In this document: piece by piece, positions 1 through 64,000 of the stretch
How positions within the stretch are numbered: position 1 is the first letter of the stretch
How the letters are laid out: every line of letters starts with the position of its first letter
Source: Rhodococcus sp. P-2
GTDB taxonomy: Bacteria; Actinomycetota; Actinomycetes; Mycobacteriales; Mycobacteriaceae
DNA length: 64,000 nt
Direction of reading: 5' to 3'
NCBI RefSeq assembly: GCF_016598535.1
Contig: NZ_CP066779.1
Coordinates: 3,162,001 to 3,226,000 of the forward strand
Position numbers and translations under genes: made by a program
Notes under the pieces: model-generated
What the model saw: the letters and a program-made list of their open reading frames with translations, nothing else
Told to the model about the DNA's origin: nothing
Database searches by the model: none

Positions 1-1857
1 AGGTCGGTTCTGAAGGGGTCGGTAGTCGGCACGGCGGCGATTGCATTGGGTGCAAAGGCAAGTGCTGTTCCGTCCGGGAGTGCGGACGTCGAGTCACCGT
101 TGATTTTTCATTCGCCGGAGTTCGAGCCGTTCTGTGACGAACTGCCCTCGTTGTCGACGCTTTCCGGAAACGAGATCACGCTGACAGCGCAAGTCGGGCA
201 ACATGCTTTTCATCGGGATTTTCCATCGTCCCCAGCACTGTCGTACCGCAGCGGAGAGATCGGTGGCGGTTTTCTGGGCCCGACCGTCGAGGCGTATTCC
301 GGCGAGCCGATCATGGTGACGTTCGAGAACGATCTGACCGGATATCCGTTGGCCGCGGACATGGATATGACGCTGCACGGAATGCAGGCCGACTTCCGCG
401 CGAACCCGCCGACGTCGTTGCACTTGCACGGAGGAGTCACTTCACCCGAGAGCGACGGCCACCCGGAGCTGCTCGTGATGCCGGGACAGGCTGCGATGCA
501 TCACTTTTCGCACGGTCAGGAAGCCGCGCACCTCTGGTATCACGATCATGCGATGGGCATCACCCGGCTCAACGTCTACGCCGGTCTGATCGGCAACTAT
601 TTGATCAGGGATGAATTCGACACCGGCAAGCTGGGAAACCCGTTGGGGTTGCCGGCCAAGGAATTCGAGATCCCATTGATCCTGCAGGAGAAGATCTTCA
701 CACCGACCGGCGCCCTGAACGGCCGATCCACCATCTTGATCCCGGAAGGATCGTGGGAAGGCGGAGCCGTGGGCGACGTCGGCTTGGTCAACGGCAAGGT
801 GTGGCCGGAACTGGCTGTGGCTCGGGGCCTTTACCGTTTCCGGATCGTCAATGCGTCGTCGGCAAGTGTGTGGAATCTTCACTTCTCGAACATGATGACG
901 TTCTGGGTCATCGGTAACGACGCCGGAATGCTCGACGCGCCCGTCGCGGTCAATGCCTTCCGCTGCGCACCGGGGGAGCGGTACGACCTCCTCGTCGATT
1001 TCACCGGACTGTCGGAGGGATCGACGGTGGAGCTTCGCAACGACGAGGCGCCCCCGCTACCCGCTGCTGTCATCGGTGAAGTGACGATGCCGCTGTTCTG
1101 CCGGTTTCGCGGCGACCCCAGGCGCGGATTCACCGGTGGTGTTCCGTCGCAGCTGCGCGGTGGACGCCGGCAACGTGACGTTCTCGCCCCGTTGGAGCAG
1201 CCGACGGTAATTCGCACGGTGACGGTCAGCCAGCAACTGGAACTGCGGAATCCACCGGCTCAGATGACTCTGAACAACCTGACGTTCAGCACCACCGACG
1301 TCGAGAGGCCGCGGCAAGGCACCGTCGAGCAGTGGAACATCGTCAACACCACGCCTGACCCGCATCCGATACACCTGCACCTGGTGAATTTCCGGATTCT
1401 CGGCAGAACGCCGATGCGGACGTTGGAGTACCTGATCCGTCATCCCCAGCCGACGATCGGCAACAAGTGGACTCCGTCTCCCGACGGGTTCGAGGCGGGG
1501 CCGATGATCTCGCCGGCGCCGTGGGAAGCAGGGATGAAGGACACCGTCAGGGTGGACGGTGGCACGGTCACGCGGATCATCGTGCGATTCCCCACCGCAG
1601 ACGAGTTGGGTTTCGATCCCGACGCGATGTTCGATCGACTACCGAAGGCTGTCATGACGGGCGGTGCGATGACGGGCGGTGCGATGACGGGCGGTGCGAT
1701 GACGGGCGGTGCGATGACGGGCGGCGATCAGGCGCATCAGGGAAACGGGCACCACGGTATGAGTGACCCTGGTCGACTCCAGGGGTACGTGTGGCACTGC
1801 CACCTGCTCGATCACGAAGATCACGACATGATGTTGCCCTATCGCATCGTGCCGTGA
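1..1857 (+). CDS. Multicopper oxidase, Tat-exported, 5' end missing
   Basis: Periplasmic or secreted multicopper oxidase of the CotA/bilirubin-oxidase/phenoxazinone-synthase type, which oxidises phenolic or metal substrates using oxygen. The frame is open from base 1, and its first codons read RSVLKGSVVGTAAIA, the tail of a twin-arginine signal, so the true start lies just upstream of the window. Copper ligand motifs are clear, numbered from the first codon here: HLHGG at 141, WYHDHAMG at 179, HPIHLHL at 455 and WHCHLLDHEDHDMM at 598. A Met/Gly five-residue repeat is inserted at 552-576, between the last cupredoxin core and the WHCH motif. The paralogue at 46096-47862 lacks this insert. The natural substrate cannot be told from sequence. 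Confidence 0.93.
   Translation, partial: RSVLKGSVVGTAAIALGAKASAVPSGSADVESPLIFHSPEFEPFCDELPSLSTLSGNEITLTAQVGQHAFHRDFPSSPALSYRSGEIGGGFLGPTVEAYSGEPIMVTFENDLTGYPLAADMDMTLHGMQADFRANPPTSLHLHGGVTSPESDGHPELLVMPGQAAMHHFSHGQEAAHLWYHDHAMGITRLNVYAGLIGNYLIRDEFDTGKLGNPLGLPAKEFEIPLILQEKIFTPTGALNGRSTILIPEGSWEGGAVGDVGLVNGKVWPELAVARGLYRFRIVNASSASVWNLHFSNMMTFWVIGNDAGMLDAPVAVNAFRCAPGERYDLLVDFTGLSEGSTVELRNDEAPPLPAAVIGEVTMPLFCRFRGDPRRGFTGGVPSQLRGGRRQRDVLAPLEQPTVIRTVTVSQQLELRNPPAQMTLNNLTFSTTDVERPRQGTVEQWNIVNTTPDPHPIHLHLVNFRILGRTPMRTLEYLIRHPQPTIGNKWTPSPDGFEAGPMISPAPWEAGMKDTVRVDGGTVTRIIVRFPTADELGFDPDAMFDRLPKAVMTGGAMTGGAMTGGAMTGGAMTGGDQAHQGNGHHGMSDPGRLQGYVWHCHLLDHEDHDMMLPYRIVP
1654..1728 (+). repeat. 15-bp tandem repeat encoding MTGGA units
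   Basis: Four exact copies of ATGACGGGCGGTGCG run from 1654 to 1713. A fifth copy at 1714-1728 diverges at its end and encodes MTGGD. The period is a multiple of three, so copy-number change keeps the oxidase in frame. The repeat adds regularly spaced methionines close to the type-1 copper motif. Confidence 0.95.
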
Positions 1858-1960
1858 GCCCTTCCGAAGACGCTCGTGAAATGAACAGGAGCGGGCAGGC
1901 GCACGCACGTCGGATCACCTCGGTCACCTAGCAGGATCGCTTCGGTCCTTCCCATGAATT

Positions 1961-1974
1961 TGGAACACGTTCTA
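1961..1974. promoter_or_regulatory. KstR-like operator upstream of fadA
   Basis: The bases TGGAACACGTTCTA match the published mycobacterial KstR consensus TNNAACNNGTTNNA at every fixed position. The site lies 106 bases before the fadA start, in the 222-base gap after the multicopper oxidase. KstR represses sterol catabolism genes; no kstR gene is in the window. Control of fadA-fadB by KstR is an inference from the motif alone, and a 14-mer with eight fixed bases can occur by chance. Confidence 0.55.
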
Positions 1975-2079
1975 CAGTGAAAGGGCTGAGGTCTGTACCT
2001 CGGCCATGCGCCACCACCGAAGGCGGCGCGGACGATCTGCAGACCGGTTCGACGAATTACACGGAAGGAACACCTCACA

Positions 2080-3294
2080 GTGACCACAGAGGCATTCATT
2101 TATGAAGCCATCCGTACCCCGCGAGGCCGCGGCAAGAAGACCGGGTCGTTGCACTCGGTCAAGCCGATCTCGCTGGTCACGGGTCTGATCCAGGAACTGC
2201 GCGTGCGCTTTCCCGACCTCGACGAGGATCGGATCTCCGACCTCATCCTGGGCGTCGTCACCCCCGTTGGCGATCAGGGAATGGACATCGCCCGCGTTGC
2301 AGTCAACGATGCTGGACTGCCCGACACCGTCGGTGGCGTTCAGCTCAACCGTTTCTGCGCTTCCGGCCTCGAAGCCGTGAACATGGCAGCTCAGAAGGTT
2401 CGGTCCGGCTGGGACGAACTGGTGATCGCCGGCGGCGTCGAGTCGATGTCCCGCGTTCCGATGGGATCCGACGGTGGACCGTGGGCGCTCGACCCCGCCA
2501 CCAACTACGACAACTACTTCGTGCCGCAGGGCGTCGGCGCAGACCTCATCGCCACCATCGAGGGCTTCTCGCGTGACGACGTCGACGCATACGCCGTGCG
2601 CTCGCAGGACCTCGCCGCCAAGGCGTGGACCGGCGGATACTTCGCCAAGTCGGTAGTGCCGGTCAAGGACATCAACGGCATCACCATCCTCGACAACGAC
2701 GAGCACATGCGTCCGGGCACCACGGCAGAGAACCTCGCCGGCTTGGCTCCCGCGTTCGGTGTGATCGGTGAAATCGGCGGATTCGACGCCGTATCGCTGC
2801 AGAAGTACCACTGGGTCGAGAAGATCAACCACGTTCACCACGGTGGCAACAGCTCGGGAATCGTCGACGGCGCTGCCCTCGTGCTCGTCGGTAGCGAGCA
2901 GGCCGGCAAGGACATGGGTCTGACGCCGCGCGCTCGCGTCGTCGCCACCGCCACCAGCGGCGCCGACTCCACCATCATGCTCACCGGCCCGACGCCGGCG
3001 TCGAAGAAGGTTCTGGCAGCTGCCGGCCTGACGGTCGACGACATCGACCTCTTCGAGATCAACGAGGCATTCGCTTCCGTCGTCCTGAAGTTCCAGAAGG
3101 ACCTGAACATTCCGGACGAGAAGCTCAACGTCAACGGTGGCGCGATCGCCATGGGTCACCCGCTCGGTGCCACCGGCGCGATGATCACCGGAACGATGGT
3201 CGACGAGCTCGAGCGTCGTGGCGGCAAGCGCGCCCTCATCACCCTGTGCATCGGCGGCGGTATGGGCGTTGCCACCATCATCGAGCGCGTCTGA
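2080..3294 (+). CDS. fadA: Acetyl-CoA acyltransferase (thiolase) FadA
   Basis: Thiolase of 404 residues that performs the last step of beta-oxidation, cleaving 3-ketoacyl-CoA with CoA. Visible motifs are the acyl-accepting Cys93 in [11 protein letters not shown], His360 in GHPLGATG and Cys390 in CIGGGMG, so the active site is complete. The start is GTG with AAGGAA upstream (2064-2069). It is followed after 45 bases by fadB, giving a two-gene beta-oxidation operon like Rv0859-Rv0860 of M. tuberculosis. A KstR-like site lies upstream. Confidence 0.95.
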
Positions 3295-3339
3295 CGCGGC
3301 GTCCGTCCTTCCAACGAGGCTTACCAGGAGTCAAGCAAA

Positions 3340-5481
3340 GTGACTGATCAGAACATCATCAACTGGGACCAGGACGCCGACGGCATCGTCGTGCTCACCA
3401 TCAACGATCCCAACCAGGGCGCAAACACCATGAACGACGCGTACATCGCGTCGATGAAGGCCACCGTCGACCGTCTGGTCGCCGAGAAGGACTCCATCAC
3501 CGGTGCCGTCATCACCTCCGGCAAGAAGACCTTCTTCGCCGGTGGCGACCTCAAGAACATGATCAAGGTCGGACCCGAGCAGGCCGAGGAGATCTACAAC
3601 CACAGCGTCGAGATCAAGGCTGACCTGCGTCGCCTCGAAACTCTCGGCAAGCCGGTAGTCGCCGCGATCAACGGCGCGGCACTCGGTGGCGGCCTCGAGA
3701 TCGCTCTCGCGACCCACCATCGCATCGCGGCAGACGTCAAGGGCGTCAAGATCGGCCTGCCCGAGGTCACCCTCGGCCTGCTGCCGGGTGGCGGTGGCGT
3801 CGTGCGCACCGTGCGGATGCTCGGTCTGCAGAACGCGCTCATGGGCGTCCTGCTCCAGGGACAGCAGCGCGGACCCGTTCAGGCCAAGGAAGTCGGCCTC
3901 ATCGACGAGGTCGTCGGCTCGGTGGAGGAACTGGTTCCGGCTGCGAAGGCATGGATCAAGGCCAACCCCGAAGGCGGCGTTCAGCCGTGGGATGTCAAGG
4001 GCTACAAGATCCCTGGCGGAACCCCGTCCACCCCGGCATTCGCTGCCAACCTTCCGGCGTTCCCCGCGAACCTGCGCAAGCAGCTCAAGGGTGCTCCGAT
4101 GCCGGCTCCGCGCGCCATCATGGCTGCAGCCGTCGAAGGCTCGCAGGTCGACATCGACAATGCGCTGCTCATCGAGGCTCGCTACTTCACCTCGCTGGTG
4201 ACCGGCCGCGTCGCGAAGAACATGATTCAGGCGTTCTTCTTCGACCTGCAGTCGATCAACGGCGGCGGTTCACGTCCGGCAGGCATCGAGAAGTCCACCA
4301 TCAAGAAGGTCGGCGTCCTCGGCGCAGGCATGATGGGCGCGGGCATCGCGTACGTCTCCGCGAAGGCCGGCTTCGACGTCGTCCTCAAGGACGTCACCAT
4401 AGAGGCCGCCAACAAGGGTAAGGCGTACTCCGAAGGCATTGAGGCCAAGGCACTCTCGCGCGGCAAGACCACGCAGGAGAAGTCCGACGCACTCCTCGCC
4501 AAGATCACCCCGACGGCTGACCCGGCCGATTTCGCCGGCGTCGACTTCGTCATCGAAGCCGTCTTCGAGAGCCAGGAACTCAAGCACAAGGTGTTCCAGG
4601 AGATCGAGGACATCGTCGATCCCAAGGCGCTGCTGGGCTCGAACACCTCGACGCTGCCCATCACGGGTCTCGCCACCGGCGTGAAGCGTCAGGAAGACTT
4701 CATCGGCATCCACTTCTTCTCGCCCGTCGACAAGATGCCGCTGGTGGAGATCATCCGCGGTGAGAAGACCTCCGACGAGACTCTGGCTCGCGTGTTCGAC
4801 TACGTCCAGGCGATCCGCAAGACGCCGATCGTGGTCAACGACTCGCGTGGCTTCTTCACCTCGCGTGTCATCGGAACCTTCATCAATGAGGCCATCGGCA
4901 TGCTCGCCGAGGGCGTCGAGCCTGCCACCATCGAGCAGGCCGGTATGCAGGCCGGTTACCCCGCTGCGCCGCTTCAGCTTTCGGATGAGCTCAACCTCAC
5001 CCTCATGCAGAAGATCCGCAAGGAATCTGCCGACGCCGCCAAGGCCGAAGGCAAGGAACTGCCGGCAGATCCGGCCGGCGAGGTCATCAACACCCTCGTC
5101 GAGAAGTTCGATCGTAAGGGCAAGCTCGGTGGAGCGGGCTTCTACGATTACGCAGAGGGCAAGCGCACCGGCCTGTGGTCCGGACTCCGCGAGAACTTCA
5201 ACTCCGGAACCTCCGACGCCCCGATCCAGGACCTCATCGACCGCATGCTGTTCATCGAGGCGATCGAGACGCAGAAGTGCTTCGACGAGAACGTCCTGAT
5301 CACCACGGCGGACGCCAACATCGGCTCCATCATGGGCATCGGATTCCCGGCCTGGACCGGTGGCGTTCACCAGTTCATCGTCGGTTACGAGGGCGGCACA
5401 GCCGGCTTCGTCGCTCGCGCAAAGGAACTCGCTGCGCAGTACGGCCCGCGGTTCACCCCGCCGGCGTCGCTGGAGGCATAA
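3340..5481 (+). CDS. fadB: Multifunctional enoyl-CoA hydratase / 3-hydroxyacyl-CoA dehydrogenase FadB
   Basis: Protein of 713 residues carrying two successive beta-oxidation steps, hydration of enoyl-CoA and NAD-dependent oxidation of the 3-hydroxyacyl-CoA. The N-terminal crotonase half has FFAGGDLKNM near residue 66 and an oxyanion segment GAALGGGLEIA. The dehydrogenase half starts near residue 324 with the Rossmann motif GVLGAGMMGAGIA, and NSRGFFTSRV marks its C-terminal domain. Length matches the trifunctional alpha-subunit family. It is expected to form a complex with the FadA product encoded just upstream. The start is GTG, preceded by CAGGAG. Confidence 0.95.
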   Translation: MTDQNIINWDQDADGIVVLTINDPNQGANTMNDAYIASMKATVDRLVAEKDSITGAVITSGKKTFFAGGDLKNMIKVGPEQAEEIYNHSVEIKADLRRLETLGKPVVAAINGAALGGGLEIALATHHRIAADVKGVKIGLPEVTLGLLPGGGGVVRTVRMLGLQNALMGVLLQGQQRGPVQAKEVGLIDEVVGSVEELVPAAKAWIKANPEGGVQPWDVKGYKIPGGTPSTPAFAANLPAFPANLRKQLKGAPMPAPRAIMAAAVEGSQVDIDNALLIEARYFTSLVTGRVAKNMIQAFFFDLQSINGGGSRPAGIEKSTIKKVGVLGAGMMGAGIAYVSAKAGFDVVLKDVTIEAANKGKAYSEGIEAKALSRGKTTQEKSDALLAKITPTADPADFAGVDFVIEAVFESQELKHKVFQEIEDIVDPKALLGSNTSTLPITGLATGVKRQEDFIGIHFFSPVDKMPLVEIIRGEKTSDETLARVFDYVQAIRKTPIVVNDSRGFFTSRVIGTFINEAIGMLAEGVEPATIEQAGMQAGYPAAPLQLSDELNLTLMQKIRKESADAAKAEGKELPADPAGEVINTLVEKFDRKGKLGGAGFYDYAEGKRTGLWSGLRENFNSGTSDAPIQDLIDRMLFIEAIETQKCFDENVLITTADANIGSIMGIGFPAWTGGVHQFIVGYEGGTAGFVARAKELAAQYGPRFTPPASLEA

Positions 5482-5487
5482 ACCCCC

Positions 5488-5527
5488 GTGCGCGGTTAGG
5501 GAGTCTCAGCACTTCCTAACCGCGCAC
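5488..5527. terminator. Palindromic hairpin after fadB, related to the one at 6612-6651
   Basis: A 13-base perfect stem (5488-5500 with 5515-5527) encloses a 14-base loop just after the fadB stop, so it can end fadAB transcription. Its reverse complement matches the hairpin at 6612-6651 at 32 of 40 positions. The three stem-pair differences between the copies are compensatory. Confidence 0.8.
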
Positions 5528-5590
5528 AGCTTTATCCACAGGTTGGTTTTTTCGGCGAAATCCGTCTGTATGTTTTTGCAGGCTCGGCGT

Positions 5591-6643
5591 ATGCCTTCAC
5601 ATACAGAAATCGATGAACTGCAGACAGTCGTCGATGCTCAGCGCGGACTGGTCAGTCACACCCAACTTCACGCCATCGGATTTCCTCGCTCCCGCGTGAA
5701 ACAACGAGTCGAGGTCGGGCGCTGGCAAACTGTTCTTCACGGCGTCTACTCCGTCACCACGGGCCCATTGACCAGGCATGAGGTACTCGAGGCCGCGCTC
5801 CTGTACGGCGGCGGTTCGTCGATGCTCAGCCATCACACTGCCGCTGAGGAATGGTCGATGCGTCGGCCGGACAACACTGCGCCAGTACATATCACCGTTC
5901 CGTACGGGAAGTCTGCGATCTCTCAGGCTGCCACTTTCGTTCGTGGCCTCGGCGCCGAACGGCATCCGTCACCCCTGATCGGCACCGTCCTCCATCCTGG
6001 CGTCGTGGTCCACCGTTCGAGGGCTCATCGTCACATCGGTGTCGACGCGCAGATGCCGCGAACCAGCAAGGCTGATACGGCTCTCGATCTGGCCGTCGCA
6101 GAACCGACTCCGCGCGAGGCCTATGTCTGCCTTATCACCACAGTCACCAACGGCCGCATCCGTTTGACGGACATCCGTCGACGCATGGAGGAGCGCTCAC
6201 CGCGTAGATACCGGAAGGCCCTCGACAGTGCGGTGAAGCTTTTGGCAGACGGGGTGCAATCGACTCTCGAATATCACTATGCGGTGGATGTGGAGCAGGC
6301 ACACGGGTTGCCGTCGGCCAGACGCCAATCACCGGTTCGCGTCGACGGTCGCACGCTGTACGAGGATTGCGATTACAGCGAAGTGGGTGTGCCGTTGACA
6401 GTTCGTCTCGACGGTCGGTGGGCGCATTCCATGGCCGAGGTGGCATTCCGTGATCGCCGCCGTGACAATGCGGCAGAGCTGGCAGGTCGTCCGCGGTTGG
6501 TCTACGGATTCGACGAGGTGGTGAAGACCCCGTGCGAGGTTGCGCGCGAGGTGGAGACGGTCTTGCGACGTGGAGGTTGGGAGAGAACGGGGGAGAACCC
6601 CTGCAGGGCCTGTGAGTGGTTAAGGAGTGCAGAGACTCCTTAA
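5591..6643 (+). CDS. AbiEi-like N-terminal domain protein with DUF559-like C-terminus
   Basis: Protein of 350 residues. The first 70 residues (DELQTVVDAQRGLVSHTQL, then a VYSV motif) look like the winged-helix domain of AbiEi-type antitoxins. The C-terminal part, around DGRTLYEDCDYSEVGVPLTV and the DRRRDN segment, resembles the DUF559/Vsr-like endonuclease fold common in actinobacterial proteins of this architecture. No toxin partner lies next to it. The start chosen is ATG 5591; ATG 5570 in the same frame adds seven residues, and neither has a good ribosome site. The gene is bracketed by two copies of a palindromic element, and the second copy contains its last codons and stop. Function is not established. 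Confidence 0.7.
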   Translation: MPSHTEIDELQTVVDAQRGLVSHTQLHAIGFPRSRVKQRVEVGRWQTVLHGVYSVTTGPLTRHEVLEAALLYGGGSSMLSHHTAAEEWSMRRPDNTAPVHITVPYGKSAISQAATFVRGLGAERHPSPLIGTVLHPGVVVHRSRAHRHIGVDAQMPRTSKADTALDLAVAEPTPREAYVCLITTVTNGRIRLTDIRRRMEERSPRRYRKALDSAVKLLADGVQSTLEYHYAVDVEQAHGLPSARRQSPVRVDGRTLYEDCDYSEVGVPLTVRLDGRWAHSMAEVAFRDRRRDNAAELAGRPRLVYGFDEVVKTPCEVAREVETVLRRGGWERTGENPCRACEWLRSAETP

Positions 6644-6653
6644 CCACTCACAG
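6610..6653. terminator. Bidirectional hairpin between convergent genes
   Basis: A perfect 19-base stem (6610-6628 with 6635-6653) and a 6-base loop lie between the convergent genes 5591-6643 and 6667-7968. The stem includes the stop codon at 6641-6643 of the upstream gene. It is an inverted relative of the hairpin at 5488-5527. Confidence 0.88.
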
Positions 6654-6666
6654 GGAGCGGAGCTCC

Positions 6667-7968
6667 CTAGGCCTTCCACCACGGGCGAAGCGGCACATGC
6701 GCCTCACCCTTGGGGCCGAGCTTGACGGCCAGAACCTGGTGCAGCTGAACGACATTGCGCTCGAACCCGAGGCGAGAGCCGGCCATGTACAGGCCCCAGA
6801 CGCGTGCGGTTCCCTCACCGACCTCGGCGACGCAGGCGTCCCAGTTGTCGACGAGGTTCTGGCACCATCCGGCGAGTGTCAGTGCGTAGTGCTCGCGCAG
6901 GTTCTCCTCGTGCCGCACCTCGAGACCGACGTTCTGGATCTCGGAGATGATGCGTCCCGATCCGGTGAGCTCCCCGTCGGGGAAGACGTACCGGTCGATG
7001 AATCCGCCTGCCTTGGCGCTGCTTCGGTTGTCCGGACGGGTGATGCAGTGGTTGAGCAGACGCCCACCCTCACGCAGCTTGCCCTTGAGGAACTCGAAGT
7101 ACGCCGGGTAGTTTCCGACGCCGATGTGTTCGGTCAGGCCGATGGACGATACTGCGTCGAAGCCGGTCTCGGCTACGTCGCGGTAGTCGGAGAAACGGAC
7201 CTGGGCGAGATCGGCGAGGCCCTCGTCCTCGATGGCCTTCTGTGCCCAATCTGCTTGCTCGCGTGAGAGAGTCACACCGATCACCTTGACGCCGCGCCGG
7301 GCGGCGTAGCGGACCATCGAGCCCCAGCCGCAACCGATGTCGAGAAGTCGGTCACCCTCCTGGAGTCCGAGCTTCTCGAACACCAGACGGTACTTGTTCT
7401 CCTGGGCTTCTTCGAGGGTCTGTTCCGCATTGTCGTAGGCGGCGCAGGTGTACGTCATGGACGGGCCGAGTACGTACTCGTAGAAGGTGTTGGAGACGTC
7501 GTAGTGGTGGTGAATGACTTCGGCGTCACGAGTCTTGGAGTGACGCAGGCCTTCTGCGACGCGACGCCAGCGAGGAAGGTGTTCCTGGGGCGGCGGAGCG
7601 ATGGGCCGCAACAGATCCCAGCCCAGTGAGCGGGTGATGCTGGCGAGCGTCAGTGCCGACGGGCGCTTGAGGTGGAGTTCGTCACCCATGATGCGCAGAA
7701 TCTCGTACGGATCACCGGGGTGAACACCCTCGGCTTCGAGATCGCCGGAGACGTACGCGCGGGCCATACCGAGATCGCCGGGCGCCGTTGCGAGATAAGT
7801 GGTTCCGCGAGTCGACTTGAGATGCAGTCCGTAGTCGGCATCTTCGGGGCCGGCGGTGCTGCCGTCGTACGCGGTGAATCGAAGCGGCAGCATGCCGTCG
7901 GAAAGCGTCTCGAGAATCTCTGCGATAGAGAGCTTGTCCTGGCTTTTGGAGTCTTTGAACGTGGTCAT
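6667..7968 (-). CDS. tmsB: SAM-dependent methyltransferase of the cyclopropane fatty acid synthase family (10-methylene fatty acid synthesis)
   Basis: Protein of 433 residues with the CFA-synthase SAM fold. The SAM site LLDIGCGWGSMVRYAARRG lies near residue 208, and HHHYDVSNTFY is the family's substrate-side motif. With the FAD enzyme encoded directly upstream it would methylate the oleoyl chain of phospholipids, giving the 10-methylene intermediate of tuberculostearic acid. The pair corresponds to Rv3720 and Rv3719 (also called bfaB/bfaA or cfa). It overlaps the upstream gene by four bases, so the two are translationally coupled. Plain cyclopropanation is an alternative, but the FAD partner argues for the methyl-branching pathway. 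Confidence 0.87.
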   Translation of the reverse strand: MTTFKDSKSQDKLSIAEILETLSDGMLPLRFTAYDGSTAGPEDADYGLHLKSTRGTTYLATAPGDLGMARAYVSGDLEAEGVHPGDPYEILRIMGDELHLKRPSALTLASITRSLGWDLLRPIAPPPQEHLPRWRRVAEGLRHSKTRDAEVIHHHYDVSNTFYEYVLGPSMTYTCAAYDNAEQTLEEAQENKYRLVFEKLGLQEGDRLLDIGCGWGSMVRYAARRGVKVIGVTLSREQADWAQKAIEDEGLADLAQVRFSDYRDVAETGFDAVSSIGLTEHIGVGNYPAYFEFLKGKLREGGRLLNHCITRPDNRSSAKAGGFIDRYVFPDGELTGSGRIISEIQNVGLEVRHEENLREHYALTLAGWCQNLVDNWDACVAEVGEGTARVWGLYMAGSRLGFERNVVQLHQVLAVKLGPKGEAHVPLRPWWKA

Positions 7969-9452
7969 TTACGTTGCACCGCCTTAGAGAATAGATCCAA
8001 TAAACGGGATTTCGGGTCGTAGCGTTCCTTGAGTCCGATGTACCGGTCGCCGCCGTAGTACAGCTCCTCGAAGTCTTCCCTCGAGTAGTAGGAGTCGGAG
8101 TAGAGCGATTTGTGTCCGTCGAAATCGCTGACCTTTTCTTCGATCAGTCGATTTGCTGCCCCCTCGCGCTCACCGGGAACGATCGGCACCGAAGACCAGA
8201 AGCCGATGTTGACGTAGGTGCGCTTGGGTTCGAGGGGGTAGAGGGGCCACGGCCGCGATGCGGAGGCAGCGGCCGGGCTGGGCTCACGTAGGCGCAACGG
8301 GCACAACCACAGTGGTTCGATCGGGATTTCCTCGAGGAACCACGAGACGAAGTCCGCGGTTCGTTCGATGGGTACCTCGACGTCCTGGACGACGCGTTCG
8401 CGCGGGGGCTTGCCCTTGCGCTTTTCGAGGCGATCTCCGATGTCGTACTTGTGGTCGAGGGCGATCAGCTTCCAGTAGAAGCTGCTGCGCAGGTACTGCT
8501 TGGGCCAGAAGCGTCGAATCTTCGGGTTCTGTGCACCGAAAGCCCGTGAGCACCAGAACCAGTCGGTGTCCCAGCGCCACAGGTAGTCCCGAATGGTCAA
8601 GCGATCCGTCTTGGGCTGGGTGAGCGACGAGTGCTGGATCGACCGGTAGAAGATGTCCTGATCGGTGTAGTCGCTGACCGGGCCTTCCTCGTCGGTCTGC
8701 ACGCCGAGGGTGAGGTAGCTCTCGGAATCGGTGAAGACCACCCCGTCGAGATAGTCGACGGCAATTCCGTTGTACTCACGCTCGGTGACGATGCGGTCCA
8801 TCGTTTCTTCGAGCTTCTTCAGCGAATCGAAGCGCACGTGACGCAAGGCGACGTACTTCTTCACAGGCTCGAGTGCGATCTTCAATCGCGTCGAATAGCC
8901 AAGGGTGCCGTAGGAATTGGGGAAACCGAAGAACAACTCGGCGTGTTCACCGTCCGGTGTTGCGGTGATGATCTCGCCGCTCCCAGTCAGCACGTCGATC
9001 TCGAGTACAGACTCGTGCGGCAGTCCGTTGCGGAAGGAGGTGGACTCGATGCCCAGGCCTGTCACCGCACCGCCCAGGGTGATGGTCTTGAGCTGAGGCA
9101 CGACCAACGGCGCCAGCCCGTAGGGCAGCGTCGCGTCGACGAGGTCCTCGTACGTGCACATGCCGGCGACGTCGGCTGTGCGCGCCTGCGCATCGACGGC
9201 GATGACACCGGCCAGACCGCTGACGTCGAGGCCGGGGGCCGACGTCTTGGCGCGAGCGCGGAACAAATTGGATGTCTTCTTTGCCAGGCGTACAGAAGCA
9301 TCGGCGGGAATGGCGCGGTATGACGCGAGTAGGCGTTCGACGCCTTCTCTGTGCTGCTCGAACCCCATTTCACGCGCAGCATCGGAACCCGGGCCTTGCT
9401 TTGTCCGGATTCGATCTAACTTCTGAACTACCCCATTGAACGAGAGAGTCAC
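7965..9452 (-). CDS. tmsA: FAD-linked oxidoreductase, partner of the methyltransferase (10-methylene reductase)
   Basis: Protein of 495 residues with a PCMH-type FAD-binding N-terminal half (LAGVIAVDAQARTADVAG, then GGAVTGLGIES) and a C-terminal FAD-oxidase half related to DHCR24. By comparison with actinobacterial TmsA/BfaA it reduces the 10-methylene fatty acid to the saturated 10-methyl form. It is first in a two-gene operon with the methyltransferase and overlaps it by four bases. The 254-base gap upstream (9453-9706) is a divergent promoter region shared with the SRPBCC gene. The orthologue is Rv3719. Confidence 0.85.
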   Translation of the reverse strand: MTLSFNGVVQKLDRIRTKQGPGSDAAREMGFEQHREGVERLLASYRAIPADASVRLAKKTSNLFRARAKTSAPGLDVSGLAGVIAVDAQARTADVAGMCTYEDLVDATLPYGLAPLVVPQLKTITLGGAVTGLGIESTSFRNGLPHESVLEIDVLTGSGEIITATPDGEHAELFFGFPNSYGTLGYSTRLKIALEPVKKYVALRHVRFDSLKKLEETMDRIVTEREYNGIAVDYLDGVVFTDSESYLTLGVQTDEEGPVSDYTDQDIFYRSIQHSSLTQPKTDRLTIRDYLWRWDTDWFWCSRAFGAQNPKIRRFWPKQYLRSSFYWKLIALDHKYDIGDRLEKRKGKPPRERVVQDVEVPIERTADFVSWFLEEIPIEPLWLCPLRLREPSPAAASASRPWPLYPLEPKRTYVNIGFWSSVPIVPGEREGAANRLIEEKVSDFDGHKSLYSDSYYSREDFEELYYGGDRYIGLKERYDPKSRLLDLFSKAVQRK

Positions 9453-9706
9453 ACCCTGACGCTATCGGTAGTTGCGTGTGCAAGCTATCTGGAGGGGTCT
9501 TAATGCCCGAATTTGATCGAGTTGTTGCAAACGAACTCGGTAAATGCGCCGAGTGGTGAACCAGCTCACACGGAATGGGTAGATGGTCGAGATACCCGGG
9601 CGCAGCAGGCAGTATGGAAAGGAATATCTGCGCAGTTCGAGGTGCGGATTCGGGTAGTCAATCGCGGTATCGAGCCGCGTTGGTCGAGCAAGGAGACGTA
9701 GGGCAT

Positions 9707-10141
9707 ATGGGTCAGGTCAATGCAATGAGTTCGATAGTCGTCACAGCAGCACCCGACAAGGTGCTCGCGGCGCTCTCGGACTACGAGACGGTTCGCCCGC
9801 GAATCCTGTCCGAGCAGTACCTCGACTACAAGGTCGTCGAAGGCGGCCAGGGTGACGGAACCGTCGCGCAGTGGACGCTCAAGGCGACGGAAAAGCGCTC
9901 GCGCAACGTCAAGGCCACCGTGACGGTCGACGGCAACGTCATCACCGAGAAGGACGCGAACTCCAGTCTCGTCACCACCTGGACCGTTGCCCCCAACGGC
10001 ACCGGAACGACGGTGACGACGCTCACCCAGTGGCAGGGTGCCACCGGTATCGGTGGTTTCTTCGAGCGCACCTTCGCTCCGAAGGGTCTGCAGCGTATCC
10101 AGGCCCAGGTCCTGGAGAACCTCAAGCGCGAACTCGTCTGA
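9707..10141 (+). CDS. SRPBCC-fold protein, Rv3718c-like
   Basis: Small protein of 144 residues with the START/Bet v1-like polyketide cyclase fold, which binds hydrophobic ligands. It opens MGQVNAMSSIVVTAAPDKVL and continues SDYETVRPRILSEQYLDY, which closely resembles M. tuberculosis Rv3718c as I recall it. ATG 9707 is chosen because AAGGAGA sits 11 bases upstream and the M. tuberculosis protein starts at the same place. It lies next to the tmsAB genes in both organisms, so a role in lipid handling is plausible but unproven. Confidence 0.85.
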   Translation: MGQVNAMSSIVVTAAPDKVLAALSDYETVRPRILSEQYLDYKVVEGGQGDGTVAQWTLKATEKRSRNVKATVTVDGNVITEKDANSSLVTTWTVAPNGTGTTVTTLTQWQGATGIGGFFERTFAPKGLQRIQAQVLENLKRELV

Positions 10142-10195
10142 CTGATCCTGCATCACCGAGATGGCGTCGTACCTTCACCGGTACGGCGCCTTCTT

Positions 10196-11707
10196 TCATG
10201 GGCCGGTAATGATCCGCCCCAATTCGGTGAGTGCGGGGTTTCCGCTTTCCCAGTAGTCGCTGTGAACTCCGAACCCAGGCTCTCCGGGTGATCCGGTGAA
10301 TACCTGCGCGCCGAATTCCGGATCCGAGGGGTCGAACCCGTGGATTCCGAGGATCTTGGGGATCAATTGGACCGGATCCCAGTAGGCCGTCGTCGAATGA
10401 ACATGGCGCGCCACCTCGGCCGCGTCGACGCGGTCCAGGCTCAGTTCGTTCACGCGCTCGGCATCGACGCCCGGGCTGGCGACGAAAACCAGTTCGTCGA
10501 CGTCGAGGGAAGCGCCACGGGTAGTCGCAGCACCGACGACGGTGCTGCCGTAGGAATGACCGATCACCACGTTGTGCGACGGCGGACCGTCGTGTGAGGC
10601 GCGTAGCCCGTTTTGAAAACTGTCCAGCCTCCGCGCCGCGGAGTTGGCGTAGAGATCCGATGCTGCGTCGGGAATGCCTGGGGGAGAGTCGTATCCGGAC
10701 CACAGGATCACTGATGTGGCTTCCGTTGGTACCGTCCCGACGGCCGCGTCGTACATGGCCTTGGTTCGTTGCAGATCGCCGCCGACGCCGGATAGCCCGG
10801 AGCCGGTTCCGGGAACCAGTGTTGCGACGTTGTCGGCGGCATCGGGATTACCGACTGCCACGACGGCGTGCCCATCCGTGACCGAGAGAAGGAACGTGTC
10901 CGGTCGAAGTTCGCCGTGCACGGCCGCATATCCCGCGGCTACCGTTCGATCCGGCAACCGCTCGAGCACAGTGAGGTACCGCCGGTTGTAGTAGTCCCGG
11001 TCGAGAGCGGGAAGGCCGTCGAGGCTACCGATGGACGGATCCCACCTCGCCAACGCGTCTTTCTCTCCGGGGCTCAGTGTTTCCCACAGTCGGTGTAGTT
11101 CTGCGGGTGTCCCGGGGAGTGTCGACCTCCCGTCGAGAATGTCGACGACTGTGCGGCCCAGAGAATCAGGCTGACTACCCAAAAGTGATCCGATCTCCCG
11201 GAATGCCTCACCCAGAGCAGTCGCGGCCCGGTTGTCTTGGTCGTCGAGCAACGTCAACGCAGTGGAGATCTTCTGCTGAAAAATCTGTGCAGCCGTGGCG
11301 TTTTCGGAATCCTGCATGACGTCGACCACATTCCACGGCTGCTTCGGCGCGGGTGCCGATACAGCCCCACTGTCTGACACCGTCAAGCCGTGTTCGAGCG
11401 TCGCCTCCTCGACCAGATCCAGAACTGATTTTTGCGCCACACCAATCGTATTGGCCGCTCCGCCATACAGATCCGCAACTACGCGAACCGCGATCGACAG
11501 CCGAGACGAGGAAAGCGAGATGCCAGACCACAGCACTGCCGCCGCGCTCGACGCTTGTCCCTGCCAGAATTCACGGACGGCGTCGACGCTGCGTCCGGCG
11601 TCATCGCCGAGAACTTCGATCTGCCGGTCGATTTCGATCAGTTCCGAAGCGCTTGTGCGCAATCTCTCCGGTGACCACGCGCGAAGCTGAGAAACGGTGG
11701 GCCGCAT
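10196..11707 (-). CDS. DUF1023 alpha/beta hydrolase with WXG-like N-terminal helical domain
   Basis: Protein of 503 residues. The first 100 residues form a helical region with a WQG turn (VREFWQGQAS) typical of WXG100/LXG secretion domains. The C-terminal half is an alpha/beta hydrolase with the nucleophile elbow VIGHSYGSTVVG and a late GFGVHSDYW histidine region, matching the DUF1023 family of actinobacteria. It follows the small helical protein 11707-12003 with a one-base stop/start overlap, the usual pairing of a type VII secretion partner and its effector. No ESX secretion genes are in the window. The gene pair interrupts the order seen in M. tuberculosis between Rv3717 and Rv3718c. Substrate is unknown; lipase or esterase activity is likely. 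Confidence 0.75.
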   Translation of the reverse strand: MRPTVSQLRAWSPERLRTSASELIEIDRQIEVLGDDAGRSVDAVREFWQGQASSAAAVLWSGISLSSSRLSIAVRVVADLYGGAANTIGVAQKSVLDLVEEATLEHGLTVSDSGAVSAPAPKQPWNVVDVMQDSENATAAQIFQQKISTALTLLDDQDNRAATALGEAFREIGSLLGSQPDSLGRTVVDILDGRSTLPGTPAELHRLWETLSPGEKDALARWDPSIGSLDGLPALDRDYYNRRYLTVLERLPDRTVAAGYAAVHGELRPDTFLLSVTDGHAVVAVGNPDAADNVATLVPGTGSGLSGVGGDLQRTKAMYDAAVGTVPTEATSVILWSGYDSPPGIPDAASDLYANSAARRLDSFQNGLRASHDGPPSHNVVIGHSYGSTVVGAATTRGASLDVDELVFVASPGVDAERVNELSLDRVDAAEVARHVHSTTAYWDPVQLIPKILGIHGFDPSDPEFGAQVFTGSPGEPGFGVHSDYWESGNPALTELGRIITGP

Positions 11708-12003
11708 CAGTAGGCTCCGCGCAGCTCGGACACCACTTCTGCCTCGGCAGCGTCGTACAGACCTGCTGCGGCAGCGGTTCCCGACGCCATCAGTCCCAAC
11801 TGCGTAGCCAGGTGCCGGTACGCGTCCGTGATGACGTCTGCATTCCCGATCGACACAGCCGTGACGGCGGACGAGTTCAGGGCCGCCGAGGCTTCGAAGA
11901 TCGGGCCGGCAGAATCGATCCCCGAGATCTGATCCGCAATTCGAGACAGATCAGCCGAAAGTTGCTGCAACGCAGCAATGTCTACCTGAAGTATCGGCCC
12001 CAT
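11707..12003 (-). CDS. Small ESX/WXG100-like helical protein
   Basis: Protein of 98 residues, mostly alpha-helical and alanine rich, with a predicted helix-turn-helix hairpin but no WXG tryptophan. It is directly upstream of the DUF1023 hydrolase gene, sharing one base (TGATG), so both are made together. Size, position and composition fit the small partner of a type VII secreted effector. I do not recognise the exact family. Confidence 0.65.
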   Translation of the reverse strand: MGPILQVDIAALQQLSADLSRIADQISGIDSAGPIFEASAALNSSAVTAVSIGNADVITDAYRHLATQLGLMASGTAAAAGLYDAAEAEVVSELRGAY

Positions 12004-12052
12004 GGCAGAACCGTATCCAGGTGAGCGGGCTACCGGGGCTGTGACGACTTTC

Positions 12053-12079
12053 CTGTGGACAAGCGGGATTTCTCCACAG
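12053..12079. terminator. Weak hairpin after the amidase gene
   Basis: Seven-base arms CTGTGGA (12053-12059) and TCCACAG (12073-12079) enclose a 13-base loop, between the end of the amidase gene and the start of the small ESX-like gene. It could separate the two transcription units on the minus strand. There is no clear U-tract. Confidence 0.35.
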
Positions 12080-12087
12080 AAGCGAGG

Positions 12088-12888
12088 TCAGGGGGTTGTC
12101 AGGAAGGCGGTGACTCCGCTGGTGACGGCGGCTGCATACTCCTGCTGACCGTCCGGGCTCGTCATGCGCGCTGCCTCGTCGGCATTTCGCATGTTGCCGA
12201 GTTCGACCAGAATCGACGGCCGCTGCGACAGGTTGAGGCCAGTGAGGTCGGCGCGTGGTGCCAGCCCGTCGTCACCGATGTAGGTCGACGGGGTGAGTCC
12301 GGCCGTGACGAGTGAGTCGCGCATGGTTTCGGCGAAAGCCACGGACGGGCCGGCCTGAACCGTGTTCAGCGGGGGAGCGGAGTAGCAGACGTGGAAGCCC
12401 TCGGCGCCAGCTGCTGCGCCATCCGCGTGAATGCTCACCACGACGTCGGCGCCGGAGGAATTGGCCGCTTCGGCGCGTGCGTCGACGCATGATCCGACGC
12501 TGACGTCATCGGGTCGACTCAGGACGACTGTGGCGCCTCGGCCTTCGAGTTCGCTCTTGACCAGGCTCGCGACTTCCCAGTTGAAGGTGTGCTCGGGGAA
12601 CCCGGCATCGGTGTTGGTGCCGGTGGTCTGGCAGTTCTTGGTGCCGCCGCGGCCCGTGGGGACCTGGGTATTGATGCTGTCGTCGTTCGCCCCGCTGTGC
12701 CCGGGATCGAGGAAGACGACCTTGCCGGTGAGCGCAGCGGGGACGTCAGCGGCGACAGTGCTGAGCGGAGACACCTCGACCGAGGTCGTGGCCTCGGCAG
12801 TCTCAGTCGGAATCGTGCACGCAGCGCTCAGAAGCCCGGCCCCGACCACGGCAATCAGGGCAGTGGAGCGGAACACACGTGATGCCAT
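12088..12888 (-). CDS. N-acetylmuramoyl-L-alanine amidase, lipoprotein (Rv3717-like)
   Basis: Zinc amidase of 266 residues that cleaves the amide bond between MurNAc and the peptide stem of peptidoglycan outside the membrane. Motifs are VFLDPGHSG (first zinc His), FNWEVASL (zinc Glu), VVSIHADG (third ligand) and ILVELGNMRN (catalytic Glu). ATG 12888 is chosen because it gives a lipoprotein signal (ALIAVVGAGLLSAAC) and is preceded by GGTAGG. The gene is divergent from ybaB-recR, exactly as Rv3717 is in M. tuberculosis. Confidence 0.92.
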   Translation of the reverse strand: MASRVFRSTALIAVVGAGLLSAACTIPTETAEATTSVEVSPLSTVAADVPAALTGKVVFLDPGHSGANDDSINTQVPTGRGGTKNCQTTGTNTDAGFPEHTFNWEVASLVKSELEGRGATVVLSRPDDVSVGSCVDARAEAANSSGADVVVSIHADGAAAGAEGFHVCYSAPPLNTVQAGPSVAFAETMRDSLVTAGLTPSTYIGDDGLAPRADLTGLNLSQRPSILVELGNMRNADEAARMTSPDGQQEYAAAVTSGVTAFLTTP

Positions 12889-12997
12889 GTTTGACCTACC
12901 TGACGGTTTTACGGTGTCTGACTGGTTCCGGCGCACCCGCTCACGGTAGCGCGCACCGACTACGCTGGTGGGGATAACTCTGTAGAAAGGACCGCTC

Positions 12998-13336
12998 GTG
13001 CAACCAGGTGGAGCACCCGACATGTCTGCTCTGTTGGCTCAGGCTCAGCAGATGCAGCAGCAATTGATGGCGGCGCAGCAGGAAATGGCTCAGGCCGAAG
13101 TGACCGGTCAGGCCGGTGGCGGACTGGTTGTCGCCACGGTCAAGGGCACCGGCGAGGTTGTCGGTCTGCAGATCGACCCCAAGGTCGTCGACCCCGAAGA
13201 CGTCGAGACGCTGCAGGATCTGGTGATCGGCGCGATCGAGGACGCTTCGCGCAAGGCACAGGAAGTCGCTGCTGAGAAGCTCGGCCCGTTGGCCGGCGGA
13301 CTCGGCGGAGGCCTTCCCGGTCTTCCCGGCTTCTAG
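12998..13336 (+). CDS. ybaB: YbaB/EbfC nucleoid-associated protein
   Basis: DNA-binding dimer of 112 residues. It has the typical glutamine-rich first helix ([19 protein letters not shown]), the sheet [19 protein letters not shown] and a short Gly/Pro tail. It is translated from GTG 12998 ([10 protein letters not shown]), as in Rv3716c, with GAAAGG upstream. It precedes recR by 12 bases, the arrangement conserved across most bacteria. Confidence 0.93.
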
Positions 13337-13348
13337 AAACGAGAACGC

Positions 13349-13969
13349 GTGTACGAAGGTCCGGTTCAGGATCTGATCGACGAACTCGGGAAGCTTCCCG
13401 GAGTCGGGCCGAAGAGCGCTCAACGCATCGCTTTTCACCTGCTTTCGGTGGAGCCTCCCGAGATCGACCGTTTGAAGAATGCATTGCAGCGCATCCGTGA
13501 CGGCGTTCAGTTCTGCACGGTGTGCGGAACTGTGTCCGATCAGGAGAAGTGCCGCATCTGCGCCGACGCACGTCGCGACCGCACGGTGATCTGCGTCGTA
13601 GAGGAGCCGAAGGACGTCCAGGCCGTCGAGCGCACCCGTGAGTTCAAGGGTCGCTATCACGTGCTCGGTGGTGCGCTCAATCCGCTCTCGGGGATCGGGC
13701 CGGACCAGTTGCGCATCCGGGAGTTGTTGGCTCGCATCGCAAATCAGGAGGACGGTGTCGACGTGTCCGAGGTCATCATCGCCACCGACCCCAATACCGA
13801 GGGCGAGGCGACAGCTACGTATCTCGTTCGCATGATGCGAGACATCCCGGGGCTGACGGTGTCTCGGTTGGCTTCGGGCCTTCCGATGGGTGGCGATCTC
13901 GAATTTGCCGACGAGTTGACGTTGGGTCGGGCATTGTCCGGCCGTCGTGAATTGTCGCGGAACGCTTGA
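13349..13969 (+). CDS. recR: Recombination mediator RecR
   Basis: RecR of 206 residues, which works with RecF/RecO to load RecA at gaps. It has the N-terminal helix-hairpin-helix ([18 protein letters not shown]), a four-cysteine zinc finger ([13 protein letters not shown] and CADAR) and a Toprim domain ([18 protein letters not shown]). The start is GTG 13349. The stop overlaps the next gene, a TetR regulator, by one base, so the accessory block that follows is joined directly to the recR transcript. Confidence 0.95.
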
Positions 13970-14538
13970 TGAGCGGCACGGGGCAAGGTCAGCAAGTGCG
14001 GCGTACGTCCGAGCAGACCCGTGCGGAGATCATCGCGTCGGCAGGGAAGGCGTTTGCGACTCGGCCGTACCGCGAGATCACGCTCAAGGACATTGCCGAA
14101 GACGCGGGAGTCAGCGCTCCGCTGATCATCAAGTACTTCGGATCCAAAGAGCAGTTGTACGACGAGTTGGTCGACTTCCGCGCGGCGGCGATAACGGTAT
14201 TCGACGCACCGAACGACTCCCTGGGCGAACGCATGGTCTCTTTGTTCACCAAGCCGCTGGAGTCGTACAAGCCGCTGTCCATGAGCTTGTTGTTCATGAG
14301 CGGTGTCAGTGAGGAGAGCAACCGCAAGCTGCGCGAGAACTATTCGACGCAGATGATCGACACTCTCGCTGCTCGCCTGTCCGGCCCAGACGCCAGATTG
14401 CGCGCGGAACTGGCGATGTCGATGGTGGTCGGAGTGGCGATCATGCGCCGACGGATGATGGCCGGCCATGCCACCGGCACCCAGGACGAGGTGGTTGCCC
14501 TGTACGCACCACTTGTCCAAAAGCTCCTCGACGGGTGA
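13969..14538 (+). CDS. TetR-family regulator of the adjacent MFS pump
   Basis: Regulator of 189 residues. The N-terminal helix-turn-helix is clear (TLKDIAEDAGVSAPLIIKYF); the rest is a ligand-binding helical domain. ATG 13969 shares one base with the recR stop. Just downstream is a 43-base palindrome in front of an MFS efflux gene, so this protein probably represses that pump and responds to one of its substrates. Confidence 0.85.
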   Translation: MSGTGQGQQVRRTSEQTRAEIIASAGKAFATRPYREITLKDIAEDAGVSAPLIIKYFGSKEQLYDELVDFRAAAITVFDAPNDSLGERMVSLFTKPLESYKPLSMSLLFMSGVSEESNRKLRENYSTQMIDTLAARLSGPDARLRAELAMSMVVGVAIMRRRMMAGHATGTQDEVVALYAPLVQKLLDG

Positions 14539-14559
14539 GCGGCGTCACAATTCTTGCTT

Positions 14560-14602
14560 GGTAAATATCCGTTCACCTAATGTAGGTGAACGGATATTTA
14601 CC
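14560..14602. promoter_or_regulatory. 43-bp perfect palindrome, likely TetR operator for the MFS gene
   Basis: Two 20-base arms, 14560-14579 and 14583-14602, are exact inverted repeats around the three bases ATG. The left arm begins GGTAAATATCCGTTCACC. It lies between the TetR stop and the MFS start (14625), where a repressor would block transcription. It has no U-tract, so an operator is more likely than a terminator. Its length would allow two repressor dimers. Confidence 0.8.
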
Positions 14603-14624
14603 TAGTGGGAACAGGTGGTGTGGG

Positions 14625-16097
14625 GTGACGACGCTCGACCGTCCGCCGGGCACACCAGCAGTCCCCACCCTCGATACGAGTCCGGCGCTGCCGCGCTCCC
14701 GCTTCCTGTTTCCCATCGTTGTCGCCGCCGCCGTGTTCCAGGCAGTTCTGCAGACCGTCATCGTTCCGTTGCTGCCGGAGTTGCCTCACTTCACGGGTGC
14801 CGGGCGCACGGCCGTGTCGTGGTTGGTGACCGTCACGCTGCTGGTCGGCGCCGTGGTCACTCCCATCTTCGGCCGGCTCGCAGACATGTTGGGCAAGAAG
14901 AAGATGCTTCTCGTCGCTTTCTCGATGATGACTCTCGGCTCGATGTTGTGTGCACTGTCCTCGGACATCGCGGTCCTCATCTTCGCGAGAGCGTTGCAAG
15001 GGGCCGGGTCGGCAGTCATCCCCATCGGAATCTCCATGCTGCGCGACGAGTTGCCACGCAACAAGGTCAACGGTGCGGTGGCCATGATGAGTTCGACGCT
15101 CGGCGTCGGAACAGCTTTGGGCATACCGTTTTCCGCGATGATCGCGCAGTACTCGAACTGGCACGTCCTGTTCTGGGTAACCACCGCCATCGGGCTGTCC
15201 GTGACTCTTGCTGCGGTGCTGTTCATTCGAGAGTCCGAGCCGAATCCGTCGGGAAGATTCGACGGCGTCGGGGCTGCAGGTTTGAGTGCCGCGATGATCG
15301 CGCTACTGGTGCCGATCACTCAGGGGTCGAGTTGGGGATGGACCAGCGGAGCGGTGATCTCCATGCTGGCCGCGTCGGCGGTGCTGTTCACACTCTGGGT
15401 AATTCAACAGCGGCGCAACGTCAATCCGTTGGTCGACGTCCGTGCTCTCGTCAAGCGTGCGGTGTTGATCCCGCATCTGGCGGCTCTGCTGGTCGGGTTC
15501 GCCTTCTTCGGGAACACGCTGATCACCACGCAGCTGCTGCAAGGGATGAAGGGGCCGGGTGCCGGGTACGGCCTGTCGATTATCGCGGCGGCGCTGTGTC
15601 AGATTCCGGCCAGTATCGCGATGGTGCTGTTCTCACCGGTCGCGGTGCGAATTACCGACCGCTTCGGTTCACGAACTGCGATGTTGACCGGTGCCGTGTT
15701 CCTCGCCGGAGGGTACGGGATTCACGCAGTTGCCGGTAAGCCGCTGTGGGGAGTGGTTGCGGCGCTGGGTATCACGGCAGTCGGGACTGCAATCGTGTAC
15801 AGCACGCTCTCGCTGCTGATTCTGGTTGCCGTGCCGCGTCAGCGACTGGCGGCAGCCAACGGGGTGAACTCACTTCTGCGGACGTCCGGAAGCACGATCT
15901 GCAGCGCGACGGTGGCAACCATCCTCGCGGCATTCGTGATCAGCGGTTCGGAACATTCCACGTCGTGGACCGGATTCTCCGTCGCCTACCTGGTGTGCGC
16001 GGGTTGCGCGGTGGTCGTATTCGCAGTGTCGATCCTGTTGCCGCAGGGGCGAACCCCGAAACACATTGATCTGCCGGATCTCGTCAGGCGACCCTGA
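14625..16097 (+). CDS. MFS drug efflux transporter, DHA2-like
   Basis: Membrane transporter of 490 residues with about 14 hydrophobic segments and the MFS motif A GRLADMLGKKKML after the second segment. It is a proton-driven exporter of drug-like molecules by family. GTG 14625 (MTTLDRPPG) is preferred over the upstream GTG 14586, because the latter lies inside the operator palindrome. Its last 14 bases overlap the end of the convergent TetR gene at 16084. Control by the TetR protein at 13969-14538 is inferred from position. Confidence 0.85.
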   Translation: MTTLDRPPGTPAVPTLDTSPALPRSRFLFPIVVAAAVFQAVLQTVIVPLLPELPHFTGAGRTAVSWLVTVTLLVGAVVTPIFGRLADMLGKKKMLLVAFSMMTLGSMLCALSSDIAVLIFARALQGAGSAVIPIGISMLRDELPRNKVNGAVAMMSSTLGVGTALGIPFSAMIAQYSNWHVLFWVTTAIGLSVTLAAVLFIRESEPNPSGRFDGVGAAGLSAAMIALLVPITQGSSWGWTSGAVISMLAASAVLFTLWVIQQRRNVNPLVDVRALVKRAVLIPHLAALLVGFAFFGNTLITTQLLQGMKGPGAGYGLSIIAAALCQIPASIAMVLFSPVAVRITDRFGSRTAMLTGAVFLAGGYGIHAVAGKPLWGVVAALGITAVGTAIVYSTLSLLILVAVPRQRLAAANGVNSLLRTSGSTICSATVATILAAFVISGSEHSTSWTGFSVAYLVCAGCAVVVFAVSILLPQGRTPKHIDLPDLVRRP

Positions 16098-16662
16098 ATC
16101 CCGAGAGGAAGAGCGTGATCATCAGATCCGCGAACTCTTCGGTGGTGTACTTCTGGCGGTCCGGCCAATGCGTTGTCGACCACAGGGTGTCGCGTACCGA
16201 TCGATAGAAAATCTCCGGGGCCACGTCTTTGCGGAAGATTCCCTGATCGACACCTTCGGCAATCGCTTTCATCCAATGCTCGCGGACCTGGCGGGAAGGC
16301 CCGTCGACGGATTGCAGGAGATCGTTGTCGCGTAGGTAGGCCCGATCGTTCTGGTAGATCGCCGTCGGGTGGGGGTGCAGTTCGATGACGATCAGCGTCT
16401 CGCGGATCAGGCCGCGTAGGACGTCCTCGGGGCCGTTCGCCGTCTGCTCCACCTGATCGAAGCGGAGCTGAATGTCGGTGATGAAGCCGCGCATGAGCTC
16501 GGCAACTATCGCATTCTTCGACTTGAAGTAGTGGTAAAGGCTGCCCGAGAACACTCCGGCGGCGTCGCCGATCTCGCGAACGGTCGTGGTGGCGACACCC
16601 TTCCTGGCGAACAGCTCGGCTGAGCTCTCCAGGATCTTCTCCCGACGATCTGGTGATGCCAC
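16084..16662 (-). CDS. KstR2-like TetR regulator of the adjacent catabolic operon
   Basis: Regulator of 192 residues with the helix-turn-helix TVREIGDAAGVFSGSLYHYF, followed by FKSKNAIVAELMRGF, very like KstR2 (Rv3557c). KstR2 represses the HIP part of sterol degradation and senses a CoA thioester. GTG 16662 is chosen because GGAG stands six bases before it and the length then fits KstR2. The frame also opens at GTG 16797, adding a proline-rich 45-residue tail. A perfect KstR2-type operator at 16824-16837 lies between this gene and the divergent operon. Confidence 0.82.
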   Translation of the reverse strand: MASPDRREKILESSAELFARKGVATTTVREIGDAAGVFSGSLYHYFKSKNAIVAELMRGFITDIQLRFDQVEQTANGPEDVLRGLIRETLIVIELHPHPTAIYQNDRAYLRDNDLLQSVDGPSRQVREHWMKAIAEGVDQGIFRKDVAPEIFYRSVRDTLWSTTHWPDRQKYTTEEFADLMITLFLSGFRVA

Positions 16663-16823
16663 TGAAATCTCCACTGGTTGTCGGTCCTGCTCAGGGCAGG
16701 GTTTCGCGGGTGCCGGGCTGCCGGCGTCGAACGTAGCGCAATCCTGCCTGATAGCTCCGGCTCGAACCAATTCGTCGGTGAGATCGCGTGTTTCCACTTC
16801 CGGATTCCTATGCTAGCTTCAGA

Positions 16824-16837
16824 ATCAAGCGCTTGCT
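16824..16837. promoter_or_regulatory. KstR2-type operator
   Basis: ATCAAGCGCTTGCT matches the published KstR2 consensus AnCAAGnnCTTGnT at all ten fixed positions and is centred on the palindrome CAAGCGCTTG. It lies 26 bases before the first gene of the catabolic operon and upstream of the divergent KstR2-like gene, so it can serve repression of both. Confidence 0.8.
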
Positions 16838-16862
16838 CAACTTTCGTTCACGGAGGATTTCA

Positions 16863-17441
16863 GTGCAGAGCCTGCAGACGCAATTTCCGAATTTCATCGG
16901 CGCAGAGGCCGAACCGGCCCGGGTCGCCCGCTACGCGGTCAACGAGGCGATGATCCGCAACTGGGTCGAGGCGCACGACGACCGCAACCCGATCTACGTC
17001 GACGCCGAGGCCGCCCGCAGTACCGGCCGTCGAGACGTCGTCTGTCCGCCCGCCATGATTTCGACCTGGGTGATGGCGGGTTACCGACGTTATCGGCAGG
17101 TCCAGCAACTTCGCGCCGACGGAGCCTCCGAGGACTTCGCGTATTCACGACTGCTGGCGTTGTTGGACGAGGCCGGATACACGTCCGTTGTCGCGACCAA
17201 CGTCGAGCAGGAGTATTTCGCGGAGCTGAGCCCCGGAGATCACGTCACCGCGCATTTCATCATCGAAGCGATCTCGCCGTTCAAACAGACTGCCCTCGGT
17301 CACGGGTGCTTCATCACTCTGTTCAAGAAGTACGTCGACCAGGACGGAAAGACGTTGGTCGAAGAGCGCTTTCGATTGCTCAGGTTCAAACCAGATGCCC
17401 AGCCCGATACCCGGCTCGATGCCCAGGAGGTAATCGCATGA
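16863..17441 (+). CDS. MaoC-like enoyl-CoA hydratase subunit (ChsH2 N-terminal-like)
   Basis: Hot-dog fold protein of 192 residues. VEAHDDRNPIYVD and VVCPPAMISTWVMAGY match the MaoC half of ChsH2, the subunit that with ChsH1 hydrates the enoyl-CoA of the steroid side chain. The start GTG 16863 follows GGAGG. It is the first gene of a tightly packed operon and overlaps the DUF35 gene by four bases. In the sterol enzyme the MaoC and DUF35 parts are one polypeptide; here they are separate genes. Confidence 0.8.
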   Translation: MQSLQTQFPNFIGAEAEPARVARYAVNEAMIRNWVEAHDDRNPIYVDAEAARSTGRRDVVCPPAMISTWVMAGYRRYRQVQQLRADGASEDFAYSRLLALLDEAGYTSVVATNVEQEYFAELSPGDHVTAHFIIEAISPFKQTALGHGCFITLFKKYVDQDGKTLVEERFRLLRFKPDAQPDTRLDAQEVIA

Positions 17442-17866
17442 GCGAGACCGGCTCCCGCAACACTGCTGTACCGAGACTTACCGTCACCGACGACAACGAT
17501 TTCTTCTTCTCCGCCGCACAAGAGGGTCGCCTCGAGATCCAACGGTGCGCGGATTGCAAGACGTTGCGCCACCCACCCGCGCCCGCCTGCCCGGAATGCC
17601 GCTCGTTCAGTTGGGACACAGTCGAATCCACGCGTCGATGCACGTTGCACAGCTTCACAGTCATCCATCACCCGAAGGATCCTGCCTTCGAGTACCCGCT
17701 CGCCGTCGGGCTCGTCGACCTCGAAGAAGGCACGCGACTGGTTGCCGACATCGCGGGGATCGATCACGAGGAACTCGAATTCGGCATGGAACTCGAAGTG
17801 GCGTTCTCCGAGCACGCTCACGGCGAGATGCTGCCGCAACTGAGGCGACGGGGATCGGTGCAATGA
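17438..17866 (+). CDS. DUF35 OB-fold zinc protein (ChsH2 C-terminal-like)
   Basis: Protein of 142 residues with a rubredoxin-like zinc ribbon (CADCKTLRHPPAPACPEC, Cys-x2-Cys and Cys-x2-Cys) followed by an OB fold, the DUF35 pair. Such domains bind thiolase-like aldolases and channel acyl-CoA substrates; in sterol degradation the DUF35 part of ChsH2 binds Ltp2. It overlaps both neighbours by four bases, so its product is probably made in step with the two MaoC proteins and the Ltp2-like protein. Confidence 0.85.
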   Translation: MSETGSRNTAVPRLTVTDDNDFFFSAAQEGRLEIQRCADCKTLRHPPAPACPECRSFSWDTVESTRRCTLHSFTVIHHPKDPAFEYPLAVGLVDLEEGTRLVADIAGIDHEELEFGMELEVAFSEHAHGEMLPQLRRRGSVQ

Positions 17867-18276
17867 CGAATCTTTTTGATTACGAAGTGGGTTCGGCCCT
17901 CCCCAGCCTCGAACTGCCGTTGGACCGAACGCTCATCGTCGCCACCGCGATCTCTTCGCAGGATTTCGAGGACGTGCATCACGATCCGGGTAAGGCACAG
18001 GGTCGCGGAACTCCCGACATCTTCATGAGCATCAACACCACCAACGGGCTCATCGACCGCTATATCACCGACTGGTCCGGCCCGGGATCGCGAATCGTCA
18101 AAACATCACTACGGCTTGGTGTTCCGAACTTCCCCGGAGACACAATGACATTCACCGGCAAGGTCACCGCCGCAGACGGCCGGGCGCTCACCGTGACAGT
18201 TCTCGGGCAGAACGCGCGCGGAACACACGTGACGGCCGACGTGACTCTCGAACCGGTGGAAAGGGTAATCGCATGA
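17863..18276 (+). CDS. MaoC-like enoyl-CoA hydratase subunit (ChsH1-like)
   Basis: Second hot-dog protein, 137 residues, with the hydratase signature SSQDFEDVHHDPGKAQ, in which Asp and His are the expected catalytic pair. It resembles ChsH1. With the product of 16863-17441 it should form the heteromeric hydratase. It overlaps the next gene by four bases. Confidence 0.82.
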   Translation: MTNLFDYEVGSALPSLELPLDRTLIVATAISSQDFEDVHHDPGKAQGRGTPDIFMSINTTNGLIDRYITDWSGPGSRIVKTSLRLGVPNFPGDTMTFTGKVTAADGRALTVTVLGQNARGTHVTADVTLEPVERVIA

Positions 18277-19454
18277 CACGAGGATTTTCGAGGCAAGCCG
18301 CCATCGCCGGTATCGGCGCCACCGAGTTCTCCAAGAACTCCGGCCGCAGTGAATGGCAGTTGGCGTGCGAATCCGTGATCGCCGCGCTCGACGACGCTCA
18401 CATCGAGGCAGAAGAGGTGAACGGATTCGCACTGTTCACCATGGAGAACAATCCCGAGATTGCGGTCGCACGCGCCCTCGGGATCCCGGAACTGACGTTC
18501 TTCAGTCGTATTCCACACGGCGGCGGCGGTGCCTGCGCACCGGTTCAGCAAGCAGCGCTTGCCGTCGCCAGTGGTGTCGCAGACGTCGTGGTCGTCTACC
18601 GTGCCTTCAACGAAAGATCAGGTCACCGATTCGGCGCCGGGCCACCGCCCTTTGCGTACAACGCGTCGACGGACCAGGAGTATCGGAACTGGATCAACCC
18701 GTACGGGCTTCTGACCCCGGCGCAGCAGGAAGCCTTCCTGGCCAAGCTGTACATGTACAAGTACGGGGCAACCAGCGCCGACTTCGGTCAGATCTCGGTT
18801 CTCTCACGCAAGCACGCCGCGAACAACCCCAAGGCCTGGTTCTACGAACGCCCGATCACTATCGAGGACCATCAGAACTCACGCATGATCGCCGACCCCA
18901 TCCGCCTGCTCGACTGCTGCCAGGAAAGTGACGGCGGACAGGCGCTGGTCATCGTCAGTGCGGAGCGCGCCCGCGACCTGCCGCACAAACCGGCGATCAT
19001 CAGCGGTGCTGCGCAAGGCGTAGGTCCGCAACAGATCTCGATGAGCAGCTACTACCGCGACGACATCGACAGCATGCCGGAAGTCGAACTCGTGGCGCGC
19101 CAACTGTGGGACCAGGCCGGTATCGGCCCGGACGACATCGATGCCGCAATTCTCTACGACGCTTTCACCCCGATGGTCCTGCTTCAACTCGAGGAGTACG
19201 GATTCTGCGGTCGGGGCGAGGCCAAAGACTTCATCGCCGACGGCAATCTCGAGCTGGACGGTCGCCTGCCGATCAACACCCACGGCGGTCAACTCGGTGA
19301 GGGATACATCCACGGCGTCAACGGTATTGCCGAAGGTGTTCGCCTGATCCGCGGCACCTCCACCAACCAACCCACCAAAACTCTGGACAACGTGCTCGTG
19401 ACCGGCGGCTCTCCCGTCCCGCACAGTGCGCTCGTCCTCTCGGCAGATCGCTGA
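18273..19454 (+). CDS. Thiolase-fold lipid-transfer protein, Ltp2-like retro-aldolase
   Basis: Protein of 393 residues of the SCP-x thiolase family. AAIAGIGATEFSKNSGRSE opens the fold, GGGGACAPVQQAAL lies at the position of the thiolase nucleophile, and INTHGGQLGEGYIHG is the conserved C-terminal histidine loop. In steroid degradation Ltp2 cleaves the hydrated side-chain CoA thioester by a retro-aldol reaction, with the DUF35 domain as partner. The same partners are encoded just upstream here. Confidence 0.82.
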   Translation: MTRGFSRQAAIAGIGATEFSKNSGRSEWQLACESVIAALDDAHIEAEEVNGFALFTMENNPEIAVARALGIPELTFFSRIPHGGGGACAPVQQAALAVASGVADVVVVYRAFNERSGHRFGAGPPPFAYNASTDQEYRNWINPYGLLTPAQQEAFLAKLYMYKYGATSADFGQISVLSRKHAANNPKAWFYERPITIEDHQNSRMIADPIRLLDCCQESDGGQALVIVSAERARDLPHKPAIISGAAQGVGPQQISMSSYYRDDIDSMPEVELVARQLWDQAGIGPDDIDAAILYDAFTPMVLLQLEEYGFCGRGEAKDFIADGNLELDGRLPINTHGGQLGEGYIHGVNGIAEGVRLIRGTSTNQPTKTLDNVLVTGGSPVPHSALVLSADR

Positions 19455-19486
19455 ATCTGCCGCCTATTCGAGAAAGCAGGAACAAG

Positions 19487-20695
19487 ATGAGCGAGCGGAT
19501 CACCTACGCCAGGGCCACCCACGGCGAGGAAGAAATACAGGCGGTTGTCGACGTCTTGCGCAGCGGGCATCAAGGATTGCGCATCGGCAAGAACGTCTTC
19601 GAGATGGAAGAACGCATCGCGGCCTTGGCAGGCAAGAAGTTCGGCGTCATGTGCAACTCGGGATCCTCGGGTTTGTACCTGGCAGTCGAGCTGCTCGGGC
19701 TGCCTGCCGGAAGCGAGATCATCACGTCGCCGCTGACGTTCTCCACCGACATCGCACCGATCGTTCGTGCCGGTCTGGTGCCGGTGTTCGTGGACGTGGA
19801 ACCCAACACGTTCAACGTCGACGTCACCAAGATCGAAGCCATGGTCACCGAGAAGACCGGTGCCATACTGATGCCGAACCTGGCCGGCAACTGCCCGGAC
19901 TGGGACGTCATCCGCGACATCGCAGATCGACACGGACTCAGGGTGATCGAGGATTCGTGTGATGCGATCGGCGCCACGCTCCGCGGCACTCCTACCGGCT
20001 CTCGGGCCGACATCGTCGTCACCAGTTTCTCGATGGCACACATCATCACGTGCGCGGGAACCGGCGGAATGGTGTGCGTCGACGACGAAGCCAGCCGAGA
20101 CAAGGCTCTTCTGCTTCGCCGTTGGGGCCGTCGTAGCGAGCCGAACCTGTTCGGCAGCACCAAGTCCGGTCGAGTCTTCCGTGAAGAACTCGACGGCGTC
20201 GACTACGACAACGATTTCATTTTCGAGCTCATGTCGTGGAACTTCGAGCCCTCCGAACTCGGCGCAGCCTACGGCGTGGTGCAGCTCGACAAGCTGGAAG
20301 AGAACTACAAGACGCGCAAGGCCACCTTTGCGGCCTTCACAGCGGCATATGGTGCTCACCCCGAATTCTTCACGACGCCGGTAGAACTCGACGGTCTCGA
20401 TACCGCATGGCTGTGCTACCCGGTGATGATCAACCACAACGCACCCTTCACGCGTAGTGACCTGCAGGAGGCCATCGAGGCCGACGGTATCGACACACGA
20501 ACTGTGTGGAGCGGCAATGTCACTCGCCACCCGATGATGAACAACATCGAGTTCCGTCAGCCGGCCGAGGGTCTGCCGGAAGCCGACGCGGTCTTTGCCC
20601 GCGGCATGACACTCGGTATGAGCCACGGCCTGCGTGACGACGAAGTTGCTCGGATTGCAGAGAGCATCAATCGCTTCGCTTCGAAGTTCAAATAG
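19487..20695 (+). CDS. DegT/DnrJ-fold PLP protein with His in place of the PLP lysine (ColD-like dehydratase)
   Basis: Protein of 402 residues of the DegT/DnrJ/EryC1 sugar aminotransferase fold. The loop that normally carries the PLP lysine reads SFSMAHIITCAGTGGMV: His185 occupies the lysine position. In ColD (His188) and E1/RfbH the same change turns the aminotransferase into a PLP/PMP-dependent 3-dehydratase. It has no obvious iron-sulfur cysteine cluster, which fits ColD better than E1. No sugar genes are near; it lies in the middle of an acyl-CoA operon, 32 bases after the Ltp2-like gene. A deoxygenation of a hydroxy-ketone intermediate is a possible role, but this is inference. Confidence 0.75.
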   Translation: MSERITYARATHGEEEIQAVVDVLRSGHQGLRIGKNVFEMEERIAALAGKKFGVMCNSGSSGLYLAVELLGLPAGSEIITSPLTFSTDIAPIVRAGLVPVFVDVEPNTFNVDVTKIEAMVTEKTGAILMPNLAGNCPDWDVIRDIADRHGLRVIEDSCDAIGATLRGTPTGSRADIVVTSFSMAHIITCAGTGGMVCVDDEASRDKALLLRRWGRRSEPNLFGSTKSGRVFREELDGVDYDNDFIFELMSWNFEPSELGAAYGVVQLDKLEENYKTRKATFAAFTAAYGAHPEFFTTPVELDGLDTAWLCYPVMINHNAPFTRSDLQEAIEADGIDTRTVWSGNVTRHPMMNNIEFRQPAEGLPEADAVFARGMTLGMSHGLRDDEVARIAESINRFASKFK

Positions 20696-20696
20696 C

Positions 20697-21533
20697 ATGA
20701 CGAGGCGCTTTGACGGCCGCCGAGCGCTTGTCACCGGTTCCAGCCGCGGAATCGGTGCGGGCGTAGCAGAGCGACTGGCAGCTGAGGGTGCCGACGTCGC
20801 CCTTGTGGCTCGGACACTCGGCACGCATGCAACCCTGCCGGGCAGTCTCGAAGAGACTGCGGCTCGAATTGCCAAGTACGGAACCAGAGTCGAGATAGTT
20901 GTCGCAGATCTGACGGACGAGCAGCAGCGCGACACCGTTGTGCCGCTGGCGATCGAGAAGCTTGGCGGGACGATCGACATCCTGGTGAACAACGCGGCAG
21001 CGGCGATCTATCAGCCGCTGTCGGATTACCCACTGCGGCGACGACGTTTGATGTTCGAGGCAAATGTCCATGCACCGCTCGATCTGATGCAAGCCGTGGT
21101 GCCGGGGATGGTGGCAAACGGATACGGCTGGATCGTGAACGTGTCCAGCGGCACCGTCAAACCGTGGCATGGCCCGCCTTTCACGTGGGTCGAACCGGGA
21201 ACTGCCATGACCGTGTACGGCGCCTCCAAGGCGGCGCTCAACAGGCTGAGCAACGGTATGGGCGTGGAACTCTACGGCCAGGGGGTTCGCGTCAACACGG
21301 TTCAACCGCGGGCAGCGGTGCTCAGTGAGGGCGCAAGAGTCCTGGTCGGTGAGACTATCCGGCCGGATCAGGTCGAATCTATGGAACAAATGGTGGAAGC
21401 GGTCACAGCGTTGTGCGATTGCGACACCGAGTTCACCGCTCGATCGTGCGTCAGCTTGGACCTGATCGACGAGTGGTCCCTGACCGTACGCGGTCTGGAC
21501 GGAACGGCACTACGAACCGAGGAGTTGGCATGA
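20697..21533 (+). CDS. Short-chain dehydrogenase/reductase
   Basis: SDR of 278 residues with cofactor motif TGSSRGIGAG, NNAAA, and the catalytic serine/Tyr-x3-Lys region (VNVSSGTV, then YGASKAAL). It oxidises or reduces a hydroxyl or ketone with NAD(P). ATG 20697 begins one base after the DegT stop, and its stop overlaps the thiolase start by four bases, so it is a core member of the operon. A 3-hydroxyacyl-CoA or ring-alcohol dehydrogenase role would fit. Confidence 0.85.
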   Translation: MTRRFDGRRALVTGSSRGIGAGVAERLAAEGADVALVARTLGTHATLPGSLEETAARIAKYGTRVEIVVADLTDEQQRDTVVPLAIEKLGGTIDILVNNAAAAIYQPLSDYPLRRRRLMFEANVHAPLDLMQAVVPGMVANGYGWIVNVSSGTVKPWHGPPFTWVEPGTAMTVYGASKAALNRLSNGMGVELYGQGVRVNTVQPRAAVLSEGARVLVGETIRPDQVESMEQMVEAVTALCDCDTEFTARSCVSLDLIDEWSLTVRGLDGTALRTEELA

Positions 21534-22660
21534 AGCCCGTCATCGTGGACGCAGCACGAACGCCGTTCGGCAAGCGTGAAGGTTGGCTGTCCGGAGTCCA
21601 CGCGGCAGAACTGTTGGGTTATGCGCAGAAGGGCGTGCTGGATCGGGTCGGCGTGGATCCTGACGCGGTCGACCAGGTCATCGGTGGCTGTGTGACACCT
21701 CTCGGTGAGCAGTTCGGCAACGTCGTGCGTACGTCCTGGATGCATGCGGGCCTTCCGTTGAAAGCGGGCTGCACCACGATCGACGCGCAGTGCGGCACAG
21801 CGCAGCAGTCTGTGCAGCTGATCGCCGGGCAAATTGCCATCGGTGCAGTCGAGGTGGGGGTGGCGTGCGGAGTCGAGCTGATGTCCCGCGCGCCGTTGAC
21901 GTACAAGGTGGGTACGGGCCTGGGGACACCCCGGCCCGAGTCGTGGTCACTCGATACCGTCGACCAGTACACCGCTGCCGATCGGATTGCGGTCAAGCGC
22001 GGTTTCAGCCGCGAGGATCTCGACGCCTTCGGGTTGCGCTCGCAGCAGCGAGCCGCAGCAGCCTGGGAGGCAGGGCGCTTCGACTCGCACATCATCGACG
22101 TGGTCGCTCCGGGCTCCGACGTTCCGGTTCACCGGGATCAGGGACTGCGCGAATCGAGCCTCGAAGGACTCGCGAAACTGCGCACCGTCCAAGAGGGCGG
22201 ATTGCACACCGCTGGAACGTCTTCGCAGGTCTCGGACGGTGCGAGTGCGGCTCTGCTGATGTCCGAGGATCGAGCCAAGGCCCTCGGCGTGCGGCCGCGG
22301 GCAAAGATACTGGCGCAGTGCGTCATCGGCGGGGACACCGAGTTCATGCTCGACGGCCCCGTCGACGCGGCGAATATCGTGCTCGGACGCACCGGTCTGA
22401 CGATCGACGACATCGATCTGTTCGAGGTCAACGAGGCATTTGCTTCGGTACCGATGTCTTTCGCAAAGGTTCACGGCGTCGATCCCGAATTGCTGAACGT
22501 CAACGGTGGCGCAATTGCACTGGGCCATCCAGCCGGTGCAACAGGAATCAGGCTGTTGGCCAATGTCATCGACGAATTGGAGCGCCGGGACAAGTCCATC
22601 GCCCTGATCGCGATCTGCGCGTCCGCCGCTACCACCTGCCTGATTCTCGAACGCATCTGA
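21530..22660 (+). CDS. Thiolase with atypical C-terminal cysteine motif
   Basis: Thiolase of 376 residues. It has the usual opening VIVDAARTPFGKREG, the nucleophile region DAQCGTAQQSVQLIAG and [17 protein letters not shown] with the catalytic His. The second active-site cysteine motif, normally CxGGGxG near the end, reads CASAATTC here, with both glycines lost and one residue fewer. Either catalysis is altered or the protein is specialised. ATG 21530 overlaps the SDR stop. It probably cleaves a 3-ketoacyl-CoA made by this operon. Confidence 0.83.
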   Translation: MKPVIVDAARTPFGKREGWLSGVHAAELLGYAQKGVLDRVGVDPDAVDQVIGGCVTPLGEQFGNVVRTSWMHAGLPLKAGCTTIDAQCGTAQQSVQLIAGQIAIGAVEVGVACGVELMSRAPLTYKVGTGLGTPRPESWSLDTVDQYTAADRIAVKRGFSREDLDAFGLRSQQRAAAAWEAGRFDSHIIDVVAPGSDVPVHRDQGLRESSLEGLAKLRTVQEGGLHTAGTSSQVSDGASAALLMSEDRAKALGVRPRAKILAQCVIGGDTEFMLDGPVDAANIVLGRTGLTIDDIDLFEVNEAFASVPMSFAKVHGVDPELLNVNGGAIALGHPAGATGIRLLANVIDELERRDKSIALIAICASAATTCLILERI

Positions 22661-22687
22661 CCAGAACCGAAGATTGAGGAACCTGCC

Positions 22688-24898
22688 ATGGCACTACCCC
22701 TGCTCGAAGATCACCGTGACCTGGCGGAAGCGGTAGCCGCATTCACGAACCGCTTCGGCGGAATCGCCGATACGCGGAGCAACGTCAAGCGGTACGCCGC
22801 CGGTGATCGGCCGGACTCGTGGGATGGGTTGGTCCGTCAGGGCCTGCACGCAGTGCACCTGCCGGAGCAGTACGGCGGTGACGGGGCGGGTCTTGCCGAA
22901 CTTGCGGTGATAGTCGAGCAATTGGGTGCTGCGCTCTATCCGGGACCGTACGTTCCGACGGTCATCGCGAGTGGGATTCTCGCGACAGCCGCCGGATCGG
23001 CTGCGGAAACAATGCTGACCGAATTGGCTACCGGTGCAACCGGAGCAGTCTGTACCGGCGCGGGGTTGCGTGCCGCTCGCGGCGATGCGGGGTGGACAGT
23101 GAGCGGTTCTGGCGACCCAGCTCTTGGTCTGCCCGGAGCCGATGTTGTTCTCGTACGGGCGAACAGCGAAGACGGCGATTTGTGGTTCCGGCTCGGACCG
23201 TCGACTTCCGCTGCGGTGGCGATCGAGGACGGGGTGGATCTGACACGGTCGATCGGGACCCTGACGTTGACCGAATACCAGGTCGACGACGGACTGATCG
23301 TCGACGGTCTCCAGGCGCACCGAGTCGAACTGATCGCCAACACGGTGTTGGCTGCGGAGGCGAGCGGTATCGCCGGTTGGGCGCTACGCACCGCGGTCGA
23401 CTATGTAAAGTCCCGGCAGCAGTTCGGCCGTCCGGTCGGAAGCTTCCAGGCAGTTCAGCACAAGGCGGCCATGATGCTGGTCCGCTCCGAGATTGCCTGT
23501 GCCGCAGCGTGGGATGCGGCTCGGTCCGAGGATCACGACGAGGATCAGCAGAAACTCGTCTCTGCTCAAGCTGCGTTGGCGGCTTTGCCCGTCGGCATCG
23601 AGAACGCCCTCGAATGTGTGACTTTGCTCGGCGGAATCGGATTCACCTGGGAGCACGACGCGCATCTGTACTGGCGACGGGCGATCAGTATTGCCGCGGT
23701 AGCAGGATCCGAGGTCAAGTGGGCACACACCTTGGGGGACCGGTCTGCTGATTCGGCCCGCGACTTCTCCTTTGTCGACCCGGAGATGCTGCCGGAACTG
23801 CGGGAGCAGGTTCGCCGGGTTCTGGACGAGGTCGCGCTGCTGCCTGACGACGGAACCACCAGCGCGAGTTGGGCCCCGGCCAAGGGTAGTGCTCGACGGG
23901 CGCGATTTGCCGAAGCCAAACTGGTTGCCCCGCACTATCGGGCGCCGTACGGGCTGGGAGCGGGACCGAGGGAACAGGCTGTCATCGCACATGAATTCGC
24001 GATGCGAGGTTGGGCTCAGCCGTCCACGGTGATCGGGGAATGGGTGCTGCCCACGATCCTCGAACATGGTAACGCCGAACAGCAGGACAGGTTCGTCGAG
24101 CCTTCTCTGCGAGCCGACATCATCTGGTGCCAGCTCTTCAGCGAGCCGGGCGCGGGATCAGACCTTGCCGGTCTGAGTACGAAAGCGCGGAAAGTCGACG
24201 GTGGCTGGGTCTTGTCGGGGCAGAAAGTGTGGAACTCGGGTGCGCACGAGGCAGATTGGGGAGTATGCCTGGCACGCTCCGACGCCGACGCTCCGAAACA
24301 CCGTGGGCTGTCGTACTTCCTGGTCGACATGACCTCGAAGGGCATCGACGTACGTCCGCTCAAACAATCCACCGGAAAGTCGGAGTTCAACGAGGTATTC
24401 CTCGACGACGTGTTCGTGCCGGACGACTGCCTGGTCGCGGAACCGGGGCAGGGTTGGAAGTTGGCTGCGACCACACTGTCCAACGAGCGCCTGAGTATGG
24501 GCAGCACACTGCACCACGGTTCGAGCGATCAATTCCGCCAGGTGATAGCCGAGGCGAGCCACGACTGCTCCCGCGAGGAGGCGGTGGAAGGCCTCGGCCG
24601 CAGTATCTCTCGCGAACTGGCGCTGTCCGCGATGAATCTGCGCGGGGTATCGGCGCGACTGGCGGGTCAGGAACCGGGTGCCGAGATCAGTGTCTCGAAG
24701 GTGTACAACGCCCTGGCGCAACGTGAGGGCTCGCGCGATCTGTTGCGACTGCTCGGACCGCGCGCTGCCGTTGTCGATCCGGCAGCGAATTACGCGATAG
24801 ACCACATCGGACTGCCCTCGATTCTGTTCGGCGGCGGAACCGTCGAAATTCAACTCAACGTCATCGCGCAGCGCGTACTCGGCCTGCCGCGTTCGTAG
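22688..24898 (+). CDS. Double-domain acyl-CoA dehydrogenase, FadE34-like
   Basis: Protein of 736 residues made of two acyl-CoA dehydrogenase domains in tandem. The first spans about 1-350 (RQQFGRPVGSFQAVQHKAA near 240), the second about 370-736 (FSEPGAGSDLAGLSTKA and VWNSGAHEADWGVCLAR). This architecture matches FadE34/ChsE3, where the fusion replaces an alpha2beta2 enzyme of steroid side-chain dehydrogenation. It follows the thiolase by 27 bases and is followed by two single-domain genes. Confidence 0.87.
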   Translation: MALPLLEDHRDLAEAVAAFTNRFGGIADTRSNVKRYAAGDRPDSWDGLVRQGLHAVHLPEQYGGDGAGLAELAVIVEQLGAALYPGPYVPTVIASGILATAAGSAAETMLTELATGATGAVCTGAGLRAARGDAGWTVSGSGDPALGLPGADVVLVRANSEDGDLWFRLGPSTSAAVAIEDGVDLTRSIGTLTLTEYQVDDGLIVDGLQAHRVELIANTVLAAEASGIAGWALRTAVDYVKSRQQFGRPVGSFQAVQHKAAMMLVRSEIACAAAWDAARSEDHDEDQQKLVSAQAALAALPVGIENALECVTLLGGIGFTWEHDAHLYWRRAISIAAVAGSEVKWAHTLGDRSADSARDFSFVDPEMLPELREQVRRVLDEVALLPDDGTTSASWAPAKGSARRARFAEAKLVAPHYRAPYGLGAGPREQAVIAHEFAMRGWAQPSTVIGEWVLPTILEHGNAEQQDRFVEPSLRADIIWCQLFSEPGAGSDLAGLSTKARKVDGGWVLSGQKVWNSGAHEADWGVCLARSDADAPKHRGLSYFLVDMTSKGIDVRPLKQSTGKSEFNEVFLDDVFVPDDCLVAEPGQGWKLAATTLSNERLSMGSTLHHGSSDQFRQVIAEASHDCSREEAVEGLGRSISRELALSAMNLRGVSARLAGQEPGAEISVSKVYNALAQREGSRDLLRLLGPRAAVVDPAANYAIDHIGLPSILFGGGTVEIQLNVIAQRVLGLPRS

Positions 24899-24915
24899 AT
24901 CTTAGGAGCTTCACC

Positions 24916-26121
24916 ATGTATCTGGATTTGTCGGAGGAGTCGAAGACTCTGCGCAAGGAATTGCGGGCCTACTTCGCGGAGATCATCAACGAGGAAGATC
25001 GCCGCGCTCTGGTCGATCAGACCGAAGGGGGCCCCGTCTTCGATCGCATCCTGCGCCGGATGGGCAAGGACGGCTGGTTGGGCTTGGGGTGGCCGGAAGA
25101 ATTCGGCGGGCGGGGTGAGGACCCCGAGGCTCTGTACGTGTTCTACGACGAGGTGATTCGCGCCAATGCACCGCTGTCGCTGGTCACGCTGAACACCGTT
25201 GGCCCAGCCTTGATCAAGCACGGAACGCAGGCGCAGAAGGATTTCTTCCTACGCCCGATCCTCGCCGGCGAGTTGATCTTTGCCATCGGCTACACCGAAC
25301 CGAATGCGGGCACCGATCTCGCGGCACTGGAAACTCGCGGCCGCATCGAGGGCGACGAACTGGTCATCAATGGCAACAAGATCTTCACCAGTGCCGGTGT
25401 GTTTGCCGACTGGGTCTGGCTGGCCGTTCGTACCGATCCGGATGCGCCGACGCATCAGGGTATTTCCGTGGTCCTGGTGCCGACGAACTCCCCGGGGTTC
25501 TCGGTCACCGAAATTCACACCGTGGGCGGAATCAGTACTTCGGCAACCTATTACGAAGATGTTCGGGTCCCGATCGCCAATGTCGTCGGTGAGCTCAATC
25601 AGGGGTGGAAGCTCATCACCAACCAGCTCAACCACGAACGTGTCGCCCTGGCAGCACGCGGAGGCATCGCCAACGAGCTCTTCGCCGAGGTGGTCGAGTG
25701 GGCGAAGACAGAACCCGCGGGTGACGGCCACGTCTACGACATCGGTTGGGTACGTGAGAAATTGGCGGAGGTCTACGCGCTGCTCAGTGCTGCTGATCTG
25801 ATGAACCTGCGGCTGGTGGCGGACGTCGCCGCCAACACCTTGGGCGGTGGGGACTCGGCCGCGGCCAAGATCTTCGGTACAGAAGCCGTCGTCAGTGCGT
25901 ACGGCATGCTGCAGGAAGTGCTGGGCGCCAAGGGCTTGCTGCGCCCCGGCACACCCGGAGCTGTACTCGAAGGGCGAGTCGAGAACCTGGGTCGCCGTGC
26001 CCAGAACAACACCTTCGGCGGCGGTACCAACGAAGTGATGCGTGAAATTGTCGCAGCCAAGTGCCTGGGTATGACGCTCGCTGCGCGTCGCCGGCCCGCT
26101 GCACAGAACGAAAAGAGCTGA
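24916..26121 (+). CDS. Acyl-CoA dehydrogenase, alpha-type subunit
   Basis: FAD enzyme of 401 residues with IGYTEPNAGTDLAALETRG (substrate and flavin loop), KIFTSAGVFADWVWLAVR and the C-terminal NNTFGGGTNEVMREI. It is followed after one base by a second, more divergent dehydrogenase gene, the arrangement of the obligate heterotetramers ChsE4-ChsE5 and ChsE1-ChsE2 of sterol side-chain degradation. This is probably the catalytic partner. AGGAGC precedes the ATG. Confidence 0.87.
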   Translation: MYLDLSEESKTLRKELRAYFAEIINEEDRRALVDQTEGGPVFDRILRRMGKDGWLGLGWPEEFGGRGEDPEALYVFYDEVIRANAPLSLVTLNTVGPALIKHGTQAQKDFFLRPILAGELIFAIGYTEPNAGTDLAALETRGRIEGDELVINGNKIFTSAGVFADWVWLAVRTDPDAPTHQGISVVLVPTNSPGFSVTEIHTVGGISTSATYYEDVRVPIANVVGELNQGWKLITNQLNHERVALAARGGIANELFAEVVEWAKTEPAGDGHVYDIGWVREKLAEVYALLSAADLMNLRLVADVAANTLGGGDSAAAKIFGTEAVVSAYGMLQEVLGAKGLLRPGTPGAVLEGRVENLGRRAQNNTFGGGTNEVMREIVAAKCLGMTLAARRRPAAQNEKS

Positions 26122-26122
26122 C

Positions 26123-27250
26123 ATGGAATTCGAATTCGACGACAATCTGTCCGCCGTGCGGGATCTGAGTGAATCGATCTTCTCGGCGAAGTCCGGAGTG
26201 GACCGACTGCGGGAAGTGGAGGGCGCCGGCGGTTTCGACGCCGAACTGTGGAAGCTCCTCGCCGACTCCGACGTCCTGGGGATTGCTCTGCCAGAGGAGG
26301 TCGGGGGAGCGGGACTCGGAATGCTCGGGCTCGCCGCCGTTCTCGAACAACAGGGCCGACGCGTTGCTCAGGTTCCGTTGTGGTCGGTAGTTGCAACGGC
26401 GGCGCTACCGATTGCCGAGTTCGGCAGCACGGAGCAGAAAGCGTCGTGGCTTCCGGGACTGCTCGACGGCTCGGTGATCGTCACCGGTGCCTTCGACACC
26501 GGCTACAACGCCGAGACGGCGGTTCGCGCCGAGCCCGCCGCGGACGGCTGGGTACTGTCCGGACGTGTCGACTCCGTCCCGGCGGCCGAGTTCGCTGCCG
26601 CACTGGTGCTTCCGGTGACGATGCCGGACGGCAGTGTCACCGTCATGATCGTGCCGACGGACCGGGACGCGCTGGTGCGTACACCGCTACAGGTGACGAA
26701 CCGCGAGAACAACAGCGCTGTGCAGTTCGACGGGGTTGCGGTTACTGCAGCTGACGCACTTCCCGCCGACGGCGCGGTGGTTCGAGACTGGACGTTGCGG
26801 CGAGCACGGGTGGCGCTGGCGGCCCTGGCCACCGGCGTTTGCGAGGAAGCGCTGGCGATGACGGCGAAATACACCTCCGAGCGAGTGCAATTCGGTCGTC
26901 CCCTCTCGACCAACCAGGCAGTTGCCGTCCGGGCCGCCGACGCGTACCTCGACACCGAGAGCACAAGGTTGACCACGCACCGTGCTGCCTGGCTGATGGA
27001 CAGCGGAGTCGAGAGTGAAGCGGAAGCAGCTGCGCTGGTCGCCAAATGGTGGGCGTCGCGCGGTGGCCTGCGCGTGGTCCACGCGACCCAGCACATGCAC
27101 GGCGGAATCGGCGCGGATGTCGACTACCCGATTCACCGCTATTTCCTGTGGGGACGGCAGATCGCCTTCACCTTGGGGAGCGCGGGGGCGATAGGCGCCG
27201 AACTCGCCGATCAGTTGGAGATCCGAGCCCAGATCGGCGCGTCGGCGTGA
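26123..27250 (+). CDS. Acyl-CoA dehydrogenase, beta-type subunit
   Basis: Protein of 375 residues, second half of the dehydrogenase pair. It keeps YTSERVQFGRPLSTNQAVAV and the late HGGIGADVDYPIHRYFLW, but its middle region lacks the usual E-P-xx-GSD substrate loop. That fits a structural partner subunit, as in ChsE heterotetramers. It is the last gene of the operon that begins at 16863. Confidence 0.83.
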   Translation: MEFEFDDNLSAVRDLSESIFSAKSGVDRLREVEGAGGFDAELWKLLADSDVLGIALPEEVGGAGLGMLGLAAVLEQQGRRVAQVPLWSVVATAALPIAEFGSTEQKASWLPGLLDGSVIVTGAFDTGYNAETAVRAEPAADGWVLSGRVDSVPAAEFAAALVLPVTMPDGSVTVMIVPTDRDALVRTPLQVTNRENNSAVQFDGVAVTAADALPADGAVVRDWTLRRARVALAALATGVCEEALAMTAKYTSERVQFGRPLSTNQAVAVRAADAYLDTESTRLTTHRAAWLMDSGVESEAEAAALVAKWWASRGGLRVVHATQHMHGGIGADVDYPIHRYFLWGRQIAFTLGSAGAIGAELADQLEIRAQIGASA

Positions 27251-27316
27251 ATATCTGAGACGACAGGTTCCAGTGACGGGCAGCGCGTCGGCAATCGTCG
27301 CGCTACTCTGCCCTTC

Positions 27317-28480
27317 GTGAATCGCACCAGTTCGTTCATCAGGCCGTTGGTTCCGCGGGATCCGCACGAGCCGCATCGGGTGGCGACGCCGCTCGAGCTG
27401 CTCACCGACCTCTGCTTCGTCGTGGCGGTCGCTCAAGCGGCGACCGGTCTGCACCACGCGATCAGCGAAGGGCACGCAGCTTCGGGCGTCGGACACTTCG
27501 CGATGGCGTTCTTCGCGATCTGGTGGACGTGGCTGAACTTCACGTGGTTCACCTCGGCGTACGACAACGACGACGGAATCGCCCGGCTGCTGACCATCTT
27601 CCAGATCCTCGGATCGCTGGTCCTTGCAGCCGGCATCGTCCGCTTCTTCAACGACGACGCCCTGCTCATCATCGTCGGCTACGTCATCATGCGAATAGCC
27701 CTGGTCATCCAATGGCTCAGGGTGTCGCGGAACGACCCCGAACATGCGCTCACGGCTCGTCGATACGCTCTCGGGATCGTCTTGGTCCAGATCGGTTGGA
27801 TCGGTTTCTACTTCGTGCCGTCCGCCATTTACGTCCCGACGTTCCTGGTGTTGGTTCTGTGCGAATTCGCGGTACCGATCTGGTCGGAGAAGCCGGGCAT
27901 GACACCGTGGCACCCGCATCACATCGCAGAGCGGTACTCGTTGTTCTTCATCATCGTTCTGGGCGAGACGATCCTCTCGACCACCATCGCGATTCAGGAC
28001 GCCGTGGACGGTGAGCATCCGGCAGCGCAGGTCACCTACGTCGTGATCGGCGGCATTCTGATTGTCTTCAGCCTGTGGTGGCTCTACTTCCAACGCAATG
28101 CAGGCGAAGTGATCGGCGGTGACAACGTCTCACCCTTTGTCTGGGGGTTCGGTCACTACTTCATCTTCGCCGCTGCTGCCGCCATCGGTGCGGGGTTGGC
28201 CTCGCGCGTCGACTTCTGGACTCACCACGGTGACGGCAGCGCGCTGGTGACGGGTGCTGCAGTCACCATTCCGGTCGCGGTCATTCTTGCAGCGTTGTGG
28301 TTCATCCACATTCGACTGCACGACTCCTCGGTGCGCACCCTCGCACCGTTCTCGGTAGCGATAGTCGTCGTGCTCGGCGGCACCTACACCGCGGTGCCCG
28401 AACTTGTCGCGGGACTGGCTTGCGCCGCGCTGTTGGCCGTGGAACTGATTCTGACCGAGGGTAAATCGGAAACCGTCTGA
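27317..28480 (+). CDS. LtrA family (low temperature requirement) membrane protein
   Basis: Integral membrane protein of 387 residues with about ten or more hydrophobic segments. PLELLTDLCFVVAVAQAA near residue 28 and FAIWWTWLNFTWFTSAYDND are hallmarks of the LtrA family (bacterial low temperature requirement A). The biochemical role of the family is unknown. The start is GTG 27317. It lies between the catabolic operon and the backbone genes and converges on gatD with a six-base gap. Confidence 0.85.
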   Translation: MNRTSSFIRPLVPRDPHEPHRVATPLELLTDLCFVVAVAQAATGLHHAISEGHAASGVGHFAMAFFAIWWTWLNFTWFTSAYDNDDGIARLLTIFQILGSLVLAAGIVRFFNDDALLIIVGYVIMRIALVIQWLRVSRNDPEHALTARRYALGIVLVQIGWIGFYFVPSAIYVPTFLVLVLCEFAVPIWSEKPGMTPWHPHHIAERYSLFFIIVLGETILSTTIAIQDAVDGEHPAAQVTYVVIGGILIVFSLWWLYFQRNAGEVIGGDNVSPFVWGFGHYFIFAAAAAIGAGLASRVDFWTHHGDGSALVTGAAVTIPVAVILAALWFIHIRLHDSSVRTLAPFSVAIVVVLGGTYTAVPELVAGLACAALLAVELILTEGKSETV

Positions 28481-28486
28481 GCTGGC

Positions 28487-29200
28487 TCAGCGAATCGCGA
28501 GTCGCTCCTTGCGGAGCTTGTCGACCTCGGGCAGGTGCAGGGGTTCGAGCTCGTCGACGCCCAAGGCCCGCATGAGCAGGAGGTCTGCGAGTTCCGGGTT
28601 ACGCGCCAAAGCGGGTCCGTGCATGTACGTCCCGATCACCGAACCCTGCACGACGCCTTCGAATCCGTCACCGACGCCGTTTCCGACGCCGTGGGTGACT
28701 CGCGCGAACCCAGAGGCTGAGCTGCCCAGAGTTGTTCCGCCGCGGTGATTCTCGAAACCCGAGAGAGGAGCGGTGAGCCCGTCGATCAACGGTTTGGTGA
28801 TGACCTCGCCGATGGAACGCTTCTCCTGCGGAGAGGTCGTGACGTCGAGCATCGAGACACCTTCGACGCGTTCGCCACTGGAGGTTTCGTACCAGTTGCC
28901 GAGCACTTGAATGGCAGCGCAGATCGCCAGAACCGGTGCACCACGCTCGGCGGCGCGTTGCAGGCCAGGGTATTTCGCGAGGTGACGCGTCGCGAGTCGC
29001 TGAGCGGAATCCTCGGCGCCACCCAACGTGTACACGTCGAGTGAATCGGGGACCGGATCGCTCAAGGTGATGTCCACGATCTCGGCGTCGTAGCCGCGCA
29101 TCCGTAGGCGCTGACGCAGGATCAGGGCATTGCCGCCGTCGCCGTAGGTGCCCATGACGTCGGGGAGTACCAATCCGATGCGAATTTTCGAGTCAGACAT
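28487..29200 (-). CDS. gatD: Lipid II isoglutaminyl synthase, glutaminase subunit GatD
   Basis: Class-I glutamine amidotransferase of 237 residues that supplies ammonia to MurT for amidation of D-Glu in lipid II. The nucleophile elbow is APVLAICAAIQVLG (catalytic Cys) and the histidine is in GTYMHGPALARNP. ATG 29200 (MSDSKIRIG) overlaps the murT end by eight bases. The orthologue is Rv3713, annotated cobQ2 in M. tuberculosis; the neighbouring murT shows it is GatD rather than a cobyric acid synthase. Confidence 0.92.
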   Translation of the reverse strand: MSDSKIRIGLVLPDVMGTYGDGGNALILRQRLRMRGYDAEIVDITLSDPVPDSLDVYTLGGAEDSAQRLATRHLAKYPGLQRAAERGAPVLAICAAIQVLGNWYETSSGERVEGVSMLDVTTSPQEKRSIGEVITKPLIDGLTAPLSGFENHRGGTTLGSSASGFARVTHGVGNGVGDGFEGVVQGSVIGTYMHGPALARNPELADLLLMRALGVDELEPLHLPEVDKLRKERLAIR

Positions 29201-30446
29201 TGCGAGACTCCTTCGCGATGGCGGTGTTGAGATCACGGAAGGCCGTGTAGTTCGCCAGTACCTCCACCCGTCCGGGAGGGCAGGAAGCGATGGCGCGCAA
29301 CGGATCCGGATCGAGGGTGTGCTCGACGCCTGCGTACGTGAGGCGAACGGCGAGATCGGTTCCGCGTTCGCCGGCGGCCACTACCTTGACGCCTTCGAAG
29401 TGCTCGAACTTCACGTCCCACAGCCAGGAGAGGTCCTCGCCGTCCGGCACCTGACCGTTCACCGCGATGACCAGGCCGTCCACCGTGGGATCGATCATCG
29501 ACAGTGCTTCCTGCCAACCGGCCGGATTCTTCGCGAGCAGCATGTGAACGGAGTGCGGTCCGACCTCGACGGTGCTGTACCGGCCGGCGACTTCCTGGAC
29601 CGTCGACGCGGCGGCAACTGCCCCGACCGGATCTGCGCCCAAAGCCGCCGCTGCCGCTACGGCCTGAGCGGCGTTACCGCGGTTGGCTTTTCCGGGGAGA
29701 GTCAACGTCATCGGAATCTTCAGGCCGTCGGGGCCGTAAAGATTGTCGTCGTCGAGCCACCAGGTCGGCTCGGGCCGCGCGAAGTCTGAACCGGTACTGC
29801 GCCAGTGCTTTCCCTCCCACACGATGGGTTCGCCGGTCCGCGGGCAGCTGACGGAATCGCCGGCCCAGCCGCCGCCGGCAGCAACCCACACGACGTTGGT
29901 GGCGTCGTATGCCACGGAGGTGACCAGTACGTCATCGCAGTTGGCGACGATCACCGCGTTCGGATGAGCATTGACGCACGCGCGGAGCTTCCGTTCGATC
30001 ATGTTGATCTCGCCGACCCGGTCGAGCTGATCGCGGCTGAGATTCAGCAGCACGATCACTTCCGGGTTCACGGCGTCGGCTACGTGGGGGACGTGCAGCT
30101 CGTCGACCTCGAGTGCTGCCAGCGTCGCGTCCGTACGCGCAGCCAGAGCGGCCACGATCCCGGCATCCATGTTGGCGCCGTCGGCCTGCGTGGCGACGTC
30201 ACCGAGTGTCGCGAGCGCTGCGGCGGTCATACGCGTGGTCGTCGACTTGCCGTTGGTGCCGGTGACCACGACGGTGCGCTTGCCGCGTCCGAGTTGAGTC
30301 ATGAGCGTCGGGTCGATCTTGAGGGCGATCAACCCGCCGATCATCGAACCCTTGCCGCGCCCGGCCTTCTGCGATGCCCAAGATGCTGCTGCGGCAGCTC
30401 GCATGGCGAGCTTTCCGCGCGCTGTGATCGATAGTCCAGTTCCCAC
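29193..30446 (-). CDS. murT: Lipid II isoglutaminyl synthase, Mur-ligase subunit MurT
   Basis: Mur-ligase-like protein of 417 residues that activates D-iGlu of lipid II with ATP and adds ammonia from GatD. The ATP loop is VVTGTNGKSTTTRM near residue 60, with a DUF1727 C-terminal domain. The region that forms a Cys4 zinc ribbon in the staphylococcal and pneumococcal enzymes (here around DSVSCPRTGEPIVWEGKHW) keeps only one cysteine, so the ribbon is probably metal-free. It is co-transcribed with gatD. The orthologue is Rv3712. Confidence 0.92.
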   Translation of the reverse strand: MGTGLSITARGKLAMRAAAAASWASQKAGRGKGSMIGGLIALKIDPTLMTQLGRGKRTVVVTGTNGKSTTTRMTAAALATLGDVATQADGANMDAGIVAALAARTDATLAALEVDELHVPHVADAVNPEVIVLLNLSRDQLDRVGEINMIERKLRACVNAHPNAVIVANCDDVLVTSVAYDATNVVWVAAGGGWAGDSVSCPRTGEPIVWEGKHWRSTGSDFARPEPTWWLDDDNLYGPDGLKIPMTLTLPGKANRGNAAQAVAAAAALGADPVGAVAAASTVQEVAGRYSTVEVGPHSVHMLLAKNPAGWQEALSMIDPTVDGLVIAVNGQVPDGEDLSWLWDVKFEHFEGVKVVAAGERGTDLAVRLTYAGVEHTLDPDPLRAIASCPPGRVEVLANYTAFRDLNTAIAKESRNV

Positions 30447-30471
30447 GGCCCGAGTTTGGCACAGGGCGTCG

Positions 30472-31413
30472 TCAGACGCCGAGTCGCGCCGGTGGTGAGG
30501 CTGCAGGTGTGTCCGAGAAAACAGTGCCGGCGGGTTTGCGCCTCATCTGCGCGGCACTCGCTCCGGCAATCACGATGACTGCCCCGACCAGTGACAACGG
30601 GCTCGGATCCTCGTGCAGGAACAACCAGGACGCGCCGATACCCACAACCGGCACCAGCAAGGAGAGCGGAGCCACCATGCCGGCGGGATAGCGGCCCATG
30701 AGCATCGTCCAGAGCCCGGATCCGGCGATGGTGCCGAGCAGAATGATGTAGGCCAACCCGACCAGTGACGGCCAGGCGTCGGCGCTGAACGCGGTGCCGA
30801 GTGCGTGCCAGCCGACAGTGGGGCCTTCGACCACCGCTGACAGGGCGAGCATCGGCAATGGCGGGATGACGCACATCCACAGCATCAAGCGCATCGGTGC
30901 GGGCTCACCGACGGTGTTCGCCGCGGCCAAGCGGCTGCCGAGATTACCGAACGCCCAGGACAGACCGCCGAGGAGCGTCAGGATGACGGGCAGCAGTGCC
31001 GCGTGGTGTGAACGGTCCCAGCCGATCAAGGACATCCCGGCAACGGCAACGGCGATCCCGGAGACCTGCCAGACGCTGAGCTTCTCGCGGAGCAGAAACG
31101 CGCCGAGTACGACGGTGAACGGCGCTGACGACTGCAGAACCAGTGATGCAAGACCCGTCGGCATCCCCGAGTGCATCGCCCAGAAGAGGAAGACGAACTG
31201 GCCGAATCCGAAACCGAATCCGTAGAGCAGCAGCCAACGGAGCGGTACCTGCGGACGCGGCACGAAGACGACCACCGGAATTGCGATGATCAGAAACCGG
31301 AGCGCAGCGAAGAAGAACGGTGGGAAATGATCCAGGCCGACACGAATGGCCAGGAAGTTCAGACCCCACAAGACGATCACGGTCAGGCCGAGGAGACGGT
31401 CGCGGGGAGTCAT
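30472..31413 (-). CDS. EamA/DMT-family transporter
   Basis: Membrane protein of 313 residues with ten predicted helices in two EamA halves (first half includes LWGLNFLAIRVGLDHFPP; the second starts near LLGGLSWAFGNL). The family exports amino acids, metabolites or drugs. It is divergent from a LysR gene with a palindrome in the shared gap, the usual layout of an exporter controlled by its LysR activator. Confidence 0.85.
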   Translation of the reverse strand: MTPRDRLLGLTVIVLWGLNFLAIRVGLDHFPPFFFAALRFLIIAIPVVVFVPRPQVPLRWLLLYGFGFGFGQFVFLFWAMHSGMPTGLASLVLQSSAPFTVVLGAFLLREKLSVWQVSGIAVAVAGMSLIGWDRSHHAALLPVILTLLGGLSWAFGNLGSRLAAANTVGEPAPMRLMLWMCVIPPLPMLALSAVVEGPTVGWHALGTAFSADAWPSLVGLAYIILLGTIAGSGLWTMLMGRYPAGMVAPLSLLVPVVGIGASWLFLHEDPSPLSLVGAVIVIAGASAAQMRRKPAGTVFSDTPAASPPARLGV

Positions 31414-31466
31414 GACGTTAATCGTGAGCCGTACAAAGCATCAGAACAAGCGAATATAGATGCACT

Positions 31467-31491
31467 ATCCATGTAGTTTTGCTACATGGAT
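31467..31491. promoter_or_regulatory. Inverted repeat between divergent EamA and LysR genes
   Basis: Ten-base arms ATCCATGTAG (31467-31476) and CTACATGGAT (31482-31491) are exact inverted repeats with a five-base spacer. The site lies 30 bases before the LysR start and 53 bases before the EamA start. It is a good candidate for the LysR binding site. Confidence 0.75.
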
Positions 31492-31521
31492 GCAGGGCGC
31501 TACAAAGAAGCTGGTCACTAG

Positions 31522-32415
31522 ATGGACGCCACACGTTTGCGAATCCTCCGCGAGCTCGCCGATCGAGGAACTGTCGGTGCCACTGCTCTCGCTCTGTCGA
31601 TGACGCCGTCAGCGGTCTCGCAACAACTCAAGATCCTCGGACGAGAAGCGGGGGTCTCGCTCCTCGAACCGGACGGGCGCACGCTGCGCCTCACCGACGC
31701 GGGCCGAGCGCTGGTACTTCGCGCCGACGACGTGGTGGCGGCTCTCGACCGGGCAGCGGACGAGATGGCGTCGTACCGAGGCTCACCGCGCGGCAAGGTG
31801 CGAGTCGCGTTCTTTCCTTCCGGTGCGGCACTCCTGCTGCCCGGTGTCCTGACGGCGCTGAAGAACTCGGATGTGGACATCGACGCCTACGACGTCGACA
31901 AACCGGCGTCGGCCGTCCCTGGGCTGTTGGCCGATCACGACGTGATCCTCACTCACCGTGACGAACGCGGAGCCGAGACGTCGTTTCCCCGGGTCAGTGT
32001 GCAACCGCTGATGCGTGAACCGATCGATCTGGTGCTGCGGCCTGATCATCCACTCGCCGAGCAGGATTCGGTTCGGTTGGAACAATTGGCCGACGAGAAC
32101 TGGATCAGCGTGCGCGGCGGGTTTCCGGTCGACGACGTTCTGTTGTCGGTTGCGTCCGTGACCGGCGTCCAGCCTCGCGTCGCTCATCGGATAAACGATT
32201 TCCGCGTCATCGAAGAACTGGTGGCGGCCGGTCACGGCGTGGCTTTGATGCCGCGTTACGCCATCACGCATCCCGGAGTGTCGAGGAAACCGGTGGCGGG
32301 AGTGCGCGCTGCCCGCGTTTATGAATTGGCAACTCGGTTACATGCCAACCGCAGTCCGGCTGTCGGAGTGGTTCTCGACGCTTTTCGCGACGTCGCGCGT
32401 GCTGTTGGTGAATGA
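31522..32415 (+). CDS. LysR-family transcriptional regulator
   Basis: Regulator of 297 residues. The N-terminal winged helix contains GATALALSMTPSAVSQQLKI, and a type-2 periplasmic-binding-like effector domain follows from about residue 90. It is divergent from the EamA exporter and probably activates it. Its last six codons, including the stop, are the first unit of an 18-base tandem repeat that runs on past the gene. Confidence 0.87.
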   Translation: MDATRLRILRELADRGTVGATALALSMTPSAVSQQLKILGREAGVSLLEPDGRTLRLTDAGRALVLRADDVVAALDRAADEMASYRGSPRGKVRVAFFPSGAALLLPGVLTALKNSDVDIDAYDVDKPASAVPGLLADHDVILTHRDERGAETSFPRVSVQPLMREPIDLVLRPDHPLAEQDSVRLEQLADENWISVRGGFPVDDVLLSVASVTGVQPRVAHRINDFRVIEELVAAGHGVALMPRYAITHPGVSRKPVAGVRAARVYELATRLHANRSPAVGVVLDAFRDVARAVGE

Positions 32416-32471
32416 AGGGCTGTTGGTGAATGAAGGGCTGTTGGTGATGGAGGGCTGTTGGTGAATGAACA
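32401..32471 (+). repeat. 18-bp tandem repeat spanning the LysR stop codon
   Basis: Units of GCTGTTGGTGAATGAAGG start at 32401, 32419, 32437 and 32454. The third is 17 bases with two changes and the fourth differs at its end. Each full unit re-encodes Ala-Val-Gly-Glu-stop, so the stop codon of LysR is repeated. Slippage duplication is the simplest origin. Confidence 0.9.
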
Positions 32472-32476
32472 CAAAA

Positions 32477-32505
32477 CGGGAGCGACACGATTAGTGTCGC
32501 TCCCG
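32477..32505. terminator. Hairpin terminator between LysR and the SHOCT gene
   Basis: Perfect 12-base stem CGGGAGCGACAC (32477-32488) with 32494-32505 and a five-base loop, between two convergent genes. It can end transcription in either direction. AAAA lies upstream at 32473-32476. Confidence 0.85.
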
Positions 32506-32559
32506 CTTCGGTAGTGCAATCCTCACGGATTAGTGAGGGCCGCTTAGTGAGGGCCGGTA

Positions 32560-32937
32560 TCAGGCGAGAGCCTTGGCCTTCAGTGCTGCGAATTCTTCTT
32601 CGCTGATGGTTCCGGCGTCGAGAAGGGCCTTTGCATCTGCGATGGATTCGGCCGGGGACTTTCCGGCAACCTCACGGATGTAGCTGTCCTGTGCGTTCTT
32701 GACCTGCTGCGCAGCCTCGAGGGACCGCTGTGCCATTCCGTCGCTGCGAACGATCAGGTAGACGAGCGAGGTGAGCAGCGGAATGAAGAACAGGAAGACA
32801 ATCCAGATTGCCTTCACCCATCCGGAGGTCTTGTGATCGCGGAACAGGTCGGTGATGATCGAGAAGAGCAGGATCAGGTACGCGATGAACGCGAAGCTGA
32901 TGATGATCAGCCAGAGGAAGTCCCAAAAGGAATCCAT
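32560..32937 (-). CDS. Small membrane protein with PLDc_N-like helices and SHOCT tail
   Basis: Protein of 125 residues with two membrane helices (FLWLIIISFAFIAYLILLF and WIVFLFFIPLLTSLVYLI) resembling the PLDc_N domain. The C-terminal SHOCT motif is SIADAKALLDAGTISEEEF. SHOCT tails are thought to mediate oligomerisation. ATG 32937 follows GGAG by eight bases; ATG 32955 in frame adds six residues. Function unknown. Confidence 0.8.
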   Translation of the reverse strand: MDSFWDFLWLIIISFAFIAYLILLFSIITDLFRDHKTSGWVKAIWIVFLFFIPLLTSLVYLIVRSDGMAQRSLEAAQQVKNAQDSYIREVAGKSPAESIADAKALLDAGTISEEEFAALKAKALA

Positions 32938-33116
32938 TGTCGAGCTCCATTTCACAAGTCGGATTTGTCTGAGCTGACTATCTCACGCGCACGTGGCGTC
33001 TGCATCATCCTCGATGGGTGAATTCTTTTTGTTAACTTCGCTAACCGACTCTTTCGGGACCAATGTCATGTGGAATCGAAATTATGAAGCGATAGTCTTC
33101 AGCGCCCTGAAAACGA

Positions 33117-33151
33117 CCCTGGTCTCACCCGAAAATCGGGTGAGACCAGGG
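33117..33151. terminator. leuA terminator
   Basis: Perfect 16-base stem (33117-33132 with 33136-33151) and a three-base AAA loop, 36 bases beyond the leuA stop. On the minus strand the hairpin is followed by TCGTTTTC, a partial U-tract, fitting an intrinsic terminator. Confidence 0.9.
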
Positions 33152-33186
33152 TTTGTTCAGAAGCAGGGTTTATCAGGCGTTGAGTG

Positions 33187-35040
<1,854 letters not shown>

Positions 35041-35080
35041 TCAAGACCATAAGTCCGGAAGGCTTGGTCGACCGGCGCAC

Positions 35081-35126
35081 AAAAACCCCGCGGCGGGAGG
35101 CCAGTCTGGATCAGACCCCGTCGCGG
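35081..35126 (-). promoter_or_regulatory. Transcription attenuator hairpin of leuA
   Basis: On the minus strand, CCGCGACGGG (35126-35117) can pair with CCCGCCGCGG (35097-35088) with one mismatch. A nested five-base hairpin lies at 35116-35104, and a run of five Ts follows at 35085-35081. The 5' arm overlaps the end of the leader peptide gene, so a ribosome stalled at its leucine codons would change folding. Confidence 0.78.
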
Positions 35127-35152
35127 CAACCAAGAAGGAGTGCGCGCTGCAT
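35111..35152 (-). CDS. leuL: leuA leader peptide
   Basis: A 13-residue open frame, MQRALLLGCRDGV, starts at ATG 35152 and ends 115 bases before leuA. It contains three consecutive leucine codons (CTC CTT CTT, 35140-35132), followed by a terminator-like hairpin with a T-run. This is the classic leader for leucine attenuation and agrees with the leuA leaders described for actinobacteria. No strong ribosome site is visible, and the ATG lies in the palindrome CTGCATGCAG. Confidence 0.8.
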   Translation of the reverse strand: MQRALLLGCRDGV

Positions 35153-35265
35153 GCAGAGCACTCTACTCCTGGATTTCGGGAGAAATCGGTGGGGTTCGCC
35201 CTCATGTCCAATTTGTCGCCGAATTGTGCTGCCGTTTCGGCCCCGAAAATGGTGGACTGTCGTCC

Positions 35266-35631
35266 ATGGATCCCCGAATCGCCGTGGCGAGCACGTACCT
35301 CGACGCGCTCCGCAGTCACGATGGCAGTTCCGTACCGCTGGCTCCGGACGCGGTACGTCACGAGGTCGGGTTGAAGACCGGGTTTTCGGGGAATCATTTG
35401 CGGCGCAGCCTTTCCGGAGGTCCTCAGTATCGCGTGATCCGCGACATTCGTGAGGTGGAGTGGACGGTCGACGGGGACGACCTGACGGCTGACTACCTCC
35501 TTGACGCCGGGTTGTTCGGGCGGAACCTGATGACCGTTCGGGTTACCGAGACCTTCCGGATACCCGCTGACGATCACCGCATTCACCACATCACCGCGAA
35601 GATTCGACCGGCGCGCGCCAAGCACACGTGA
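35266..35631 (+). CDS. Hypothetical NTF2-like small protein
   Basis: Protein of 121 residues. The pattern (an initial helix IAVASTYLDALRSHDGSSV, then beta strands VEWTVDGDDLTADYLLD and TVRVTETFRIP) suggests an NTF2/SnoaL-like fold or a DUF8021-like domain. ATG 35266 is chosen as the first ATG with a sensible fold start. Its stop overlaps the membrane protein gene by one base. Function unknown. Confidence 0.7.
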   Translation: MDPRIAVASTYLDALRSHDGSSVPLAPDAVRHEVGLKTGFSGNHLRRSLSGGPQYRVIRDIREVEWTVDGDDLTADYLLDAGLFGRNLMTVRVTETFRIPADDHRIHHITAKIRPARAKHT

Positions 35632-36584
35632 TGCGCTCGATCCGCTGGATCGTCTGTTCACTGCTGATCGTTCTCGCTGGTCTCGGTTCTGCCGGCTCGG
35701 TGCTCGCGCTGTTCGTCCACACCCAGGTGAACGACACCGACAGCTACGTCGAGACGGTTGCCCCGTTGGCTGCCGACCCCGCTGTCCAATCGGCGGTCGT
35801 CGACCGGCTGACCGAGGAATTGACGCAGCGGTTGGACAGATTTCCGCAGGTGGTGACGAGACAAGCCGAGAGACTCGTTCGCGAGGCCGCTCAGGCGTTG
35901 GTCTCGAGCGATCAGTTCGCGACGCTCTGGACCGCGGCCAACCGACAGGCTCACGCGCAACTTGCCGCGATGGTGACCGGCCGAGCCACCGACGGCATCG
36001 TTCGCGCCGACGACAGCGGAACGGTCACCCTCTCCCTCGAACCGATCATGACGGAACTGCGAACGAACCTCCGCGATCGCGGATTCACCGTGGTCGATCG
36101 CCTCCCGACCTTCGATCCTCAGTTCGAGATCGTGCAATCCGACGAGTTGGTGCGGGCTCAGGACTTCTCGGACACTCTCGACCGAGCAGCGGCCTGGCTG
36201 CCGTGGGCTTCGGTGGCCTGCGCGATTGCGGCCGTCGCGGTTGCGCCGGGGCGAAGGCGCGCGCTGTCCCTGGTCGGGCTGGCGACGGCGGTGGCGATGA
36301 TCGCCCTGTTGGTGGCGCTGGCCGTCGTGCGCCGGGTCTATTTACAGAATTCAGACATACCGTCGTCCGAGGCGGCAGTCGCGGTGTACGACGCGCTGGC
36401 AGTTTCCCTGATCAGCAGTATCCGCATGCTTCTCGCCTGCGGAGTTGCCGTCGCGGTGGTCGGTTACGTTGCCGGTGGTTCGCGTTCTGCGACGTTGATG
36501 CGAGCGCGGATCTCGCAACTGATCCCGCGCGGATCTGAGGCGAACAGCAGTACGCATCGGGAAGTCCCAGGACCACCTCGGTAA
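35631..36584 (+). CDS. Membrane protein of unknown function
   Basis: Protein of 317 residues with an N-terminal signal-anchor (IVCSLLIVLAGLGSAGSVLALF), an extracytoplasmic region of about 150 residues and three hydrophobic segments near the end. ATG 35631 shares one base with the preceding stop (TGATG); GTG 35628 is also possible. It lies just before lysC. I do not recognise a catalytic family. Confidence 0.72.
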   Translation: MRSIRWIVCSLLIVLAGLGSAGSVLALFVHTQVNDTDSYVETVAPLAADPAVQSAVVDRLTEELTQRLDRFPQVVTRQAERLVREAAQALVSSDQFATLWTAANRQAHAQLAAMVTGRATDGIVRADDSGTVTLSLEPIMTELRTNLRDRGFTVVDRLPTFDPQFEIVQSDELVRAQDFSDTLDRAAAWLPWASVACAIAAVAVAPGRRRALSLVGLATAVAMIALLVALAVVRRVYLQNSDIPSSEAAVAVYDALAVSLISSIRMLLACGVAVAVVGYVAGGSRSATLMRARISQLIPRGSEANSSTHREVPGPPR

Positions 36585-36633
36585 GCTCGACCTCTGGTAT
36601 CTGTAAACAATTTCGACCTGGAGGTAGAAACGC

Positions 36634-38940
<2,307 letters not shown>

Positions 38941-38954
38941 ATCTTTCGTTCGGT

Positions 38955-38984
38955 ACCGGCCCCGCACCTAGGTGCGGGGCCGGT
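38955..38984. terminator. Terminator of the lysC-asd operon
   Basis: A 30-base perfect palindrome, arms ACCGGCCCCGCACCT and its complement, lies 15 bases after the asd stop and is followed by GTCGTTTTG. It stands between convergent genes and may serve both. Confidence 0.9.
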
Positions 38985-39003
38985 GTCGTTTTGCTGGTGG
39001 GTA

Positions 39004-39345
39004 TCAGTCGAGTTCGGAGATCGCGACCAGGCCGCCGAGGTAGTCAGCATCCGAATACGCTTTGGCGAGAAGCGCTCCGAGTTCACCGAGAGCTTCGTTG
39101 TCGCCGCCGTACGCAACGAACATGCCGGCTTCGGGATCGGTGCCGAATCGACATTCCAGATGCGGTGCATCCCGACCCACCACTGCATGGGCCACCGAAG
39201 CCCAGTCGTAGCCGGAACCTTCGAAGCCTTCTACCTGCTCGAATACCGCTGCAACCTTGCCGAAGTGCTGGTCGGTGAGCATCAGCGACCAGTTTCCGGG
39301 AGACGTTTCGAAAAGCTGCAGCGGTTCGATCGATGGTGATGTCAT
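39004..39345 (-). CDS. Imm51-like immunity protein
   Basis: Protein of 113 residues. GYDWASVAHAVV followed by FGTDPEAGMFVAYGGDNEAL resembles the Imm51 family of immunity proteins from polymorphic toxin systems. No toxin gene is adjacent: the neighbours are asd and a TetR gene. It may be an orphan immunity gene or have another role. The family match is from memory of the motif. Confidence 0.62.
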   Translation of the reverse strand: MTSPSIEPLQLFETSPGNWSLMLTDQHFGKVAAVFEQVEGFEGSGYDWASVAHAVVGRDAPHLECRFGTDPEAGMFVAYGGDNEALGELGALLAKAYSDADYLGGLVAISELD

Positions 39346-39389
39346 GCGTGTATTGAAGCAGATCCGACCGACAGGTTTCGGGTCTCTGT

Positions 39390-40031
39390 CTAACGGCCTA
39401 CCGACTGTGCGAGAGCCACGGCGAAGCTGGAAAGCCGTTCTCGGGTATAGGTTTCGGGGTCGCTGACCGCCAACCGTCCAAGCATTTCGGCAAACGACAT
39501 CATGGTGTGTGCGAGGAGAACCGGATCAAGGCCTTCGAGCTTCGGTTCGAGTGCAATCCCGGCACGGGCCAGTTCTTCGGCGCGGGCGAAAACAGCTCCG
39601 CGAGAGAGTTTCAACAAGCCGTGATACTCGCTGGGGGCGTTCTCGACAGACGTCAGAATCAGGCGCCAGCGCGTCGGGTTCTCGAGTACGGCGTCGACGA
39701 AGGCGCCAACGGTCCCGGTGTACGACGCCGCTGGGCCGAGCTCGCTCAGATCAGTCGGCATGGTTTCGAGCACCTGAGCGATGGCTCGCTCGTGCTCGCG
39801 GCGCAGGAGTGCGGCGACGAGATCGGTCCTGGTATCGAAAATCGTGTAGAGGACGGGCTTGCCGACGCCGGCTTCGGCGGCAACTGATTCCATGCTGAGG
39901 TTGTGCAGGCCAACACGGCCGGTGACCTCGAATGCTGCGTCGAGGAGCTGTTCGCGTCGTTGCTGGGGCGCCATACGAGGGGCGTATTTGCGTCGCGGTG
40001 TATCCGTTGCGTCAGCTTGTGACCTGGTCAT
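39390..40031 (-). CDS. TetR-family regulator
   Basis: Regulator of 213 residues with helix-turn-helix SMESVAAEAGVGKPVLYTIF. ATG 40031 is chosen because GGAGGTGAGG precedes it; an upstream ATG at 40115 adds 28 residues with no ribosome site. It is divergent from an acyl-CoA dehydrogenase/MpaB pair, and a symmetric operator-like sequence lies in the shared gap, so it probably controls that pair. Confidence 0.85.
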   Translation of the reverse strand: MTRSQADATDTPRRKYAPRMAPQQRREQLLDAAFEVTGRVGLHNLSMESVAAEAGVGKPVLYTIFDTRTDLVAALLRREHERAIAQVLETMPTDLSELGPAASYTGTVGAFVDAVLENPTRWRLILTSVENAPSEYHGLLKLSRGAVFARAEELARAGIALEPKLEGLDPVLLAHTMMSFAEMLGRLAVSDPETYTRERLSSFAVALAQSVGR

Positions 40032-40080
40032 CGTGTGCCTCACCTCCGCTCCCACCCTAATCTGCCTGCCACTTCCTCGT

Positions 40081-40104
40081 GAATCATACGCAACCGTTGT
40101 ATTC
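40081..40104. promoter_or_regulatory. Operator-like palindrome between TetR and acyl-CoA dehydrogenase genes
   Basis: The bases follow GAAT-N3-ACG-N4-CGT-N3-ATTC with exact symmetry in the named positions. A second copy of the right half, GTTGTATTCGA, occurs at 40129-40139, 33 bases after the first at 40096-40106. Spacing and position suit a TetR operator with two binding sites. Confidence 0.6.
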
Positions 40105-40190
40105 GAGGTCTGCAATTGTTACGGTGGCGTTGTATTCGAAGAGGCGGTCAGTGAGGCGCCTCTGCCGAGATCTCTAGGAGAACAACCGCG

Positions 40191-41972
40191 ATGACAGCGC
40201 CGACCTCTTCAGTGCCGAATGATCTGTTGCTCCATCCCTCTACATACGATCGGCCGGAATTCGACGCGACCACGCGGAGACTGCTGGGTGCGACCGTCGA
40301 CTGGTTCGAGGCGCGTGGAAAGAATCGACTTCTGGCCGACTATCACGACAAGACCTTCTACTCCGACTTCCTCGACTTCGCGGCAAAGGAAGGCCTGTTC
40401 GCGACTTTCCTGACGCCCGCCCGCGACAGTAGCGGTGACTCCGACAAGCGCTGGGATACCAGCCGTATCGCCGCGTTGTCCGAGATTCTCGGTTTCTACG
40501 GACTCAACTACTGGTACCCGTGGCAGGTGACCATTCTCGGGCTCGGGCCGGTGTGGCAGAGCGACAACGAGACTGCAAGGGCGCGAGCAGCTTCCGCTTT
40601 GGCTTCCGGAGGCGTTGCAGCATTCGGATTGTCCGAGAAAGAGCATGGCGCCGACGTCTACTCCACCGACATGGTGTTGACGCCCAACGGCAGCGGCGGG
40701 TACCTGGCCAGCGGTTCGAAGTACTACATCGGAAATGGCAACTGCGCCAACACGATCTCCGTCTTCGGTCGTGTCGACGGAGTGGAGGGTGCCGATCAGT
40801 ACGTCTTCTTCTACGCCGACTCGGAGCATCCGGCATTCACCGTGGCGAAGAACATCGTTCCGGCGCAGATGTACGTAGCGGAGTTCTCACTCACCGACTA
40901 TCCCGTTGCAGCAGAAGATATTCTGCATACCGGTGAGGCAGCATTCAGTGCCGCACTCAACACCGTGAACATCGGAAAATTCAATCTCTGCTTCGGCGGA
41001 ATCGGTATGTCGACGCATGCCTTGTACGAGACGATCACCCACGCGCACAATCGAATCTTGTTCGGCAATCCCGTCACGGCTTTCCCACACGTACGACGTG
41101 AATTCGTCGACGCGTACGCGCGCCTGCTGGCGATGAGGCTCTTCTCGGATCGCGCGGTGGACTACTTCCGCACCGCATCGCCCGAGGACCGCCGCTACCT
41201 CTTGTTCAACCCCGTCACCAAGATGAAGGTGACAACCGAAGCACAGAAGGTGATCGGACTGCTTTCCGACATCGCTGCGGCAAAGGGCTTCGAGAAGGAC
41301 AGCTACCTCGCGGTGGCCAAGATGGATGTCGACGGGTTGCCCAAGCTGGAAGGCACCGTCGCAGTCAACCTCGCGCTCATTGCAAAGTTCATGCCGGCGT
41401 ACCTCTTTGCTCCTGAGTCATTTCCGGCGGTTCCGACGCGCAATGACGCAGCCGACGACGAATTCCTGTTCCGCCAGGGCCCGGCACGGGGGTTGTCGAA
41501 GGTTCGATTCGACGACTGGCGAGCGGTGTACGCGAAGTTCGTGGATGTTCCCAACGTCGCGTTGTTCGTCGAGCAGGCAGAAGCGCTCGTGACCCTCCTT
41601 GCCGAAGCTGCACCGGATGCGGCGCAGCAGGTCGACTTGGACTTCGGCCTGGCGATTACCGAACTCTTCACTCTCGTCGTCTACGGCCAGTTGATCCTCG
41701 AACAAGCTGAGATCGTGGGATTGGACGAGGGACAGCGGAATGGTGGAGTGGTGGATCAGATCTTCGATGTCCTGGTCCGCGACTTCAGTGCTGCAGCGGT
41801 TGAGTTGTACGGAAAACCCAGCGCCAGTGACGATCAGCAACGGTTGGCTCTCGCGTCTATTCGCCGCCCAGCGTTTGCGGCCGAGCGATTCGAGTACGTC
41901 TGGCAGCAGGTAGTCGCTTTGTCTGGTGCCTACGAATTGAACGGTGCCTGCGAAACGAACGGGGAGGAATGA
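40191..41972 (+). CDS. Acyl-CoA dehydrogenase, long form
   Basis: Protein of 593 residues. The flavin loop is FGLSEKEHGADVYSTDMVL, followed by ASGSKYYIGNGNCANTISVFGR. The C-terminal part is longer than in classic 380-residue dehydrogenases, as in very-long-chain or oxidase-like members. CTAGGAGAAC precedes the ATG. The next gene starts two bases after its stop and encodes an MpaB-like protein, so the two probably act together on one substrate. Confidence 0.8.
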   Translation: MTAPTSSVPNDLLLHPSTYDRPEFDATTRRLLGATVDWFEARGKNRLLADYHDKTFYSDFLDFAAKEGLFATFLTPARDSSGDSDKRWDTSRIAALSEILGFYGLNYWYPWQVTILGLGPVWQSDNETARARAASALASGGVAAFGLSEKEHGADVYSTDMVLTPNGSGGYLASGSKYYIGNGNCANTISVFGRVDGVEGADQYVFFYADSEHPAFTVAKNIVPAQMYVAEFSLTDYPVAAEDILHTGEAAFSAALNTVNIGKFNLCFGGIGMSTHALYETITHAHNRILFGNPVTAFPHVRREFVDAYARLLAMRLFSDRAVDYFRTASPEDRRYLLFNPVTKMKVTTEAQKVIGLLSDIAAAKGFEKDSYLAVAKMDVDGLPKLEGTVAVNLALIAKFMPAYLFAPESFPAVPTRNDAADDEFLFRQGPARGLSKVRFDDWRAVYAKFVDVPNVALFVEQAEALVTLLAEAAPDAAQQVDLDFGLAITELFTLVVYGQLILEQAEIVGLDEGQRNGGVVDQIFDVLVRDFSAAAVELYGKPSASDDQQRLALASIRRPAFAAERFEYVWQQVVALSGAYELNGACETNGEE

Positions 41973-41973
41973 A

Positions 41974-42906
41974 ATGTCTGAACTGGCGATGAATCGACCG
42001 CGTGAGGATTACGGTTTCTTCGGCCCAGGATCACCCAGCTGGAAGATATGGGCGGCGCCGACAGCACTGATCGGTTTCCAGCGATCAGTGGTGCTCGAGC
42101 ACTTCGACCCCTTCCTTGCTGCCGCAGTGGCAGATATGAGCGGGATCTACAGCGATCCGGCCGGGCGACTCGACCGAACCTTGGCGTACTTCCTGACCGT
42201 CGCCACTGCCGACGGGCGGACGGCACTGGCGTTGTCCGACCATCTCATGACGGTTCATGCTCAGGCCACGGGCATCGAACCGATCACCGGAACGCGTTAC
42301 AGTGCAAACAATCCGGCGTCACAACTGTGGATCCACGTGACCGGTTGGCATTCGGTGCTCAAGTGCTACGAGATGTACGGGCCGGGCCCTCTCTCCACCG
42401 TCGAAGAGCAGCGGTACTGGGAAGAATGCGTGATCGCTGCCGAACTGCAGACATGCAAAGCGTCCGACGTTCCGCGCTCGCGAGATGAGGTACGGGAGTA
42501 CTTCGCTGAAGTCAGGCCCAGATTGTGTACCTCCGAGCGTGCCAACCGCGCGATGCACTACTTGCTGAGAACACCGAGAGCGCAGGGGAAGACGAAGTTC
42601 GCGACATTCAGCCGACTCGTCGCGCCGGCAACTATCGCGACATTGCCCGGCTGGATGCGAACGATGGGTGGGTTCGATCAACCCGCGTTGTTGGACAAGG
42701 CGATTGCGCCCGCGGTGCGAACTGCGGTACGAGTGGGTAGTTCGCCGAAAAATATGACCACAGCTCTGAAAGTCATTGCGCCGATGACCGGCAAGGTGTT
42801 GGAGCGCCACCTGCGCGACGAGCAACCCCTCGACCCGAGGGTTGTCACCCCGGCCGAGATTCGGGAGCGATTCCCGCGAGGAACCATGGTTCCGCAGGCG
42901 GTCTGA
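41974..42906 (+). CDS. MpaB-like oxygenase domain protein (DUF2236)
   Basis: Helical protein of 310 residues of the DUF2236 family, which includes the fungal oxygenase MpaB and rubber oxygenase Lcp. The conserved helix SQLWIHVTGWHSVLKCYEMY holds a likely haem-region histidine, and HLMTVHAQATGI another. ATG 41974 follows GGGGAGGA. Pairing with the acyl-CoA dehydrogenase gene suggests oxidation of a lipid-derived compound. Substrate unknown. Confidence 0.75.
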   Translation: MSELAMNRPREDYGFFGPGSPSWKIWAAPTALIGFQRSVVLEHFDPFLAAAVADMSGIYSDPAGRLDRTLAYFLTVATADGRTALALSDHLMTVHAQATGIEPITGTRYSANNPASQLWIHVTGWHSVLKCYEMYGPGPLSTVEEQRYWEECVIAAELQTCKASDVPRSRDEVREYFAEVRPRLCTSERANRAMHYLLRTPRAQGKTKFATFSRLVAPATIATLPGWMRTMGGFDQPALLDKAIAPAVRTAVRVGSSPKNMTTALKVIAPMTGKVLERHLRDEQPLDPRVVTPAEIRERFPRGTMVPQAV

Positions 42907-42924
42907 CGGAATCCACGGCTTTCG

Positions 42925-42956
42925 GCACCGCATCGAGGTTTTCTTTGATGCGGTGC
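42925..42956. terminator. Hairpin terminator between MpaB-like and HNH genes
   Basis: Ten-base arms GCACCGCATC (42925-42934) and GATGCGGTGC (42947-42956) with a 12-base loop containing TTTT, between convergent genes. An outer CACGG/CCGTG pair extends it. Confidence 0.75.
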
Positions 42957-42989
42957 TCGGCCGTGTTCTGTTGTGCCTGAGGTTCGTCC

Positions 42990-44309
42990 TCAGGTTTTGA
43001 AGGTGGTGTTCGCCGGCCGCGGGTGCCGCTGCGGGTCGATCGACGGCGGCGGAATGAACCACGGCTTGTTGTCGACCCCGATCCGGATCTCCCACTTGCC
43101 GACGAACCCGGATTTGCGGTGCATCAGGCGGTGATGTGAACGGCACAGCAGGACCAGGTTGTTCATCACGGTCGGGCCGCCGTTGGCCCAGTGCCGGATG
43201 TGGTGGGCATCGGTCCAGGCGGGCACGCATGTGCAGCCGGGGAATGCGCAGCCTTTGTCGCGGGCGATCAGGGCGACGCGTTGTTCGGCGCTGACCAACC
43301 GTTTCCCTGGTTTCGCATCGAGCGGTGCGCCGTGATCATCGAGCAGAACGGTTGACAGGAAGCAGTCGCACCCGAGAAGTCTGGTCTGCGAGATCGAGAG
43401 TGGTCCGAGCCAGGGCATGTGCCCCACATCGAGATTCGACAGATCCAGATCGAGTGTGCCTTCGTCGGCATCAGCGGCAGCGGCAGATGCTGCGCAGTCC
43501 CGGTGCTCGGCGAGATCCCGGGCGTTGATGTGTACGTTCACGTGCGGCCGCTGCCCACCATCCATACCGGTCTTGGCGCAGTCCAGATACCGGCGGATCA
43601 GTTCGGTGAACCCGTCCGCGGTCCGCTTCGCCGCCGACCGAGCATCGGGGGTTCCATCGGGTGCCGGGGTGGGCATCGTCAGGTTCGACAACGCCGACAG
43701 CAGCATTTCGCCGGTGAGGGCATCGAAATCCCCGCGAACTACCACTCGACCGTTCAACGTCGACGCGATGCGGAGTTCGTTGCGGTCGATGTCTTCGGCG
43801 GGTGGAATTTCATCGGATTCGAAGATTCGCTCCAACGTCGCGATGACGTTCCGCACCTTCGTGGTCGTCGCCTCCACACCCGACGCGGCAGCCAACAACA
43901 AGTCGATGCACTTCGGTAGCGCTTCGTCCGGCATCCCCTTCGGCGGTGACTCGCAGAACGCCACGATCAACGCGGCGTGCTCGAACGAACAATCCCCGCA
44001 ATCGAACCGAGCCGCCACCGCCGGAAACGGCCGCAACGCAGCACCGAGGGCGGCGATCTTCTTCCCGTCCCGAACCTGCAGCATCGTGTTCGCCGCCAAC
44101 CAGGAACCCACCCCGCGGCTGGCGATCACCTGATCATCCGGGCGCAACGACAACTCGTCGACCACCGCCACCCGCACCGCTTCCAGTCGCAGAATCTCCG
44201 CACTCGCCGACACCGCAGCAGCCCGTAACTCAGCAGCCGACAACCGCCACAGGCGTCCGCGTAAACCCACCGCAGAACCCGAAACCACGTCCGACAGATA
44301 GACACTCAT
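42990..44309 (-). CDS. DUF222 protein with C-terminal HNH endonuclease domain (13E12 type)
   Basis: Protein of 439 residues. The N-terminal two-thirds is DUF222. The C-terminus is an HNH nuclease with CAFPGCTCVPAWTDAHHI, then NNLVLLCRSHHRLMH, keeping the zinc cysteines and catalytic histidines. These proteins form large families in mycolic-acid bacteria, including the 13E12 repeats of M. tuberculosis, and may be mobile. ATG 44309 follows CGGGGGA. No flanking repeats were seen. Biological role unknown. Confidence 0.87.
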   Translation of the reverse strand: MSVYLSDVVSGSAVGLRGRLWRLSAAELRAAAVSASAEILRLEAVRVAVVDELSLRPDDQVIASRGVGSWLAANTMLQVRDGKKIAALGAALRPFPAVAARFDCGDCSFEHAALIVAFCESPPKGMPDEALPKCIDLLLAAASGVEATTTKVRNVIATLERIFESDEIPPAEDIDRNELRIASTLNGRVVVRGDFDALTGEMLLSALSNLTMPTPAPDGTPDARSAAKRTADGFTELIRRYLDCAKTGMDGGQRPHVNVHINARDLAEHRDCAASAAAADADEGTLDLDLSNLDVGHMPWLGPLSISQTRLLGCDCFLSTVLLDDHGAPLDAKPGKRLVSAEQRVALIARDKGCAFPGCTCVPAWTDAHHIRHWANGGPTVMNNLVLLCRSHHRLMHRKSGFVGKWEIRIGVDNKPWFIPPPSIDPQRHPRPANTTFKT

Positions 44310-44357
44310 TGAATCCCCCGATCCCCACCCTAAACAATACTCGAACACCAGTTCGAG

Positions 44358-45134
44358 TCAAGAGTGTTTTCGAATCTGCGATTCGATCCCGTCGAGGAGG
44401 ATTTGGAGGCCCTGAGTAAACGACTCCTCGGCTTCTCGTTCGAGATAGAAGTCGCCGCCGAGTGTTGGCGGGGCCTCCCGACCCAACTGCATCGTGTGGG
44501 GGAAGCGGTCTGCGAAGTCTGGTGCAGCAGCGGTCAGTGCAGCAGAAGACTGTGCCCACCAATGTGACTCGGATTCTCCAATCGTCGATGCGCTCCGGAT
44601 CTCGGCCAGGGTCCGCGCGGATCCTCGGATGAAATGGAAAAGCATGCTCACCGATCTGCGAATGGTCGGAGAATCGAGACCTGTGGAGTAGAGGATGGAC
44701 AGGAGTGATTCGAGTCCGGCTTGCTCGCGCGGACCCAGGACGGGGCGCGCCAACGAGACGTCCAATGTCCACGGATGGCGTGTGTGTAGGGCGAAGAGTG
44801 TGGCAGCCCAGTCGGACAGCGAAATGCGCCAGTTGCCGGTGCCTTTGATCGTAGGTAGTTCGGCATGAACCCTGTCGTACATCAGGTCGAGCAACTCGTC
44901 CTTTCCTGGGACATACGTGTACAGCGACATTGCGGTGCGTCCGAGATGCTCGCCGAGCATGCGCATCGACAACGGTGTCGTGGGGTTGGCGTCGGCGACT
45001 TCGATTGCGGCGTCGACGACCGTGTCCGTTGACAGGGCGGGTTTCGGTCCTCGCCGTCCGGAAGGCGCCTCGGTACGGCGCCACAGAAGTGAAATCGTGC
45101 GTGCGATATCGCGTCGGCCTGCCTGTTTGTTCAT
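44358..45134 (-). CDS. TetR-family regulator with TetR_C domain
   Basis: Regulator of 258 residues. The N-terminal helix-turn-helix is SMRMLGEHLGRTAMSLYTYV; the C-terminal part resembles the TetR_C tetracycline-repressor type, with Trp-rich helices. It is divergent from an alpha/beta hydrolase gene, and CTTTACAGTGTAAAG in the gap is a typical operator for this subclass. It probably represses itself and the hydrolase. Confidence 0.85.
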   Translation of the reverse strand: MNKQAGRRDIARTISLLWRRTEAPSGRRGPKPALSTDTVVDAAIEVADANPTTPLSMRMLGEHLGRTAMSLYTYVPGKDELLDLMYDRVHAELPTIKGTGNWRISLSDWAATLFALHTRHPWTLDVSLARPVLGPREQAGLESLLSILYSTGLDSPTIRRSVSMLFHFIRGSARTLAEIRSASTIGESESHWWAQSSAALTAAAPDFADRFPHTMQLGREAPPTLGGDFYLEREAEESFTQGLQILLDGIESQIRKHS

Positions 45135-45170
45135 CTTGTCGCTTTCGTGGAGTCGCGCTACTCTTAATTA

Positions 45171-45185
45171 CTTTACAGTGTAAAG
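45171..45185. promoter_or_regulatory. TetR-type operator CTTTACAGTGTAAAG
   Basis: Perfect seven-base arms around one central base, 36 bases before the TetR start and 14 bases before the hydrolase start. TTTACA-N-TGTAAA sites are bound by TetR_C regulators in actinobacteria, so control of both divergent genes is likely. Confidence 0.78.
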
Positions 45186-45199
45186 ATTTGGGAGTGGGC

Positions 45200-46039
45200 A
45201 TGGTTGAGGCAAGACTTCACGACGGGACAACTATCGAGGTGGAGGTTCTCGGACATGGCCCAGCCGTGCTGATGCCCGTGAACCCGATCCCGGCTACCGG
45301 CGACAAGGCGGAAGAACTGAGTGCCTGGGGCGTCGACCCGGCGCTCGGTCGAACATTCGTGGAAGCATTGGCGTCGAATTTCACCGTGGTTGCCTTCGAT
45401 TACGAAGGGCACCGGATGGCGTCGCCTGCTCCGGACACGCTCACTCCCGACAAGATCGCGTCAGATCTTCTGGCCGTGGCGAATGCTGCTGGCATCGATC
45501 ACTTCGCCTACTACGGATACTCCTGGCTGGCTGTGTGTGGGTTGCAGTTGGCGCTGCGCACCCATCGTCTGACCGCACTGGTCATGGGCGGTTTCCCGCC
45601 GGTGGATGGGCCGTACAAGGCAATGCTCCAGGTCACCGAAGCGACACATCGCATGGCGAGCGAACCGCCCCAGTCCTCATTGCAGTCCACGGCATCGCCG
45701 GACGAGTTCGATTGGAACTCCATCGACATTGCATTGACCGAAGCGCAGACCCGGCAGTTCGTGACGCTGTACCGCGCACTTGGTGAATTCGACGATCGAA
45801 CGATTCAAGAGCGCATCCTTTGTCCGCGAATGTGTTTCGTCGGATCGCAAGACGTCATCGAGTACGGTGACCGATGGGGTGGGGTACGGGTCGCGCCGGC
45901 CGATCTCGACCTCGACGCCGCTCGGTCGGCAGGGTGGGATATCGAGGTACTCGACGGTCTGGATCACACGCAGGCAATGCAACCGGCTCATGTTCTACCC
46001 ATCCTCAAACCTTGGTTGGAGAAGGTGGTCGGTGTTTGA
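45200..46039 (+). CDS. Alpha/beta hydrolase
   Basis: Protein of 279 residues with a hydrolase fold. The nucleophile elbow reads YYGYSWLAVCG, with Ser in GYSWL, and a late His in GLDHTQAM. ATG 45200 is chosen after GGGAG; GTG 45194 adds two residues. It sits directly behind a TetR_C operator, so it is likely induced by its substrate or a related compound. Substrate unknown. Confidence 0.75.
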   Translation: MVEARLHDGTTIEVEVLGHGPAVLMPVNPIPATGDKAEELSAWGVDPALGRTFVEALASNFTVVAFDYEGHRMASPAPDTLTPDKIASDLLAVANAAGIDHFAYYGYSWLAVCGLQLALRTHRLTALVMGGFPPVDGPYKAMLQVTEATHRMASEPPQSSLQSTASPDEFDWNSIDIALTEAQTRQFVTLYRALGEFDDRTIQERILCPRMCFVGSQDVIEYGDRWGGVRVAPADLDLDAARSAGWDIEVLDGLDHTQAMQPAHVLPILKPWLEKVVGV

Positions 46040-46095
46040 CCGTGCGAGCACGCGGGTAACCCGCTCCGGATGCCGTCAGCGTGAGGGGGCCGTGA

Positions 46096-47862
46096 GTGGA
46101 CGAGTCACACAAGATCCGTCGCCGATCGTTTGTTCAAGGGCTGGGCCTGCTGGCTGGACTGAGCGCATTGTCCGCTGGATCTGCGACGGCTCGACCTCCT
46201 GATGTCGATCCACTGCGCCCGTTCCAACTTCCATCTCCCCGTCTGGAACCGTTCCGGGAGTCCCTTCCTGTCCTGCCGAGCATTTCGGGTGGCAATCTGG
46301 AAATTCGTGCGGCCTCGTCGATGCACCGTTTCCATCCGGACCTACCGCCGTCGCCGTCGCTGGGCTACGGCGGAATGGATTATCTGGGCCCCACCATCGA
46401 GGCTCACGTCGATCAGCTCGTGACAGTCCGATATGCCAACGACATTGCTGCGTATCCGCTTGCCGCGGATGTGGATCCGGGTTTACACGGCGTCAGCGAC
46501 CTCGACCGTACACAGGTCCCCACTTCGCTTCACCTGCACGGAGGTGTAACCGCACCGCAGTTCGACGGGCATCCGGAGCTGATCCAGCGTCCGGGCGAAG
46601 GCTTGGTCCACGAATACACGAATGGTCGTGCCGCCGGCAATCTCTGGTACCACGATCATGCCATGGGGATGACGCGCCTCAACGTCTACGCCGGGTTGGT
46701 CGGGATGTATCTTCTCCGCGACGATGCTGACACAGGCACCGCCGGGAACTCATTCGGCCTGCCGTCCGGTGAGTTCGAACTCCCGATGATTCTGCAGGAC
46801 AAGGTATTCACCTCCGACGGCCAACAGAGTGTCCGTTCCACGTGGCTCACTCCGCAGGGGTCCTGGGACCCTGCGACTCCCGGTGACGTGGGTGTGGTGA
46901 ACGGCGTCGTATGGCCGAAGTTGGAAGTCGCTCGCGGACTGTACCGCTTGCGCCTGCTCAATGCAGCAACCTATTCGGTGTGGAATCTACACTTCGCAAA
47001 TCGCATGCGGTTCTGGGTGATCGGGTCCGAAGGCGGGTTGCTGGCCGCTCCTGCGCCGACGGATCACGTTCGGTTGAGTCCGGGTGAGCGCGCTGATTTG
47101 CTTGTCGACTTCAGTATGCTCGAGCCGGGCACGACGGTGGAATTGCGCAACGACGAACCGGTACCCCTTGCGGTGGCTCAACGCGGCACCCAGGTGATGC
47201 CGGTGTTCTGTCGGTTCGACGTTGGCAGCGCAGCGGGGTTCACCGGATCGATCCCACAGCAGCTGAATTCCGTTGCCGCCGAACCAGCGTCCCCGGATGT
47301 GGTGCGAAATCTCACGATCATGCAGCTGTCGCGTTCCTCGGATTACCCGTCGATCACTATGTCGCTCAACAATTTGAGGTTCACCGATTCGGATATCGAA
47401 CTGCCGCGTCAGGGAACCGTCGAGCAATGGAACCTGATCAATATCACCACGGAACCGCATCCGATTCATCTGCATCTGGTGGCGTTCCGCGTTGTGGGAC
47501 GCCAGAACATCGACACGGCAGCGCTGATGCAGCGGTATCCGGTGCCCGACTTGGGGGTCCGATGGACGCCGTCGGCAGAGGAATTCGTGACTTCGTCGCT
47601 GCGACCTCACGAAGTGTGGGAAACGGGGGAGAAGGACACGGTCATCGTGGATGCCAACTCGATCACCCGCGTGATCGTGCGCTTTCCGACTGCCGATGAG
47701 TTGGGCTTCGATCCGGATGCAACTTTCGCGAGAGGATCCATGGCAGATCACTCGGCCCACGGAGAAGCCGGCATGGGAGACCTGCAGGGGTACGTCTGGC
47801 ACTGCCACATGCTCGATCACGAAGACCATGACATGATGTTGCGATACCGGGTGGTGACGTAG
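46096..47862 (+). CDS. Multicopper oxidase, Tat-exported (second copy)
   Basis: Complete multicopper oxidase of 588 residues. The Tat signal is KIRRRSFVQGLGLLAGLSA. Copper motifs are HLHGG at 146, WYHDHAMGMTRL, HPIHLHLVAF and WHCHMLDHEDHDMM at 568. It is collinear with the oxidase at 1-1857 over its whole length but lacks the MTGGA repeat, having only a short ADHSAHGEAGMG linker there. The start is GTG 46096 after GAGGGGG. Likely function is oxidation of phenolics, bilirubin-like compounds or metals outside the cell. Confidence 0.93.
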   Translation: MDESHKIRRRSFVQGLGLLAGLSALSAGSATARPPDVDPLRPFQLPSPRLEPFRESLPVLPSISGGNLEIRAASSMHRFHPDLPPSPSLGYGGMDYLGPTIEAHVDQLVTVRYANDIAAYPLAADVDPGLHGVSDLDRTQVPTSLHLHGGVTAPQFDGHPELIQRPGEGLVHEYTNGRAAGNLWYHDHAMGMTRLNVYAGLVGMYLLRDDADTGTAGNSFGLPSGEFELPMILQDKVFTSDGQQSVRSTWLTPQGSWDPATPGDVGVVNGVVWPKLEVARGLYRLRLLNAATYSVWNLHFANRMRFWVIGSEGGLLAAPAPTDHVRLSPGERADLLVDFSMLEPGTTVELRNDEPVPLAVAQRGTQVMPVFCRFDVGSAAGFTGSIPQQLNSVAAEPASPDVVRNLTIMQLSRSSDYPSITMSLNNLRFTDSDIELPRQGTVEQWNLINITTEPHPIHLHLVAFRVVGRQNIDTAALMQRYPVPDLGVRWTPSAEEFVTSSLRPHEVWETGEKDTVIVDANSITRVIVRFPTADELGFDPDATFARGSMADHSAHGEAGMGDLQGYVWHCHMLDHEDHDMMLRYRVVT

Positions 47863-47898
47863 CCTTCAAAGGGAGAAAAGTTCCCAGAGGAGGCAGCT

Positions 47899-49113
47899 GT
47901 GTCGGAAGGTGCGCCCACCGGGCCCCTGGACGGATATCGGGTGATTGAACTCGGAACCTTGATCGCCGGGCCCTTCGCCGGGAAACTGCTCGGCGACATG
48001 GGTGCCGACGTGATCAAGATCGAATCACCGGACCGCCCCGATCCTCTTCGCACCTGGGGTCAGGCAGAGCAGGACGGTCATCGATTCTTCTGGACGGTTC
48101 ACGCCCGCAACAAGCGCTGTGTGACGTTGGACCTTCGGGTCGACGCGGGCCGCGACCTGTTTCTGAATCTGATCGAACATGCCGACGTGGTGGTCGAGAA
48201 CTTCCGGCCGGGCACCCTCGAGAAGTGGGGTCTGGGATTCGACGTTCTCAGCGCGCACAACCCGAAGTTGGTGTTGGCCAGGGTATCCGGCTACGGACAG
48301 AGTGGCCCGCAAGCGAAGAGCGCCGGATACGCCTCGGTTGCCGAAGCGGTCAGCGGATTTCGGCATCTGAACGGTTATCCAGGGCAGGCACCTCCGCGTA
48401 TTGCCCTTTCACTCGGAGATTCTCTCGGCGGGATGTTCGCCGTTCAGGGAGTGCTGGCGGCGTTGCTCTCGCGAGAGCGGACCGGCCGTGGCCAGGTGGT
48501 GGACGTTGCCCTCACGGAATCCTGTCTGGCAGTGCAGGAATCCACGATCCCGGATTACGATCGGGGCGGGATCATCCGGCAGCCCTCGGGAACGAGGTTG
48601 GAGGGTATCGCGCCGTCCAACATCTACCAGACCTCGGAAGGAAACTGGGTGGTGATCGCGGCCAATCAGGACACGCTGTTCGTGCGTCTGTGCACCATCA
48701 TGGGTCGACCGGAACTAGCGCATGACGACCGATTCTCCAATCATGTTGCGCGTGGCAAGCATCAGGACGAGCTCGACGAATTGATCAGCGCCTGGGTCGC
48801 GCTCCAAGATCCCACCAGCCTGGTGGAACGCCTCACCGAAGTGGGAGTTGTTGCCGGGCCGATCAATACGGTTGAAGATGTGGTCAAGGATCCGCAGCTG
48901 ATCGAACGGGGGATGCTCGTCGACCATTACGACGAACGGATCGGCGAAAACGTCCTCGGCCTGGGCGTCGTGCCTACCTTCAGTGAGACACCCGGGTCCG
49001 TGCGCAACGCGGGAGCATCGTCGCCGGGGCACGACAACGCTTCCGTCTGGGGCGGGATCCTCGGACTCTCGGACGACGAGCAGGCAGAATTGAAGAAGAA
49101 GGGCGTGATCTGA
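47899..49113 (+). CDS. CaiB/BaiF (class III) CoA-transferase
   Basis: Protein of 404 residues that moves CoA from a donor such as succinyl-CoA to a carboxylic acid. Family features are VIELGTLIAGPFAGKLLGDM at the start, the catalytic-Asp region around ENFRPGTLEKWGLGFDVL, and DVALTESCLAV. It is followed after one base by an HMG-CoA-lyase-like gene, so its acceptor is probably a 3-hydroxy-3-methyl or related dicarboxylate. Confidence 0.88.
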   Translation: MSEGAPTGPLDGYRVIELGTLIAGPFAGKLLGDMGADVIKIESPDRPDPLRTWGQAEQDGHRFFWTVHARNKRCVTLDLRVDAGRDLFLNLIEHADVVVENFRPGTLEKWGLGFDVLSAHNPKLVLARVSGYGQSGPQAKSAGYASVAEAVSGFRHLNGYPGQAPPRIALSLGDSLGGMFAVQGVLAALLSRERTGRGQVVDVALTESCLAVQESTIPDYDRGGIIRQPSGTRLEGIAPSNIYQTSEGNWVVIAANQDTLFVRLCTIMGRPELAHDDRFSNHVARGKHQDELDELISAWVALQDPTSLVERLTEVGVVAGPINTVEDVVKDPQLIERGMLVDHYDERIGENVLGLGVVPTFSETPGSVRNAGASSPGHDNASVWGGILGLSDDEQAELKKKGVI

Positions 49114-49114
49114 C

Positions 49115-50026
49115 GTGTCGGTACCTGAAGCAGGTGTTCCCGCGGTCAGCATTCGCGAGGTCGGGCCTCGGGACGGGTTACAGATCGAAAAGCCAGTATC
49201 GCTGGCGGACAAACTTCGACTCGTAGAAGCTCTGGCTGCGACGGGTGTTTCGCGCATCGAGGCGACGTCATTCGTGTCGCCGCGAGCTGTGCCGGCATTA
49301 GCCGACGCGGAGTCGTTGGCCGCAGAGCTGCACCGGTGGCCGGGTATCGAGTTCTCGGCATTGGTCGCCGGAATCGGCGGAGCAAAGCGGGCCGTCGCCG
49401 CAGGAATGAAAACCGTCGAATATGTTGTGTCAGCGTCGAACGGCCACAGCGAGGCCAACACTCGGTCGACGACGGAGCAAGCGACCGAACGTATCGGAGA
49501 GGTCGTCCGGATCGTTCACGACGCCGGCGGGCGGGTAGAGGTCATCGTCGCTACAGCCTGGGACTGTCCGTTCGACGGTCCAACCGATCCGGATCGCGTT
49601 CTACGGATTGCGGAGCAGGCCAAAGAGTTCGGCGCTGATCAGTTCTCGATCGCAGATACCATCGGTACTGCAACGCCCGGACGTGTCGGACGATTGATCG
49701 ACGCTGTCGGCGAAAGAGTGGGTGACTTCGGCTTGGGTGTGCACTTCCACAACACGCGTGGCGCTGGCATTGCCTGCGCGTTGGCGGCTGTGCAGCACGG
49801 TGTTCGAAATCTGGACGCATCCACCGGTGGTCTCGGCGGCTGCCCGTTCGCTCCCGGTGCGAGCGGTAACCTCGCGACCGAGGAGTTGGTCTACATGCTC
49901 GAAGACATGGGCATCACGACGGGCATCGACCTGGATGCGAGCATTCAGGCCGCCGCTGTCGCGGAAGAGATTGTGGGCCATGCTGTTCCCAGTAATCTTC
50001 TCCGCGCGGGCGATCGGAAGCGATAG
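49115..50026 (+). CDS. Hydroxymethylglutaryl-CoA lyase-like protein
   Basis: TIM-barrel lyase of 303 residues. It has REVGPRDGLQIEKP (catalytic Arg/Asp and metal site), VHFHNTRGAGIA (metal histidines) and GLGGCPFAPGASGN with the mobile catalytic cysteine. HMG-CoA lyase splits HMG-CoA to acetyl-CoA and acetoacetate; citramalyl-type substrates are an alternative. It is coupled to the upstream CoA-transferase, suggesting the pair activates and cleaves one free acid. Confidence 0.87.
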   Translation: MSVPEAGVPAVSIREVGPRDGLQIEKPVSLADKLRLVEALAATGVSRIEATSFVSPRAVPALADAESLAAELHRWPGIEFSALVAGIGGAKRAVAAGMKTVEYVVSASNGHSEANTRSTTEQATERIGEVVRIVHDAGGRVEVIVATAWDCPFDGPTDPDRVLRIAEQAKEFGADQFSIADTIGTATPGRVGRLIDAVGERVGDFGLGVHFHNTRGAGIACALAAVQHGVRNLDASTGGLGGCPFAPGASGNLATEELVYMLEDMGITTGIDLDASIQAAAVAEEIVGHAVPSNLLRAGDRKR

Positions 50027-50032
50027 GGAGCT

Positions 50033-50338
50033 TCACTCGTTTCGGTTGGGTGATGCGAGTTGAAGTTTGACCAGCTGTTCGTGTGCTGCCGGGGGCCAAC
50101 CGGTGCGCTGCTTCTCCAGATACCAGGCGCCGGCGGCGAATACGATGGCGAGGACGATCCAGATCGCGACGCTTCCGATCTGCGAGCCCAGGTCGCTCGA
50201 TGAGGACACTTCGCCCGTGCTGTAGTCGTATTCCGTTGTCGTGGTGATTCCCTCGACTGCGAAGGTCCACAGAATCGGAACGGCGCACAGTGCGGCGAGA
50301 GCGCGAGCGACATGCGCTGGACGCAGTTCGAAGATCAT
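50033..50338 (-). CDS. Small two-helix membrane protein
   Basis: Protein of 101 residues with two hydrophobic segments (ALAALCAVPILWTFAVEGI and IGSVAIWIVLAIVFAAGAW) around a Ser/Thr-rich extracytoplasmic loop. ATG 50338 is preceded by AGGAGA. It follows the kinase-like gene by 47 bases. No family recognised. Confidence 0.65.
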   Translation of the reverse strand: MIFELRPAHVARALAALCAVPILWTFAVEGITTTTEYDYSTGEVSSSSDLGSQIGSVAIWIVLAIVFAAGAWYLEKQRTGWPPAAHEQLVKLQLASPNRNE

Positions 50339-50385
50339 TCTTTTCTCCTGGTGATCGACCCGGTGAATCTCACTCGCCTCGAAAA

Positions 50386-51483
50386 CTATTCGGGATCGAC
50401 GGCGCTGTCTGTAGTCGGATCGACGGACATGGACGGGGTGCCGAGTTCCCCCCGATCTCCCTGCCGTACCAGCTGCACTCCATTGTGATCGAACTCGATT
50501 CGTCGAACGTCTTCAGCGTCGACCAGCATCGTGGCCATAGCGGTACGCCGTGGTGGAAGGATCCGAATGGTCACTTTCCCTCGCGTGATCGCGGTGAGTT
50601 CCCGGACGATGCTCGAGTGGATCCTGTCGCGAACGGCGGGGTTCGCGCCATCCATTCCGTGGTCGTCGAGCAGGACCACCTCGATGCCACGGTTTCGAGC
50701 GGCATGCACAGCATCGATGACATCTGTCTGTTGTAAGACAGGCGCTCTCAGCGAATCTCGGAGTTGCGCCTCGAGGAGTTCGCATTCTTGCCGTTCCGCC
50801 GTTGTCAGCGGAATCCCGGAAGCAACCCGTTCGAGAAGCGGGCGTGCAAGGAGATCGAGCCTGTCGAGTTGCGCGTCGCGTTCCTCGAGAACCGCAGCGC
50901 TAGCGGACGCGGAGGCAATTCGTTGGGTGGACTGCTCCCGAAGTTCGTAGATAACCCTGGCTTGAGGACGGATGGTGTACGCGAAGAAGGTCGACATCAG
51001 AACGGGGCCCGCGTTGATGACCGTCAACGACACTCCGTACATGGCTCCCTGGCCGGTAGTGGACGACCAGATGGCGGTCACCAACACCATGAGCCCAAGC
51101 CCGAGCCACGCGAGTGCCGTACGCCCACGAACGCACATGAAGGTGAAAACGGCCGTCGACATCCCGAACATCCACAATTGAGTCATGTCGTTGACGGGCA
51201 CTGGAACCACTGACAACACCAGGCCACTCGTGACGGCGCCGGTCAGGGACACCAGAAGGCTCTGGCCCAGCGGCATCGGGTCGCCTCTGCTCAGAACGAG
51301 TGTGAATGCCGCAGTTGAGCACACGACAATTGCCAAAACCATCGGCCAGACTGCGCGGACGTCGGAGGAGGTGTACGCGACCGAGATCACGCAGGTGAGA
51401 GCGAAGCATGCAGCCATGAATCGAGCAGCACGGCTGTGCATGCCGAGAAGATCGCGGACATCTCGTCCGTCCGGTCTGGTCAC
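50386..51483 (-). CDS. Degenerate histidine-kinase-like membrane protein
   Basis: Protein of 365 residues. Five or six membrane helices fill the first 165 residues, then a coiled coil (ASASASAAVLEERDAQLDRL) and a C-terminal region that recalls a kinase ATPase fold (RIHSSIVRELTAITRGKVTIRI). No phospho-accepting His box, N box or glycine-rich ATP lid is visible, so it is probably not an active kinase. It overlaps the real kinase gene upstream by four bases and shares its membrane-plus-coiled-coil layout. Confidence 0.65.
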   Translation of the reverse strand: MTRPDGRDVRDLLGMHSRAARFMAACFALTCVISVAYTSSDVRAVWPMVLAIVVCSTAAFTLVLSRGDPMPLGQSLLVSLTGAVTSGLVLSVVPVPVNDMTQLWMFGMSTAVFTFMCVRGRTALAWLGLGLMVLVTAIWSSTTGQGAMYGVSLTVINAGPVLMSTFFAYTIRPQARVIYELREQSTQRIASASASAAVLEERDAQLDRLDLLARPLLERVASGIPLTTAERQECELLEAQLRDSLRAPVLQQTDVIDAVHAARNRGIEVVLLDDHGMDGANPAVRDRIHSSIVRELTAITRGKVTIRILPPRRTAMATMLVDAEDVRRIEFDHNGVQLVRQGDRGELGTPSMSVDPTTDSAVDPE

Positions 51484-52352
51484 GCCATCACCGCTGCGGG
51501 CAAGCTCAACGTCAGAGTCACCGAAGTACCGCGACCGGGTGACGATCGAATGGTTGCCGATCCACCGTCGAGTTGACGCATTCTGCCGCGGATACTGACA
51601 GTGATTCCGAGGCGATGCGTCTCGACGGAGCTCGGATCGAAGCCGACGCCGTCGTCCTCGACGACTACCTCGAGGCGGGTTGTGGTTGCCGTGACCGTGA
51701 CCGAACGCCGTGCACTGCTTCCGGCGTGCTTGACGCTGTTGCGCAGCGCCTCGGCCATCGCACCGGCTATCGCACGAATCGAGTCGGGTGCGTATCCGCT
51801 CGGATCGGACCCGCTCGAGATGGCGGTCTCGAACGCGACGCTTTCATCTACTTCCGAAGCAGCTGAACGCAACTGAGCGAGGATTCCGTCGAAGTCGAGA
51901 ATCGTCTCGTGATCGGTTCCGGAGCGGAGTTCGTCAAGCCTTTCGACAGTCCGTCGCGCCTGAGCGATGACCGAGGGATCGGCATCGTTTCTCGAAGCAG
52001 CGAGCAGAGTGGACATCACGGTGTCATGGATCAGTGCGTCGAATCTCTCGCGTTCGACGGACTTGGCCTCGGCCGCGGCGGCACCGGCGGCAGCGGCATG
52101 AGTGGTGGCGATGGTCGCGTCCAGTACTCGGCCGGTGCGCAAGGCCATGACGGCTGCTGCGACGAAAACCGCGCAAAATGTCCAGGCGAAGGCGAGGTCG
52201 GGAACAAGCAGGTGCGTCGTAGGACTCGTCCGGATTATGTGATTGGTCAACTGTGCGAGCGTTGCCGCCAGGAAAAGGTGCACGACGGCAGCGGCCGGTC
52301 GCCAAGCCGCAGCTGCCGCAAGGCTGGCGACACCGGGAAATTGGAAATGCAC
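51480..52352 (-). CDS. Histidine kinase, catalytic part (NarL/DesK type)
   Basis: Frame of 290 residues. After two membrane helices come the His box RFDALIHDTVMSTLLAA, the N box AEALRNSVKHAG, the G1 motif VEDDGVGFDP and the G2 lid SSPGRGTSVTLTL, so it is catalytically complete. It can start at GTG 52352, but the membrane domain continues smoothly upstream in another frame (52247-52735). The whole kinase of about 417 residues therefore needs a -1 shift near 52334-52340. The cognate response regulator is likely 53112-53816. Confidence 0.82.
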   Translation of the reverse strand: MHFQFPGVASLAAAAAWRPAAAVVHLFLAATLAQLTNHIIRTSPTTHLLVPDLAFAWTFCAVFVAAAVMALRTGRVLDATIATTHAAAAGAAAAEAKSVERERFDALIHDTVMSTLLAASRNDADPSVIAQARRTVERLDELRSGTDHETILDFDGILAQLRSAASEVDESVAFETAISSGSDPSGYAPDSIRAIAGAMAEALRNSVKHAGSSARRSVTVTATTTRLEVVVEDDGVGFDPSSVETHRLGITVSIRGRMRQLDGGSATIRSSPGRGTSVTLTLSLPAAVMA

Positions 52353-52735
52353 AACGTGAAATCCGTGACGTGCTCACCATTCCAGGCCGGCCACCACAGG
52401 AGGATGACCACGACGTAGAGAATCGCGTTTGCACTCGCGGCTCGTTTCACCCACCGGGTGTCTGCGTGAAACGTCGAAGCTCCCAATAGCAGTCCACTAC
52501 CGAAAGTTGCGACCGCTGCCAGCGGGGTCCACCATGACGCGGACATCGCAGTGGCTTCGGCAATGGCAGGGGCAAGCAATAGCAGATAGCAGATATAGCC
52601 TGCACCGATGAAGCGGCCGAAGAGCCTCAGAATTTCGTCAGAAGCTGTGGCTGTTTTGTCGAAGGCAACTCTGTCGATCAGAGTTCGTCGATCGTCACTA
52701 TCCGATCTTGTATCGCTCGCACGAGTAGTTCGCAT
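52247..52735 (-). CDS. N-terminal membrane segment of the split histidine kinase
   Basis: Frame of 162 residues. The first 128 encode a start and four or so membrane helices (YICYLLLLAPAIAEA, FGSGLLLGASTF, ANAILYVVVILLWWPAW) up to HVTDFTLCISNFP. After that the frame becomes Arg/Ser-rich and unlike a membrane protein, while the overlapping frame of 51480-52352 takes up the hydrophobic pattern. It overlaps the end of the LuxR gene by 58 bases. It is best read as the 5' part of one kinase gene. Confidence 0.65.
   Translation of the reverse strand: MRTTRASDTRSDSDDRRTLIDRVAFDKTATASDEILRLFGRFIGAGYICYLLLLAPAIAEATAMSASWWTPLAAVATFGSGLLLGASTFHADTRWVKRAASANAILYVVVILLWWPAWNGEHVTDFTLCISNFPVSPALRQLRLGDRPLPSCTFSWRQRSHS
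52334..52340 (-). other. Candidate -1 frameshift heptamer T TTC CCG
   Basis: On the minus strand the kinase's first frame reads AAT TTC CCG, which gives a perfect X XXY YYZ heptamer, T TTC CCG. A one-base slip back joins it to the frame of the catalytic part (next codons GGT GTC GCC). A GC-rich stem (GCCAGCC with GGCTTGGC, one base bulged) starts about five bases downstream. A plain frameshift mutation or sequence error would look the same. Confidence 0.5.
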
Positions 52736-53061
52736 TTCGTCGGTGCTTTCCTTCCAACGTCGGCATACTTCTCGCGAATCCGAGACAGGTGAGTCCCCAC
52801 CGTTCCCACGCTTATGTAGAGGTTTTGAGCGACGCGTGACTTCGAGTCACTCAGTAGCCATTCCCTGAGGACCTCGACTTCGCGATCCGACAAACTTGGT
52901 CCGACGGGATCCTGTGCCATGCAGTTTTCCACAGTGACGGTCATGAGTTTCGTCCTTCTTTCGTCCAGCGGAATGACAGACTCCCCGACAGTGCCGTCTT
53001 CGTACCAGGTGAATGTAAGTCGAAGTTGGTCATTTCCCCAGACATCAATTCCTCTGCCCAT
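52678..53061 (-). CDS. LuxR-type DNA-binding protein without receiver domain
   Basis: Protein of 127 residues. The C-terminal LuxR helix-turn-helix (SLSDREVEVLREWLL, then NLYISVGTVGTHLSRIREKY) ends in APTKCELLVRAIQDRI, closely parallel to the end of the full response regulator 53112-53816. The first 55 residues are short beta-rich sequence, not a receiver, so it cannot be phosphorylated in the usual way. It may modulate or compete with the full regulator. Confidence 0.78.
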   Translation of the reverse strand: MGRGIDVWGNDQLRLTFTWYEDGTVGESVIPLDERRTKLMTVTVENCMAQDPVGPSLSDREVEVLREWLLSDSKSRVAQNLYISVGTVGTHLSRIREKYADVGRKAPTKCELLVRAIQDRIVTIDEL

Positions 53062-53111
53062 ATTTCCAGGGGCAGCCTTTTGGCAAAACCATTCGTTACC
53101 GAACTTTTTCT

Positions 53112-53816
53112 TTACTGAAGGTCATTATTAGTCAGGGTCAGATTTCTACCGAAATCCCTCCGTTCCGGAATCGGTAACACCCCGTCCTCGACTGCTCGCT
53201 TGTACAAATCGGTTTTGGTTGGCGCCGGCCGTCCGGCGGCAGCATATTTTTGCCTGATGCGCTGTAGGTAGTCGTTGACCGTTTGTGGTGCCAAACCGGT
53301 GAGCCGTGCAACGCGATCCGCTTTCTCTCCGGATGCGTAGAGTTCGAGGACCTCTAGCTGTCGAGGGCTCAGACCTACTTCATCTAGACCTGGATCCCCG
53401 TCGATGGCGGCGGCCCACTCCGTCGTCACCACTTGCCCTCCCGAAGCGGCGGCACGTATCGCATCAACCACGACGGCCGTCGGTTCGGACTTGCGCACAA
53501 CTCCGAGTACACCGGCACGCGCGGCCGAGCGAACAAGGAAAGGGTTTTCTGCCCCGGTGAAGATCAGAGTCTCGAGGCCGGCGGTCCGAAGTTGCTCGAC
53601 GTTGCTCTTGGGTGATGACCCGTCAGCTAATCGGAGGTCGAGAATTGCCAGATCCAGGGTGACGTTCTGCGCCAGAAGTTCGGACACGGTGGTCCCGATG
53701 CACACCAACTCGAGATCTGGCTCGTCCTTCAGCATCACAGACAGGCCGATAGCCACCGACTCGTGGTCCTCCACCAGTCCTATGCGGCGATGCTGAGATG
53801 CAGTTTGCTCTGACAT
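53112..53816 (-). CDS. Response regulator, NarL/LuxR type
   Basis: Protein of 234 residues with a receiver domain (GLVEDHESVAIGLSV acidic pocket, phospho-Asp in LAILDLRLADG) and a C-terminal LuxR helix-turn-helix (GLSPRQLEVLELYAS, TVNDYLQRIRQKY). It is first in a minus-strand cassette followed by a receiver-less relative, the split histidine kinase and a degenerate kinase-like protein, so it is probably the output of that kinase. Confidence 0.88.
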   Translation of the reverse strand: MSEQTASQHRRIGLVEDHESVAIGLSVMLKDEPDLELVCIGTTVSELLAQNVTLDLAILDLRLADGSSPKSNVEQLRTAGLETLIFTGAENPFLVRSAARAGVLGVVRKSEPTAVVVDAIRAAASGGQVVTTEWAAAIDGDPGLDEVGLSPRQLEVLELYASGEKADRVARLTGLAPQTVNDYLQRIRQKYAAAGRPAPTKTDLYKRAVEDGVLPIPERRDFGRNLTLTNNDLQ

Positions 53817-53949
53817 AACGACCGATCCCCTCCTCTCGATGCGAAGACGCTATCAGGGAAGCTGACTGGTTGGTCCGGATAGTGTTATCGGCTGGCTAAG
53901 TTTTGAAGTCAGCCTGGACTGTTTTACGTTTCGGCTCTACAGTGTTCTT

Positions 53950-54534
53950 GTGACCGAGACCACTTCTGATGCGAAAGTGAGCCGTACGCAGGCCGAACGA
54001 ACTGCCGCGATGCGTGGGCGTCTGCTCGACGCCGCCGTCGAATCGTTGGTCGAGCTTGGCTACGCACGGACCAGTACGCAAGAGATCGCCCGCCGCGCAG
54101 GCGTCTCGCGGGGTACGCAACTGCATCATTTTCCGACCAAGGAATCGCTGGTCGTCGCGGCCGTCGAGTATCTGGTCGACAAGCGACTTGAAGAAATCCT
54201 CACCGCTGAAGTGGATCGCGGCCGAGGTCTCGAGGTCCTGGCGGACGCGTTCTCCGGGCCGCTGTTCTACGCTGCGCTCGAATTGTGGGTCGCGGCGCGA
54301 ACCGATCCTGTTCTGCACGCGGCGACGGTGCCCCTCGAACGCAAGGTCAGTGAGGCACTCGAGTTCGGTAGCGCCGAGTTGTTCGGCGATCGATTCGATT
54401 CCGAGTCGGTCGAGCTCACCATCGAACTCGTCCGCGGTCTTGCAGTCTCAGCCCTTTTCCGTACACCCGAAGCCGACGATGCGCTCAGAGCGCGACTGTT
54501 GCCGGCCTGGCAATCCCGAGTGGAGAAGAAGTGA
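53950..54534 (+). CDS. TetR-family regulator of the BVMO/GMC operon
   Basis: Regulator of 194 residues with helix-turn-helix STQEIARRAGVSRGTQLHHF. The start is GTG 53950. It overlaps the monooxygenase gene by four bases and so is the first gene of a three-gene operon, probably autoregulated. The 133-base gap upstream is shared with the divergent response regulator; I see no clear operator in it. Confidence 0.85.
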   Translation: MTETTSDAKVSRTQAERTAAMRGRLLDAAVESLVELGYARTSTQEIARRAGVSRGTQLHHFPTKESLVVAAVEYLVDKRLEEILTAEVDRGRGLEVLADAFSGPLFYAALELWVAARTDPVLHAATVPLERKVSEALEFGSAELFGDRFDSESVELTIELVRGLAVSALFRTPEADDALRARLLPAWQSRVEKK

Positions 54535-56015
54535 AGCTTCCCGAACATGTCGAAACGCTGATCGTCGGTGCCGGATTCGCTGGTATGGGCTTGGCAGCCA
54601 GAATGCTTCGCGACAATCACGCGGCGGACGTCGTGTTGATCGAGCGCGGAGCTGACATCGGCGGCACTTGGCGCGACAACACCTACCCAGGGTGTGCCTG
54701 TGACGTGCCGACGGCGCTGTACTCGTATTCTTTTGCGCCGAGCGCCGATTGGAGTCACACCTTTGCTCGTCAGCCCGAGATCTACGACTATCTGAAGAAG
54801 GTGGCGGCAGACACCGGCATCGTGGATCGCGTAGTCCTGAACTGCGAACTCGAAGCTGCTGTGTGGGACGAGGATGCGGCGCTGTGGCGTGTTCGGACAT
54901 CCCGAGGGGCATTGACGGCCAAGACGCTGGTCGCTGCGACCGGGGCGTTGTCGACTCCAAAGATTCCCGACTTTCCCGGTCTCGACCAGTTCTCCGGTAC
55001 CACTTTCCATTCGGCGACGTGGAATCACGAACACGACCTGCGCGGTGAGCGCGTAGCAGTGATCGGAACGGGAGCGTCGGCGGTTCAGTTCGTTCCCGAA
55101 ATTGCCGACCCGGCGGACCATGTCACCGTGTTCCAGAGAACTCCGGCCTGGGTGATTCCGCGAATGGATCGCACCCTGCCTGCTGCGCAGAAAGCCGTGT
55201 ACTCGCGGATTCCCTTTACTCAGAAGGTTGTTCGCGGAGCGGTTTACGGCTTCCGTGAGCTACTCGGTGCCGCGATGTCGCATGCGACGTGGGTGCTGCC
55301 TGCCTTCGAGGCGGCCGCGCGCCTCCATCTGCGAAGGCAGGTGAAAGATCCGGAACTGCGCCGGAAACTGACCCCCGATTTCACGATCGGTTGCAAGCGC
55401 ATGCTTCTGTCCAACGACTGGTTGCGCACCCTTGACCGCACGGACGTGAGTCTGGAAGACAGCGGGCTCGTCTCGGTCACAGAAAACGGAGTGGTCGACG
55501 GTCGCGGAGTCGAGCACAAGGTCGACACCATCATCTTCGCCACGGGATTCACTCCCACGGAACCGCCTGTCGCGCATCTGATCACCGGAAAACGTGGCGA
55601 GACGCTGGCTGCGCATTGGAACGGGAGTCCCAATGCGTACAAGGGCACCGCGGTCAGCGGGTTTCCGAATCTGTTCCTCATGTACGGTCCGAACACCAAC
55701 CTCGGACACAGTTCGATCGTGTACATGCTCGAGTCCCAGGCCGAGTACGTCAACGACGCCTTGAACACCATGAAGCGAGAGCGGATCGATGCACTCGACG
55801 TGAACGAGACGGTACAGGTGCACTACAACAAGGGAATTCAGCACGAGTTGCAGCACACGGTGTGGAACAAGGGCGGATGCTCGAGTTGGTACATCGATCC
55901 GGAGGGGCGCAACTCGGTGCAGTGGCCGACGTTCACGTTCAAATTCCGTTCGCTGCTGGAGCATTTCGATCGCGAGAACTACTCCGCTCGCAAGATCGAA
56001 AGCGTCGAGGCATGA
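54531..56015 (+). CDS. Flavin monooxygenase, Baeyer-Villiger type
   Basis: Protein of 494 residues. The FAD motif is IVGAGFAGMGLAARM, the BVMO-like fingerprint reads FSGTTFHSATWN (FxGxxxHxxxW, with Asn where Pro/Asp is usual), and the NADPH motif is AVIGTGASAVQF. Such enzymes insert oxygen next to a ketone using NADPH. It overlaps the next gene, a GMC oxidoreductase that could make the ketone from an alcohol, by four bases. Confidence 0.88.
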   Translation: MKLPEHVETLIVGAGFAGMGLAARMLRDNHAADVVLIERGADIGGTWRDNTYPGCACDVPTALYSYSFAPSADWSHTFARQPEIYDYLKKVAADTGIVDRVVLNCELEAAVWDEDAALWRVRTSRGALTAKTLVAATGALSTPKIPDFPGLDQFSGTTFHSATWNHEHDLRGERVAVIGTGASAVQFVPEIADPADHVTVFQRTPAWVIPRMDRTLPAAQKAVYSRIPFTQKVVRGAVYGFRELLGAAMSHATWVLPAFEAAARLHLRRQVKDPELRRKLTPDFTIGCKRMLLSNDWLRTLDRTDVSLEDSGLVSVTENGVVDGRGVEHKVDTIIFATGFTPTEPPVAHLITGKRGETLAAHWNGSPNAYKGTAVSGFPNLFLMYGPNTNLGHSSIVYMLESQAEYVNDALNTMKRERIDALDVNETVQVHYNKGIQHELQHTVWNKGGCSSWYIDPEGRNSVQWPTFTFKFRSLLEHFDRENYSARKIESVEA

Positions 56016-57589
56016 CCACGACGCACTACGACGTGGTGGTGATCGGATCGGGATTCGGTGGCAGTGTCGCAGCTCTTCGCCTGACGGAGAAGGGTTACCG
56101 TGTCGGGGTGCTCGAAGCCGGCCGCCGGTTTGCCGACGACGAGTTGCCTGAAACCAGTTGGCGACTGCGAAAGTACCTGTGGGCGCCGTGGATTGGGTGC
56201 TACGGCGTGCAGCGCATCCATCTGCTTCCGGATGTACTGGTGATGGCGGGATCCGGAGTTGGCGGAGGATCGTTGAACTACGCCAACACGTTGTATCAGC
56301 CACCCAAGCGGTTCTTCGAAGACCGTCAATGGGCGCACATCACCGACTGGCACGATGAACTGGCGCCGTACTACGACCAGGCCAAGCGGATGTTGGGTGT
56401 TCGTACCAATCCGTCCTTCACTCCCGCCGACGCGGTGATGAAGGACGTCGCCGAAGAGATGGGCGTGGGGGAGACCTTCACGTCTACCCCCGTCGGTGTT
56501 TTCTTCGGGGAGGCAGGAGTTTCCGTGCCGGATCCGTTCTTCGGTGGCAAAGGGCCCGAACGCACCGGCTGCACCGAATGTGGGGGGTGCATGACCGGGT
56601 GCCGAGTCGGGGCGAAGAACACGCTGGTCAAGAACTACCTCCATCTCGCCGAGCAAGCGGGCGCCAGGGTTCATCCGCTCACGACCGTCACCGACCTTCG
56701 GCCGAGCGCAGATGGCGGTTACCACCTGCTCGCCCGAAGAACGGACGGCGTCCGCCGGCGAGAAATCAGGTTCACCGCAGATCAGGTGGTGGTTGCCGCC
56801 GGAACGTACGGAACGGCGAGACTGCTGCTCGGTATGAAGGAATCCGGCGCCCTGCCCGGCCTGTCGGACACGCTGGGCACCGTCGTACGTACCAATTCCG
56901 AAGCCGTGCTGGCCGCAACGTCGAAGTCACGTCGACGGGATTTCACGCAGGGCGTTGCGATCACCTCCTCCTTTCACCCGGACGATCACACGCATATCGA
57001 ACCGGTGCGATACGGCAAGGGCAGCAATGCGATAGGTCTTCTGCAGACCGTCCTGAGTGACGGGGGTGGGCGAACTCCCCGGGTGCTGAAGACTCTGGCA
57101 GTCGCGGCCCGGCACCCGGGTGCGTTCTTCCGATCCTTGTCGGTGCGGAACTGGTCCGAGCGAACCGTCATCGCGCTGGTGATGCAGACCGACGACAACT
57201 CCCTCGAACTTTCCAAGAACACCAAACGATTCGGACGTTCCCTCACCAGTAGGCCGGGGCCGGGGGATCCACCTCCCCCGTGGATTCCGCAGGGGCATAC
57301 AGCTATTCGCAAGGTCGCCGAGAAGATCGACGGCGATCCGGGTGGTTCCATCGCCGAGATCGTGAACATCCCGATGACGGCGCACTTTCTCGGTGGCTGC
57401 GCGATCGGGGACAGTGCGTCGAGTGGTGTCGTCGATCCGTATCTCCGTGCCTACGGACATGCGGGCCTGCACGTCATGGACGGTTCGGTGGTGAGCGCGA
57501 ACCTCGGAGTGAATCCTTCCCTGACCATCACCGCGCAAGCGGAACGAGCGTGCGCGATGTGGCCCCTGACAGATCGATACCGCCGATGA
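56012..57589 (+). CDS. GMC oxidoreductase, ChoD-like, with altered C-terminus
   Basis: FAD-dependent alcohol oxidase or dehydrogenase of 525 residues, similar to mycobacterial ChoD. The FAD motif is VVVIGSGFGGSVAALRL. A cysteine cluster TGCTECGGCMTGCRVGAKN recalls the four-cysteine segment of this subfamily. HFLGGCAIG and GVNPSLTITAQAER are the conserved C-terminal core. The last seven residues, LTDRYRR, are read from DNA that in antisense encodes the cut-off ABC permease, so the natural C-terminus appears replaced at a recombination joint near 57565. ATG 56012 overlaps the monooxygenase stop. Confidence 0.87.
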   Translation: MTTTHYDVVVIGSGFGGSVAALRLTEKGYRVGVLEAGRRFADDELPETSWRLRKYLWAPWIGCYGVQRIHLLPDVLVMAGSGVGGGSLNYANTLYQPPKRFFEDRQWAHITDWHDELAPYYDQAKRMLGVRTNPSFTPADAVMKDVAEEMGVGETFTSTPVGVFFGEAGVSVPDPFFGGKGPERTGCTECGGCMTGCRVGAKNTLVKNYLHLAEQAGARVHPLTTVTDLRPSADGGYHLLARRTDGVRRREIRFTADQVVVAAGTYGTARLLLGMKESGALPGLSDTLGTVVRTNSEAVLAATSKSRRRDFTQGVAITSSFHPDDHTHIEPVRYGKGSNAIGLLQTVLSDGGGRTPRVLKTLAVAARHPGAFFRSLSVRNWSERTVIALVMQTDDNSLELSKNTKRFGRSLTSRPGPGDPPPPWIPQGHTAIRKVAEKIDGDPGGSIAEIVNIPMTAHFLGGCAIGDSASSGVVDPYLRAYGHAGLHVMDGSVVSANLGVNPSLTITAQAERACAMWPLTDRYRR

Positions 57590-57833
57590 GGATGACAAAT
57601 GTGCCGGCGAGTGCGAGCACGGTCAGGAAAGCCATCTGGTTGAGAATGTTCTGCGCGGACGTGGCAGTGATGAAACTTTCCGTGCGCCACTGGAAATAGA
57701 TGATCAGGACCAGCACTGCAACCGTCGGAACAACTATGTTGCGGTGCTGATCGAGTCGACTCAGCAGACCGCGCGCGCCTGACGGCGCTGCGGCATCGCT
57801 GGCCGGCGATTGCTTCGAGAGTGTCTGGGTCAC
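57528..57833 (-). pseudogene. Truncated ribose-type ABC permease
   Basis: GTG 57833 opens a frame with a cytoplasmic tail and two membrane helices (NIVVPTVAVLVLIIYF and FLTVLALAGTFVILIGGIDLS). GGIDLS is the conserved RbsC-family motif near residue 84; intact permeases run to about 320 residues. After residue 89 the family match stops and the frame ends at 57528, inside the convergent GMC gene. The other transporter genes follow upstream in the same operon. The permease is therefore cut by a deletion or rearrangement and the transporter should be inactive unless a permease is supplied from elsewhere. Confidence 0.85.
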
Positions 57834-57841
57834 TGCATTCC

Positions 57842-59386
57842 TCACATCATGTGCTTGATCACGTCGACTTCGGCGGGCTTGTGCTCTGCAGGGGCCGCCA
57901 ACTCTGCGCTGATGACCCCGTCCTTCATGACCACGATTCGGTCGGACATTCCGATCACTTCTTCGAGGGACTCGGCGCACAGCAGCACACCGACCCCCGA
58001 CGCAGCCATCGATCGGACCAAACCGTAGATCTCCTCGCGAGTTCCGACGTCGATTCCTCGCGTCGGATCGCTGAGTACCAGCACTTTGCATTCGCGACCT
58101 TGCCACCGAGCGAAGATCGCCTTCTGTTGGTTCCCGCCACTGAGTTCCCCGATAGGCGTCGACAACGACGGAGCCTTGACCTGCAGCGCGCGGGCCAACT
58201 CCGTCGTCCGTTCCCGTTCGGTCCGCAGACGCAGTAGCCGCGTCCACGGGTGGCGGATGAGATCGAGGAAGCCGATCGAGATGTTGTTTCTGATCGATGC
58301 GCTGCGGAAGAGGGAGTCCAGGGCGCGCTCCGGTGGGACGTACAGGACGCCGGCGGCCACGGCGGCGGGAACCGACCAGTGCTCGTGCACGGTACCGCCG
58401 ACGTGAATCGAACCCGTCGACAACGACTCGGCACCCGCGACAGTTGCGGCCACCGACGCTTTCCCCGAACCGATGACCCCAGCTAATCCCACTACCTCGC
58501 CCGGTCGGACGACCAGATCGACCGACTCGAACTCGCCTGTACTGCCTGCATTTCGGAGTTCGATCAGCGGGTTCGTCGACAGCGCTCCGGCCTGTTCGCC
58601 TTCTCGGTAGTAGTCGGCGCTGCGCTCGCTACCCACCATCAACTCGTGCAGTCGCTCCGCCGTGACGCCGTCGGCAGAGAGGGTTTCGATGGACCGCCCG
58701 TCGCGAAGTACGAGTAGCCGCGTGCTGATCCGCAAGACGTCTTGCAGGATGTGGGACACGAAGATGAACGACACCCGATCGCGCCACCCTTCGATCAATG
58801 CGAAGAGAATTTCCACCTCGGTCTCGGTCAACGCGCTGGTTGGCTCGTCGAGAAGGATCACCGGAGCTTCGGTGGCGTCGGTGATCCGCGAAAAGGCGCG
58901 TGCGATCTCGACCAGTTGCCTTTGTGGGTATGTCAATTCGGCGACGACGGCGTCGGCGCGCAACCCTTCGATGCCGAGGGTGTCGAGAAGGGACTGGGCG
59001 GCGTCGCGCATTCTCCGACGCCGGCCGGGGCCCCAACCACCTATCTCGCCCTCACGTCCGAGGTAGATGTTCTCGTACACCCGCAGTGCATCGACCAATG
59101 ACTGCTCCTGGACCACCACGGAGATTCCGAGTTCGCGGAGAGTGCGAGAGTCGCCGAGTTCCACGTGAGTCCCGTTGACGTCGAGGCTGCCGGCGTCGGG
59201 ACGTACCGTTCCCGTCAAAACGCCGATCAGCGTTGACTTTCCGGCGCCGTTCTCACCGATCAAGCCGAGAACGTCACCTCTGCTGACGTCGAGTGAGACG
59301 TCCTGGAGGGCGTGAACGGGCCCGTAACTCTTGCAGACCCCACGCAAGCTGATGGTTGCTGTGTCGCTCACCTTCGTATCACTCAT
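57842..59386 (-). CDS. Sugar-type ABC transporter ATPase, two ABC domains
   Basis: RbsA-like protein of 514 residues. The first domain has Walker A GENGAGKSTLIGVL and Walker B ILLDEPTSALTETEV, but its signature is degenerate (AELTYPQRQ). The second has a weakened Walker A (GSGKASVAATV) with an intact signature LSGGNQQKAIF and VLVLSDPTRGID. This asymmetry is usual in the family. It lies one base after the binding-protein gene and before the truncated permease. Confidence 0.9.
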   Translation of the reverse strand: MSDTKVSDTATISLRGVCKSYGPVHALQDVSLDVSRGDVLGLIGENGAGKSTLIGVLTGTVRPDAGSLDVNGTHVELGDSRTLRELGISVVVQEQSLVDALRVYENIYLGREGEIGGWGPGRRRRMRDAAQSLLDTLGIEGLRADAVVAELTYPQRQLVEIARAFSRITDATEAPVILLDEPTSALTETEVEILFALIEGWRDRVSFIFVSHILQDVLRISTRLLVLRDGRSIETLSADGVTAERLHELMVGSERSADYYREGEQAGALSTNPLIELRNAGSTGEFESVDLVVRPGEVVGLAGVIGSGKASVAATVAGAESLSTGSIHVGGTVHEHWSVPAAVAAGVLYVPPERALDSLFRSASIRNNISIGFLDLIRHPWTRLLRLRTERERTTELARALQVKAPSLSTPIGELSGGNQQKAIFARWQGRECKVLVLSDPTRGIDVGTREEIYGLVRSMAASGVGVLLCAESLEEVIGMSDRIVVMKDGVISAELAAPAEHKPAEVDVIKHMM

Positions 59387-59387
59387 T

Positions 59388-60686
59388 TCAAGCCACGAGT
59401 TGATCTTTGTACTGCAGCAACGGGCCCGATCGGAACGCGGCTGCGTAATCGGTCCGTACTCCGGTGATGTCTGCAGAGTTCCAGGCGCTGTTCAGCGTGT
59501 ACTGGTCCTGCGATACGCCGGCGTAGTACTCCCGCGGATCGATCGGGTTGAGTACGGTCTGCGGGTCCCAGTCGTCAGGATGCAGAGCCTTGCTCATCTT
59601 TGCCCAGTCGAACGGAAGTGTAGGCGCGTACACAGTTTTCAGTACGTCGTCGGCGATCTCCGGAGTCACCAGGAGTGCTCCCTGTGAAAGGAAGCGCTCC
59701 GGCAGGGACAGGTCGACACCGTTGAGTTGATCGAAGATGGTGACACCGAGAATTCCTGCCGTGAGTCCGCCGACCGTCGCACTGGTCAGGTATTGCTTTC
59801 CCTGCGCGATGTATTCGACGTTCTGCTTGTTGCCGTCGAATCCGACAACGATCTTGCCCGTGATCTTCGCAGCATCCAGTGCCGCGATGACTCCTGCGGC
59901 TTGACTGTCGTTCTGCGCGAACACCCCGACGAAGTCCGGCACCGAAGGCAGGATGTTCGTGAACGCCTTTCTTGCGTCCTCCGAAGTCCAGTTGCCCGGC
60001 GAAGCGGTGACGATCTTGATTCCCGGGTAGTCCTTGGCCGCGGCGTTCAAACCAGCGGTCCGTTGATCATCGGAAGACGAACCCTTCTGTCCCGGAACAT
60101 GAATGATGGTTCCGCTGCCACCGACTTTCTCGAACAGAGCCTTGGCGGTTGCGACGGCGATCTTGGTCGACGGCGGCGTGATGAAACGAACCCACTTGTC
60201 CGCGTCGGCAGGCGTGTACCAGGCGGGTGCCGTGTACGAGCTGGCATACAGGATCCCCGCTGCCTGGCAGGCCTTCGTGACAGCGGCCGCTTGAGCTTCC
60301 GTGGCGGGAGTGCCGAAGATCGACTTGCCGCCCGAAGCGCGGACGTTGCCTACCTGCCCCAGTGCGGTGTTGACGTTGCCCTGGTCCTCCACCGAGGACA
60401 TGCTGACGCCCAACGCGTCCATTGCCTGTTTGCCGCCGTCCGAGAAGGCGACGAAGTAGTCGTTGGAGAGTGTTGTCACCTGGCAGAGGGTTTTTTCCTG
60501 GACTTTTCCCGCACCGGCGCCACCGCCGGCAGCGGTACTGGTGGAACTGCCGCCTGCTCCGCAGGCCACTGCGCCGAGAGTGATGCCTGCTGCGCCCATT
60601 GCGGCGAAGAAGGAACGTCGGGTCAGTGGATGAGAGAACGTCGCGTTTCGCGCGACGTCCACGATCTTCGATTCGATCGAAGGCAT
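59388..60686 (-). CDS. Sugar-type ABC transporter substrate-binding lipoprotein, Tat signal
   Basis: Protein of 432 residues with a twin-arginine motif TRRSFFAAMGAAG followed by a lipobox GAVAC, then a type-1 periplasmic binding fold (YFVAFSDGGKQAMDALG; DFVGVFAQNDSQAAGVIAAL; KIVVGFDGNKQN). ATG 60686 is chosen as the start that gives this signal, with AAGGA upstream. The ligand is not predictable: such proteins bind sugars, autoinducers or other small molecules. Its transporter lacks an intact permease here. Confidence 0.88.
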   Translation of the reverse strand: MPSIESKIVDVARNATFSHPLTRRSFFAAMGAAGITLGAVACGAGGSSTSTAAGGGAGAGKVQEKTLCQVTTLSNDYFVAFSDGGKQAMDALGVSMSSVEDQGNVNTALGQVGNVRASGGKSIFGTPATEAQAAAVTKACQAAGILYASSYTAPAWYTPADADKWVRFITPPSTKIAVATAKALFEKVGGSGTIIHVPGQKGSSSDDQRTAGLNAAAKDYPGIKIVTASPGNWTSEDARKAFTNILPSVPDFVGVFAQNDSQAAGVIAALDAAKITGKIVVGFDGNKQNVEYIAQGKQYLTSATVGGLTAGILGVTIFDQLNGVDLSLPERFLSQGALLVTPEIADDVLKTVYAPTLPFDWAKMSKALHPDDWDPQTVLNPIDPREYYAGVSQDQYTLNSAWNSADITGVRTDYAAAFRSGPLLQYKDQLVA

Positions 60687-60760
60687 GATCACATCCTTGG
60701 TCTCGCAAGAGGGGGTTCTCGAGAGGTCTTCTCGAGGTGTGGAGGAAACGGGAGATTTCG

Positions 60761-61678
60761 CTACTTCGACAGCAGATGCGTTGTGAACCAACGGGAAGCG
60801 TGTTCGGCAGCCACTGCGAGCTTGGACTGGTCGCTGTAGAGCGTCATGTGCGACGTGTGCGGCAGGACGACAAGTTCTTTCTTCGGAGTCGGGATGTTGT
60901 TGAAACTCTCGATTTCCAAGTCCCACAACGTGAGGTCGTCACCTTCGGCGACGATCATCATCGACGGTGTGTCGAGGATCCTGGGCACGAAATAGTTGAC
61001 GTCGTAGTCGAGCAGGAGATCGACGGATTCCATAGTCGAACTGTTCTGGTAGAGAGGAGCTTCGGTGGCTTGAAGAGCTGCGAAGGTCGTCTTCGTCTCG
61101 GGGAACGGCCAGGAAGACAGTTCTTCCTCGGGATTCTCGCTGGCGTGAGCGATGTGCAGTCGCTGATCCGGATCGTCGAAGCGGAGTCGGCGATCTTCGA
61201 GGATCGCGTCCCACAGCTTTCGATAACCCATGGTCCCGTGGATCCGACGCATGTTGCGGAACCCGTCGATCACCGGAATCTGAGACACGATGGCCTTCAC
61301 CCGAGGATCGGTCGCGGCGAGAATCATCACGTGGCCGCCGGAGTAGGAGATGCCCCAGGCTCCGAGACGGTCGTTGTCGATGCCGGGAGTGCGCTCGAGA
61401 AAGCTGAGCGCGTTCTGATAATCACGAATCTGTTGCTTCGGGTCCAGGTGTTGACGGGGTTCACCGTCCGACACGCCCAGGTTGCGGTAGTCGAAGACCA
61501 GCGCAGCCATACCGGCCGTCACGAAGGCCTCGGCGTAATAGGGCATGACCAACTCACGGACGTAGCACCAACCGCCTGCCAGTACGACGGCCGGTACGTC
61601 TTCGTCGGTGTCGGGTCGGTACAGCCAACCGCGGACGGTGACTCCGTCGCTGGAGAATTCGACATCTTCACGGCGCAT
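60761..61678 (-). CDS. Alpha/beta hydrolase, dienelactone-hydrolase/CocE-like
   Basis: Protein of 305 residues. It has AVVLAGGWCYVRELVMP as oxyanion strand, nucleophile elbow GISYSGGH and late histidine LVVLPHTSHMTLY. ATG 61678 follows GAGGAG; in-frame starts upstream (61693, 61789) lack one. It is the first gene of the operon with the binding protein (74-base gap), so it may process the transported compound. Confidence 0.82.
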   Translation of the reverse strand: MRREDVEFSSDGVTVRGWLYRPDTDEDVPAVVLAGGWCYVRELVMPYYAEAFVTAGMAALVFDYRNLGVSDGEPRQHLDPKQQIRDYQNALSFLERTPGIDNDRLGAWGISYSGGHVMILAATDPRVKAIVSQIPVIDGFRNMRRIHGTMGYRKLWDAILEDRRLRFDDPDQRLHIAHASENPEEELSSWPFPETKTTFAALQATEAPLYQNSSTMESVDLLLDYDVNYFVPRILDTPSMMIVAEGDDLTLWDLEIESFNNIPTPKKELVVLPHTSHMTLYSDQSKLAVAAEHASRWFTTHLLSK

Positions 61679-61865
61679 TGCGCGACTCCTCATGTAACGA
61701 GTGAAAGCTGAACGGAAGTAGGTGCGAAAGAAAACGGACGGTCTTGTCGCCGTGCGTATTACGGCATCGACGCGGTTCGCTCGTGTCAACTGCCCCGAGC
61801 GGATCGTCGCGGATCCGAAGTACCCCGTAATCGTGAGTCACCTCACAGCCTTTGTCAAGTGTCAC

Positions 61866-61895
61866 TGGACAGCAAGGAAAATCCGTCGGTATAGT
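61866..61895 (+). promoter_or_regulatory. Candidate sigma-70 promoter for the E1 dehydrogenase
   Basis: TGGACA (61866-61871) and TATAGT (61890-61895) are separated by 18 bases, 62 bases before the chosen start of the E1 gene. This lies in the 279-base divergent gap 61679-61957, in which I see no gene. Confidence 0.5.
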
Positions 61896-61957
61896 CCTGC
61901 TCACCCACTGCGCATGTATTCGTAACGAGCGCAGCATTATTGGAGGTGTTCCGGCTC

Positions 61958-63928
61958 GTGAACGGCGAAGAAGTCCTGTGTGCCTACGAAAAGATGTTGT
62001 TGATCCGTGTGATGGAGGAGCGCATCTCGGCGCTCTACAAGGGCGACATCATTCCCGGATTCGTTCACACCTCGATAGGTCAAGAGGCATGCGCGGTGGG
62101 GGCTCTCACTCATGCGCGGGTCAGTGACGTCATCACCTCGACGCACCGCGGGCACGGTCATGTTCTGGCCAAAGGTCTCGAGCCCGACCGGATGATGGCG
62201 GAGTTGATGGGAAAGGTCACCGGGGCCAACAACGGCCGGGGCGGTTCGATGCACGTCGCCGATCCCCGCCTGGGAATCTTCGGTGCGAACGGCATCGTGG
62301 GCGCAGGGTTGCCGATCGCCCTCGGTGCGGCTTTCGCTGCCAAGGATCGCGGTGAGGGTGATCTGGTCGTGGCGTTCTTCGGTGACGGGGCGATCGCGAC
62401 CGGCGCGTTCCACGAGGCGATGAACATGGCCGCGCTGTGGAAACTGCCGATCATCTTCCTTTGCGAGAACAATGGGTTCTCGGAGTTCTCCTCGACGGCG
62501 GATCAGCATCCGGTCCCGATCTCTGCGCGCGCAGCGGGATACGGAATGGAATCGATCACGCTGGCAGGCAACGACGTCGAGGCAGTCGCCGACGGTATTC
62601 GGCCGGTGTACGCGCAGGTGCGAGGCGGCAGTGGTCCGGTGTTCGTCGAGGTCACGACCCTGCGGGTGCACGGGCACTACGAGGGCGATCCGCAGGTGTA
62701 CCGCGACAAGGACGAGATGGCCCGAGGCATTCTCGCGGCCGATCCACTGACGGTGACGCGGGGCCGACTTCGGGAGCGAGGCATCGGGGACGATGTCCTC
62801 GATCTGGTGGACAAGCGGGTGAGGGCGGTGGTCGACGAGGCGGAGCGTTTCGCGCGGGCGTCGCCGCAACCGGAGGCGTCGAGCGTGATGGAGTACATCT
62901 ATTCACCGCGACGTGTCTATCCGCCGGGCCACCTCGACGTGAGTATCGACGCGGGTGGTGCAGCGGTGTCGCAGTCCAAGATCATCAAAGCCGCGCTCGA
63001 CGACTCCCTGGGGGCGGATCCGGATGTGTTTCTTGCCGGTATCGATGTTGCCGGCGGGAATGTTTTCGGTCTGACCAGGGGATTGGCCGCGAAGTATCCG
63101 GGGCGGGTGTTCGATACTCCGATCTCGGAATCGGCGATCATGGGCCTTGCCGTCGGCTCCGCGATGGCAGGCCGAAGACCTGTCGTGGAACTGATGTACC
63201 TCGATTTTCTCGGGGTGTGTCTGGATCAACTGATGAATCAGGCGGCGAAGTTGCGGTTCATGACGGGCGGCGCAGCCAGTCTGCCGTTGGTGGTGCGGAC
63301 GCAGTTCGGTTCCGGCAGATCGTCGGGTGGCCAGCATTCGCAGAGTCTCGAAGCGCTGTTGGCGCACATCCCTGGACTGACTGTGCTCATGCCCAGTTCG
63401 GGCGCCGATGCGTACGGCCTGCTGCGGGCAGCGATCGAGGACGACAACCCCGTGATGTTCATCGAACATCGACTGCTGTACGAGAAGAAAAATTTGTTGC
63501 CGAGCAAGGATTTTCGGGTTCCGATCGGAAAGGCGGCGGTGACGAGGCCAGGGTCGGACGTCACCATTGTCTCGTGGTCGAGGATGGCGATGCACGCTTT
63601 GATTGCGGCGCAGTCGTTGGCAGACGAAGGGATCGATGCGGAGGTCATCGATCTACGAACGATTGCTCCACTCGATCGGGAGACCATTCTCGAATCCTTC
63701 GGTCGGACCAACCGGATGGTCATTGCTCAGGAAGCGGTGGTGGACTTCGGCGTCGGAGCCGAGATCGCAGCGTTGGCAGTAGATTCCGGATTCTACTCGC
63801 TGGACGCCCCGGTGGTACGGGTGGGAGCACGGTACGCACCCGCACCCTATGCGCCGGTGCTCGAACGTGAGTGGGAAGTCGGGCCTGACGACATCGTTGC
63901 AGCTGTTCGGCGGGTGATGTCATGCTGA
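61958..63928 (+). CDS. Fused alpha-beta E1 of a thiamine-diphosphate 2-oxoacid/acetoin dehydrogenase
   Basis: Protein of 656 residues. The N-terminal half is the E1 alpha type, with the ThDP motif FFGDGAIATGAFHEAMNMAA and ENNGFSEFS. The C-terminal half, from about 325, is the E1 beta type, with DTPISESAIMGLAVG and RTQFGSGRSSGGQHSQS. Alpha and beta are usually separate genes in acetoin or pyruvate dehydrogenases; here they are joined. GTG 61958 is preferred, with GGAGG 11 bases upstream; TTG 61940 and GTG 61946 are in frame. The next gene overlaps by seven bases and may encode the E2 partner. Confidence 0.85.
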   Translation: MNGEEVLCAYEKMLLIRVMEERISALYKGDIIPGFVHTSIGQEACAVGALTHARVSDVITSTHRGHGHVLAKGLEPDRMMAELMGKVTGANNGRGGSMHVADPRLGIFGANGIVGAGLPIALGAAFAAKDRGEGDLVVAFFGDGAIATGAFHEAMNMAALWKLPIIFLCENNGFSEFSSTADQHPVPISARAAGYGMESITLAGNDVEAVADGIRPVYAQVRGGSGPVFVEVTTLRVHGHYEGDPQVYRDKDEMARGILAADPLTVTRGRLRERGIGDDVLDLVDKRVRAVVDEAERFARASPQPEASSVMEYIYSPRRVYPPGHLDVSIDAGGAAVSQSKIIKAALDDSLGADPDVFLAGIDVAGGNVFGLTRGLAAKYPGRVFDTPISESAIMGLAVGSAMAGRRPVVELMYLDFLGVCLDQLMNQAAKLRFMTGGAASLPLVVRTQFGSGRSSGGQHSQSLEALLAHIPGLTVLMPSSGADAYGLLRAAIEDDNPVMFIEHRLLYEKKNLLPSKDFRVPIGKAAVTRPGSDVTIVSWSRMAMHALIAAQSLADEGIDAEVIDLRTIAPLDRETILESFGRTNRMVIAQEAVVDFGVGAEIAALAVDSGFYSLDAPVVRVGARYAPAPYAPVLEREWEVGPDDIVAAVRRVMSC

Positions 63929-64000
63929 GCGCTACCCGTCCGCGGGCGATGACCGGCGGAGGTCCGGTGCTGCCTGAGATGCTTCTCGATGCTCTGCATC
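63922..64000 (+). CDS. Start of an unidentified gene, cut by the window edge
   Basis: ATG 63922 overlaps the E1 stop by seven bases and opens a frame (MLSATRPRAMTGGGPVLPE) that runs off the end. Coupling to the E1 gene suggests the same pathway. Twenty-six codons are too few to name a family. Confidence 0.5.
   Translation, partial: MLSATRPRAMTGGGPVLPEMLLDALH

Follow-up and report, generated by a model that had tools for sequence, protein, structure and literature searches.

A DegT-fold protein with histidine instead of the PLP lysine, from a steroid side-chain operon of Rhodococcus sp. P-2: a proposed dehydroxylase of steroid alpha-ketols

The operon and its predicted control elements

The stretch of Rhodococcus sp. 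P-2 DNA analysed here, called the window throughout, is 64,000 nucleotides long and carries the gene of a DegT-fold protein within an operon that has the following genes and features.

16084..16797, minus strand: KstR2-like TetR repressor (4w97, 1.2e-33)
16824..16837, strand not given: KstR2-type box ATCAAGCGCTTGCT in the divergent promoter, a match to the consensus
16863..17441, plus strand: stand-alone ChsH2-type MaoC domain (FAS1_DH_region, 1.1e-15)
17438..17866, plus strand: stand-alone ChsH2 DUF35 domain (6ok1_B, 5.7e-37; OB_ChsH2_C, 2e-15; zf-ChsH2, 4.8e-13)
17863..18276, plus strand: ChsH1-like MaoC hydratase subunit (4wnb_B, 1.9e-36)
18273..19454, plus strand: Ltp2-type steroid retro-aldolase with YDAF instead of YDHF (6ok1_A, 2.7e-166; PRK07855, 653 bits over 469)
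19487..20695, plus strand: DegT-fold protein of 402 aa, ATG start, with His185 at the PLP-lysine position
20697..21533, plus strand: SDR oxidoreductase, the probable partner of DegT (solved relatives 3sc4 and HSDL2 3kvo)
21530..22660, plus strand: FadA5-like steroid 3-ketoacyl-CoA thiolase (PRK07850, 599 bits over 515)
22688..24898, plus strand: fused two-part acyl-CoA dehydrogenase, its halves matching Tcur3481/Tcur3483 (6wy8)
24916..26121, plus strand: acyl-CoA dehydrogenase, present in 24 of 24 operon loci
26123..27250, plus strand: acyl-CoA dehydrogenase, present in 24 of 24 operon loci

ChsH1, both parts of ChsH2 (MaoC and DUF35) and Ltp2 occur here together, which is the combination of the igr/cas-type side-chain operons, and the window operon is the third steroid side-chain set of this type in the host, whose two further strong Ltp2 genes are 66% and 62% identical to that of the window. 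In one of these other sets a dehydrogenase gene is followed by ChsH2, a second dehydrogenase, a gap and Ltp2, the same gene order as that of casLMNOP in the RHA1 cholate cluster, as described in the available part of PMC8399759. With the igr operon of Mycobacterium tuberculosis and casLMNOP of R. jostii RHA1 the window operon shares ChsH1, ChsH2, Ltp2 and the acyl-CoA dehydrogenases, genes that serve the last part of the side chain; it differs from them in the division of ChsH2 between two genes, the YDAF motif of Ltp2, the addition of DegT and SDR, and a repressor and box of KstR2 type.

Some of the assignments are looser than others. The start of the ChsH2-type MaoC gene, a GTG after GGAGG, was picked by eye, and its product is 43-44% identical to those of the genes in the ChsH2 position of the two other host sets; the ChsH1-like protein gave no Pfam match at 1e-5. 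All solved relatives of the SDR are distant, with 7alpha-HSDHs further down the list, and the steroid enzymes Tcur3481 and Tcur3483 stand among many other matches to the halves of the fused dehydrogenase. The preliminary description of this DNA had placed the DegT gene between an aldolase and an SDR gene with no sugar-nucleotide genes nearby, and this picture holds: a thiolase-fold aldolase lies upstream and the SDR downstream, and no nucleotide-sugar gene was recognised in the window, neither by Pfam for 13.9-28.5 kb and three further genes nor in the ORF lists of the remaining window, which were judged by eye. Elsewhere in the window, a flavin monooxygenase-like gene and, behind it, that of a GMC oxidoreductase (54531-57589) possibly represent more sterol chemistry, and a multicopper oxidase is found at 46096-47862.

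The divergently encoded TetR protein is nearest to KstR2 (4w97, 1.2e-33; R. jostii 2ibd, 6.3e-31), the next row not of KstR2 type standing at 5.8e-12, and a KstR2-like repressor accompanies the operon in 22 of the 24 loci. With the consensus as given in the accessible part of PMC3068626, the box at 16824 is a full match and the sole one in the window, where 0.01 would be expected. Over the whole host genome the consensus is found at 9 places and its reversed control, thus no rarer, at 13; the form CAAGCGCTTGCT occurs there once. In the 24 operon loci (497,973 bases) the consensus appears 29 times and the reversed control once, and of 23 relatives 21 keep the full consensus and 22 its core upstream of the operon, L037 being without this region. 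With a KstR2-like TetR gene and the predicted box AnCAAGnnCTTGnT in the divergent promoter, the operon bears putative KstR2-type control elements. The KstR2-like repressor has a KstR2-type box of its own (16084-16837 together), and the cas-like Ltp2 gene has a further consensus site at a distance of about 1.8 kb (G000:C1:2281084).

The histidine-type DegT protein and its relatives

The DegT_DnrJ_EryC1 match (Pfam, 5.9e-80) extends over residues 13-394 of the protein, and with 269.6 bits against a gathering cut-off of 19.8 it belongs to PF01041 (DegT/DnrJ/EryC1/StrS), while at 247 bits it stays below the curated cut-off of 423 of the RfbH equivalog NF011936. Its best solved relative by HMMER is the E1 dehydrase (3bcx, 3.8e-50), in the alignment with which His185, encoded by CAC at 20039-20041 within TSFSMAHIIT, stands opposite His220 of E1, a His in 3bcx and a Lys in 3bb8, the entry titled H220K. 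The predicted fold likewise matches E1 best, with many aminotransferases scoring almost as high, the model being of low quality around the active-site loops.

Among 80 aligned homologs this column holds His in 76 and Lys in 2, and is absent from 2 fragments; the two Lys rows (L002, L003) are other DegT genes of the host genome, 24-33% identical. In a second alignment, made without the fragments L023, L061, L079 and L080 and without L004-L007 and L009-L011, which duplicate named loci, His is found in 72 of 72 family rows. The exchange of the PLP-binding lysine for His185, on which the preliminary description was built, is thus confirmed, and the protein has the His-for-Lys feature of the PMP 3-dehydratases (E1/ColD/SpnQ type) within the DegT/aspartate-aminotransferase fold. 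An alternative Schiff-base lysine was also sought in the sequence alignment: among 74 rows (without L002, L003, L023, L061, L079 and L080) only K50 (74/74) and K269 (73/74) are conserved, neither of them near position 185.

E1 (CDP-4-keto-6-deoxy-D-glucose 3-dehydrase; 3bcx, 3bb8) is the best match in both sequence and fold and shares with the window protein the His as well as the WGR and GN-TR-P motifs; it differs in having a [2Fe-2S] cluster served by the reductase E3, in the Tyr that precedes its His, where the window protein has Ser, and in its context, which in the window is steroid breakdown. The cysteine segment of E1 has no counterpart in the window protein, which lacks the four-cysteine motif and has no Cys between residues 197 and 310. 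According to the available sections of PMC8987622, the cluster is present in E1 and SpnQ and not in ColD, and the His acts as both base and acid. ColD (GDP-4-keto-6-deoxy-D-mannose 3-dehydratase; 2gms, 3b8x, 3gr9) has His188, no Fe-S cluster, and PMP that is regenerated by glutamate (PMC8987622, same sections). Since the Fe-S segment is missing, a ColD-like mechanism, with PMP and then glutamate, would be expected; the nearest solved relative is E1 and not, as in the earlier comparison, ColD, with which the protein nevertheless shares the absent segment. Two further positions are candidates for determining specificity: residue 182, Tyr in three alphaproteobacterial rows and in E1 vs Ser or Ala in all 69 other rows of the family, and residue 348, His in all 39 operon and sister-group rows and Gln in 32 of the remaining 33.

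We located 57 DegT loci in named genomes and found the operon in 24 of them, belonging to Rhodococcus, Tomitella, Geodermatophilus, Blastococcus, Nocardioides, Nocardia and Streptosporangium. DegT follows ltp2 directly in 24 of 24 operons, with a gap of 35-85 bp, and the SDR follows DegT at 0-41 bp in 20 (both distances between alignment ends); in L042 the SDR is displaced about 5 kb upstream, and in L034, L038 and L041 none was found near DegT at 50% identity. The MFS and TetR genes at 13966-16097 go with the operon in only 5 of the 24 loci. In the host's family (151 genomes) DegT is found at 1e-60 in 21 genomes and an Ltp2 of at least 88% identity in 15; of these 15, 11 have DegT, G084 among them with only a DegT of the sister group in a different location, and DegT also occurs in 10 of the 136 others. 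The four genomes that have this Ltp2 without DegT are all of one genus.

Outside the operon the family has other contexts. A sister group (66-69%) comes from Nocardia, a Rhodococcus plasmid and other genomes of the family, and in 3 of its 9 loci the fetched flank includes KshA; at one of its loci, L087, a nearby SDR and a fused dehydrogenase are 48% and 46% identical to those of the window. At another, pdxS, a PLP synthase subunit (L086:7358-8644; SOR_SNZ, 2.7e-105), lies beside DegT with KshA on the other side. In a third group (55-57%), from Acidimicrobiia and other MAGs, 14 of the 17 loci tested have an SDR of 55-62% following DegT, at no more than 15 bp in 12 of them, and 11 genomes searched gave no KshA match at 1e-20. 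A fourth group (47-52%) was viewed at one of its loci, L069, with a mutase, an amidohydrolase, an F420-type reductase and glycine-betaine-type transport. Alphaproteobacterial relatives (47-50%) stand behind rfbF-rfbG in Leisingera and Roseibium, and these two and the Sinorhizobium protein (L083-L085), the record of L083 being without a gene table, are all His-type without the Fe-S segment; the CDP-sugar 3-dehydratases of Leisingera and Roseibium may, judging from this, use the ColD mechanism. In a quick tree these context groups cluster, the operon rows not being proven to form a single clade and L042 falling outside them.

DegT-SDR pairs in genomes without KshA indicate that the family is not tied to steroids, and the several contexts make the steroid use one branch of a wider DegT family. 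The earlier view is partly supported, the protein being a relative of the His-type 3-dehydratases in a CoA-catabolic operon, with the amendment that it belongs to a conserved family of several contexts, some of them in genomes without KshA. The pairs of the MAG genomes without KshA (L049-L059, L062, L077, L078) may serve another substrate of the same module, and the pair in L051 is accompanied by luciferase-type oxidoreductase, MFS and TauD-type genes. Two of these MAG contigs (L053, L077) are labelled Bifidobacterium breve, a label that looks wrong, as their DegT groups with freshwater Actinomycetota/Acidimicrobiia MAGs.

Linkage to steroid ring degradation and the YDAF aldolase

KshA was searched for in the genomes of 41 of the 57 DegT loci, including 18 of the 24 operon loci. 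A KshA_C match at 1e-20 was obtained in 28 of the 41: all 18 operon genomes have KshA at E<=1e-85, and of the other 23 genomes 10 match, at 2.7e-42 or weaker. In a sample of the phylum KshA was found at 1e-20 in 10 of 149 genomes and at E<1e-80 in 5, all five, the host included, from the host's family. This linkage is due to the steroid operon itself and is no proof of the role of DegT.

The association is closest in Geodermatophilaceae, where two Geodermatophilus genomes and one Blastococcus genome have one Ltp2 (1e-100) and one KshA (1e-20) each, with the operon and the sole KshA on one contig about 12-13 kb apart. The G. chilensis contig also carries KstD-like (444 bits to the delta-1-dehydrogenase model, cut-off 789), HsaC-like (341, cut-off 450) and HsaD-like (278, cut-off 400) genes, a 4-hydroxy-2-oxovalerate aldolase (515 over 286) and, in addition, a ferredoxin-type reductase. 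HsaA was scored in the Blastococcus copy (611 over 450), which has 85% identity to its Geodermatophilus counterpart. In Streptosporangium KshA lies on a contig other than that of the operon. No cytochrome P450 match at 1e-20 was found on the cluster contigs of G300, G304 and G305, a weak sign that the incoming substrate bears a carboxyl side chain; together with the CoA ligases and the peptide-type solute-binding proteins near the operon in several relatives, this suggests such a substrate. An amidase, considered as a sign of conjugated bile acids, was dropped, as it occurs at L108 and L046 alone.

The aldolase gives a further indication. In TcLtp2, Tyr294 of YDHF is the base, His296 lies in the oxyanion hole and Tyr344 is the acid, and replacement of His296 costs a 14-fold loss in efficiency, as stated in the accessible text of PMC12329534. 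The window Ltp2 has YDAF and retains both catalytic Tyr, and the same is true for 28 of 28 rows of its subclass, the window copy and a DegT-less one (L111) included, while the two Ltp2 paralogs of the host have YDHF. The altered motif suggests that some group of the substrate near C17-C22 is different, and in this way favours ring D or the side chain as the place of the hydroxyl that DegT would remove. A strict tie between DegT and YDAF fails: the second operon copy of R. gordoniae (L111:6222-11233), whose Ltp2 (L111:8654-9826) is 91% identical, has YDAF and no window-type DegT or SDR in the fetched 20 kb, and the same 4 of 15 genomes have Ltp2 of at least 88% without DegT at 1e-60. DegT is thus not indispensable to the set.

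Proposed reaction, position and competing explanations

The conserved His and the steroid-type operon are most simply read together, and we consider it rather probable that the protein dehydroxylates a steroid alpha-ketol on the 9,10-seco route by means of PMP, with cofactor, chemistry, partner role of the SDR and position predicted from homology and context. In a reaction of ColD type, PMP would condense with the ketone of the substrate, His185 would take the C4' proton and the hydroxyl on the neighbouring carbon would leave; hydrolysis would then yield the deoxy-ketone and ammonia, with PLP, and glutamate would restore PMP. The ketone may come from a vicinal diol by action of the adjacent SDR, or from Ltp2 just upstream, which would leave a C17 ketone. 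The removal of a hydroxyl from a keto-intermediate of an alicyclic compound had been suggested before; its direction holds and is narrowed to a steroid because of the Ltp2/ChsH set, the KstR2-like repressor with its box and the linkage to KshA and HsaA, the chemistry, including cofactor binding, remaining predicted. Among the matches listed in the literature search none reports a DegT or B6-dependent dehydroxylation step in steroid degradation, and the tomatidine-degradation paper PMC10653915 makes no mention of aminotransferase, DegT, C-16/C16, aldolase or dehydroxyl.

As to the position, our tentative favourite, in itself unlikely, is a 16-hydroxyl beside a 17-ketone. Ltp2 would cut the side chain of a 16-oxygenated steroid to give a 16-hydroxy-17-ketone, an alpha-ketol on ring D, and the 16-hydroxyl would be stripped at the expense of glutamate, after which the steroid would be open to the usual 9,10-seco pathway. 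Possible sources would be plant sapogenins, which have an oxygen at C16, or 16alpha-hydroxy bile acids of birds and snakes. In the part of PMC2886068 available, 16alpha-hydroxylation is described as common in snakes and birds, and within the available text of PMC7996314 its authors state that they are aware of no 16alpha-HSDH activity of microbes from the gut of snakes or birds. The 17-hydroxyl/20-ketone of corticoids was discarded as a target, for it would not need Ltp2.

It is quite possible, as a sub-case of the same steroid alpha-ketol reading, that this chemistry takes place elsewhere than at C16, on a ketone made by the SDR: at a 20-hydroxyl/22-ketone in the side chain, a 2-hydroxyl/3-ketone of 2,3-diol steroids or the 6/7-diol of hyocholic and muricholic acids. 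The regular place of the SDR behind DegT, seen in 20 of the 24 operons and at the majority of loci in another group, makes a vicinal diol a possible substrate of the pair, and the order DegT-SDR-thiolase would fit the side-chain variant; the absence of the SDR near DegT in 3 of the 24 and its displacement in 1 count against any such role, and the separate Ltp2/ChsH set and the altered aldolase motif, pointing near C17-C22, against rings A and B.

Departing from dehydroxylation, a PMP enzyme of another outcome, for instance one-off amino transfer, as by SpnQ and by E1 H220K in vitro, or a non-catalytic cofactor binder is unlikely. SpnQ does act as a transaminase in vitro without its reductase (PMC8987622, part available), and many transaminases are among the fold matches, but the His is kept without exception and the Lys paralogs stand separate, and by the same source amine turnover requires lysine, E1 H220K being non-catalytic. 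It is still less probable that the operon degrades some other bulky polycyclic acid, such as a di- or triterpenoid, dehydroxylated by DegT: the two other Ltp2 sets of the host, the YDAF aldolase, which may mean another substrate, and the DegT-SDR pairs in genomes without KshA would agree with this, but in Geodermatophilus and Blastococcus the operon, as the sole such set, lies beside KshA, HsaA- and HsaC-type genes, and its repressor and box are of KstR2 type. An ordinary nucleotide-sugar 3-dehydratase, in the operon by chance, is very improbable, for although the alphaproteobacterial relatives behind rfbF-rfbG have the same His and lack the Fe-S segment, the DegT gene has no recognised sugar gene nearby, keeps its place behind ltp2 in every operon and differs from those relatives at residue 182; the operon context argues against a nucleotide sugar as the predicted substrate.

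If the steroid alpha-ketol reading is true, the chemistry of nucleotide-sugar 3-dehydratases would have been recruited to a hydrophobic catabolic substrate, and a single active site would deoxygenate an alpha-ketol, glutamate being the donor, without flavin or NAD(P)H. The corticoid 21-dehydroxylase of Eggerthella lenta also strips a hydroxyl beside a steroid ketone, but needs flavin and NAD(P)H, not B6, and the step would be unlike the 7-dehydroxylation and 21-dehydroxylation routes as set out in the available part of PMC7996314. The gene would then serve as a genetic marker of the degradation of a class of steroids for which we found no bacterial route described in the literature searched, and its product a possible biocatalyst for steroid alpha-ketols. 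In the 16-hydroxyl case, we may even suggest a B6-dependent step in steroid breakdown, and an enzyme of the 3-dehydratase type working outside sugars.
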